Positions 1 to 52,503 of a stretch of DNA of 52,503 bases are shown piece after piece (positions within the stretch are counted from its first letter, which is position 1; each line of letters opens with the position of its first letter). Both the position numbers and the translations under genes were made by a program. Source of the stretch: Fragilaria crotonensis (lineage: Eukaryota > Bacillariophyta > Fragilariophyceae > Fragilariales > Fragilariaceae); the NCBI GenBank assembly GCA_022925895.1, contig JAKSYS010000439.1:1-52503 (forward strand), in the 5' to 3' direction. The notes beneath the pieces are model-generated. The model was not told where the DNA came from, ran no database searches, and saw nothing but the letters and a program-made list of their open reading frames with translations.

Positions 1-789
1 CAAAATACACGTACGTCACAGCGCACGCAAAAATTACATGTAATGCAAACGTACTTAGACCAGCACTGATATGTGGTACATTGACGTACCATATACTGCG
101 CAAGCATGGTGTGACGTGCAGTACAAATGCACAACAGCGTGAACGTCGACGTGACAGAAAGTATCGCCATTCGCCATACTACAGCGTACAGTGTGACCAA
201 CGGCTCGCACAGCGTTGTGTGTATGCATACAATTCTAACTACGTACCGGTACGTAATACGTACACTATCATCGTAGTGAACAAAGCAATACAGCAATACA
301 GCATGCACAATGCAGTGTGCTCTACAGGTACATACTACACTGAACATGAACAATGCTAGTACCGCCGTACCTGCTAGTACAAGAACACGGTACAAGTGTA
401 CTAGTACTGTTCTTCACTGTGACTAATGTACTATACTTCTTAGGCACTCGAACCAGCATTCCTTGAACGACTAAAAAAATTCAAATGCAGACACTATCAT
501 TTTTTTGGATACATAACGGAAATGCATTTACATACCACTTTGTAGTATGATACGAATAGAAATGTAATCAGTACGAATAAAATATGAATTACAAGTACAA
601 CCAGCCTTTGTGATGTATGTACAAATTGTTAAGCACTAGTAATGTATATACAATATATTGAAATTTGGTTGTGGATGTGTTTGAAAACATGGCGCAGCAA
701 CACAAATTAAATAAGGAGCACGAGCACATGTAGGAGAGCATTACAAAATCACTTTGTGCAACACGGAATCACACACCCGAGTGAGAATC
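1..789. other. AT-rich intergenic DNA, dense in GTAC
   Basis: No gene is supported here. The first 435 bases contain roughly 17 copies of the tetranucleotide GTAC by eye, where one or two are expected by chance. They include a perfect 16-bp palindrome at 240-255 centred on ACCGGT. A 92-codon open stretch at 81-359 has the amino-acid make-up of translated simple sequence (many Tyr, Thr, Val, Cys) and is not accepted as a gene. The last 100 bases before 790 would contain the promoter and leader of the next gene, but no clear TATA box was identified. Confidence 0.6.
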
Positions 790-2483
790 ATGGCAGGGAG
801 GAAGAGGAGATCACGTGAAGACAATGAAGGAAATGAAGAGAACGTGGACCCGAATGAGGATAGGAGGGACAAGAGGCAAGAATGGCAAGAGAAACAAGGA
901 GGTCAGGTAGGCACAGCACAAGGAAGAAATGAACGAGAGCCAAATGCACCAAATCAAGACCAGGTAGATCATTCGAGAAGCCAATCTCCCACTAGAGGTA
1001 GTGGAAATGCAGCTGATCACCACTCTCCATTTAGAGGTGGTCATCATGCTCGGCACCACTCTCCATCTAGTAGAGGTGGTAATGAAGGCTCTCACCAACA
1101 TCAACAAGGAATACAAGAGAGACAGCGGAACCAGCAAAATCAAGGACGGACTGATGACTCAAGAAGCCAATCTCCCACTGGAGCTAGTGGTAACGCAACT
1201 GATCACCACTCTCCATTTAGAGGTGGTCTTCATGATCGGCACCGCTCTCCATCTAGAGGTGGCAACCCAGGATCTCGACAATATCGAAACAATCCTCATG
1301 ATTGGCATCGACATAATTGTCAACCTGATCATCGCTCTCCATTTAGAGGTAATGATCAGGTGCAGGATGACACTCCATTTAGAGGTCGTCCTGCTGACAG
1401 ATTGTGGCAACGTCAACGTGCGCATGAATCCCACCGTTGTCATCCGCGGGAAGGTGGTAACGCCAGATCTCGAGGACGATGGAGTCGGAGGGATGAGGCT
1501 TCTTTGTCTGGAAGTGAATCCAGTTATGATTCAGGATATTCCTTGACTGACGATGACGGTCCTCTGTCTCGTCGATCAAGAGGACAAACTGGTGAGGATA
1601 ATATCCGAAAAAAGGCTATGTCATACAGAACTGCCCATGATAGTCAAAAGAAGCACATCGTTGATAGAATTCAAGTCGTTGTAAAGGGAATGATATTCAG
1701 GAAGATGAAGTTCATTACGAGTGAGGCAATGTTCAATAGAGCAATGAAGATTGTTCTTGAAACTGAAGAACCAGATGACGAGGACGAATTTGTGAGGATA
1801 TACAAGACATGTGTTGTTGGCAGCATCAATGGCAAGAGAAGTACCTGTGAGCAGGCAGGTGGGAGGATTGTCAAGGAACTACTTCGTCAACTTGATTACG
1901 CCAACGCAGATGATCTTAACCCACCATACTCAATGCAGACACTTGAAAAATTGAGGCAAGGAGAACATGAACTTGACAAGAAAGCATTTCAGTGGTTTAT
2001 TGGGAGTTTCTGGCATGTGTGTCGGAAAGAAAGTTTGGGAGGAAAAAGTACTATTACAGGGTATCTGAAGCTGTTGTGGACAAGGGAAGTCAAGAACTTG
2101 TGGTAACAGTGTCTGATGAGGCTTTTGCTCTCCTCCTTTACGAGAATTACATTGAAAAATGGATAACACGGTATCACACAGAACGCCGTGGCGAGAAGGC
2201 TGATACGAAGATCACGGGCAAATACACATCATCGGTAATGGATCACTGCCTGTATGGAGGGTGGAGTGCGGAGGGAGTTGCGAGATTCAATGAATTGTCG
2301 ATGCTTGTAGATAGGGACAGAAAGAGTGCTAATGCAAAGAAAGCTGAAGAAGAAGTGCTCCTTGCATTGAGGAGACAAAAATTTGGAGATCGCGTGGACA
2401 ATGACATTCTGAGAGACCCCGAGGAAGAAGGAGGGAGACGGCGTGTAATGCCTGAAGCAGTAGAGGCGTTTTGTGAATTGTAA
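790..2483 (+). CDS. Unknown family protein A: Arg/Ser-rich N-terminus plus conserved C-terminal domain (two frames)
   Basis: Function unknown. The ATG at 790 opens about 438 codons in one frame. Residues 1-190 are basic and low complexity, with recurring SPFRG and RSQSPT motifs of the kind seen in disordered RS-like RNA- or chromatin-associated regions. A folded-looking part follows (about 270-430), rich in charged and hydrophobic residues. The frame stops at 2104-2106, but the adjacent frame (1992-2483) carries the continuation: a SDEAF-x-LL motif, then KYTSS, then GWSAEG-x2-RFNEL-x3-V-x2-DR. These motifs recur in the gene at 4983-6424, so the second frame is genuine coding sequence. Either one frameshift lies near the A-run at 2042-2046, or a 41-nt GT-AG intron (2019-2059) joins the frames. 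The alignment with gene B slightly favours a frameshift, because residues on both sides of the would-be intron seem to align. Whether it is a live gene, a pseudogene or a mobile-element ORF is open. Confidence 0.5.
967..1269 (+). repeat. Internal duplication in the Arg/Ser-rich region of gene A
   Basis: Two in-frame units starting at 967 and 1153 (offset 186 bp, 62 codons) each encode D-[HD]-SRSQSPT, then GN-A-x-DHHSPFRGG, then H-x-RH-x-SPS. About 117-120 bp of each unit align closely. The distal parts of the units have diverged. Further SPFRG/TPFRG motifs continue to about 1390. Confidence 0.75.
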
Positions 2484-2925
2484 TTGTAACAAGAACAATG
2501 AAATGCTCACGATATAGAATTTTGTCATTATAGGGACACATTGCACAGAGACGCACTACTGGGAGTACATCGGTACAATCAGATGGTGTGTTGTACGGTG
2601 AATGTGACAGATGGAATACAAAGAAGAGAGTGTAACATAGATATCACATGATCAAAGATGTGACACACTGTACAGTCAGTGTGACAAGGCTGTACTATAA
2701 TCGAAAAACATTAGTCCTTTGTACCATTTTGTGGTACGCAATTAGTAGGGAGTACTATTTTGTTCAGGTGTACCAAAATTGATACACAAAAACCATGGTA
2801 CAAATCTGTACCGGACTCAAAAAAATATTTTACAGTTACCACCATATGGTAGGTGTACAACCCGGAACCCTCTGAGGAATTGTATGATCTCAATCAGGCG
2901 TTACAAACTTCAATGACGCCCATGG
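2484..2925. other. Intergenic, no gene seen
   Basis: AT-rich with several GTAC-containing stretches (2560-2830). No supported reading frame. A 60-codon minus-strand stretch at 2711-2893 is treated as chance. Confidence 0.5.
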
Positions 2926-3342
2926 CTTGAACGGTCCTTTGCTGAACAAAGGACTACTGCACCACCAAGTAATGTGGGCTTTACCAGTAAGGCACGACGT
3001 GTAGGCACACTACTCTTTCAAGCAAGATCCTCGCAGGTGACTGATGTCCACACAAAAACTCGGGCTGGTGCAGCAACAGAGAGAAGCAAGGAATGACAGG
3101 AACAATAATTGCGTCCTTGCAACAATTGTGGCCAAACAGCACAACGCCCTCCAAATCAATCAACAACAATGTATCAGACGTCCAATTTCTTGAACGGTCC
3201 TTTGCTGAACAAAAGGACTACTGCACCAACCAAGTAATGTGGGCTTTACCAGTAAGGCACGACGTGTAGGCACACTACTCTTCGAGCAAGATCCTCGCAG
3301 GTGACTGATGTCCACACACAAAACTTGAGCTGATGCAGCAAC
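2926..3342. repeat. Direct repeat, two ~153-bp copies 263 bp apart
   Basis: 2926-3077 and 3189-3342 are near-identical. Both run from CTTGAACGGTCCTTTGCTGA to GATGCAGCAAC/GGTGCAGCAAC, with a few single-base indels and substitutions. The 111-bp spacer (3078-3188) is unique. No reading frame spans the unit. It may be a decayed tandem duplication or paired termini of a non-autonomous element, but no flanking target-site duplication was found. Confidence 0.8.
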
Positions 3343-4982
3343 TGAACAATATTATCAATCAATTGCGATGACAATGCTTGCCTGGTGAAGTTGATGAATG
3401 TAAAACTGACAAAACAGATCAAAATTGGAGTGAGTAATTTACTTATTTCGATTGTGATGCAGCAAAGCAGTTCAGTTTTGGTGGCAAAACAGCAAGATCT
3501 TGATCAGTGGAGCAAGTACGGTGAAAAGAGTACCTACTGTCGAAGGAAAAGCGCAGGTTACAGTGCTCCTACCACCCTGCAGTAGAAGCCACGTGAGTTT
3601 GGCGCGTACTACCAGTAAGCATTCACTGTACAAAAACAACAGTCCTGGTACAACGATGCCGTAGAAAATACGTGGATGTAGAGTTTTTGTACATCCGGGT
3701 TACCCTGCGGCAACACACCAAAATTCCCTGATCTCATCCATTCAAAAAGAACAACAACCTTGTTATCTTCAAAGCCAAAACTCTCACAGATTCATCTCAT
3801 GACATAAGAGGATGGGATGTTACTTACAGAAACGAATTTGGTGAAGAATTGAGAAAAGAGTGAATGGAAGAGTGTCAGTTCACTTGAGGATCTGACACTG
3901 GATGGAGTTGTGTACCAAAAATGAGTTCGACGCATAACGGTCGTTTAACGTCTTTTTAACATTGATTTAACGGATTAAGTCCCGAGAAGGTTGATGCCAC
4001 CTTCACACAAACGCAGGTTTTGTGGTGCATTAACTAGCAAGGTCCGCAGTGGGTCGATGCCGGCAACAAGCAGCAGAATCAAATTGGATGGCAACGTATA
4101 TTCAAAGGCACGCCTACAAGACGAGTATTACCATCGACATCGTAAGCACACCAAATATCGATGCACCGGAACACAATTGCAGAAAAAAAGGTAGATACAG
4201 TGATATAAACGCAGTGGCAACAACGATGGCAAATGCGGAATGAGGATGTTTAAGGCCATTTTCTACGCGCAAAAAAAGCAATAGAACAACGAGCAATCAC
4301 ACAAAAGCTAATAATTATATACAACAACCGTCAACATATGGAACGACGGGTACAGCAATTTTACATACCATCGTGATGAAGTGATGACGCATCTGCAGAG
4401 GCCCACATGAGTCACACTAAATTGGTTAACAATAAACACGTCTTGATCACGCATTAGCGAAAACGAAAGCAATCAAGGTAAGGCGTAAGAACAATACAGT
4501 CGTATTCCAGTCCGGTCCAAGTACCTGCTGAAGTATAGTACGTAAGAACTCAAAAAAGAAGTGCAAACGTTTGAATCGGGTGGGTCGCGTATCCTTTACG
4601 TTAGATACAGCGGCAGTACGTTTATCAAATTTTTAGTTTTGTAATAGCAGGGTACCAGTTAACAATGCTATTAATTTATTACTGACATTTTTAATGCGGG
4701 AAACAATGTTTAAAAATAAAGTATGCGCGGCAGGTTTGATTTTCAAATGAATCGTAGTAAGTAGTATTTTTTGTTTTAAATTTAACAAGTGTTTCGTGTT
4801 ACATTTATACATGCAACGAACCACATGTTGGCACCCATTATTTTTCTTCATGAAGCTCAATGATCAACGTTTGAATAAGTTTGCATTAATCGTGGAATGA
4901 CGAAGACGTATAGCACGCTGAACAAAAATGAGTTCATAAAACACAAAGTTCAAAATACAAACATTTGACTGATTTGTTTCAG
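3343..4982. other. Intergenic, AT-rich, no clear gene
   Basis: Short open stretches (3385-3585, 3991-4243, 4633-4860) have biased composition and no recognisable domain. The last 20 bases before 4983 (pyrimidine-rich, ending TTTCAG) look like a 3' splice site. An upstream exon of gene B may therefore lie somewhere here, but I could not identify it. Confidence 0.4.
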
Positions 4983-6424
4983 ATGAACGGAATGCATCAT
5001 CGCGGTCAACTTGACCCATCATCCGTTTTGGATGATGAACTTCCTTCGATACTTACAAAAAACATGTTGTATATGTCGGGACGAAAACATTGCGCAGTTG
5101 CCGATGCCGTGCAAAGTGATCAAAACGTATATCATCAACCACAGCAGCAAGTAACGCCAATCATGAGTGGTTATTCTCCCATGCCAGCAATGCTAGAAGG
5201 CAGAGTATTAGAGCGTGCGTCAATGCCTGAAAATATTGCAATTGTTCCTCCACATCTTGTACCGCTTAACATGCAGCTTCAAAACACAATTGCATCGCAA
5301 CGCATGATGGTGAAGAGTGTGTTAAAACAAAGTTGTTCAGTCGTCTCAAGTTTTTCAAAAGACTTGCATGGTTTATATGATTTACGACGTGGCACGGTTT
5401 GTTCGATGATTGTTGCTAATTGCAATGTGGCGAAAGAAGACGTCGATGAATACTGGTGGGCAGACATGCGTAAACTTGTTGTTTGTTCTCACACAGATCG
5501 TCGCAACAATGTCATCAAAAACATGCGCTTAAGATTCAGAGGTAAGTGAAATGATATTAATTGCTCGAGTGCAAGCAAATGACTAACGTTTGTTTTATTG
5601 TCACAAATCAGATGGCATGTGTGGTAAGATTCCGCACTTCAAAGTTAACAATGGTCAGAATGCCGATATGGACTACATGTTAGCAATGCGAGACAATTTG
5701 GTTCATTATGTGCATTTAATTGATATCTATGCGCCTTGCATTGTTGGACACAGTAATTGGAATGACAAGGCTAACATGATGAGTTATTGTCGTTCAGATT
5801 CTGGGGTTTTCAATGAGTATGTGTTTTTGCTAAGCGACGAAGCTTTCATGCTTCTTGTTTTACTTAATTACACAGCGACATGGATGTCTGAATTGGCATT
5901 GGAACAATCAAAGGTATGACGATACAGTGCAATGTTTTGAATTTGTTTGATTGCCGTGCTGACACATTGCTAAAAATATGGCCGATACATTGTTACAGAT
6001 TCAAGCACATGTTAATGCTGTTGCTGTTCCGGTCCCCGCTATCGTGGTAAGTTTTGGTTTGTTGCGTGACAGTAACGCAAGCATGCAACAAAACTAACAC
6101 TTGTTGTAATGTTAGGCACCAAAATATACATTGTCACGAAAATAACGCAACGATACTAATGGTGTAGCTGGAATTGGATGGACTGAAGATGGCATGAATA
6201 AGTTTAATGATCTCTACGATTCAGTGAAAGAAGACAGGATTTCGCATGGAGTGATGTTTAATAATCAATTGCTGAATGTGTTTTTGGAGCGCCAACGTGT
6301 TGTGAAACCAAATCCGCAACGTGCAAACAACCGTAAGCGCAAAGCGATGCCACGAGATGATATGGGATGTATTGACACCGTGCTGTGCACAAATGAAAAT
6401 CCAGACGGCATTGTGCCTTTATAA
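4983..6424 (+). pseudogene. Unknown family protein B: multi-exon homologue of gene A with one in-frame stop
   Basis: Function unknown; same family as gene A. Four exons can be read directly: 4983-5541, 5612-5913, 5999-6046 and 6116-6424. The introns (5542-5611, 5914-5998, 6047-6115; 70, 85 and 69 nt) have GTAAGT or GTATGA donors, CAG or TAG acceptors, and GACTAAC or AACTAAC branch-like sites in the first and third. Frame is kept across all three junctions. The product has SDEAF-x-LL (exon 2), KYTLS and GWTEDG-x2-KFNDL-x3-V-x2-DR (exon 4), matching gene A motif for motif. Exon 4 carries one in-frame TAA at 6143-6145, between KYTLS and GWTEDG. Everything after it stays in frame to the terminal TAA at 6422. 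The TTTCAG just before 4983 suggests a further upstream exon. It is either a recent pseudogene by one nonsense change or an error at that base. Confidence 0.6.
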
Positions 6425-6931
6425 TGTGATTAGTTTAATATTGATTAAGATGCAGATATTTACCACACACCAACTCATAAATGGACAGTACAATACAACA
6501 TAATCAGGCGGTGCTAAGTAAAGCAATATGAAATGCAAAATTAAAGATTAACTAGAGACGAAAGATCAGGAATACGCCTGATTAGATTACGTTGTTTCGT
6601 GAGAAGAAACCCAGGATTCCGTATTCTAAATTTTACCGGAATCTATCAATTAGAACTCGGGTGTATCAAAGAGTATTTTGTTGGATTCCGAATTCTGAAC
6701 TTCGGAACATGTGCATACAAAAGTACGGAATACGAAAAAAAAACTAGTACGTGAACAATAATGTGGCATTATTTTGTACGGATCTATGCATAATTTAATT
6801 CGTATAAATCCAAACAAAAAATAGGGATATGTGACACGAATTCAGGTCTTGCTTTTTAGATGTGGTACTGTATTCCTAATAATAATTGTGCAGTGTTCAT
6901 CAAGATTAATTTATACTACATAGTGGGTTCC
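6425..6931. other. Intergenic, AT-rich
   Basis: Strongly AT-rich with repeated GGAATAC/GGATTCCG-like words (6570-6730). No coding signal. It is probably the 3' flank of gene B, up to the LINE insertion site at 6932. Confidence 0.5.
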
Positions 6932-6949
6932 TCACAACTGATTGGAGTA
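6932..6949. repeat. TSD of LINE fragment, 3' side
   Basis: Matches 10189-10206 at 17 of 18 positions; it defines the insertion boundary of the minus-strand LINE fragment. Confidence 0.8.
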
Positions 6950-7080
6950 AAAAAACTCGAGATCTATTTAACGTGCTGCCGCTAAGCCCATGACAGGAGG
7001 CAATCGACTCGCATGGGTGGGCACTACACTGGGGTGTATAGTAGCCACCAGTACAAACACAGATATTCTGGGTGCTTGCG

Positions 7081-8600
7081 TCAACCGTGACGGAAGTATT
7101 CCCGAATAGAACGCATGCCTTGTAATGCTCGCTGTTTGACTCTCCTGTAACTCTCTTGGAAAATAGATCGGTTCACCGATAACCAATTCTTAGTGACACT
7201 GAGTGCTTGCTGATCGTGGTCGCTTGCATCTCGATGCAGTAACCGTTGAACTTGTGTCTCGTACATACTGCGATGTCGATAGATGTTATCCAATTGGTAT
7301 CGAACTTCTCGTCTTGTCGCCTCTGCTCGCGTCCTCTCGTCGTGACCATGAACCTCTTGGTTGCGTGTTTTCCAAAGTGTGTACCAACGTTGCCAGCAAA
7401 ACTGGATTATGCTGGCCTGCCACGTTAAACACATCCGGCTTAAGTCTTCAGTTGCGCTATGGTAATATGCGAGGTATCGTTGTTGGTGCACACACCACTC
7501 GTTGCAAAATCTCCCCATAAACAACTGGTCCCATCCGATGTGGCTTTGGTGGCGTAGAAGAGATTGCAGAGACGGATGACATGACTCGGATGCTATCATC
7601 GAGTCGTCGACGGCCAAAGAGATAAACCACTGGCGTAGACCAGCTAGCATCAAGGCACTTAACCGAGGAGACGTATTGGTTTCTATATGAAGGTCGCGCA
7701 TTGCTGACAAGAACTCGTTTCGCCAACGTTCGCGAGTTGGGTGCTCGCAGCGAAGGATGTGAGCGAAATCTTCTTGAATCGAGCCGCACAATGGGCACGT
7801 TCGGGAGCCGCCATCAAACTTGTTCGCTTGGGCATGGGTGGGTAACATACGATGAAGAAGCTTGACCAAATGGGTATGTGGAACGGTAGTCTTCTTGATG
7901 GCCAGTGCATGTGCATCCCATTGAATGGAGTTGAGGGTTGATGCGTCCCATCCTTGCCTGCGTTGGATATAATCAAGTAATGGTTTGGTGGTAGCTTCGT
8001 ACAGCAACACTTCAGAATACCGACTAGTGACGGTCCCGTCTGGGAGATGTAAATGGGCTCGTGCATGAGGGGACATAAGCACGTTCCCCCGATATGCACC
8101 AAATTCATGATTATATATACCAGCCTGAGTGTCGGCGTCCACGTTGAGTTGACCCATGAGATCCAGGGAGTGGTACGGGGTCGTTTCATCTTGATGGCCT
8201 TTGACGTATTGAAGAGTAACGCGAGGCAAAAATGCCGATTGAATTTCGATAAGAATGTCCCAATCTGGTCAAAGGCAATCCAGAATAACTTCTCTCGGTC
8301 CAAGTCAATCGCAACTTCTTGCTCTTGAGGATCGCGATCACCCTCTTCTTGTAATGTGTCGAGAACTCCTTGACTTGGTGGCCAGCACTCCTCTCCAGGG
8401 TTCATGCATGTATGTGAATTCCTTGATCCGAAGTAAGAATCTAAGGAAGGAAAGCATGCCGTATGCTTCTGCTCTGTAGGATTTTGGTGATCGTCCTCTG
8501 GCGGGGCCCATGCCTGTGGCAAGTCTCTCTCCTCGCAAAGTACTGATGACCCACCCCAAAGACCCGTGTCGCTTTAACTTCACGGATCCATCGCTGACAG
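7081..8600 (-). pseudogene. LINE ORF2 C-terminus: RNase H and zinc-knuckle domains, frameshifted
   Basis: On the minus strand the RNase H domain begins near 8600 with a D-G-S core, followed by YRAEAYGML (second acidic residue). The third acidic region is reached only after a frame change (DTLQEEGD). It resumes in another frame with VTLQYVKGHQD and QLNVDAD, the usual C-terminal RNase H motifs. The 7081-8229 frame then runs 383 codons to a stop at 7081, with a CPLC-x8-H-x3-C zinc knuckle about one third of the way along. Each segment aligns with the plus-strand LINE at 51.7-52.4 kb. At least two frameshifts make it non-functional. Confidence 0.75.
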
Positions 8601-8601
8601 C

Positions 8602-9124
8602 TCAACAGCCAGGCGTTAAATCCAAGCATAGTGTAAATGGGTTGACGTGGAGAGTGACATCACTCAGGAGTTCAGCCTCCCATGGTTCGAGAGTGCTAAC
8701 GAACAATTCGAACGTGGCCGTGGCCGACGTGGGGATGACCGGTGTCCGAATAGTCTGTGATGGAATGCCATGGAGTTTCCAGTATCCACCCTCCTCCGCG
8801 CTGACTTCTGCAGATCGCGCCTGTTCTGGCAATTGGACATATGTCCGTGATGTCACAGAGGATGATGGACGAAATCTGTCATAACCGACGTGACGATGTA
8901 CTGCGTAAGTGTTATCTGCGGTGAGTATGAATAAGGAGCTTCTGTGAATATACGCGAAGGATTGAAACCTTCGTTTGGAAAGGGGCTGCGTCCACGCTCC
9001 CAAGGCTCTGAATAATTGTCCTGTCTCATCACTCCAGAGGCGGTTGGCCGACTGCCATAACTTCCATTCGGTGTCTGACGGTCGATCTTGATGCACGGTA
9101 TGCCATCGTGTGCGCGAGCTCATC
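8602..9124 (-). pseudogene. LINE ORF2 middle segment, downstream of nested insertion
   Basis: Encodes RWHTVHQD, EWKLWQSANRLW and later STLEPWEAELLSDVTLHV. These match RWHSIHQE, EWRLWRKANKLW and SLEPWETDLL of the plus-strand LINE (51.28-51.73 kb). The coding sequence continues across the nested element to 9998-10145 (LLGRPSL|MSSRTRWH), showing that the interruption is a later insertion. Confidence 0.75.
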
Positions 9125-9140
9125 AATGATGGTCGCCCTA
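9125..9140. repeat. TSD of nested element (other copy at 9982-9997)
   Basis: Sixteen identical bases on both sides of the nested element; the perfect match suggests a younger insertion than the host LINE fragment. Confidence 0.85.
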
Positions 9141-9981
9141 AAAAAAACCGAATATCTATTTTACGTGCTGCCGCTGTTCCGGATGACGACGGAACTCGAC
9201 TCACACGGATGACCGCTACCCTGGGGTACAGTAGAGGCCACAATAATTGTTTTGTGTTACTGCAATACTGTTGTACTGCAATTGTGCCAAATAATGCTGC
9301 ATGGAGTCGTTGTATCATAGGGAGGGTGACTGAAGTGCGGGAAAAACCTTGGATCATTGAACTTAGTTGCCGTAGGTTTAGTAGTCGCAGTGTACGTCGG
9401 TAGCATGTAGAGCACCACCATATGGTGCGTAGCGGTATACTCGGAGGATCGGTCACTCCAACTTTCGTTCGGAATTTGGTAGCGGTGTGTTCGGTCATTT
9501 GGAACGCCAAAGGGCGCAAAGCGGAAAGGGGTTGGGTCATGGAACTGGGTGGAGTCACCCCAAGAATAGTCATATCGGATTTCGTCACAGTACTTTGGTC
9601 AGCAGTGAAATAGGTCACGGTGCTGGTATGGATACCATCAATCGGTCGGAGGTCCTTCGTCTCTGATGGTGTTGAATCAAGCAAAATTTGGGGGATAGAC
9701 AGCGTAGAAACAATACCGGTTTCTACATGAGGAAAAAATCGATCACGTCGCACATCTGATGGTACCTCAAACGCTGCAACCGCTCCATACGCGTTGATGC
9801 CAATTGCACCACAATCATTCTCAAGCATATTGGTGTTGATACTTGTAGACGAGAGGTCGGGGGAAGGCTGTAGTGCCATCCGTTGACTTGACTTTGTTGT
9901 GCTCTAAGTTGCGTAGAAAACGTACCAGAACTCACGTAGAAACAACCACTTACTTGGCAAAAACTCCTCGGAAAAAATTCT
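9141..9981 (-). mobile_element. Non-autonomous element with LINE-like 3' tail, nested in LINE fragment
   Basis: An 841-bp insertion flanked by a perfect 16-bp duplication AATGATGGTCGCCCTA (9125-9140 and 9982-9997). Removing it and one copy of the duplication restores the LINE reading frame. Its sense-strand 3' end (about 9152-9240 in plus coordinates) is similar to the 3' end of the host LINE (6964-7050): both share a ~21-nt block ending ACGTGCTGCCGCT and a CTGGGGT block, then end in ATAGAT-x-TCG plus a run of 7-8 Ts. The rest shows no similarity to LINE coding sequence. It fits a SINE-like or deletion-derived element mobilised by the LINE machinery through the shared 3' tail. No tRNA-like head was identified. 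Confidence 0.65.
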
Positions 9982-9997
9982 AATGATGGTCGCCCTA

Positions 9998-10145
9998 GTA
10001 GCATACACGGGTCAAGTTCTTGTCCGTTCGGCTTCGTTATGTCCGATAGTGTTACAGCCTGCAGATACAGGCGACAATAATTCAGTTTTCGAATCTCTGT
10101 CGGTGTGAATCGGTCTGAGTGGACAATTGCGTCCATAAGATACAT
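9998..10145 (-). pseudogene. LINE ORF2 fragment at the 5'-truncation point
   Basis: Encodes IRKLNYCRLYLQAVTLSDIT and then LLGRPSL, aligning with IKKINYCRLYLRAVTVSDLT and GEPSL of the plus-strand LINE at about 51.15-51.27 kb. It is the most N-terminal part of this truncated copy. Confidence 0.75.
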
Positions 10146-10206
10146 GTCATTCTCTCTTTGCGGTTGCGGAACACACGAGTCGTCAAGATCACAACTGATC
10201 GGAGTA

Positions 10207-11247
10207 CTTGTAGTATGATACCCAGATATACAGATAGATACCTCTGTTTTTTCGAATGTACGCTATTCCAGTCCGTACAGCTGGTTTCGTCATCAGGTAA
10301 CCTAACGTAAATCTTGGTAATATATGCACGTATTATGTTTTTAGCCTAAGTATTATCGCTTCCTACTTTGGAGTACTCAAAAAAATTAACACGAGAATAT
10401 CATGCGTAAATCATGGTGCAATCAGCGGGTCAACGAAGCCCATGCTGTTGTAAACTCACAACATGCCCTATGTTATTGCCTTGTGCACTGCCTTGAGGAT
10501 TGAGCAACATGAGTGATGTTGTCAGTTTCAACATCCCAACCCCACAATTTGAGATCATTAGGAGTGCCTTCATGTTACTTTTTGCTCGTATTTCCTGTAT
10601 GGATTGGGAACGTGGTTGCGAGGCGCATTCGACGGAATGAGATCGTACTGTAGTACTCGATGTACAGTGTACGGAAAACCCACTCATTCTACCGTTGGGT
10701 CCGAGAATTTATTCAAATATTTGCTGACGTCTACTATAGAGATTATTGAACGTCTGTAGAAATATTACTACGTTCTTAGCGATGCCATTTGTTTATGAAA
10801 CCAGCTGTACAGTACAATACCCGAGGCAGAAGTGTCACATGTTGTTCTACAGTATGCAGTACAATGGTACAAGTACCTACGTAAGCTACTACTTGATGTA
10901 AGGTACAGCGTGCCAGTACCACCAGAGTTGTCATGCTCCAGTATTGCAGGTCATCGCACGGTACTGAGTATGTTTTACAGTAGAGCATTTGTCACGGAAC
11001 CGGTGCACAGCAAATTCAATGAGTACAGTATTCCATTCAGTAACTTTGAATTCGTACAGTATTGTACTTCAGTAACGTAAGACACTGTCGTTTCAACATA
11101 ATTACCGTCGATTAATGTACTGTAGACCTGTAATACATGTAATCCACGTAACAGTACAACAGTACCCCAGAGTGGTCATACTCCGTAACAGACAGACACA
11201 CACACACACGCACGCACGAACAAAGCAAATTTAAAAAGGAGTAGGAT
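10207..11247. other. Intergenic, GTAC-dense
   Basis: No supported gene. From 10801 to 11170 I count about 14 GTAC tetranucleotides in 370 bases (about 1.4 expected). A CA/CG microsatellite lies at 11195-11218. Confidence 0.55.
11195..11218. repeat. (CA)n/(CACG)n microsatellite
   Basis: Alternating CA repeats grading into CGCACG repeats, upstream of the first LRR gene block. Confidence 0.8.
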
Positions 11248-13325
11248 ATTGAGAACTACGAGGATGTCAGTTGTGAGTTGTGAGACAAGTATACACCAGC
11301 ATCCAGCACACGTTTGAGAACGCAAACAGTTGCTATTCTGGAGCTCATCAATGCTGTATTGACTCTTCGTCTCGCGTGCACGGACGATTCGAGAATACGA
11401 GTGGTTCATTATTTTGCATATTATCTTGTAGGAGTGCAATCGGTAGTCTGTCGGAATTGATCTGATTCGACGGTCTGGGAGACCAATCGCATCAACGCTT
11501 CAACTCACATGGACTATCTTTCATTCCAGTAATATATAAATCTTGTTTCCGATGGAGAATAGTGGCAGTGCCGATGACGTTGCGAAGGATGCTGCACGTG
11601 ATGGAATCCAGGAGCATGAGCTTGCTGAGGAATTATCATCAGATTTGCCAAGTACGGCCACGCCGTCATCGGCACCTTTTGCTTCCCCACCCTACGCTTC
11701 CTTATCGTCGCCATCCGCAGCAAAGGTTGATGATCGTGAGATTGCTGATGGTGCTGGACGTGTCGGTGATACCAAGAACTTGGAACATGCACTACCGACT
11801 GACCCAAGAATGCAATTACCCGCCGGGTTAGGAATGGTAGACTCGATGGGAAGGCCTCCGGTTGTTTATGCAAGCAACGACGGTGTTGGTCCCGGAGCCT
11901 TTCCCGTAGTACCGTCATTTCGCAACACTGCAACAAGTCGGATCGTCAGGTCTCCCATTGGTTCGTATGATTCCCCGAGAGAATTTATCGATGAAGAGTC
12001 CGATCAGGGAGATGGAGTGCCAAACTCTGCAGCCGTTGGAAGCGCTTTGTACACTGTGGAAGCCCAACGGGTACCAGATGGAAATGAGGATGGAACGGTA
12101 TTGGTTGCGGAGGCACAATACGTCAGAACGAAATGGTATCAACGTCGATGGATTGTTGTGGGGAGTATCTTGTGTGCATGCGGTCTTGTTATTGTGGTGG
12201 TCGTCATACTTGTCTTTCGACCCTCAACCGCAGCAACTAGCAGTTCGTCCTTGACGTCACCCACCCCGGCACCGACTGTCTTGACGCCGGAGCTTATTGC
12301 CTGCGCATTTCTTTTCATTCTTGACGCGACGGAGTGTCGATCGACATTCGAATTTAACAACAGAACGACTGGTTCCGCAATTCCCAGTGAGATTGGACTC
12401 TTGACGCAGTTGACGTATTTGGATTTCTCCAATAATCTGTTGATTTCCACCATTCCCAGCGAGATCGGACTCTTGACAAAGTTGACGGTGTTGGATTTCT
12501 CCGGCAATTCGTTGACTTCCACCATTCCCAGTGAGATGGGACTCTTGACACAGTTGACGTTTTTGGATATCTCAAGCAATTCGTTGACATCCACAATTCC
12601 TAGTGAGATTGGACTCTTGACACAGTTGACGTTGTTGTCGTTCAACTACAATTCGTTGACATCCACCATTTCCAGTGAGATGGGACTCTTGACACAGTTG
12701 ACGTATTTGGATATCTCAAGCAATGCATTGACTTCCACAATTCCCAGTGAGATCGGACTCTTGACAACGTTGACGTGGGTGGATCTTTCCGTCAATCAGT
12801 TTACTTCTACAATTCCCAGTGAGATTGGACTCTTGACAAAGTTGACGTGGTTGGATTTCGAAAGCAATTCGTTGACGTCCACAATTCCGAGGGAGATTGG
12901 CCTTTTGACACTATTGGAGTATTTGAATTTCTCCAACCATACATTGACTGGGACAATTCCGTCATCCCTCTGCTCACTCCCTTCTCTCGTCCCGTATATC
13001 GTTATCGACTGTGGTGAAATCACATGTGCGTCAGGTTGTTGCTCGGGTTGGGATGCTGATACTCATTCATCCTTTTCCTGTGGCTAAAGTGAAAGAATGA
13101 ATGGATGAACGCAGCAAGGAAAAAGGCATATTCGAGTTTGACGTTTGAGGGTTCGGCGGAAGCAAGGAATGGTGGGATCAGTCGGACGGATTTTGGCGGC
13201 GGATGGTTTGATGGCGTGTGATGGGATTCGTGTTCTTGTGTGGAGAGTTGGGAGAGAGTGCAGAATGTGATCGATGGGTACTGGGTACTGAATATTATGT
13301 ACAGTACGCCGAGGACAAGTCCTCT
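11248..13325 (+). repeat. Duplicated LRR-gene block, copy 1
   Basis: Similarity to the block at 25295-27505 starts at ATTGAGAACTACGAGG about 300 bp upstream of the LRR gene. It continues through the gene into the 3' flank, to about GACAAGTCC. The copies are about 14 kb apart in the same orientation, a tandem duplication later expanded by insertions between them. Confidence 0.85.
11552..13087 (+). CDS. Type II membrane leucine-rich-repeat protein, copy 1
   Basis: A 511-residue protein starting at the ATG at 11552; the frame is open a little further upstream but only with non-ATG codons. Residues 1-199 are Ser/Pro/acidic and probably cytoplasmic. A basic stretch (RTKWYQRR) precedes one transmembrane helix (about 200-222), so with no signal peptide an N-in/C-out type II topology is predicted. 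A Ser/Thr/Pro stalk (TSPTPAPT) leads to eight 24-residue LRRs of the plant-like type (IPSEIGLLTQLT-x-LDFS-x-N-x-LTST), then a C-terminal cap IPSSLCSLPS and a Cys cluster (CGEITCASGCC). Such proteins are common in diatoms; surface recognition or adhesion is a family-level guess with no partner known. It is a single exon, with codons intact. The paralogue is at 25573-27246. Confidence 0.85.
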   Translation: MENSGSADDVAKDAARDGIQEHELAEELSSDLPSTATPSSAPFASPPYASLSSPSAAKVDDREIADGAGRVGDTKNLEHALPTDPRMQLPAGLGMVDSMGRPPVVYASNDGVGPGAFPVVPSFRNTATSRIVRSPIGSYDSPREFIDEESDQGDGVPNSAAVGSALYTVEAQRVPDGNEDGTVLVAEAQYVRTKWYQRRWIVVGSILCACGLVIVVVVILVFRPSTAATSSSSLTSPTPAPTVLTPELIACAFLFILDATECRSTFEFNNRTTGSAIPSEIGLLTQLTYLDFSNNLLISTIPSEIGLLTKLTVLDFSGNSLTSTIPSEMGLLTQLTFLDISSNSLTSTIPSEIGLLTQLTLLSFNYNSLTSTISSEMGLLTQLTYLDISSNALTSTIPSEIGLLTTLTWVDLSVNQFTSTIPSEIGLLTKLTWLDFESNSLTSTIPREIGLLTLLEYLNFSNHTLTGTIPSSLCSLPSLVPYIVIDCGEITCASGCCSGWDADTHSSFSCG

Positions 13326-13629
13326 TGTAGCAACAAGCAAAATGATGATGGCCTCCATCACCGGGCGGGCGGCCTACGTTTTGAGCCTGCAACGTTCGTT
13401 AGCCACGGCTGAAGTTCAGTGACAGCTGCGTCGATTGCATTCTGCATCATGTCGAACTCCATGGATGCATGCTCGTTCTTGGATTCTTCAGGAGAATCTA
13501 CGTTGCGATAACAGTCTGCTGCGTGCGTGTAGGAATTAAATAATGACTTTTTACAAATCCTACCGTTGGTTAGAAAAATGAGCTTCAAGCTAGAGATTAG
13601 CAGACAAAAAAAACCCGCTCCAAGTAAGC
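13088..13629. other. 3' flank of LRR gene copy 1
   Basis: The first ~240 bases are shared with the flank of LRR copy 2. The remainder (13330-13629) shows no convincing coding sequence; a minus-strand 76-codon frame at 13358-13588 has no recognised domain. Confidence 0.5.
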
Positions 13630-14621
13630 TTGATGATACAGAACTCGAATGACGTGAAAGTCAACCGCCATCAATGGAAAAACATGGATCGTGTTATTGA
13701 GCGCATTGAAGCAGAGACCAGATCCCTGAATCAGCCGGCTGCCCTGCTCTCAAACGACCCAGCTAATAGCTGTAGTGAGTTGGCGGCCGGAGATGATAGT
13801 CCGTTGGAGTCGCGCAAACATAAAGTGACGTCGTGTTGGAAGAATTGAGAGCGTAATCCAAGGAACAGGGAGAAAGGGAACGACGGACCTCAAGGAGGAT
13901 CTCGTCACGGCAGCTCGCTTGGAATTACGTGAGATCAGCAAAAAGCTAGCATTGTCGGAAACAATCAGACAATACGATGGAGGGGCCGTTTCCAGAGTTT
14001 GCCATCACGTCAGGTTGTGCCCAAAGTCAAGACACTATGATCACGCATTGCTTGACCGTATCCCACGCAATAACCCTGGGCTTTCATTTTCTGCCGAAAG
14101 ACTGTCAAGAAACTGTTCGACTGCTGAAAGCCCTTCGACAGTTAAGGCCGCCTTCAAGTCGGCGAAACACATTGTCAACTCCAATCAGAGCATGCCATCA
14201 TCTGTGAATGTAAGTCGTCAATCTTGTACTTCTTTATCATCGTAACACACATTGGACCCCGCTAGACAGTGTCGGTCCTTTCTTTTTCTTCACCAACGGA
14301 TAAAGATCATGCCTTCCTCCTGAAGGTCACCTGCAGTTCGTCGATTGTTGGCAGAGTCATCGTTTCGACAACTCTCTCTCTCTCTCTCTCCCTACCGCTA
14401 TCATCGTTCCTACAGACAATGACAATGTCAAGAAGCCAGTCAAGACGTGGAACGATTTTGTCAGACAGCAGCGTCGTAATTTCATAATCTCCTTCTTTGT
14501 GTGGTACTGTAGTGTGGTGGTCTTTAACCCCAGTCGAAAAATTCGTGCGACAAAAAAGGCGACAAAAAGTTACGAGGCTCGTATATCAGAGGAAATAAAA
14601 CTGCTTTCCAGCGTATTGTGA
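13630..14621 (+). other. Candidate small spliced gene or gene remnant
   Basis: Several plus-strand segments look protein-like without being one frame. One at about 13630-13848 is acidic/basic and helical; one at 13900-13975 contains LELREISKKLALSETIRQYD; one at 13995-14205 contains EFAITSGCAQSQD and CQETVRLLKALRQ. A terminal segment at 14416-14621 contains VKTWNDFVRQQRRNF and ends at TGA. A GTAAGT donor at about 14211 and a CAG acceptor at about 14270 are plausible. A strong acceptor ends at 14415, where a (CT)n tract is followed by CTACAG. The exon chain is not resolved, and the frames before 14210 would need frameshifts or further introns. It could be a decayed gene. No domain is recognised. 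Confidence 0.3.
14372..14390 (+). repeat. (CT)n tract, possible polypyrimidine tract
   Basis: Nineteen bases of alternating CT, followed within 25 bases by CTACAG; it could serve as the pyrimidine tract of a 3' splice site. Confidence 0.6.
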
Positions 14622-14778
14622 GAAGTGCGATCTGTTGTACTGCTAACATTTAACCTAAATGTTTGATGAATTGTTTGTGGTCGTGACAGCTGCTACGCGT
14701 TGACATAAAAAAATCCATTCATTTTTTTAAAAGGAATTTTCATCAGTTTGTCGCACAAGAAAAGCCAGTCCCTTGTGA

Positions 14779-17030
14779 TCACTTCATCCGACAGCGACAA
14801 TAATGAATGCTGGCTTTGAAGTTATCTTTCCCTTTCTTTTTGTTGAGCGAGAGGCTTCTAAAGGTACCCTTTGCCTGGCCCCAGAGGTATTCAATACCCT
14901 CGCCCGCAAGCTCTGCGTGACACGTCGGTGTCAAGATGACTTTGACTCCAAGACAATTTGCGATATGTTGCAACATTCCCTCCTCATTGAGGAAGTCATG
15001 ACACATTCCCATGATGTGTCTCAAGCTGGCACTAGTGTCAAGAATTCCTAATTCATCTTTTTCCCAGTAAGTGAATACTGCTTCAAGTTTCCGCCATCAA
15101 TCAGCCCTTGCTCCCAAAGGACCTGCACTAACCCTTTTGCTTTTCCCTCCCAACCTTCTTTGATTTTTTCAACGATCTTGTTCGTTTCGATGTTGTGCTG
15201 CATACGTATTTCCACCAGCTCTCTTTTGTTCCTGCCTTTTGTATTAATACCCCTGCCTCTCAGTTCGAGCTCCAACTCACAACGGTTCCTCTCGATTGCA
15301 TTCACAACTGTTTTGAAAGTTGGAATTCCATGCTTGGCGCAAAGCTCCTTCAGTTGTCTTGTGGTTTTCCCTTGTGTTTGTGTAATGCCATTGTCATTTA
15401 GCAAAAGTATCAACTCTTGCGACTTCAGGTTGACGTCAGTTGCAGTTCCGCATCGTTTGTCATGTCGTGTTTCTTCTCTCTCTTGCTCGGTCATCCAGAA
15501 CGGACCAGAGTCCGATTGAGAAAACACGAGAGACTGAGTGGCTCCCGGTTCCAGTATTCGAGGAAACGCTCCAAGGTATCCCTCCTCCTGTTCGATGATT
15601 GTATTTCTCATCGCTCCTACATTCTTTCCTCCAAACAATCGGTTCATTCTGTTTTGATTTAAACCGTCGGGTCGTTGTTTCGAATGCCCAGAACTGTGGT
15701 CAAACAAAAATACAAAGTCAACAGCTGGATGCATCTCCTTTAAGTCATCGACGGCATCCTCAAACTGCAGGACCGTGTTGTTGTATGTCCAATAACCTTC
15801 GCGATTCTCACCGTATTCAAAGAATACAAGAAACGGGGACTTGTCGTGAGTGAGTGGGCTTTTGTTTGCACTTCCAAGAATCTTGATGGCTGCTTCTCGG
15901 TCGGCATACTGCTTCCCTTGGCGTTGAAAATTGACTTCATCCAACACCTGTTCACTAATCCTTCTCACGAGGCCATGCTCGCGACAAATAAATGCCGATA
16001 TCATTGTTCCGATTCCTTCATCCTTGGGTAGTAGCGGGCGCTCGCCGGTTGGACCAACCCACATCATCGAATGGAATAGAAACTGTTTAAAAATAGCTTC
16101 ATCTTGTCCCACAAACATAACGACATTAGTTCCGATAGGCTTTCTGACACTGAGGTTGCCTCCGAGTGGGAGCAGATGTAGTTGCTCATCAAAAAACGCA
16201 CCAGTCGAACTATCGATGTGATACTCAACCATCGCAACACCGTCATCTGTCACATAATTGAATCCACAATTGATTGCGAGATTTTTGATGCCTCAAGTTC
16301 TATCAACTTCTCCAAAGTTATTTGAAGCCATCTGTGTGCTCGTATCTCAAGATCAAGGTATCGTTTCGTAAAAACAGGACGGTATGCGATCGTCTCTGGT
16401 CTTTGATGACCGTCGACAAAATAATGCTTCTCCCGGTTTTTGTATTTAAAGCCACAAGCGTGCATCCACCTTGCTACCGTAGTCACACAAAGCTTTGATA
16501 GACCATATGCCTGTAAAAATGCATCCCTAGTTGTAGTCGGCGTTACTACCTTGTCCACTGTTGTAACTCCTACAACACCATCGTTTTGGTTGCAGCCGCC
16601 ATCATCATCAAACAAGCATGCGTTCTCGTGACGACGCTTCACCATCAACCTTGGAATCAGATTGTTGTGGACGTAATCAAACATCAGCTCAACACTGAGA
16701 TCCTTGAGGTGAGCCACGCCGTGCCTCTTGAATGCATCCATGGCATCGGGATTGTCTCGGAAGAAAGGTGGGTATGCAGTCTTTGGCTCCGGTGCACTGT
16801 AGAAAAAATGCCTGTTTCGAGCCAACTTCCTGTGCCAATGTGCAAGGGTTGCGAAACTGGAATAGAATTCTATTCCAACATCATTCATTGCCCTAATGGC
16901 ATATATCAAGCAGGATTTCCAACTCCATTGCGTTTGCATGTTGCCAGTCACGTTCGCCACAAATTGTTTCAGTGCGAGAGCCAAATACATACTCCGAAAT
17001 CGCAAAGAGAAAACATCGCCTTTGGAATAG
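14779..17030 (-). pseudogene. DDE transposase, catalytic part (C-terminal portion of a gene split by copia 1)
   Basis: Minus-strand coding in three frames: 17030-16250, 16253-15048 and 15077-14779. Visible segments in order are a helical DNA-binding-like region ending in GYGLSK-like and ARWMHACGFKYKNREKHYFVDGHQRPETIAYR; a first catalytic Asp candidate in MFVGQDEAIF; a second in FLFDHSSGHSK; and a Glu in GIEYLWGQAKG. This order matches large eukaryotic DDE transposase-like proteins known from fungi and protists. Between the second Asp and the Glu sits an extra ~90-residue segment with two SAP-like helix-extended-helix repeats (SQELILLLNDNGI and LRGRGINTKGRNKRELVEI). Frameshifts near 16255 and 15075 break the frame. 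The N-terminal part lies at 24098-24839; the frames join exactly across the copia insertion. Confidence 0.7.
17026..17030. repeat. TSD AATAG of copia element 1, left copy
   Basis: Same five bases at 24098-24102 directly after the 3' LTR. Five bp is the usual target duplication for Ty1/copia integrases. Confidence 0.8.
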
Positions 17031-17394
17031 TGTCACTGCATTACATATCACACTACATATCTGTAACGTCCGAGCATACTATGCTGCATTGTACTAGCGA
17101 CAACAACAGTATTAAAGTGCCGACAGTTGGTTAGCTAGCCTCATCTGCATCTTTGCCGGTCGCCGACGATCGTAAGGGTACTGAGGCTCCAGGCTTCTAT
17201 ATAGACAACAAGAGCGACGATACTAGCGACATACTCCGAGACAAGAGAGATCCGACCGAACGGTATTGCAGTTCCATCCGATTACACCATCATGGTTTCA
17301 CCCGTTTTGTCTTGTGAATCCTTGTGACTCGCACGAACTCACGACACGTTGCTACTCCCATGTGCGAATCGCGCTCGCTAGTTCTGTTGTGGCA
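17031..17394 (+). repeat. 5' LTR of copia element 1
   Basis: Starts TGTCACTGCATTACATATCA and ends GTTGTGGCA. Similar to 23702-24097 apart from indels. Confidence 0.85.
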
Positions 17395-17407
17395 GGTTAT
17401 GAGCCCA
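17395..17407 (+). promoter_or_regulatory. Primer-binding site, Met-tRNA anticodon type
   Basis: GGTTATGAGCCCA directly follows the 5' LTR. Its complement, TGGGCTCATAACC, has the form of a methionine (CAU anticodon) tRNA anticodon stem-loop rather than a tRNA 3' end. This points to priming by an internal tRNA fragment, as described for Drosophila copia. The identical 13-mer follows the 5' LTR of copia element 2. Confidence 0.7.
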
Positions 17408-17466
17408 ATTACAACGAGTACTAATCCTAGTGGCTGATCAAGTTATCCTTAAGGGAAATAATCAGC

Positions 17467-20400
17467 ATGTTGGTCTTTGAGGAGTCAAATCACGAAGACG
17501 ACTTCGTTATTCTCACGGTAGTAGACATCGACGATTGTCCAATTGCTGAATTACCGCTCACAGAGATATACGACGTGACCACGTCTCTCCTCAAGGACGA
17601 CTATCTCGACACTCTGCGCAAATACATAACGCAACAACTCGAAGATACCACATGGCTTGAGGACCAATCGGTATCGCCCCTATTCGACGCTGGATTCGCA
17701 ACCTTCCATCGCCGCGCGAACGGAGACATCCTATCTCTCCGGAAACCCGCACTCCTACGTGTAATCAGACAGACTTTGCGTGGCCGCCCAAACGCGTTGG
17801 AACCCGTATCGATCCCCATCCTCATACGATTCATGGTACCAGAGTCTGGTCTCCCAAACCGGGAACATCGATCGACCACGGTACCATCTATGGTTGGCGG
17901 ACGAGTCGAGAGTACAAGTGGAAATGAGTCAGCGGTCGGATTATCAGAGACCCGCTCTCAGGGAGTGACGGATACCGTCGCACCTCAAGTCCGCGCCGCC
18001 ACGGATCTACAATTCGGAGGATCTCTTGCGCCTCTTCTTGATGATCCCATTGACGTCAACGTTGAAAATCCGACACCGGCACCCGCCGCTGGGACACACT
18101 TCAGAGGATTGCCAGTACAACTAGCGCCTGACGACTCTCAAGACAGTAACAATCGTCGTGAACCTCAGCGTCGACATGTTTGTGTGCATGACGATTCCCC
18201 GGAACAACGCACGTTGTTTCAAGATCGCAACACCGGTACACCTCGAACACATACGACGAATCTATCCGGTCGTACTGCAACATCTGCAACGACCATCCTC
18301 CGTTATGGATCAGAATCGTTTGAGGAGTACATGCAACAATTCATGTCGTTACGTTATAAAGACTTCAGGAAAGCGGCATTCCAGCGTTTTGATTCCAGTT
18401 GCCAAGACTCTTTCATACACTGGTATAAACTGTTTTGTGCTACTTGTTTGCAATGGGGAATCTGGTGCCCTCCTTACGAGTCGGTACAAGAAGACAATGT
18501 GCATGGTTCTTGGTGGACCCTCCTCCCAGCAGCATCGGTGCGAAACCAAGAAGCATTCATGTCATCGCTCCTCTATGTTGTCTTATCGGCCGAGACGGTA
18601 TTCCCGAACGGTAGCCGTGAGCACAGTGCGATACAAGGATGTTCTGCCAACGCGGGATATGATGCCATTTACTCCCTTCTCCGTCTTCACCACCCACGCC
18701 TACAATCGGTCATCTATACCGTCACCGAAATACCCCGGCAACGACGTTCAGAGACTTTCAGTGTCTATCTCCGTCGCTTGCACGACTTTTTGGCACGGGA
18801 GCGCATAGCTGGTCGAAATTATACCGAGACCGAAGCTTTGGATTTGAGCGTGCGCAACTTGAGTACCGAATGGCGTTCTGAGTTGCGCCACCTCGTCGAA
18901 CGTGATCGCCGCACCGGTCGTCACGAAGGTGTTTTGCCGTTCCATCTATCCATGTCGCAACTTGCCACATCCTTCATGCAATATGCGACTGAGATCGGAC
19001 GTGATGTGACAACATCTTCTACCCCATCAAACGCGCGTGATCGGTTCCCCAATTCTACACCAACTATTCGTCGCATCGAAACCGTCCCCCCTAAGGACGA
19101 ATTCCTCCACGGTACCGACATCACGTTGGGTGATAATGAGATCAACCTCCTCGTACATGCCATGTCTACGAATCAGGCGAACTCTGCGGTCTGTCTGGGA
19201 TGCCAGCAACCCGGCCATACTCTGACAGACTGTAATCGATTCGTCGACTACATCGTGGCCGAGAGTTTGGCACAACGTCATCCTCAATTGCGTGCCCAGG
19301 TTGCGTCGGCGCACTCCCAATTCCGCAGTCGCATCAATAACGGTCGCGATGCGCGCCCACGTCCCAGCGCCGTTCGTAGTCTGACCTCATCGTTGGATCA
19401 TGACAAAGTCCCTATCGACCCCGTTGATAGTAATGTTCTCACGCTTGCCGAACAGGAACACGATGACCTCGGGTATCCACATGGCTACCAAGTTAACGCT
19501 GTCCGTGGTTCACGTATTGATCTTGATAACGATGATTTTGAGGTCTGCTTCTCTGACGCCGACATACGTACGTGTTTCATCCCCTCTCTGCAGTCCCCGA
19601 TGTTTGATTCCGTCAACGCACCGTCCCTCCAACTCGATAATCTCTCCCTCGAGAACGCACCGGTTGACCATGACGATTTCCTTCTCCGACGCTTGGTCGG
19701 CACGTATGATTCCGAGGCCCGTGCCGTTTATGCACACGCCGACAGTGGCTCCATGGCGTGTACCACCAGTGATGCTACTTTGCTCTACGCATACCGCCCC
19801 CTCTTACCACATCAAACACGTATCCGTCTCTTTGATGCTGGTAGTCACCTGCATCACCCCAGCGGAGTCGGGTATCTCCGCGTCCCTGCTTATCGTTTGC
19901 CATCTCAGCCGCCCATGACGTCATCGGATGCAGTCGTGCCAACACCATGCTGCCTGTTCGTTCGCACCTATCACACCGAGACGATCCCTGGAGTGATCAT
20001 CAGTCACTGTGCGATCGCGAAACAACTGGCCGCTGTGAGCTACAGCATGACGAGTTTGGATAACGACACCGGTTTCATTCGCTTCCCGCACCGAAACCCT
20101 ACGGCCCTCACATTCGATACGTTCGTTCATCTGCAACCCACACATCTCCGCGGTGGATTGACATTTACACCTGCGTTGTATATCCCAACCACCGCCGAAC
20201 AATCGGCAGCTCTTCCACGTTCCGCCGATCGCTACGTTGCGAGTGCCATCTCCACCACGTCCCTTGCTCCGTTGTCCCTCACGTTCCCCACACCTGTTGC
20301 TTCCCTGTCTCTGCTTCATTCTCTGGATCGATACCCCGAGTTCTCTTCCGTCACCCACGATCTCCTTGTCGGCAGCCTCAGCCGTCCCGCCCTCACTTTG

Positions 20401-22332
20401 CTATGGCATCAACGTCTCGGTCACCTCAACTTCCGACGACTGTCCGAGCTTCATCGTCATACTCGCGGCCTGCCAGCGCTTCCCATGCCCGATATCACCG
20501 ACAATTGCGCCGTTTGTCTTGCTGCCAAACTCCGCAAAGCTCCTCGTGGCTCTATATCCATCATGGTTGCAATGCACTGCCTCCAAGGGCTCTCTATTGA
20601 CTTCGCGTTCATGGTTCAGAAGAGTTCCGACTCTGTACGCTTCGATACCCTCGTGGGCCTCAATGGTGAAACATGCTACGTTCTGCTCACTGATCACTTC
20701 AGTGGGCGTATCTATGGTCGCGCTTTCGCAACCAAAGCTCCACCTGTTGATTGGATAAACCGCTGGCTCGCCAATAATACCCCGGATTGTCTCGGCAAAT
20801 ATGTTCGCATGGACGGTGGTGGTGAACTCGGCAAATGCCACGAGATTCGAGAGACGTTCGCAAATTTTGGATACCAAGTTCAGCTCACTGGTCCGGATTC
20901 CTCTCACCAGAATGGCCCAGGAGAGCGCCCCCATCAAACTATTGGGAACGCACTTCGCGCTATGTTATCTGGCGCGGCTCTACGTCCTGCTTTCTGGCCA
21001 TATGCGTTTTATCACTATGTCCGCTTGTACAACTTTGTACCCCGCGGCTCACGTCCTTCCAGTCCCCATGAGATGTGCGGTGGTGAACTCCCCGATTTAT
21101 CCAAACTTCGTACGTTCGGATGCCGTGTTCATGTACGCCCTACCACAGCTCGCTATGGTCGTGTTGTTCCCAATTCGCGCCTCGGTATTTTTCTGGGATA
21201 CTCCCGTACTCTGAAAGTCCTCTACAATTATGACTTGCACAGTGCCGTTGTCAAAACTGCCACTCATGCGCGTTTTGATGAAGTTATGAATGACCTTCAT
21301 ACCGATGCCCCGCCGGATGTCCTCGCACTCCGCCATCTCTCTCTCGACGGTTCCATTCCCGCCGAGCGTCCTGTTTTGTCCCCTTTGAATCTCGAGGTCA
21401 GCGATGATCCCTTCAATCGGTTGGACACCCTCACTCAACTCATTAAATGTGACCATCCCTCCCTTGGCTTTGACATCACGGCATGTCACATCCGCAAACG
21501 CGGATATGTCTCCGGCATCGTCGCCAGTTCTACGCCGGCGGCTCGCATTCGCAACGTCCGTCGCAAATATATTGGTGCCTTCATCGTTTCCCTGAATGAT
21601 ACCCCGGTCTTTTCCTGCGACTCGATTGTCACCGCGTTGATGTCCGCGGCCGCCTCCGACGCCCCGTCTGTCACCATCGTGTTTGCTCCCGAACGTTACA
21701 TCCCTGTTCACAATCGCCCACGCGACGACCCGATCCATCTTTCAGTTGACCAGCTGTCCGTCATCCACTCTCTGCGTTCGACCATTCTCGACCCCCCTCT
21801 TCATGTCCCCATCCCAGCAGCACCGGAGCCCGGGTATGCTACCATTCATGAGCCCATGTCACATGACCAGATTCTCATCATGATGCGTTCTCTTAATACT
21901 ACTGTGTTTGGGACCACGGAAGAGCAAGCGCTTGGTGGATTCACTCGTCGTAAACTCAAACGACTCTCCAACTGGAACGACTGGCTCCAAGCGGAATCGA
22001 AACAACTCGACTCCATGGCGAAACAAGAAATGTATGGCTCCCCGGTTCATCCGCCTCCCGGTGCCATCATCCTTCGACAACAAGGAAGGCACGCAACTGT
22101 TGTGACGGATCTCCTCGCGCAGCACCCAAATCGAAACTTGCCAACACATACTCGTCATGCATCGAGCAACCGATTATGCGTCTCTTCTTTGCCCTGTGCG
22201 CCAACGAAGGATATCTCATCATCAAAGTTGACGCTACGAACGCCTACGCCAACTCACCTCCGCCGGACCAACCAACCTTCGTTTATATCGATGAACAATA
22301 CGCCGACTGGTACGCGACAACTTATGGAATAG
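17467..22332 (+). pseudogene. Copia 1 Gag-protease-integrase and start of RT
   Basis: The ATG at 17467 opens one long frame. Seen in order: an acidic Gag N-terminus; a CLGC-x4-H-x4-C zinc knuckle near residue 576; the aspartic protease motif ADSGS near 759; the integrase zinc-binding H-x4-H near 981 with CAVC near 1014; and the integrase core with IDFAF, RMDGGGEL and GPGERPHQ (D, D, E). A C-terminal integrase/linker region follows (FLGYS, then a PDZ-like CDHPSLGFDI stretch). The frame runs off the true path at about 22080: compared with copia 2, about 34 bases encoding the HWNYSIKADGT motif of the RT N-terminus are missing. The last ~80 residues before 22332 are out of frame. Confidence 0.85.
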
Positions 22333-23620
22333 ACATCTCTCGCGACCATGTGCTTCCAGTTCAACACGCACTACAAGGCCACCCGGAATCCGGCTCCTTA
22401 TGGGAACGTTTCCTCAATAAAGTCTTATCCCGACACGGATTCGTTTCAACGACGCATGAACGGAGCATCTACACCGGCAGTTTTGATGGGTTCAAGATGC
22501 TCATTTCGCGACAAGTGGATGATCTTGCCATCGGTTGCCTTAACGCCGATTCCATCCGCAAACTAGTGGCAATCATTTGCTCCGAAGACAAGATTGATCT
22601 CCGCGACGAAGGGGTACTTAGCTCGTTTAACGGTATCGACGTAAAACAGACCCGACAGTACATTCAGATAACGTGTGAATCCTATATTGATAAGTTCCTC
22701 ACACACTACGGATGGTCGTCCGCAGCATCAAACGAATCCAGCGCGAAGCCTATTGAACCTCTCTCGCTCTCGACGATCCCGCAACTCTGTACGCTAATGC
22801 TGACGCGAATACTTTGCAAGAGTTTGAGACCGCCGCCGGATTTGTATATCGAAGCGTTCTCGGAGCTGTTATCTACATCTATGTTGTGGCCCGGATCGAT
22901 ATTGGTTTTGCTGTCACTTTGCTCGCACGATTCTCAGATCACCCAAATAAGATTCATTTCGATTCTCTTCGACATCTCGCTCGGTATCTTTGAATGACGA
23001 AAGATTGGGGTCTCCTATATTGGCGACCGGCTCCTATCCTCTCTTTGCCTATGGGGACTTTTGTCGCTCTGACCTCCGACCCCGATCTACCAAGTTTTCC
23101 GCAACCGCTTTTGCCCACCACTCTCGCCGGATACGTCGATGCAGCCCACGCCACCGATTTGACGACTCGACGATCCATAACTGGTCTTGTGTTCATGCTC
23201 TGTGGCGGACCCATCGCGTACAAATCGAAGGTGCAGTCGACTGTATCCACCAGTTCTACCGAGGCTGATTTTATTGCTGCCGTTCATGCCGCCAAGATTG
23301 CGAAGTATCTCCGTTCTATCTTACATGAACTCGACTACACTCAATCCGGGCCAACAGTTTTATACGAGGACAACGAAGCCGCCATTCTTATGATCAACGC
23401 CAGTCGCCCAACTCCTCGAGCTCGCCACATCAACATTCAGCACTTTGCTATCCAAGAGTGGAAGTCGAATGGCGATATCATCCTTTGCCATATCCCCGGT
23501 ATTATCAACCCCGCGGACGCCCTCACTAAATCTGTGGGGTCAACGCTTCACTATCGCCACGTCCGCCGAATGATGGGACACTATGCCGTGCCCTGGTCCC
23601 TTCACGATGACAACGCCTAA
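22176..23620 (+). pseudogene. Copia 1 reverse transcriptase and RNase H, broken
   Basis: Contains KVDATNAYANSP (RT palm), LQGHPESG, and RQVDDLAIG (the YVDD-equivalent active site). A frameshift at about 22785 follows TIPQL. The correct sequence continues in another frame (YRSVLGAVIYIYVVARIDIGF) until a TGA at 22991-22993, where copia 2 has Arg (RYL-stop-MTKDWG). RNase H follows at 22994-23620 with GYVDAAHATD, SSTEADFIA and YEDNEAAI, and ends in the ADALTK motif typical of copia. One frameshift plus one nonsense codon, in addition to the upstream deletion, make it inactive. Confidence 0.85.
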
Positions 23621-23687
23621 GGTTCTTGTCGATCCTCGATATGTGAATGCACTCCTGTGTACTCATTGTTTGCCTTTGTGGATGCAT

Positions 23688-23701
23688 ACAATGGGGGAGT
23701 G
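23688..23701 (+). promoter_or_regulatory. Polypurine tract of copia 1
   Basis: ACAATGGGGGAGTG abuts the 3' LTR. The identical 14-mer abuts the 3' LTR of copia 2 on the minus strand. Confidence 0.8.
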
Positions 23702-24097
23702 TGTCACTGCATTACATATCACACTACATGTCTGAAACGTCCGAGCATACTATGCTGCGTTGTACTAGCAACAATGACAGTATTAAAGTGCCGGCAGTTG
23801 GTTAGCTAGTCTAATCGGAGTACCTTATGTACTTCACACAACTCCTATTATAGCCTTTATTTGCCTCATCTGCATCTTTGCCGGTCGCCGACAATCGTAA
23901 GGGTACTGAGGCTATGTCGCTAGTAGCGACATACTCCGAGACAAGAGAGATCCGACCGAACGGTATTGCAGTTCCATCCAATTACACCATCGTGGTTTCA
24001 CCCGTTTTGTCTTGTGAATCCTTGTGACTCGCACGAACTCACGACACGTTGCTACTCCCGTGTGCGAATCGCGCTCGCTCTACTTTCTGTCGCGGCA
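23702..24097 (+). repeat. 3' LTR of copia element 1
   Basis: Starts TGTCACTGCATTACATATCA and ends GTCGCGGCA, then AATAG. It contains a segment at about 23815-23865 that is absent from the 5' LTR. Confidence 0.85.
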
Positions 24098-24839
24098 AAT
24101 AGCTATTGAATCTCAAAGCATCACGATTTCTGGCATTGATCACATTCTTCCAGTTATGGGAGGCATGAATGACTGCCTCTAATAGCTCAATTCTTTCCAA
24201 GACAATCCTTTCGACATCGCAATCCGACTCGTACAGCACGTCACATGGCGCAAAGAGACGCCTCGCATCACCAGATTGCCACCAATTGCCAGATGCATTC
24301 TGCTGCTGTGGAAACGTCTCCATTTCGTTCTCAACAACCACAACAGTAGTAGTATTGTCTTCTTGCATATTGCCTTCCTCCTCAGCAACTTGTGGTTCCG
24401 ACAATGCACTTTTCTGTCGCTTTCGTTGTGGCTCCTCCCTGCCGCTGTCCATTTCAAGTATCGGTCGTTGCAAACTTGTGACACCACGCCGATCAGAAAG
24501 CAACCGAGTCAACACACAGTCCTGCTCCCACGACGTAGATTTACCATTAGAGGGTGTTGATGGGACCTCGCCAACACTTGAAGTCACCCAGAAAAAATGC
24601 CTCCGCTTCTGAATTTGAAAGGAATGTCGGAATACATTGACGTTCAGTCCACCTGGAATTTCGATTTTATTTGGCTGCAAGCTTGTTAGAGGTAGGGCCT
24701 TGTTCATTGCTCTTATCATTGATGCATAACTGAACTTGATATCATCTCCAACATTGCACTTCATGTGCATGTACACATGAAGCTGTTCTGCTGGCAACCA
24801 TCTTCCATGGAGAACCTTGTCGCTGAAAACCACGCGCAC
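24098..24839 (-). pseudogene. DDE transposase, N-terminal portion (other part at 14779-17030)
   Basis: About 247 codons on the minus strand ending in RDALRFNSY at the copia boundary. After removing copia 1 and one AATAG copy, the frame continues without a break into SKGDVFSLRFRSMYLALA at 17025 and below. The segment includes a Lys/Arg-rich stretch (REEPQRKRQK, possible nuclear signal) and an acidic/Gln-rich linker; no catalytic residues are here. The start is uncertain: the frame stays open upstream of 24839 without an obvious ATG, so a further exon or start may lie towards 24.9 kb. Confidence 0.6.
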
Positions 24840-25294
24840 ACATGAAATGATAAATGACGAAGAATTCAGTTTGCCGTGTGGGCGAAGAGCGAAGAGTGTG
24901 ATCGCTTGTAGTGCTCATGGTTGTCAAAAGGAGCTAATCACCCACACGGGAGGTTTGTTTGATCACAAGATAATCAATGATGAATGTCATCGTCAATAAA
25001 GCATGCTGACATTCGACGTGATAGATGCATCGGTGGAGGGAGGAAACTAAAAAAATAGCATACCAGCTCTACGGAGGCTACCCTAATTTCTTCTATGCTG
25101 CACCCAGCCATAGTAAAACGATATCCGTACTGTTGTCTTCATCCGTAGAAACACCGTCATCAGTGCCAGTACGCTCCTTATCATCAACACCTTTGTCTTC
25201 ATATCTTTCACTCGCACAGAGCTCTCTGTTATCTGTTATCTACGACTACACGTAGTTGTGTGTTAAATGTGCACTGCGCATTAAGATTTAATAC
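24840..25294. other. Intergenic between transposase and LRR block copy 2
   Basis: No supported gene. Short plus-strand frames (24817-24999, 25025-25255) are Ser/His-rich with no domain. No terminal inverted repeats for the DDE element were recognised. Confidence 0.4.
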
Positions 25295-27505
25295 ATTGAG
25301 AACTACGAGGTTGTGAGTATACTACATCACACGTTCGAGAACGCAAGCAATTGTTATTCTTTCCATCATCATGGTTGTATTAACGTTTCGTCTCCCGTGT
25401 ATGGACGATTCGAGAATACGAGTGGTTCATTATCTTGCATATCATCTTGTAGGAGTGCTACCGGTTGTCTGACGGAGTTGATCTGATTCGACGGTCTGGG
25501 AGACCAATCGCATCAACGCTTCAACTCACATGGACTATCTTTCATTCCAGTAATATATAAATCTTGTTTCCGATGGAGAATAGTGGCAGTGCCGATGACG
25601 TTGCGAAGGATGCTGCACGTGATGGAATCCAGAAGCATGAGCTTGCTGAGGAATTATCATCAGATTTGCCAAGTACGGCCACGCCGTCATCGGCACCTTT
25701 TGCTTCCCCACCCTACGCTTCCTTATCGTCGCCATCCGCAGCAAAGGCTGATGATCGTGAGATTGCTGATGGTGCTGGTCGTGTCGGTGATACCAAGAAC
25801 TTGGAACATGCACTACCGACTGACCCAAGAATGCAATTACCCGCCGGGTTAGGAATGGTAGACTCGATGGGAAGGCCTCCGGTTGTTTATGCAAGCAACG
25901 ACGGTGTTGGTCCCGGAGCCTTTCCCGTAGTACCGTCATTTCGCAACACTGCAACAAGTCGAACAGTCAGGTCTCCCATTGGTTCGTATGATTCCCCGAG
26001 AGAATTTATCGATGAAGAGTCCGATCAGGGAGATGGAGTGCCAAACTCCGCAGTTGCTGGAATTGGTTTGTATGCTGTGGAAGCCCAACGGGTACCAGAT
26101 GGAAATGAGGATGGAACGATGATCGTTGCGGAGGCCGAACACCTTAGAACGAAATGGTACCAACGTCGATGGATTTCTTTGGGCAGTATCTTGTGTGCGT
26201 GCGGTCTTATTATCGTTGTGGTGGTTGTACTCGTCGTCCGACCACAATCTGCATCTAGCACTTCGTCCTTGACGTCGCCCACCCCAGCACCGACCTCCTT
26301 GACGCCGGAGCTTATTGCCTGCAACTTTCTTTTCTTTCTTAACATGACAAAGTGTCGATCGACATTTGTGTTTGACTCTGATAATGGCGACAAAACGACT
26401 GGTTCCACAATTCCCAGTGAGATTGGACTCTTGACGCAGTTGACGTATGTGGATTTCTACGACAATGCGTTGACATCCACAATTCCCAGTGAGATCGGAC
26501 TCTTGACCCAGTTGACGCGTTTGTCTTTCGCCGTCAATTCATTGACATCTACAATTCCGAGTGAGATTGGACGCATGACGAAGTTGACGCTTTTGTATTT
26601 CAACTACAATCAGTTGACTTCGACGATTCCCAGTGAGATTGGACTCTTGACACAGTTGAAGGAAATGTATTTCTACGACAATTCGTTGACTTCCACCATT
26701 TCCAGTGAGATTGGACTCTTGACACAGTTGACGGGGTTGGCTTTCGGAGGCAATCAGTTGACTTCCACAATTCCCAGTGAGATGGGGCTCTTGACAAAGT
26801 TGGAGAGGTTGTCTTTCTCCATCAATTCGTTGACTTCCACAATTCCCAGTGAGATGGGACTCTTGACACGGTTGACGTATTTGGATATCTCAAGGAATGC
26901 ATTGACTTCCACAATTCCCAGTGAGATCGGACTCTTGACACAGTTGACGGGGTTGGTTTTCGGAGGCAATCAGTTGACTTCCACAATTCCCAGTGAGATT
27001 GTACTCTTGACGCAGTTGACGTACTTGGATTTCTACAGCAATTCCTTGACATCCGCTATTCCAAGTGAGATTGGTCTCTTGACAAAGTTGGAAGTGTTGG
27101 CTTTCAACAACAATACATTGACTGGTACAATTCCGTCATCCCTCTGCTCACTCCCTTCTCCCCCCTACATCTTCATCGACTGTGGTGAAATCACATGTGC
27201 TTCAGGTTGTTGCACGGATGATCTTACTTCATCATCCTGCGTCTAAAGTGAAAGAATGAATGGATGAAGGCAGCAAGGAAAAAGGCACAGGAGACGGGTC
27301 GTGTTTGCGGATGGTCGAGTTTGACTTTTGAGGGATCGGTGGAAGCATGGAATGGTGGGATCGGTCGGATGGATTTTGGCGGCGGATGGTTTCATGTGTG
27401 ATGGGATTCGTGTTTGTGTGGAGAGTTGATAGCGAGAGAGAAAACAATGAAGGATGCGTGTACTGGGTACTGAATATCTTGTACACTACTGTGAGTACAT
27501 GTCCT
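25295..27505 (+). repeat. Duplicated LRR-gene block, copy 2
   Basis: Counterpart of 11248-13325. From about 25488 to 26040 the two copies are about 99% identical. On either side (25295-25485, and 26045 onward) they differ much more. Confidence 0.85.
25573..27246 (+). CDS. Type II membrane leucine-rich-repeat protein, copy 2
   Basis: A 557-residue paralogue of the protein at 11552-13087 with the same order: Ser/Pro/acidic cytoplasmic region (1-199), a basic RTKWYQRR stretch, one transmembrane helix (about 200-222), a Ser/Thr/Pro stalk, LRRs, then the cap IPSSLCSLPS and the Cys cluster CGEITCASGCC. It has ten 24-residue LRRs against eight in copy 1, which accounts for the length difference. 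The first ~165 residues differ at only three positions (Glu/Lys, Val/Ala, Ile/Thr). From about residue 165 the proteins diverge, most strongly at the variable LRR positions (x in L-x-x-x-N), the surface expected to bind a ligand. Start at ATG 25573; single exon, intact. Confidence 0.85.
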   Translation: MENSGSADDVAKDAARDGIQKHELAEELSSDLPSTATPSSAPFASPPYASLSSPSAAKADDREIADGAGRVGDTKNLEHALPTDPRMQLPAGLGMVDSMGRPPVVYASNDGVGPGAFPVVPSFRNTATSRTVRSPIGSYDSPREFIDEESDQGDGVPNSAVAGIGLYAVEAQRVPDGNEDGTMIVAEAEHLRTKWYQRRWISLGSILCACGLIIVVVVVLVVRPQSASSTSSLTSPTPAPTSLTPELIACNFLFFLNMTKCRSTFVFDSDNGDKTTGSTIPSEIGLLTQLTYVDFYDNALTSTIPSEIGLLTQLTRLSFAVNSLTSTIPSEIGRMTKLTLLYFNYNQLTSTIPSEIGLLTQLKEMYFYDNSLTSTISSEIGLLTQLTGLAFGGNQLTSTIPSEMGLLTKLERLSFSINSLTSTIPSEMGLLTRLTYLDISRNALTSTIPSEIGLLTQLTGLVFGGNQLTSTIPSEIVLLTQLTYLDFYSNSLTSAIPSEIGLLTKLEVLAFNNNTLTGTIPSSLCSLPSPPYIFIDCGEITCASGCCTDDLTSSSCV

Positions 27506-28333
27506 TGCTTGTTTAGCGTGGGTGTAGGACGACGAGGTTACATGGATTACATTTAAATGGTTGAGATTTGTAATTAAGATGGTGTGACGTAATCCGGTTG
27601 TTACGTGTGACATGCGTTTGAATTTATCTACGGTGTGCAAGATCCCTTAGAATGGGAGAAGCACCTATGTACACAAATTTTGGAATGCTTGTTTACGAGT
27701 CAGGCTCGAACGTCTCGGATACTGACTTAGATTTTGTCCCTCCTTAAAAGTCATAAAATGCCCAGAACGTCTGTCACTCCGTCCTTCATCCACGTTGAAC
27801 TATGAACAGGGCACGGACGTAGACTCTTGTTTTGTTTGACTACTTACAGAAAAATGACAGAAATTTCGTTGTGCATGGCGGCCGGATTTGCAAGAGCTAA
27901 CGCCGAACGTGTTTGTCTATGCCCTGCTGCAAACACCGGCGCGCCTGCGGACAACATGTGCACCGTTGCCAATGTCCGTGAGTATTCTGATGCAGCAAAT
28001 GGGTTGGAGAGTAACGCTAAGGAAAAGGGGTTCGAACTGGATAAAAAATCCTCAACTATGTATGCTTTTACTTCATTCGTCCGGAGTGGTGATTTTACGT
28101 CCGGAGGGGGAATTTTCACGTCCGGAGGGATTTTTTACTTAAGAATTATCACGTCCGGAGTCGGGAGGTGGAAGACTCCATGAACCCTTCCTCCTAAAAA
28201 ATATGGCGCAACAATCCGCACGTATGTATAACCTGGTATCCTTGTTTTTGACTCTGTGGTGCATTTTTGGAGATATGCACTCGGCAATTGTGCCTTCATC
28301 ACGGCTGTTATCATATCAAATCGTATTGTTGAC
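27247..28333. other. 3' flank of LRR copy 2 and intergenic DNA
   Basis: Shared flank up to about 27505, then unique sequence. A plus-strand 118-codon frame at 27827-28183 has no recognised domain, and its C-terminal third is made by a short GTCCGGAG repeat. It is not accepted as a gene. Confidence 0.5.
28078..28160. repeat. Four copies of CGTCCGGAG
   Basis: CGTCCGGAG at 28078, 28098, 28119 and 28152. It may be a minisatellite remnant or a cluster of binding sites upstream of the zinc-finger gene. Confidence 0.7.
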
Positions 28334-30751
28334 ATGGTCACCACTGAAGATTTGCCGAATGCTAGAAGTGAAATGGTAGCACCTGCACTTTACCACCACA
28401 CTTCTGTTACAGGCCAAGGAATTTTTTCCTTCTCCCCCTTTGGACTTGGATGTCGACTCTGCCCAAAAATTGTGTCTATCCGGCTCAATGAACGATGCAT
28501 TCGTGACCATCTTAAAAGACATGGACTGGGAAGGAGGTATGCCACAATCCCTTCCCTTTTTGATACTCTCAGAATGAAAGTGGCAGAATTACAGGCTATA
28601 GGAGCCATCGAGCCCTATCGAGTCGACCAAAGTACTTACAATGGATTTTCATGCCTCTGTGGTCAAGTTTTTCCGAGAAAGGATAATGCGCACCGCCACT
28701 GCCAAAGATTGGGTTGTGAAACTTCTAAACTGCAGAGAGTTGATCTTATGAAGCTCTGCTGTGGTCGATACGTGTCACAGGCTCAAGTCGCATCTCTTTT
28801 CCAGGAAAGTTTACCTCGCATCAGGGAACAATTCCATTACTATGACTCTGCTCCTTCTCGAAAAACACCTACACAGTAATGGGGAATTCGCTTGTAGAAT
28901 CCGTGCGAAAGGCTCCAGTTATCCATATTTTGTCACCAATGGTTTGACAGGTAAAGGAAATGTACAATCGATTACCAAAGAGGCAGAAAACAATACTTCA
29001 CCCTGACGGAAATATCATTGTCGATCAATTTTCTTTCTCATTCGACATCTGGTCACAGTTTGTTCCCTTGACTGTTTCTCTGCTGCGGGAGACACTGACT
29101 CATCTGACAATCGGTGAATGGTGGGAGCCTGGTGTTGATCCAGCAACCATCATCAAAGTCAGTGTGGAAGACATCACTGCCGACATTTCATTGGTAGGTG
29201 TTACTCCATTGTGGAATCAAGGTGCATGTTTGTCACTCGATCAGTTGGACAATTTTACTGCCTTGTTGAAAATGGCATTTCATGGTTTTGGTGGTGGATC
29301 AGCAAGAGAGACAGAGTTGGCGGAGCCCACTATGTTTCATTGTCTGTACTGCAATGATACACTATACTATTCGATGACCTCACTGAAGGGTTACTATACA
29401 AGTTCCTCTCGTCATCACTTTCTGAAAGTGGAGCGGACACTCCCTCCTGTGATTGCTCGATATTATATCTTGTATCGATCACTTGTCAAATCAAATGTCA
29501 CTCTCTTCACTGCAACTGGTACTTCCTTGATGTTTCCGACAAGAGTAACATCATCATGTGTTGGAATCCCAAATGTCATACGCAATATTTTCAATTTGGA
29601 TTCATTACCAAACATGCGACAGGTACAACAGCTCTGGGCTGGTGTTTCAAATATGGTAACAGGTGATCATGGGAACAGGAATAATTTTTTGCGTGCATCT
29701 GCCAGTTTTGTGGGAGCATCCAAATTTGGCCACTCTGTGAAGACTCACGAGAATTTTTTTTTCAAGTGAGAGATTTGGTGGTGCAGAAGCACATTTCAAT
29801 TCGTACCATTTTGGGATCGGCGACACTTCATATGAGATGTCACATCTCCAGTCCTCCACAATTTCCTTGGGTGATATTCGGGGTGCCATGTCTCTTCGCT
29901 ATCCGAAATCCATCTCATCAGATGGCCACCTCTACCTAACTGTGAAACAAAAGGCTTTAGTGGAATTTGGGTACGGGCACCAGCCACCTGGAAAAGACCA
30001 GCATAGTTTTGGCCTTCTCGCACCTGGTGAGGGAATGTCGGAATGTTATATCATTCCATCCATTGCCCGAAGGCTTGGAAATCAGAGGGCCCGAATGATT
30101 ATTCATGTATCACCATACAATTTTTTGGCTGCGTATGTCCCGTCCGCACCGGGGCTCCTCCTCCCGTACACATTCGGCAAGACAAAGTACCATTCCTTCG
30201 TCTTGCCAGGTTCGTCTTCGGTCCATATACTGAACCCCTGCGTCGCATCGTTCACATCGAAATGCGACGCATTCGAAAGGTCCACACTCACGTCCATCGT
30301 GTACGACACGCGTAGGCCTCCTCCACAACCATTCATTCCACCGTCAGGAGGAACAATGTCACCATCCTCTTCAACATCTATAGTTGGTGCGTCAGATGCA
30401 TCTGCAGCTCCATGTGTCATCAATACGAATCGTACTCCTACTAGCCGCCGCCGTCGTCAAGACGACGATGAAGACGAAGAAGATGCAGCTGCGTTGGTGC
30501 GACCTCTAGTACAATCAATCAGGGATTTTGCCAAGGATGAAGACCGACGACAGGATGCACTCCTGAAGTCCCAATCTGACAAACGTGTATTTCGTAGGCG
30601 TGCACAGTTAGTCGATGAAGCACGGAAGTACCGCCGACTCATAGCTGAGCTGGATTCCAATGATCCCAGGAGCTCAAGCTTGTCAGATTTCTACAAGAAG
30701 GAAAGTCTCAAAATTGAAGAGAAGATTTGTAATTTGGACAGCGGGTCCTAA
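28334..30751 (+). pseudogene. Zinc-finger protein, possible partner gene of the Harbinger element, frameshifted
   Basis: Plus-strand coding in at least three frames: 28334-28879, about 28880-28950 in another, 28960-29769, and about 29765-30751. The N-terminal part has a CRLC-x15-H-x3-H zinc-finger-like motif and a second Cys/His group (FSCLCGQVF...HRHCQRLGC). The middle is unrecognised. The C-terminus has a basic-then-acidic stretch (SRRRRQDDDEDEED) followed by a predicted coiled coil. The frame change at about 29760 falls in a run of Ts; read across it, ENFFF continues into SERFGGAEAHFNSY, so one slip is enough. The gene stops 23 bp short of the stop of the convergent Harbinger transposase. 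PIF/Harbinger elements usually pair a DNA-binding protein with the transposase, so it may belong to the same element. That role is inference. Confidence 0.5.
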
Positions 30752-30774
30752 AGTTGAACTAAGTACAAGTAGTT

Positions 30775-32011
30775 TTATAATGTTGTATGTAGTATGTTTG
30801 GTCTCGTGAGACCGGCATCACACACCAAATCATGTAGTCTCTCGCGCGGTAGAGGTGTATTAGATTGTGCACTCACATAGTTATACCGTCTCTGTCGATT
30901 ATAGCGACCTCGGATTTCAAGATCATCAAAATGATTCCCGCCATAGAGCAACTGATCAGGAATCACATCACGGCTTGATTGGGCACCTGGGGCGAGCACC
31001 AAAGGGACACCACCACCCATCTCAATTTCCCATTCATCGGCAGGTGTTGGCATGGGAACTTCCATGTCACTTTCGGTGTCAATGCAGAAGTTGTGCAGCT
31101 TTCCGAGAGCACACACAAGGGCAACTGTCTTCTTCACACTCACACTCATGGGAATTGCACTCCTTAAGATGGCCCAGCGATGCGTTAAAATCCCAAAGGT
31201 ACACTCGATTCGGATTCTTACCTGTGAATGGTAAAAGTTATATGAATCAATTGAACCACCCGAAGTGCCAGCGTACGGCGTCGCCATGTACGGAGTGTTC
31301 AGATACGCTTTGTCACCAAAAAGACAGAGACCTGGAGCCAGCAAGCCATCCTCCAATCTGTCATAAAGTGACATTCCCTCAAATGCAAGAATGTCTGACC
31401 TTGAACCCGCACACAGCTTGGCAATTGAGACCAAACTTGTGCTTTCGCCCACAAAGGAATTTCCCCTTGTTGGAGGGCTTATGAATCCAGATGAGAATAC
31501 CATCAATGGCTCCGGCACAGCACCCAAAAACAGCCGCAGAAATTCCCAAAAACCCATTAGCTATCTCACGTTGCTTGTTGTGATCGACCGGATAAATGAT
31601 GTCAAACTCCTTTAGAGAATTGACCGCCTGAACAACAAACCAAGCACTTGTGAATACCTCAGAATGTGAGATTCCGAATGTTGTCATGATGTCGTATGCC
31701 GAGCCCCCAGCGAACCAGCATCGTAGAGCACACGCAAGACGAATCTCGGGCACAATTCGTCCGTTGTGAACATGATGCTGGACTAACGATGAATCTTCCT
31801 TCTGGCCAGATGCCACTATTATACCCTCTGATAACATTAACGCGAGGTAGCCAAAGGAACTGTAACTCATCCGATATGCCCTCCTGAAGTAGGGATCACC
31901 AAGCTGGTAGAAAATTTCCAAAACAGAGCGTCGCTGTCGAATTCGGCAAGTCCACCTTCGTTGCTTCCTTAGCCTTCTCTTTTTTCGAATTCGAAGGAAC
32001 AGTGCATGGTG
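30775..32011 (-). pseudogene. PIF/Harbinger-type transposase (DDE_Tnp_4), main part
   Basis: Minus strand in two frames, 32011-31379 and about 31425-30775. The first frame has FYQLGDPYFRRAYRMSYSSF, GCCAGAIDGI and KFGLNCQAVC. The second has SDILAFEGMSLYDRLEDG, LFGDKAYLNTPYM (second catalytic Asp candidate) and YNFYHSQVRIRIECTFG (Glu), then HRWAILR. These are hallmark motifs of Harbinger transposases. At the frame change near 31420 the sequence jumps from QAVCG to SRSDILAF. The segment that normally carries the first catalytic Asp appears deleted, so the enzyme is likely dead. The N-terminus lies at 39315-39394 across copia 2. Confidence 0.8.
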
Positions 32012-32479
32012 TGTGATCTCCTTCCAAGTATCGAGCGCTCACGCTCGGGGGTGTAGAAAGGGGAATGGGAGGTCCACGATCGTCCACACAGAAGCACACA
32101 CTCGAGTACCGGAGAACGGTAAGCAATCCTCTTGGCAATGGCGGTTCGGCGTTTGTAGTATGCGGCGTGTAGTTCGATGTGTGAGTTGGACAATGTCGTG
32201 GATGTGCTTGGGTAACGATAAACCTTGTACCTCTATACCCTTACGATCGATGACCGGCAAGAGTGCAATTGAAGTAATAAAAGGATTAAAGTAGAAGTTG
32301 TGAGTGGAGTACATGAGAGGTACTCCACTAATTAGACTATCTACATACCTGACTTAGTAACAGGTATGTCGGAGTGCATACGCACCGGGCAGTACCGTAT
32401 TGTGAATACGGTACCAAACAGCACGGTGCTATACACGTACCATGGACATATTGTAAGTCGTGACAAACATGCAGTGACA
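32012..32479 (-). repeat. 3' LTR of copia element 2
   Basis: Read on the minus strand it starts TGTCACTGCATGTTTGTCAC and ends GGAGATCACA. It contains three perfect inverted repeats: 32303-32312/32320-32329, 32343-32351/32361-32369 and 32392-32401/32405-32414. Confidence 0.9.
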
Positions 32480-32493
32480 CACTCCCCCATTGT
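32480..32493 (-). promoter_or_regulatory. Polypurine tract of copia 2
   Basis: On the minus strand ACAATGGGGGAGTG directly precedes the 3' LTR, identical to copia 1. Confidence 0.8.
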
Positions 32494-32565
32494 ATGCGTC
32501 ATGAAGATAAAAGCGAAACAATGAGTATACAGGAATGCATTCGGGAGAACGGCAACAATTGACAT

Positions 32566-34515
32566 TTAGTCGCGTGTCATCCAAGGCGCGCCGTAGTGAC
32601 CCATCAAACGACGAACGTGTCGGAAGTGCAGCGTGGTGCCGAGCGCTTTGGTGAGAGCGTCCGCCGGATTGATGATACCTGGGATGTGACAAAGAATGAT
32701 ATCGCCGTTGGCTTTCCATTCTTGAATCGCGAAGTGTTGAATATCAATGTGTCGCGAGCGTGGTGTTGGTCGGCTCGAGTTGATCATCAAAATCGCAGCT
32801 TGATTGTCTTCATACAAAATCGTCGGCCCGGGTTGTTCGTAGTTCAACTCAAGGAGGATGGACCGCAGGTACTTGGCAATCTTGGCGGCTTGGACAGCGG
32901 CGATAAACTCGGCCTCTGTTGAGCTCGTGGAGACAGTGGACTGGACCTTCGACTTGTATGCAATCGGACCACCGCAGAGCATGAAAGCGAGACCGGTGAT
33001 CGAGCGTCGTGTGCTGAGATCCGTGGCGTGAGCAGCGTCGACATAACCGGCGAGGGAGGTGGGCGATTGCGGCTGAGGGAAGTCGGGCAACGATGTGTCG
33101 GACATCAGAACGACGAAGTCTCCAACAGGGAAAGTATCAATCGGAGCAGGGCGCCAGTAGATCAAACCCCAGTCTTTGGTCATACGCAAGTAGCGTGCCA
33201 AACGACGCAACGAATCGAAGTGAATCTTGACAGGATGATCCGAGAAGCGTGCAAGAAGCGTGACCGCGAAGCCAATATCGATACGAGCAACGACGTAGAC
33301 GTAGATCACACAACCGAGAATGCTGCGATAGGAGAATCCGGCACTGACTTCATATTCCATGAGTGCGGTTGCGGTTGCAGAGGCGGCGTTATCGTAGTCA
33401 AGGAACAGTTGCGGGATCGTTGACATGGCAATAGGTTCGATTGGGCGCTCGCTGGATTCGCGGTTGCCTGGCGAGGACCATCCATAGTGTTCGAGGAATC
33501 TGTCAATGTACGATTCGCAGGTCACTTGAATATAGTGGCGGGATTGGATGATGTCGACACCATTGAACGAGTTGAGGATCCCTTCATCACGTAGGTCAAT
33601 CTTGTCCTCAGCGCAGATGATTGCGACCAATTTCCGAATCGATTCGACGTTGCGACATCCGATGGCCAGGTCGTCCACTTGTCGGGAGATAAGCATCTTC
33701 CACCCATCGTAGGTGCCGTGATACAAGCTGCGTTCGTGCGTGGTCGATTTGAAGCCATGCCGATGCAGAACCTTGTTTATGAAACGCTCCCATAAGGCAC
33801 CGGATTCTGGATGCCCTTGCAACGCGTGTTGGACTGGAAGCACATGATCGCGAGGCACATTGAAACCGTTGCGAATGAGAAACCAGTCGGCGTACTGTTG
33901 GTCGATGTATACGAACGTCGGCTGATCGGGAGGTGGCGAGTTGGCGTAGGCGTTTGTTGCGTCGACCTTGATGCAAATGTATCCCTCGTTCGCGCACAGG
34001 GCAATGAACATCCGCATGCAGGGTTGCTCGATGCATGAAGAGTATGTGTTTGCGAGTTTCAAGGCGGGAGCGGCGCGAGGGGATCCATCACAACAATTGC
34101 GTGCCTTCCGAGTTCCGTCGGCCTTGATGGAGTAGTTCCAATGCTGTCGAAGGATGATGGCGCCAGCAGGTGGGTAGACGGCGGGTCCATACATCTCTTG
34201 CTTTGCCATGGAGTCAAGTTGCTTTGCCTCCGCAAGTTGCCAGTCGTTCCAGTTGGATAGACGTTGCAGCTTTCGGCGTGTGAAGCTGCCAAGGGCCTGT
34301 TCTTCTTCGGTCCCAAAAGCGGTAGTATTCAGACTGCGCATCATGAGCAGGAGCTGGTCGTGTGGTAGGGGCTCATGCATTGTGATTGCGATACGGGGCT
34401 CCGGTGCTGCTGCGTTTGGGAGTGGAAGAGGCGCAGGGACGGAGGAGGTGGGAGCGCGAAGAGAGTCGACGAGGCGAAGCTGGTCGACGGACAAATGAAG
34501 CGGGCTGTCGTCGGT
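32566..34515 (-). CDS. Copia 2 reverse transcriptase-RNase H
   Basis: Runs uninterrupted from just after the integrase linker to the stop at 32566. It contains HWNYSIKADGTRKARNCCDGS (N-terminal RT region, deleted in copia 1), KVDATNAYANSP, LQGHPESGALW and RQVDDLAIG (active site). RNase H follows with GYVDAAHATD, SSTEAEFIA and YEDNQAAI, ending in ADALTKALGT. It is continuous in sense with the upstream Gag-PR-IN frame, but one frameshift near 34515 (between YIPVNARPT and DDSPLHLSVDQL) separates them. The open frame formally extends up to 34617, but those extra codons are out of frame with the protein. Otherwise intact. Confidence 0.85.
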   Translation of the reverse strand, partial: TDDSPLHLSVDQLRLVDSLRAPTSSVPAPLPLPNAAAPEPRIAITMHEPLPHDQLLLMMRSLNTTAFGTEEEQALGSFTRRKLQRLSNWNDWQLAEAKQLDSMAKQEMYGPAVYPPAGAIILRQHWNYSIKADGTRKARNCCDGSPRAAPALKLANTYSSCIEQPCMRMFIALCANEGYICIKVDATNAYANSPPPDQPTFVYIDQQYADWFLIRNGFNVPRDHVLPVQHALQGHPESGALWERFINKVLHRHGFKSTTHERSLYHGTYDGWKMLISRQVDDLAIGCRNVESIRKLVAIICAEDKIDLRDEGILNSFNGVDIIQSRHYIQVTCESYIDRFLEHYGWSSPGNRESSERPIEPIAMSTIPQLFLDYDNAASATATALMEYEVSAGFSYRSILGCVIYVYVVARIDIGFAVTLLARFSDHPVKIHFDSLRRLARYLRMTKDWGLIYWRPAPIDTFPVGDFVVLMSDTSLPDFPQPQSPTSLAGYVDAAHATDLSTRRSITGLAFMLCGGPIAYKSKVQSTVSTSSTEAEFIAAVQAAKIAKYLRSILLELNYEQPGPTILYEDNQAAILMINSSRPTPRSRHIDIQHFAIQEWKANGDIILCHIPGIINPADALTKALGTTLHFRHVRRLMGHYGAPWMTRD

Positions 34516-37500
34516 CGAGCGTTGACAGGGATGTAGCGGTCGGGCGCGAAGACAATGGTGAAGGAGGCAGCGTCGGAGGCGGCGACGTTCGTCAAGGCGA
34601 GGACAATGGACTCGCACGAGAAAACGGAGGTGCCATCAACAGACACGATATAGGCACCGATGTACTTGCGTCGCACGTTGCGGATGCGGGCAGCCGAGGT
34701 ACTGGGGACAACGCCGGACAGATAACCGCGTTTGCGAATGTGGCAAGCGGAGATCTCGAAACCAAGTGTTGGATGATCACACTTGATCGCCTGCGTGATG
34801 GAGTCGAGGCGATGAAATGGATCATCGGTAACGTCAAGGTTCATGGGAGACAAAGAAGGGCGGTCGGCAGGGACGACACCGTCGGGAGCCAAGAGGCGGA
34901 GAGCCTGTACATTGGGGGGTGCATCCGCGAGATCGTTCATGCCTTCGTCGAAACGAGCGTGTGTGGCCGTTTTGACAAGAGAACTCGCGAGATCAAAATA
35001 ATACAGGATTTTGAGAGTGCGAGAATAACCAAGAAAAACACCGAGGCGAGAGTTCGGAACGACACGTCCATAGCGTGTCGTAGTGGGACGCACGTGGACA
35101 CGGCAACCAAAGGTGCGTAGTTTGGACAAATCGGGGAGTTCGCCGCCGCACAATTCATGGGGGCTGGACATTCGGGCGCCATGTGGAATAAAATTGTACA
35201 AGCGTACAAAGTGATAGAACGCGTACGGCCAAAAAGCAGGACGGAGACTGGCGCCGGTCAACATGGCACGCAGGGCATCACCAATAGTCTGATGGGGGCG
35301 TTCGCCGGGCCCATTCTGGTGGGAGGAATCGGGTCCTGTGAGCTGGGTTTGGTAACCAAAGTTGGCGAAAGTATCAAGGATTTCGCGGCAGCGCCCAAGT
35401 TCTCCACCACCATCCATCCGAACATATTTGCCGTTACATGCAGGGGCATTGTTGGCGAGCCACTGATTCAACCAATCCACAGGCGGGGCTTTGGTGGCGA
35501 ATGCACGACCGATCAGACGGCCACTGAAGTGGTCGGTAATGAGGACATAACAAGTCTCCCCATTATGTCCGACCAAGTTGTCGAAACGCTTGGAGTCGGA
35601 GCTCTTTTGAACCATGAAAGCGAAATCGATGCCGAGACCTTGAAGACACTCGGTAGCTGTCATGGTGTTGGCGTGTCCACGTGGAGCCTTGCGAAGCTTC
35701 GAAGCCATGCAGACAGCGCACTCATCGATGGTATCGGGGAGGGACAGAGCAGGCATGCCACGGGTGTGCTTGTGTAACTCAGAGAGCCGACGAAAGTTCA
35801 GATGGCCGAGACGCTGGTGCCAAAGCATACGTAGGGCAGACCGGCCGAGGGAATTGACGAGAAAGACCTGCATGGATGGGGAGGTATCGTCATGGAACTC
35901 GGGGTACACGGGGATGGAACATGGATCAGGTTGCATGTTCAGCGCCGGAAAGTATAACGGCGTCGGGGCCTCAGGAGTGGCGGTGAGCAACGATCGAACA
36001 ATGAAACGGTCGGACCCGCCGGGCAAGGGTGCAAGGCGATCAGCCGGCGAGGGGAGCGACAAGGAATCGGTGAAGGTGAGACCACCACGGAGACGTGTAG
36101 GTTGGAGGCGGATGCATATATCCTCGGTAGCGGCGGACGGAGTTCGATGTGGGAAGCGGATCATACCGACGCGGTCTTCAGAACTGGTCATGCTGTAACC
36201 ATCGGAAGCGAACTGTTTGGCGATCGCGCAGTGGCTGATGATGACTCCAGGGATGGAGGCGGTGTGGTACGTGCGTACGAACACACGACATGGCGTGAGG
36301 GATGTGGAGACCAGATCCGAGGAGACGTTGTCAGCGAGGGACGGAACAAGAGCAGCAGGGAGGCAGAGGAAACCGACACCGTCAGGATGGTGAGAATGGC
36401 TTCCAGCATCAAAGAGGCGGACCTTGGAGCTCGTGCCGGACAGGGGGCGGTACGAGAAGAGAAGGGAGGCATCGCTTGTCGTACAGGCCATGGATCCATT
36501 ATCGGCGTGTGCGAAGACGGCGCGAGATTCGGGGTCATATGTTTCGGAGAGGCGGCGAAACAGGAAGCTGGTGGAGTCGATCGCGAGTACGTCTCCTGGT
36601 GTGTGAAATGGGAGTGAGTCGCTACAGACGGACTCGAAGAACGGTAGCGAGGCCTCAGGAAGGGTACATGATCTCGGGTCGGCATCGACGAAACACATCT
36701 CGAAGTCCTCGGATGAAGCAGGGAAGGAACCACGTAGAGCGTTGAGTTGATATCCGTCGGGGGTCTCGTCGTCGTCGACGTCAGTGGGTTGCGAAGAGCC
36801 AGTACCGCTGGGATATGAAGATGCGTCTGCATCGTCATTGGTCGCCAACGTGGTGGACGCCGCATGAGTGACAATGCTGCGAACGGAACGTGCGGGTGCG
36901 GCAGGGGAGCGGCCATCGGCGTTTCGCATGTTGATGCGACTCCGGAACTGGGAATGGGCGGCGGCAACCTGATGTTTCAACTGCGGGTGTCGTTGTCCGA
37001 GACTTTCGGCAACAATGTAATCTACAAAGCGATTACAGTCCGTCAGCGTATGCCCTGGTTGATTACACCCGATACAGGCAGCAGATGCGGCCTGATTGTG
37101 TGACATGGCGCGGACGAGAAGATCCATCTCTTGTTCGCCCAACGAATCGGGTGTCCCTGAAAGGGCATCAGCGGACAAAGGGGCGGTCTCGATGCGACGT
37201 ATGGTGGGAGTCGATGACGAATAACGGTCCCTTGTGTTGGACGGGGGTGGTGCCGTGACGTCGCGTCCGATCTCAATGGAGTATTGGACGAAAGTCGTAG
37301 CAAGCTGCGACATGGTGAGATGAAACGGAAGGGCATCTTCTGTTCGACCAGTGCGGCGATCTCGTTCGACAAGGCGACGAAACTCTGCCCGCCACTCGGT
37401 GGCGAGGTTACGAACGCTTAGGTCTTGGAGTCGCCGAAGATAGGAACTAAAGAGCTCTGCTCGACGTTGACGAGGGATTTCATTGACTGTGAGACTTGCT

Positions 37501-38783
37501 GCCTGAAGGCGAGGGTGGTGAAGTCGGAGGAGAGAGTATACGGCGTCGTATCCAGCGTTTGCGGTGCAACCTTGAACAGCGCTATGCTCTCGGCTGCCGA
37601 CTGGGAAGACGGTGTCTTGAGACAAGACGCCGTAAAGCAATGCAGACATGAACGCTTCTTGGGTGCGGACTGATGCAGGGAGCAGGGACCACCAACAACC
37701 GTGGATGTTGTCTGGTTCCACAGATTCGTATGGCGGACACCATAGACCCCACTGCAGGCAAGTTGCACAGAATAGTTTATACCAGTGGACGAAAGAATCT
37801 TGGCGCAAAGAGTCATATTTCTGAACAACAGTTTTGCGAAAATCTTTGTACTTGACTTCGGAGGACATGAACTGTTGCATGTAGTCCTCAAAAGACTCGG
37901 CCCCATACGTGATCGGCGCGTGCGAATTTGCAGTGCGCCCGGAAGCATGGGTGAACTGAGTTCGAGGAGTACCGCCGTCGTCCGCTTGGAAAGCTAGTCG
38001 ACCACGTGGTCCGCGAGGTTCGGTGGTGTCGCGATACCCTGGGCGCCCAACTTGTCCGGTGTCATGTGACACCTCGTCGTTGAAACGAGGCCGGGCCCTG
38101 TTCGCAGGTTCGGAAATGTTGATGGGCATTCCTCGAAAGTTGGACCCTGCGGTGTTCGTCCGTTCCGTAGTCTCGTCTGGAGGGCCCGTGGCGTCGTCGA
38201 GGAGTGGAGGTCCAATGAATTGTAGATCGGTTTCATTTGGACTTCTGTTCGTTGCGGGCGCCAGGTTGTCTTGCGGAGCGGATGACTGAAGTCCAGAGAC
38301 TCCCGTTTGGGATTCTCGATGATCACTTTCGTCATCGTTCAAACCCCCGACCACGGAAGGAATAGTGGGTGGGGAACGCGATTGACGTGGGAGCTTTGAG
38401 ATGGGAATCTGGAAACGAATCAATATCTCAACGCGGACGAGGTCAGTAGCGTTTGGGCGATTCCGGATAGTTCGATCGATCAGGCGTTGTAGTGCTGGCC
38501 TGCGTAGTGACTGAACCGCACCATCTGCCTTCCGATGGAAAATTGCGAAGCCAGCATCGAAGAGCGGAGTGGTTGATTGATCATCCAACCAAATGGTGTC
38601 TTCGATTTGCTGGACAACATATCTCTTCAACACAGAAAGGTACTCGTCAATCAATGTCGCATTTCCGGTGTCATATATCTCTGTGAGTGGTACATCTGCC
38701 ACAGGACAGTCTTCAATGTCCACTACCATCACGATGTGGTCATCAGGGTGATATAATCTCCCTGGCGCCATCGTATCGACCAT
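34341..38783 (-). CDS. Copia 2 Gag-protease-integrase
   Basis: The ATG at 38783 (MVDTMAPGRL) opens about 1,480 codons. Domains in order: Gag with DIEDCPVADVPLTEIYD near the start; zinc knuckle CIGC-x4-H-x4-C; aspartic protease ADNGS (copia 1 has ADSGS; the D-N-G form is unusual for this position); integrase zinc-binding WHQRLGH and CAVC; and core motifs IDFAF, RMDGGGEL and GPGERPHQ. Compared with copia 1, about 17 codons are missing in frame in Gag just before DLSVRN. The frame leaves the protein at about 34515 and terminates out of phase at 34341. Because copia 1 is continuous across this point, the break is a mutation rather than a programmed frameshift. Confidence 0.85.
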   Translation of the reverse strand: MVDTMAPGRLYHPDDHIVMVVDIEDCPVADVPLTEIYDTGNATLIDEYLSVLKRYVVQQIEDTIWLDDQSTTPLFDAGFAIFHRKADGAVQSLRRPALQRLIDRTIRNRPNATDLVRVEILIRFQIPISKLPRQSRSPPTIPSVVGGLNDDESDHRESQTGVSGLQSSAPQDNLAPATNRSPNETDLQFIGPPLLDDATGPPDETTERTNTAGSNFRGMPINISEPANRARPRFNDEVSHDTGQVGRPGYRDTTEPRGPRGRLAFQADDGGTPRTQFTHASGRTANSHAPITYGAESFEDYMQQFMSSEVKYKDFRKTVVQKYDSLRQDSFVHWYKLFCATCLQWGLWCPPYESVEPDNIHGCWWSLLPASVRTQEAFMSALLYGVLSQDTVFPVGSREHSAVQGCTANAGYDAVYSLLRLHHPRLQAASLTVNEIPRQRRAELFSSYLRRLQDLSVRNLATEWRAEFRRLVERDRRTGRTEDALPFHLTMSQLATTFVQYSIEIGRDVTAPPPSNTRDRYSSSTPTIRRIETAPLSADALSGTPDSLGEQEMDLLVRAMSHNQAASAACIGCNQPGHTLTDCNRFVDYIVAESLGQRHPQLKHQVAAAHSQFRSRINMRNADGRSPAAPARSVRSIVTHAASTTLATNDDADASSYPSGTGSSQPTDVDDDETPDGYQLNALRGSFPASSEDFEMCFVDADPRSCTLPEASLPFFESVCSDSLPFHTPGDVLAIDSTSFLFRRLSETYDPESRAVFAHADNGSMACTTSDASLLFSYRPLSGTSSKVRLFDAGSHSHHPDGVGFLCLPAALVPSLADNVSSDLVSTSLTPCRVFVRTYHTASIPGVIISHCAIAKQFASDGYSMTSSEDRVGMIRFPHRTPSAATEDICIRLQPTRLRGGLTFTDSLSLPSPADRLAPLPGGSDRFIVRSLLTATPEAPTPLYFPALNMQPDPCSIPVYPEFHDDTSPSMQVFLVNSLGRSALRMLWHQRLGHLNFRRLSELHKHTRGMPALSLPDTIDECAVCMASKLRKAPRGHANTMTATECLQGLGIDFAFMVQKSSDSKRFDNLVGHNGETCYVLITDHFSGRLIGRAFATKAPPVDWLNQWLANNAPACNGKYVRMDGGGELGRCREILDTFANFGYQTQLTGPDSSHQNGPGERPHQTIGDALRAMLTGASLRPAFWPYAFYHFVRLYNFIPHGARMSSPHELCGGELPDLSKLRTFGCRVHVRPTTTRYGRVVPNSRLGVFLGYSRTLKILYYFDLASSLVKTATHARFDEGMNDLADAPPNVQALRLLAPDGVVPADRPSLSPMNLDVTDDPFHRLDSITQAIKCDHPTLGFEISACHIRKRGYLSGVVPSTSAARIRNVRRKYIGAYIVSVDGTSVFSCESIVLALTNVAASDAASFTIVFAPDRYIPVNARPTTARFICPSTSFASSTLFALPPPPSLRLFHSQTQQHRSPVSQSQCMSPYHTTSSCS

Positions 38784-38832
38784 TGTGATGCGTTGAGGCT
38801 TGTTAGCCACTAGAAATGATACTGAAGGTATT

Positions 38833-38845
38833 TGGGCTCATAACC
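38833..38845 (-). promoter_or_regulatory. Primer-binding site of copia 2, Met-tRNA anticodon type
   Basis: GGTTATGAGCCCA on the minus strand immediately after the 5' LTR, identical to the site in copia 1. Confidence 0.75.
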
Positions 38846-39314
38846 TGTGATCTCCTTCCAAGGATCGAGCGCTCACGCTCGGGGGTTTAGAAAGGGGAAT
38901 GGGAGGTCCACGATCGTCCACACAGAAGCACACACTCGAGTACCGGAGAACGGTAAGCAATCCTCTTGGCAATGGCGGTTCGGCGTTTGTAGTATGTTGC
39001 GTGTAGTTTGATGTGTGAGTTGGACAATGTCGTGGATGCGCTTGGGTAACGATAAACCTTGTACCTCTATACCCTTACGATCGATGACCGGCAAGAGTGC
39101 AATTGAAGTAATAAAAGGATTAAAGTAGAAGTTGTGAGTGGAGTACATGAGAGGTACTCCACTAATTAGACTATCTACATACCTGACTTAGTAACAGGTA
39201 TGTCGGAGTGCATACGCACCGGGCAGTACCGTATTGTGAAATACGGTACCAAACAGCACGGTGCTATACACGTACCATGGACATATTGTAAGTCGTGACA
39301 AACATGCAGTGACA
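38846..39314 (-). repeat. 5' LTR of copia element 2
   Basis: 469 bp, about 98% identical to 32012-32479. The loop of its third hairpin has one extra A. Confidence 0.9.
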
Positions 39315-39394
39315 TGGTGAACTACAACAACAGCTGCATTGGCAGCGATATGAAAAGAGGACGGTTGGAAGGCGATGAGCGAGGATGAATTCAT
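39315..39394 (-). pseudogene. Harbinger transposase N-terminus, cut off by copia 2
   Basis: The ATG at 39394 opens MNSSSLIAFQPSSFHIAANA and runs to the TGGTG duplication. Removing copia 2 and one TGGTG copy continues the frame into HALFLRIRKKRRLRKQRR and then FYQLGDPYFRR at 31.9 kb. The basic stretch just after the join could be a DNA-binding or nuclear-localisation region. Confidence 0.75.
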
Positions 39395-39816
39395 GTGAAG
39401 GGATTTGTGTTTTCAAAGGTATGATACTTGTACTACATGTGCTACGAATTTTAGCACTCGATTATAAAACTTCGATTCTTGGATTCTTTGATGGATTGGT
39501 TTTGTATGCTCACCCGACAGTACATCGAACCCCCTGAATTTGAGGAAATCGAACCCCAAAATTAATTGGTTATGTGCACTTCGAAACTTCGATTCTTTGA
39601 TTTCTAAAATTAAAAAAAATGTTCACCGGACAGGCCCTCAGAAATTCTTGTCTCTGCTTCTCATACAAGTGGTCGCGTCATTGACACGCCACGTCAGATC
39701 ATTCTTCATTACTTCCGTACCATATTGTCTTCTACCGTAATGGATTTTACTGGATACTACGACCCTGGAAGGACTTGTTCAAGCATCATTTGTGGCACCG
39801 ACTAGCACAAAATACG
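39395..39816. other. Intergenic between Harbinger remnant and unknown gene
   Basis: AT-rich, with a repeated ACTTCGATTCTT word (near 39467 and 39585) and CGAACCCC words. It should contain the 5' end and terminal repeat of the Harbinger element and the promoter of the next gene; neither was recognised. Confidence 0.4.
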
Positions 39817-41631
39817 ATGGACGTCGACGATGTCTCTCCCAGCAGTGGCGATGGCCCCTCCACTCGCGGACATGACAACGAAACGGACGCTAGCCTCACA
39901 GCGCGATTAATTCAAATGACTTTCCCGGAGGAATCCGTGTCCTTCCATTCCGTCACTGAGCGTTGGAGGGAGCGAACTGCTCAGACCAAAGGATTGGGGC
40001 GTGTGATGCAGCGATGGTGTCAGGGAGAAAATCAGACAATCCAAGATCTGGAAGGTCTTGCTCCCTTCGTGTTCCGTCACAAATGTGTACACACCCTCGA
40101 AAAAACGTGCTCCTCCCCTCTATGCCAAGCCGTGACCGACGTAATAGAACGAAGCGAGATTTTCCTCAATTACAAGGACAGGTATGCTACAGCTGTTGCG
40201 GAACATATGGAAGCTGTAACAACACATATGAACTATGTCGACGAATTGAACAGAGAGAAAAATCAGTGGAAGCAGAAATGTTCAGGTGATCGAAATGGCA
40301 CGACATTGGCACTGTGGCGAAAACTGGTTGCTGATGCGGCCTCAGGGGTTAGAATGGCGACCCGGATGGTTGTCGAAGTTGGCAATGGGTTCTGCCTAGC
40401 GGCCGACTTGGTGTCCTGCGCCGCCATGCGGGTCACCGCGATTACCAAGAATATTTTCGATTGTCACGAGAAGGTCAAGATCGCTTTGGAAGCGCTGCGG
40501 ACAGCTGGCAACGAAACGTCCCTCATAACGCCTGTAATAAGACAGGCAGCCGCAAGGGAAAAAATCTCTAGCGAGAGAAGATGCGACATTGAGACTCAAT
40601 CCAATCCAAAGTTGGTGGCTACAGGAGACGGATTGTCCCTTACAACGACTGAAAGTCAGCCGGTCACTAGCGAGACAAGATCCGATCTCGAATCCGAGCC
40701 ATGTATGCCTGCGCTCGACACACTGTGCTGTCCTTGTGACCTGGAATTGGACGACGTCGACTTTCTGCCACCTTTGAGCACGGGACAGATCGAATCGCTT
40801 TCTATGTTCTATACGCATTTGAAGTGTATCCTTGGGAATGCAACAATTCTTGTTTCCAACGATGCGCAATACAGCCTTAAGATTGAAAGAACCGTCAATG
40901 CTATCCTTGGATGGAACGTCGGTGACAATTCTTCTACGGAGTCGTCTGCGATAGAGTTCTTTTCACCTGGCTGTGTAGCTCAGGAACTCGTCGGAGTTCA
41001 GCCAATTTTGTATGCTCTAATGTTCAAAATGATACATGTGCTCGGCCTGGAACAGCATGTAATGCAGGAGCAGAGGATTCAAATGGTTGGAATACGTGCT
41101 TCTCCTGCCGTTGACTTTGTTGTGTCGGCATTACAGGAAGAGAACTCAGCAGAGACTTCAACTGCGGGGCTTGGACTTCCAATCGAAGCCAAACCAGTTG
41201 CGCTTAGTAACTCCAAAGTTTGCAAGCTGTTGCTGGATGCTCAGAATCAGGTGGTTGGACACTTGGCAAAAAAAGCAATGTTCTTTTTCGACATGGGTGG
41301 AATCGGCGAGGATTGTACATTCGTTGGTCTTGCCCTTTCCATGTCATCCATAGTTGTGCTGGTCGTCGAACTCTCAGGTGTGGGAACGGAGAGCGTGATG
41401 ATCACAACAAAGCGAACCAAACAAGCACCACTCTTCGACGAAGCAACGAGGAAGCATCTTTTCGTTGAGAAGGCGACTGAGGTTGAAGCCTTGTTTAAGG
41501 ATGCGCTAGAAGGGCAAGATATGCCTACCGGTTTTGGTCTTCTTGCTCGCACGCTGATGTCAGTTCAATGTGGTCTAGGCACATCAATGATGACAAGGAG
41601 CGATGGCTTTGGTGACACGTTCTTGGGTTAA
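39817..41631 (+). CDS. Hypothetical protein, 604 residues, single exon
   Basis: I do not recognise this protein. The first in-frame ATG is 39817 (MDVDDVSPSSGDGPSTRG); the open frame extends slightly upstream without an ATG. The N-terminal 40 residues are acidic and Ser/Pro-rich. Residues 40-260 look mostly helical, with scattered Cys/His (KCVHTLEKTCSSPLC) and a KNQWKQKC charged stretch. A linker rich in Thr, Glu and Ser follows (about 270-320), then a compact C-terminal half with FFFDMGGIGEDCTFVGLALSMSS and the strand-like IVVLVVELSG. No transmembrane segment is certain. Codons are intact, composition is balanced, and no transposon motif is visible, so it is likely a host gene. It lies between two elements and divergent from the Harbinger remnant. 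Confidence 0.65.
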   Translation: MDVDDVSPSSGDGPSTRGHDNETDASLTARLIQMTFPEESVSFHSVTERWRERTAQTKGLGRVMQRWCQGENQTIQDLEGLAPFVFRHKCVHTLEKTCSSPLCQAVTDVIERSEIFLNYKDRYATAVAEHMEAVTTHMNYVDELNREKNQWKQKCSGDRNGTTLALWRKLVADAASGVRMATRMVVEVGNGFCLAADLVSCAAMRVTAITKNIFDCHEKVKIALEALRTAGNETSLITPVIRQAAAREKISSERRCDIETQSNPKLVATGDGLSLTTTESQPVTSETRSDLESEPCMPALDTLCCPCDLELDDVDFLPPLSTGQIESLSMFYTHLKCILGNATILVSNDAQYSLKIERTVNAILGWNVGDNSSTESSAIEFFSPGCVAQELVGVQPILYALMFKMIHVLGLEQHVMQEQRIQMVGIRASPAVDFVVSALQEENSAETSTAGLGLPIEAKPVALSNSKVCKLLLDAQNQVVGHLAKKAMFFFDMGGIGEDCTFVGLALSMSSIVVLVVELSGVGTESVMITTKRTKQAPLFDEATRKHLFVEKATEVEALFKDALEGQDMPTGFGLLARTLMSVQCGLGTSMMTRSDGFGDTFLG

Positions 41632-41930
41632 CCCCCATGCCCAAGATGAAGGCATTCAACTCGTTGGGTGTTGTAGCTACCGTCGTATGTGTCTCCTGGT
41701 GATGGACTACTGCAGCGTACCCCAAGGGTGCGAATTAGCCGGATTTCTGTTAATATCAGCATAAGCACAGTATCGGGACCCACAAAATTCCAGTAGTAAT
41801 GGGACTGTTCGAGAAAGACGTCATTTCACCTTATCCATTCACGAAGATCAAACAACATGCTCTGTACGAAGTTACAGAACAAGTAGATTGATAGGGGGTT
41901 GCTGTTAGGGTAGAGACACAGAGACGAGAG
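41632..41930. other. Spacer, probably including LINE 5' UTR
   Basis: About 300 bp without a reading frame. The LINE 5' boundary must lie here, but it cannot be fixed because the matching 3' target duplication is outside the window. Confidence 0.4.
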
Positions 41931-42794
41931 ATGGAGACCCATATTGCTCGACAGGTACAGGAGGCACTTTCCGAGAATCGACGACAACAACAGCCCCAGG
42001 TGCCCCCATCAAATGCGGAACAGGAGTTCAGAGCATTCATGCTGAACAATAATCGGCACATGCAAATGTTAACGGAAATGGTAATGCAAATGATGAACGC
42101 AACTTCGTCGATACCAGTCACCAATACTCGGAATGACCATGCGCAAGCTGTTGGAGCCAAGCGAGCCGAAGAATCGTCAGGGGATGAGGGTGAGGATGAT
42201 GGAGATTACACACAAGACACGAGAGCGCATTCTACTACGACAGTGATGGCGAGGAAACGTCGCAACACAAGAACCTCTCCACACAAGATGCCAGCATCGA
42301 GTGGTCGAATGTTCCATGAACGGTTTTCTGATCCTCAGTTGTCTCCTCCAGCATTTGACACCAGTGTAATCCATCGAGAGAAAGAAGTGTTCCCAGTGAT
42401 AAACAGGAATACGTCATCACCTCCTCTCAATCCCTATTGTCCAGACCCCCCGAGTCCTATATATCCAGATCACCCAGACCATCCTCTCCATGAGTGCCAT
42501 CCGGAATTGTCGTTAGACTCGAGTGGCTTAGTTGCAGCTGATGAAGTTGCTTCCCCACGCCCAGTCTCCCACTTTGAAGCGATGCCTGGGGAATTAAACG
42601 ATACCGATATGAGCGATGAATTCCTCCGAGATATTCAGGAACAACATACTGACGAAACTCAACAACCGTTGATACCGAGTGCCGTAAGCCACGAAGAGAT
42701 GGCAAACGCGGCGTTACATTCTCCAAACGAGGATGACAATGGGTTAGCTCAAACGAGGCCCGGAGAGCTATCCGCCCTGACCCAATCACAATGA
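41931..42794 (+). CDS. LINE ORF1
   Basis: A 287-residue protein. The N-terminus (METHIARQVQEALSENRRQQ) and the following Met/Gln/Asn-rich stretch to about 65 look like a coiled coil. A basic/acidic middle (ESSGDEGEDDGD, then MARKRRNTRTSPHK) could bind nucleic acid. The C-terminal half is Pro/Ser/Glu-rich and probably disordered. No zinc knuckle is seen. Its position directly upstream of an endonuclease-RT frame, with stop and start overlapping as ATGA (42791-42794), identifies it as ORF1 of the non-LTR element. ORF1 proteins of LINEs form ribonucleoprotein particles with the element RNA. Confidence 0.7.
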   Translation: METHIARQVQEALSENRRQQQPQVPPSNAEQEFRAFMLNNNRHMQMLTEMVMQMMNATSSIPVTNTRNDHAQAVGAKRAEESSGDEGEDDGDYTQDTRAHSTTTVMARKRRNTRTSPHKMPASSGRMFHERFSDPQLSPPAFDTSVIHREKEVFPVINRNTSSPPLNPYCPDPPSPIYPDHPDHPLHECHPELSLDSSGLVAADEVASPRPVSHFEAMPGELNDTDMSDEFLRDIQEQHTDETQQPLIPSAVSHEEMANAALHSPNEDDNGLAQTRPGELSALTQSQ

Positions 42795-43972
42795 TGAGAG
42801 CAACCCGATTATTATCCAATGGTAAGGAGAGACAAACATATGAGAATAGATCGCACGAGACATTAAAAATAGCACAAGCCGAGTGGAGAAAGATTTTTAC
42901 ACACGATACCATTCGATCAGCCCGATCACAAGTGAATCGAGAGGTTTTCTTAACTCAAGCTAATCGACGATCCAATGTTGTATGGGGGGACGAACTTCAA
43001 GAGAAGGGACAGGATATTTTTCGAGTCTATGGCGCGAATGTAAATGGATTTCAGATCGATCGTATGGGAGGACAATTCGATATTTTTTGCAAAGTTTTAA
43101 GAGAGGTACAGGCCGACGTGTCTTGTGGACAAGAACATAATTTGGATACGACAAAATCTCAGGTTCGAAGTATCCTATATCACACGACGCAACAACACTG
43201 GTCAAGAACTCGGATAAATTTCGGAACCACACCTACGGAGTTTCAGAGATTATATAAGCCTGGCGGATCATTTGTTGTTACGGTGGGAGATGCAGTCGGC
43301 AGAGTTCGAGATCGTTTTGTTGACAAGTGGGGACGATGGGTTAGTCAATCATTTCTGGGGTGCGATGGGCGAGTCGTTACCATCGTTTCCGCCTATCAAG
43401 TGGTCACCGATACTCCGAGTTCAGGATTAACAACTGCTGCGGCACAACAACACAGTTTGTTGCTTCATACTCAGGATCCAGTTATATTTCCCCGGCGGGC
43501 ATTCCGACGGGATTTAGAACGATACCTATTGGAATGCCGAAATGCAGGGCAGGAATTATTAGTAATGGGCGATTTTAATGAAGCCATCGGTCAAGATGCG
43601 GATGGGATGATTGCTGTGATGCAATCTTTGGGATTGATAGATATAATGCAGCGACAGCATTCCTCGCCTCTTCCAACGACATATGCCCGCGGACAAAAAT
43701 GTTTGGATTATGTGTTGGGTACACCAATTGTGGCATCGGCAGTACGGAAGGCGGGATATGAACCTTTCAACGCGCGATATACAACAGACCATCGATCATA
43801 TTTCGTTGATCTATCGGTCACAGAGTTATTCGGTAATCCAATCCAACCGATGTCAAACATGGAGCCTCGCATTTTAAAGTCCAACAATATACATCAAGTT
43901 ACCGCTTATATTCGGAAAAAGTATGAAATTCTTGAGAGTCATAATGTTTTTCGACGCATCGACAGACTTCTA
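42791..43972 (+). pseudogene. LINE ORF2, APE-type endonuclease domain
   Basis: Starts at the ATG overlapping the ORF1 stop. An Arg/Lys-rich lead of about 75 residues precedes the endonuclease, with motifs in the expected order: VYGANVNG (about 79-86), GQEHNLD with Glu at 115, SAYQ with Tyr at 202, MGDFNEA (259-265), LDYVLG (305-310) and TTDHRS (331-336). These are the catalytic and binding positions of the exonuclease-endonuclease-phosphatase fold used by LINEs to nick target DNA. The frame passes through RRIDRLL at 43972 and then enters foreign sequence up to a stop at 44128. The true continuation is at 48567 (GNRHSYAERLD). It is intact as a domain but disconnected from RT. Confidence 0.85.
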
Positions 43973-44264
43973 CGTTTAGCGTACGTCCTCGGTCGACGAA
44001 CGGACCCACCCTCTGGTGGCCAATCGTGGATCCGAGTCATTTGTGAATCATGTGAATCACAACCTCGGAAACACGATTGCTGCCACGTAGAGGACGGAAT
44101 CCAAAAACTACGCAGTACCGTTTTTTGACTCAGCCTGCGTTGTACCATTGTCGTTTGAGAACGAAAAAGTACAAGCGAGAAAGGACTAGAGCGATGGCCG
44201 ACCTTGCACTAGCCGCGGCCGGAGGGCTCCCTGTGCCGCTGACCCAGGTACTCTGACGGAGTGG

Positions 44265-46348
44265 TTGGTGACGAAGACGGAGGATCTTGGACGAGATGCC
44301 ATCCTTGCGGTTTTGGCAGCTATGAATGCCAAGTACGCCAACGTGGTCGATCCTCTTCTCACCCAAGAGCGAGTCGATGTATTGCTCAGGGAGTTGGCGG
44401 AGGACGTCCTGGCGTCCGAAGGATTGGAATCCTTTCTGACGGTGACAACGCCGGAAGGAGGAACGCCGACGGTTATTACCGTTTCGAGATTGTCCCGATT
44501 CCGTAGCGGAATGGGACAGACATCCCCATACGATGGGAATGTGTACGGTTTCCTCGGAGAGGTCGAGGAGGGGCAGATGCCCCGTTGATGAAGCTCCCGG
44601 ACGCCTTGTCCCTGCGCCAGGCCCTTGCTGTTAGGGAAGTGGTGGCGGCGGCGGAAGAGAGAGCTCGACGTGTGGTACGGCGAGGGGCCTGGGAACCCTC
44701 GAGTGCCGACCCAAGGCGATGAGTTGGTGACGGAGTCGAAGGCGGGCTAGCTACGAACGTGAAGGTTCCCCTCCTTCAGTATATCCCGATGGCGTGGGCG
44801 CCGTACTTCATGGCGGCGCAGTCGCCAGAGGCGGCGCGTCGGACCCTCCATCGACTCATTGAGGGCCACATGACCGAGCAGCAGCGCGGACATACCACGA
44901 CTGGAGACGTGGATGCGCGCGGCATGTATGCGGTCCGGGCCCATCGGTGCGAATCGCCACCGCAGCAAGTTGCACATGACATGGGTGGCTCACCGAGCCG
45001 TACTGGATCGGGCATGGCTCGCTGGGCAACTCGCAGGTTGGCGCCGTTCCTAACGGTACCAGTGGTGGCTCCGCCTCCGGCGGCACCAGCCATCGTCCCG
45101 CCGGTCGGAGCGGGCGGTGCGATGCCTCCCTTTGGGAGGAGGGGGTTATGGAGCCCCCGTACGAGGCACGGAAACAAAGGTGTTTAGCCCCTCGAGCATG
45201 AACGTATCCGCTTGGCATGTGGGTTGGACCCGGCTAATTACGACGCCGGCCGGCCTCCAATCTACGCTGTGTTCCTCGCCGAGGGGAGATCGATGGTCAA
45301 AGTGGAGGCCGTGCTGCAGAAGTTTCTGGCGCCAGCACCCAATGACTGGGACCCCATCAGCGTCTACGCGTCGCAGGAACTCGTTCGTGACATGAAGGAC
45401 CTCAAGTTTGGCTGGGGCAACGAGAACACCCACGATACGTGTCATCGGGGAATCTCGCCGTTCACCGTGCTCCAGGTGTCAACGGACCAGCAAACGAAGC
45501 GCCGCAAGACCCAGGAGCGGGCAGATCGTGCCACCTATTTATCCACTGACGATGTCAGGGCCCTGGAAGCCGAGCCGGGATGTTGCCCAGCGTCCTATCA
45601 TGGGATGCTGAACTTGCTGAAAAGGTACATTCGCCTTCTCACGGTGCTCTTCGGAGCGGGTTGCTCCCATCTCACGGAGGTGCAAGGAGTCTACCAGGTA
45701 CTCGCAGAAAAAATCGCAGTCTACGAGACGATGTCGGCGGAGCTGATTGCCGAGACGCTGTGGCGAGTGTTCGTGGACGCCAGGGAGTGCTTCAGCCACC
45801 TGGGACCTGGCCTCCCGGAATCCCAGCTCTATTCGCTCCGGCACGACCTTCGAGGCTGCTCCCTACGAGTGTCCATCAATTGCCCAGTGGCGCAGCTATT
45901 GAACCTGTCATCAATGGCAGTTGTGTCCCAGGCGGGCAGCAGCAGTGCGCTGGGCACGCGATCGGGATACGGAGGGAGCAGCGTTGGAAGCGCCACAACA
46001 CTATCCACGCTGACGGGCTCGGCCCCACGCGAGCCCGCCCCGCTAGTAGGCGGGAAGCGCACGAACCCAACCCCCATTCCAGAAGTCGTAGCGATCATGC
46101 AAGGCCTTCGGGCCAAGAGGCCAGGAGTCGACATGAACGCGGTGATGCGCTCGGAGAAACTAGCGATCGCCGAAGTTGGAATAGGGAGGGCGTGCCTTGA
46201 CTTTATGTACTTTGGCGAATGCGCCAGAGCAGGGTGCACCTACGACCACGGCCCGGCTCGCAACGTGTCGGCAGGCAAACGCCGCGACTGCGTCAAGAGG
46301 ATGACCAAGGCCGCAGCCGGGTACCTCGAGAACAATCCAGTTGGCTGA
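44265..46348 (+). pseudogene. Gag-like protein of DIRS-like element, frameshifted
   Basis: Three successive frames (44265-44588, 44759-45187, 45212-46348) carry a single protein-like path. The first contains LAAMNAKYANVVDPLL, LAEDVLASEGLE and SRFRSGMGQTSPYDG. The second contains MAWAPYFMAAQSPEAARR. The third, 378 codons, contains the main body and ends with a zinc finger C-x8-C-x4-C-x3-H (CLDFMYFGECARAGC then TYDH) at about 46192-46251. Such CCCH fingers near the end of Gag bind nucleic acid. At least two frameshifts separate the pieces. An ATG at 44194 (MADLALAAAGG) may be the original start. Confidence 0.55.
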
Positions 46349-46421
46349 CGGGTGGGGACGGCGTGATAAATAAGCAGAAAATAGCAGTACCATTATTTAC
46401 GAAGTACTCCTCGTAAACACA

Positions 46422-46847
46422 ATGGCGCCCACTACTACTGCACTCGAGTCACGTTCATACCCCGCACTACAAATAAGTACCGTCAGCCAACGCACTGTAC
46501 CGGTACTAGCAACAGTACCGACCCCGGTGACAAGCCCAGAGGCACGACCACGGGACCTAGCCCTACGGGGCACCGTGCAGACATCATACTCTGCAGTACG
46601 AACTTCCACGTACGCACTACCGAATCCGCTAGGCGCGGGCTACGCGCGAATCACGACTCAAAATTATCCACGTACGACCGATATCGACCCTACGCAGACC
46701 GACGCGTTGGAGATACCCAACGACGCGGCCCGCGCACGAACGGCACACGCGCCGGCTGCGCCGATACAGCACGCGCTGCGCGCGGTAACCCGGAAAAGAA
46801 CCCGGAAAGTACAATTTTTTAGAACTAGCCAATGCAGACCCAGCTAG
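46422..46847 (+). CDS. Hypothetical ORF between Gag and RT of the DIRS-like element
   Basis: 141 codons from an ATG at 46422, rich in Thr, Ala, Pro and Arg; no recognised domain. The underlying DNA is again dense in GTAC. It could be the N-terminal extension of the RT polyprotein or leader sequence that happens to be open. Weak support. Confidence 0.3.
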   Translation: MAPTTTALESRSYPALQISTVSQRTVPVLATVPTPVTSPEARPRDLALRGTVQTSYSAVRTSTYALPNPLGAGYARITTQNYPRTTDIDPTQTDALEIPNDAARARTAHAPAAPIQHALRAVTRKRTRKVQFFRTSQCRPS

Positions 46848-46860
46848 TCATACTAGCACC

Positions 46861-48497
46861 ATGCCAGTAGCATCCCCACACAAACAAGCCCAAGGTAAGC
46901 GAAGGAAACTGATGGAACCAGCCCCCTGGATGCAGTTCCACCCATTTGTAGCTACACTAGAGCAGTGGGCATCCGGTGTTGCAGCTGTGTGCGGGGAGCC
47001 GTGGTCGGAGGCAGCCATTCGAGCAGCCGTCGAGCGCGGCCCCCACACGAGTGCCCCTAACGCCTGAGGCCCGAGACCTCATCGACGAAGAAATGAAATA
47101 CCAAATCCAAGCGGGTTTCTCAGAAACGGTATTGTGGAACGCCATACAACACTCGTATCCGATAAACCTGAAGGTGTCGCCGCTAGCAGTGATACCACAG
47201 GTCGGACGGCGCGGCCGCCTCCTGTTAGATTTGTCGTTCCCGAGTCAAGCCGCACGACCAGCGAGCAAACGGGGACGACGCAATTGGGTGGTTCCCCCAC
47301 CCTTAGCCCCATCAGTTAACTCCACTACTATACAACAATCGCCAGAGTACCCGGTCAAAGAGTTAGGACGAGTCCTCCCACGACTCCTCTCCTTTATGTA
47401 TTGTGTCCCGAGGAAACCATTATGTTTGCGAAGATTGACCTGTCCGATGGTTTTGGCGCATGCTAGTACGCTGAATCAGACAAGTGGAACTTTGCCTATG
47501 TTTTGCCTGGCGCAGCAGGGACCTGCGGCTCATCATTCCGCACGCCCTACAGATGGGGTGGACGGAGAGCCCGGGTTACTTCTGTGCCGCCACCGAAACC
47601 GGCCGCGACATTCTGCAGGCACTCATTGATGGGGGCACCTGGTTACCCCCACATGTCTTCGACTCGTACATGTCCCCCGAAGCAGTTGTCCGCCGCCAGA
47701 GCTCTCCCGTGGCGGACAGACCATGGCAGATGTCGGCCGTCTATGTCGACGATTACATCCTCGCCGCCGTCGAAAGTGCTGATGGCTCCGCCCTCCAGCG
47801 CACAGGGCGGGCCGCGTTGCACACCATCCACGGCTTGTTCCCACCTCCGGACCGCTCCGGCCATGTCGGCGGCAAGGACCCCATCTCCCTAAAGAAGTTG
47901 GAGGCGGGCGATGCGCGATGGGCGCAGTCTAAAGAATTATTAGGCTTCGTATTTGATGGCCAGTCACGTACGGTGCACCTCACTCAACGCAAAGCCCTTG
48001 GTATCAGCGAGGCTATCACCCGGTTATTAAAAAAGACGCGTGCCCCCGTACCAAAGTTTCAGTCAGTAGTTGGGAAGATGCGGCATGTGGCCACTATCCT
48101 CCCGTCCGCGCGCTCGCTCTTCACCCCTGTGAATCGGGCACTACGAGGCCACCCCTCCACTATTTCCCTCAGTGCCTCGGGGGAAGTCCGCGCGGCCCTG
48201 CTAGATCTGCGGCAGCTGGTCACAACCCTAGCTGCAAGACCAACCCATGTCAAGGAAATCCTCCCCGCACAGGACCCCGATTACATTGGCTATTGTGATG
48301 CCAGTGCGTTTGGGGCGGGCGGCGTATGGTTCAGTGGGACGAGTCCCGTACCCGAAACAGTCTGGCGACTGCAGTGGCCGCTGGACATCACAGCGGCCGT
48401 AGTTTCTGAGAGCAACCCGACCGGTTGCATGCACTGGTGCCAATCGGCAACAGTACGACCAAGCTACAGTCGCAAATGGCATACTGGAAATTGGTAA
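46861..48497 (+). pseudogene. Reverse transcriptase/RNase H of DIRS-like element, frameshifted and 3'-truncated
   Basis: Readable in pieces: HPFVATLEQWASGVAAVCGE (46.93 kb); after a frame change at about 47060, LTPEARDLIDEEMKYQIQAG and LKVSPLAVIPQVGRRGRLLLDLSFP (RT N-terminal fingers); then MFAKIDLSDGF (RT motif A Asp) at about 47420 in another frame; then a 337-codon frame with QMGWTESPGYFCAA, AVYVDDYILA (active site), KRTRAPVPKFQ-like thumb and YIGYCDASAFGAGGVWF (RNase H first Asp). RNase H breaks off after SNPTG at about 48425, where the next conserved segment is absent. Several frameshifts and this truncation make it inactive. Confidence 0.65.
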
Positions 48498-48566
48498 GGC
48501 TGACGTAGCCAGACCCCCAGACATTCGAAGACCAAAACGTACAGCTCCCTATCTCCGATAGTGCTA

Positions 48567-51500
48567 GGCAATCGCCATTCATACGCAGAAAGACTAGATA
48601 CCGATGTTGTTGCGGCAAGTCTGGCAGCGGAAAAGTCTACCAGACGTTACGGTGAACCTCAATGGTCGGTCGAGTTACATAAAGCAAGACAAAAAGTGCA
48701 GGTTCTGAAAAAATGTCTATCGATGGCGAAGACCCAATTGGATAATGAAATCAGAATCCGAACTGCGTGGAATAAGACAAACTGCTCCGCTGTACCGCCG
48801 CGAACTGAAAGAGAATGTATCGAACAATTGAGACAGGCTGAACACCGCTTACGAGAAATTGTCGGCACGAGCTTCGAAAGGCGGGAGAAGGAACGTCTTG
48901 CACGAATCCAGACTTTAGAACAGTCATCGTCAGTTTCCGATAAATCTCAAGCAAGAGTTTTGCGACAATTACATTCGGCTGAAGCAAAGAATCGGCTTTA
49001 TGCAAAATTACGTGCGATGAGAATGGTCAATGACAGGGTTGGGGTGTCACGGATAGAGATTCCTTTACATCCGGAGCAAGACCCTAAGACGTGTACGGAG
49101 TGGCAACAAGTTGATGTTCCGACGGAAGTTATCGAACATTTGAGGATGCGCAATCAAAAACATTTCGGTCAGGCAGCTGGAACACCCTTTACTGTTCCTC
49201 CATTAAGTCAAGAGTTGGGTTACTCTGGAGACGGTGATTACGCGGAGCAAATTCTTACAGGGACTTATCGGTTCCCGGCGGGATATGACGAAAACATCAA
49301 GACACTGATAAAGCATTTAAGGATTTCGGATGAATTGAAGCAACTGCGTGTGTTTCCTACTCTCAATGAGAAGGATTACATAGGGAAACTGAAAGCTTGG
49401 CGTGAGTCCACGGTTACTTCTCCTTCTCGGATGCATTTGGGCCATTATAAAGCGATGATTTCGAAACATGCATACTCACATATTCCTGACGATGAAACTG
49501 AGGATCACAAAACACTTCGAGAAGAGCTGGATTATAAACAAAGCGAGATATTGCGGGTACATCTGACACTCATGAATTATGCGTTAGAACGAGGTTATTC
49601 ATATCGGAGGTGGCAGACGGTCGCGAATTCGGTATTGTTCAAAGAACCTGGTAATATTCGAATACACAGGACACGGATTATCCATATCTACGAAGCAGAC
49701 TATAATTTGATGCTGGGTTTAAAATGGAGATCAGCATTACTTCAAGCGGAAGCGTTATCTCAGCTGAATAGCGGCCAGTTTGGTTCGCGGCCAAAGCACA
49801 ATGCGACGGACCCAGTATTTGTGGAAGAGCTTCAATTGGAATTATCAAGAATAACACGCAAGACAGTTGCTCTTACGAACTACGATGCTACGGCATGTTA
49901 CGATCGAATCGTTCCAAACCTGGCGATGCTCGCGAGTCGAAAATTTGGTGTGCCAGTATCTGTCACAAACGTCAACGCAAACACATTGGAGCGATCTGAG
50001 TATCGTATTCGGACAGATTTAGGGCTTGCTGAAAAAGGCTATCGTCACTCAGTGGAACAGCCTATCTATGGTACAGGTCAAGGCAGCGGTAACTCTCCGG
50101 TCATTTGGTGTTTTATCTCGAGTATACTGTTTGACTGTTATGACGAATGTGCTCACCTGGCCCAGTATAGCACTCCCGATAATGGACGACATATCACACT
50201 TGGGATGATAGGGTATGTAGATGATTCCAATGGGCAGACAAATTGTTTTTACGAAGGTGCCGGAAGTGACGTGTCACAAGTTGTGAAGGTCAAGATGCGA
50301 GAGAATGCGAATACCTGGTCAAAACTGTTAGGAGTTTCGGGTGGAGCCTTAGAATTGACGAAGTGTTCATACCATATCGTCACGTGGAAATTCTCATCCT
50401 CAGGGGCTCCGGTGTTGAGTACAGATCGAGCGGAGTTTGGAGGAGTCACAGTCTCGGATATGGTTACGGGTGAAGAACACGAATTACAGTATTTGTCTCC
50501 GTATGAATCGCATAAAACTCTTGGTCACTATAAAGAACCTGCCGGCACACAAACGATGCAGTTTCGAAAACTGTGGGAAAAAAGCAATGAATTGACATCA
50601 TTCTTGTGGTCACATCAAGTCACACGGGAAGAGGCATGGACGTTTTACTTCTCGACTTATCTTCCAAGTGTTTCATATCCTCTGGCTAATTCGCATTTCA
50701 CTGAACGGCAATTGACAAAACTGCAAAGGAAAGCGATGAACATTTTATTTGCAAAATGTGGATATAATAGAAATGTGAAACGGGAAGTTCTTTTCGGCCC
50801 CTTGGAATTGGGTGGCGCCAATTTCAGAAGATTATATGATCAACAAGGAATCGGCCAGATCGGTACGTTCTTGAGACATTGGCGATCACGCACACAGGTC
50901 GGCGAATTATTGCGTATTGTTGTTGAATGGTGTAATTATGCAGCAGGAATCTCCAGATCGGTTTTAGAGGACACACATACCCCTCTCCCTCATCTTGAAT
51001 CCAAATGGGTCGGCGCGTTACGAACATACTTACACAGCATTGGAGCGTACCTTCAAGTCGATATTACTGGAATACCTCCCCTTGAAAGAGAGCACGATCA
51101 ATATATTATGGAAGAAGTGGTTAAGTCAGGCCAATTCACGGCAGCGGAAATCAAAAAGATTAATTATTGTCGCTTGTATCTGCGAGCTGTAACAGTATCC
51201 GATTTGACGACTACGAAGGGTGATCAGCTTGACCACTCTAAAATGACGGGAGAACCATCTCTACAAAGTAGCCGACCTCGATGGCACTCAATCCATCAAG
51301 AGAAACCTTCGATAGCAGAGTGGCGGCTCTGGAGGAAAGCAAACAAATTGTGGGCGTATTCGTCTGGAAGGTTGATGGTGCCATTAGGACGTTGGCTGAG
51401 AAACCACCGTGACCGTCGAGGAGAATTTTCCGCGTACCAATATCGAAACCGTTTGGCAGTGCGAGTGGAGGGAGGATTTGTTAAGTGTCAACCACAATCT

Positions 51501-52112
51501 TCAACTCTATATTTTGAAACGGAACAAGTTGTCAAGTACCGCGATATCCCGAATGAAGCTGTTCCCGTAACAGTGGTTCACACTTCAGAGGCGTGTTGGG
51601 AAGTTATCCATCGCTGTGAAGCACTGTATCATGCTCCCAGAGTGGATTGGTCAACCTTTCATTCGTTTATTGAGTCTCTGGAACCGTGGGAGACAGATCT
51701 TCTTCGTCGCACTCGGCTGCATGTTGATCCTCGGCTGGCGGTGATGGAGCTTCAAGATAGTTTTCAAGCAGGAAGCGACGGGTCGTCTAAGTATGGAAAG
51801 CAAGGCGCATTTGGGTGGTCAGTTCGAACAATGGTGGGAGAGACGATTGCAGAAGGGAGTGGTCCATCACGGGGTGCAACGGTAGACTCATATCGAGCAG
51901 AATGCAGCGGAATGCTTGCGTTCCTCAGATTCCTGATCCGCATCGCTGAATACACAGATATGTTTGAACCATGGGTTGGTCGTATTGGGACAGATAGCCA
52001 GAGTATGTTGGACCGTTTATTAAAGCAGGACGAATCAACCATGGATTCCAGGAATATAAAGTCAGTTCCCTACGATCATTGGATGTTTTGGATCCCGAAT
52101 GGGATCTCTTGA
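48567..52112 (+). CDS. LINE ORF2, reverse transcriptase and RNase H part
   Basis: Continuation of the LINE ORF2 after the DIRS-like insertion, about 1,180 codons uninterrupted. Reading from 48567: GNRHSYAERLD; a long charged region (about 20-230); the RT beginning with TSPSRMHLGHYKAMI; motif A NYDATACYDRI with Asp near residue 442; GTGQGSGNSPV (motif B); and GYVDDSNGQ at about 551-555 (motif C). A thumb and a ~350-residue linker follow. RNase H begins near 1073 (SDGSSKYG), then YRAECSGML and IGTDSQSML. The frame shifts near 52085 just after the third acidic residue and ends at 52112. RT copies the element RNA at the nick made by the endonuclease. Residue numbers count from 48561, the start of the open frame. 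Confidence 0.85.
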   Translation, partial: GNRHSYAERLDTDVVAASLAAEKSTRRYGEPQWSVELHKARQKVQVLKKCLSMAKTQLDNEIRIRTAWNKTNCSAVPPRTERECIEQLRQAEHRLREIVGTSFERREKERLARIQTLEQSSSVSDKSQARVLRQLHSAEAKNRLYAKLRAMRMVNDRVGVSRIEIPLHPEQDPKTCTEWQQVDVPTEVIEHLRMRNQKHFGQAAGTPFTVPPLSQELGYSGDGDYAEQILTGTYRFPAGYDENIKTLIKHLRISDELKQLRVFPTLNEKDYIGKLKAWRESTVTSPSRMHLGHYKAMISKHAYSHIPDDETEDHKTLREELDYKQSEILRVHLTLMNYALERGYSYRRWQTVANSVLFKEPGNIRIHRTRIIHIYEADYNLMLGLKWRSALLQAEALSQLNSGQFGSRPKHNATDPVFVEELQLELSRITRKTVALTNYDATACYDRIVPNLAMLASRKFGVPVSVTNVNANTLERSEYRIRTDLGLAEKGYRHSVEQPIYGTGQGSGNSPVIWCFISSILFDCYDECAHLAQYSTPDNGRHITLGMIGYVDDSNGQTNCFYEGAGSDVSQVVKVKMRENANTWSKLLGVSGGALELTKCSYHIVTWKFSSSGAPVLSTDRAEFGGVTVSDMVTGEEHELQYLSPYESHKTLGHYKEPAGTQTMQFRKLWEKSNELTSFLWSHQVTREEAWTFYFSTYLPSVSYPLANSHFTERQLTKLQRKAMNILFAKCGYNRNVKREVLFGPLELGGANFRRLYDQQGIGQIGTFLRHWRSRTQVGELLRIVVEWCNYAAGISRSVLEDTHTPLPHLESKWVGALRTYLHSIGAYLQVDITGIPPLEREHDQYIMEEVVKSGQFTAAEIKKINYCRLYLRAVTVSDLTTTKGDQLDHSKMTGEPSLQSSRPRWHSIHQEKPSIAEWRLWRKANKLWAYSSGRLMVPLGRWLRNHRDRRGEFSAYQYRNRLAVRVEGGFVKCQPQSSTLYFETEQVVKYRDIPNEAVPVTVVHTSEACWEVIHRCEALYHAPRVDWSTFHSFIESLEPWETDLLRRTRLHVDPRLAVMELQDSFQAGSDGSSKYGKQGAFGWSVRTMVGETIAEGSGPSRGATVDSYRAECSGMLAFLRFLIRIAEYTDMFEPWVGRIGTDSQSMLDRLLKQDESTMDSRNIKSVPYDHWMFWIPNGIS

Positions 52113-52410
52113 ATGAAATTCAAATAACCTTGCGGTTGCTCCCGGACGTGACATTGAATATGTAAAAGGACACCAAGATGATCACACTGAATATTTGCAG
52201 TTATCACTTATGGCACAGCTGAATGTCGATGCAGACAGGTTAGCAACGGGGTATCAGCAAGAAGTTGGGAGAATGTTTCCTCAAGTCCTAATGTCAGCAA
52301 ATGCGGCGTACTTGGTAGTGGACGAGGGACGGTTACAAACAAAATGGTTCAAAAGTTCGTTATCTTGCTACGGGTCCATCACTACGGAATTATATTATGA
52401 AAAAGAATAA
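52113..52410 (+). pseudogene. LINE ORF2, end of RNase H in shifted frames
   Basis: After the break at about 52085 one frame gives DVLDPEWDLLNEIQITLRLLPDVTL. A second shift at about 52152 gives EYVKGHQDD then AQLNVDADRLATGY, the last RNase H motifs, and continues to a TAA at 52410. It aligns with the minus-strand fragment (VTLQYVKGHQD, GQLNVDAD) at 8.1-8.2 kb. The zinc knuckle and 3' end are beyond this stop or outside the window. Confidence 0.7.
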
Positions 52411-52503
52411 TTGGGATGAGACGGTTATGCGAAGTATAAATTGAAAGCTCACGCCAAATTCATGAAGAGTCAAGTTGCAAGACGAGTGCATTTTTCAAAA
52501 TTG
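52411..52503 (+). mobile_element. LINE 3' region continuing past the window edge
   Basis: Short remainder following the frameshifted RNase H. By comparison with the 7.1-8.1 kb copy it should still be LINE coding sequence, but it is too short to verify here. Confidence 0.4.

Follow-up and report, generated by a model that had tools for sequence, protein, structure and literature searches.

Two neighbouring, interrupted genes of Fragilaria crotonensis share a diverged C-terminal part within a transposon-dense contig

The stretch of DNA analysed, hereafter the window, is the Fragilaria crotonensis contig JAKSYS010000439.1 (assembly GCA_022925895.1), 52,503 nt in length, and the feature under study lies at positions 790-6424. 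Two genes, A and B, are found there. A preliminary description of this DNA made them same-strand neighbours about 2.5 kb apart, which agrees with an end of A at 2483 and a start of B at 4983, both on the + strand. Neither gene is intact as assembled. The parts of the two genes are as follows, the exons of B being predicted from frame and GT-AG borders.

790..2106, + strand: gene A, first open frame, from the ATG at 790 to a stop ending at 2106; N-terminal repetitive region and the remainder to residue 438
1977..2483, + strand: gene A, second open frame, with SDEAF, KYT, GW and R..MP; in a different frame from the first
2259..2296, + strand: GW block of A, core of the DNA pattern, placed by DNA pattern match
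4983..5541, + strand: gene B, predicted exon 1, from the ATG at 4983
5612..5913, + strand: gene B, predicted exon 2, contains SDEAF
5999..6046, + strand: gene B, predicted exon 3
6116..6424, + strand: gene B, predicted exon 4, contains KYT, the in-frame TAA, GW and R..MP
6143..6145, + strand: in-frame TAA of B, at residue 313 of 405
6176..6213, + strand: GW block of B, core of the DNA pattern, placed by DNA pattern match

The interval between the two genes holds a direct repeat of ~155 bases (2926-3077 and 3189-3342, 94.8% identical), of which blastn finds no other copies in the window.

The C-terminal parts of A and B carry a common series of short motifs: SDEAFALL in A and SDEAFMLL in B; KYTSS in A and KYTLS in B; and the GW motif, GWSAEGVARFNELSMLVDRDR in A and GWTEDGMNKFNDLYDSVKEDR in B. 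A further shared motif, basic in character, follows GW near both C-termini (RRRVMP in A, RKRKAMP in B). The order SDEAF, KYT, GW reported earlier is borne out in both genes. The equal spacing reported with it holds within the GW block, where it is identical, but fails between the blocks, where all distances differ: SDEAF and KYT are 36 residues apart in A vs 45 in B, KYT and GW 13 vs 18, and GW and R..MP 59 vs 52.

Alignment of the C-terminal parts (A to 2480, B to 6424) by BLASTP gives E = 1e-9 and 41.2 bits with 36 of 136 residues identical, or 26% identity over the C-part. The score of the whole C-part was reached by 0 of 1000 shuffles, as were those of the SDEAF block alone (0/1000) and the GW block alone (0/1000). 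At the DNA level a GW pattern, which was drawn from the same two places that it finds, has just two sites in the window, at 2259 and 6176, and occurs in 0 of 100 shuffles. By these comparisons the C-terminal parts of A and B are homologous. That the likeness arose by chance between unrelated proteins is very improbable: although there are two sequences only, and homology upstream of SDEAF is unsupported (in two shuffle tests the score was reached by 61/1000 and 490/1000), the BLASTP value together with the shuffle results, obtained for two blocks independently, already refutes chance for the C-terminal part. A match of the form VG-x3-W-x2-K between B and frame 2 of A is not significant, its semi-global score being reached by 162 of 1000 shuffles, and the same test for frames 1 and 3 of A gives 163 and 162 per 1000. 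A third copy was not detected in the window by tblastn of five pieces, the next best match having E = 0.12. The suggestion of an expanding lineage-specific family goes beyond what is shown here: there are only two copies in the window, both old and both interrupted.

Gene B is read with three GT-AG introns, at 5542-5611, 5914-5998 and 6047-6115, which are 70, 85 and 69 nt long and 33-38% G+C. These introns were picked by reading and then checked for frame, the basis of their assignment being frame plus GT-AG. Spliced in this way B would run through 405 codons in a single frame as far as 6424, were it not for the TAA, which sits between KYT and GW and was overlooked in the preliminary description. 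Since the frame does not change across this TAA, the stop is most simply explained by a nonsense mutation or an erroneous base.

Gene A is interrupted in a different manner. Counted from the ATG, its first frame runs for 438 codons without a stop; in a control consisting of 200 block shuffles of window positions 1-7000, forward frames only, the longest stop-free run was 185. The first 270 residues contain 15.6% Arg, 11.9% Gly and 11.5% Ser, confirming the repetitive Arg/Ser-rich region noticed at the outset, and the DNA of this N-terminal region has internal repeats that are 74-90% identical. The motifs of A, however, in a frame open at 1977-2483, are out of frame with the N-terminus (open to 2106), a feature that had also escaped notice. 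An intron or frameshifts are therefore needed within 1977-2103, where the frames on either side of the change are both open. The earlier picture of a conserved core, a variable N-terminus and differing intron content fits these structures, with three introns by frame in B and none or one in A.

The interruptions bear on whether A and B could be intact, expressed host genes, A having one intron within ~1992-2144 and the TAA of B being an assembly base error, a proposal that appears doubtful. As many as 25 GT-AG choices, of 32-128 nt, would keep the frame of A open; codon scores are low in all three frames of A at ~2026-2045; and B is otherwise open across its four exons. However, the donors among the 25 choices include neither GTAAGT nor GTATGA, those of B, and the codon scores, whose training set included parts of A and B and which are not decisive for the choice of frame in A, favour frame 1 to ~1960, frame 2 at ~1966-2010 and frame 3 after ~2050, a sequence of frames whose middle part a single intron does not explain. 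Although the TAA of B could be a base error and the frame change of A could be due to an intron, decay rather than sequencing error is probably the cause.

Searches of the domain libraries are consistent with the initial statement that the family could not be named, as no library tried puts a name on the shared part. None of five pieces from the two genes, and neither of two further pieces, reached a curated Pfam-A cut-off; a DUF4847 match of A (E = 0.0048, 17.2 bits vs a cut-off of 25) was taken for chance. The idea of a BEN-like N-terminal region received no support from Pfam: neither the BEN nor the Myb/SANT models matched five pieces at E up to 1 or two pieces at E up to 10, a result that has to be read with the knowledge that the HMMER filters discard most weak matches. 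SANT/Myb-like domains resemble A and B superficially in the W-[ST]-x-[ED] opening of a possible helix; unlike such domains, A and B are without a Pfam match. The three PHROGs matches have E = 0.14-0.2. NCBIfam listed nothing at E up to 1, and the PDB sequences gave one match at E = 0.98, with none for the A/B profile.

The sequence collections searched for relatives covered viruses, plasmids, bacteria and archaea. The phage and plasmid collections gave no relative of A/B, and five protein or profile scans of IMG/VR confirmed none of the 20, 46, 6, 4 and 44 candidate stretches. The only IMG/VR match of the DNA pattern (L001) was judged by reading to be a phage protein that lacks the remaining motifs. 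Among GTDB contigs the GW pattern extended by V gave 0 matches and a shorter pattern gave 21, all 21 of whose translations look unrelated by eye, without a score. A viral or bacterial origin of A/B was rejected because none of these four sources (IMG/VR, GTDB contigs, phages, plasmids) supplied a relative. A literature search turned up nothing that names an A/B family, which does not establish its absence from print. Words similar to GW-FNEL may occur in other diatom proteins; this is not used here as evidence. As no relative was found outside the window, the family rests on two sequences.

Fold prediction was carried out by single-sequence AlphaFold on two pieces of A, with poor models in both cases: 2022-2480 (mean pLDDT 46.4) is helical from SDEAF onward and 1609-2025 (mean pLDDT 59.9) is mostly helical. 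The MAFFT alignments of B pieces to A were poor and were left out of the predictions. Foldseek with the A-derived models listed 134, 129 and 68 matches at E <= 10, but in none of the three lists did a match reach E <= 0.001; the models being poor, these lists carry little meaning, and they speak neither for nor against a common fold of A and B.

The interpretation that we favour, tentatively and at somewhat less than even odds, is that A and B are old diverged paralogues of an undescribed eukaryotic family, most likely nuclear and nucleic-acid- or chromatin-binding, which are probably decaying in a transposon-dense region. The family would be defined by the C-terminal part with its SDEAF, KYT, GW and basic R..MP motifs. 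This part may be a module for binding or assembly, to which the tail of A, rich in Arg, Gly and Ser, would add RNA or DNA contacts. The basic R..MP motif in both genes, together with the tail of A, suggests a nuclear location and nucleic-acid or chromatin binding, i.e. composition and short basic motifs point this way, with no domain match in support. B, and probably A too, would be decaying copies unless their interruptions are assembly errors.

The surroundings of the two genes are rich in transposons: two elements with terminal repeats are found in the window, plus a transposase gene, an endonuclease gene and an ORF with an RVT_1 match below cut-off. The element at 32012-39314 (- strand) has terminal repeats at 32012-32479 and 38846-39314 that are 98.5% identical, and it is therefore probably young. 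The terminal repeat pieces of the element at ~17030-24079 (+ strand) are 92-98% identical, and an ORF within it (17431-22332) has SH3_retrovirus and gag_pre-integrs domains. The coding parts of the two elements are ~73% identical, and we take both to be Copia-type, which, like the leucine-rich-repeat genes of the window, is in keeping with a diatom.

This setting raises the possibility, close behind the favoured interpretation in our estimate though below even odds, that A and B are what is left of genes from a mobile element not described in the libraries, coding for an accessory DNA-binding or assembly protein. Such an origin would fit the interruption of both genes, the abundance of transposons in the window, the absence of a known domain above cut-off, and two weak inverted pairs placed on either side of A at some distance (41-60/4869-4888, 80%; 423-439/4530-4546, 88%). 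Against it, the 13 inverted repeat pairs of window positions 1-7000, which are short and imperfect, include none that brackets B alone; the flanks of A and those of B have no blastn match to each other at E <= 1e-5; the same strand in 1-7000, read by eye, contains no polymerase, transposase or integrase; and retroelements do not usually have three introns, as B does. It is less likely still that the C-part is an undescribed algal nucleic-acid-binding domain spread, and perhaps encoded, by an unrecognised class of intron-bearing DNA elements.

According to the Seminavis robusta genome paper, a large part of such genomes has no known function, and its lineage-specific families are, like A and B, duplicated genes without known function, a likeness that does not show A and B to be members of them (PMC7335047). 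In Phaeodactylum tricornutum a gene family of unknown nature is close to a CoDi5.3-like element (PMC2806351); the case is likened to A and B by description, not sequence, as an unknown family near a Copia-type element, and it differs in that the P. tricornutum segments are >97% identical vs 26% for A and B over the C-part (PMC2806351). Should intact copies prove widespread, a family missed by current libraries would be defined by the signature, which would also be of use in annotating unknown genes close to transposons. For the present, A and B are a pair of probably decayed paralogues.

A number of other genes and repeats were observed in the window. A DDE_Tnp_4 transposase gene (30775-31560, - strand, E = 8.1e-12) adjoins the young Copia-type element. 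An Exo_endo_phos endonuclease gene lies at 42737-44128 (+ strand), and 4.4 kb from it an ORF at 48504-52112 (+ strand) has an RVT_1 match below cut-off; between them, at 45188-48497, are G+C-rich ORFs with no Pfam match. The arrangement at 42737-52112 is possibly a nested insertion. Downstream of B, at 7081-10262 on the - strand, are overlapping long ORFs, two of which were scanned with no Pfam match. A piece of 38 bases at 10045 has a match at 51162-51199, inside the ORF with the RVT_1 match, so these overlapping ORFs are perhaps a broken relative of that element. Two leucine-rich-repeat genes, at 11304-13323 and 25325-27505, flank the element at 17030-24079 in direct orientation and are 82-88% identical in DNA; the Pfam scan covered the first of them only (11304-13323), and a hydrophobic stretch is seen by eye ahead of the repeats.
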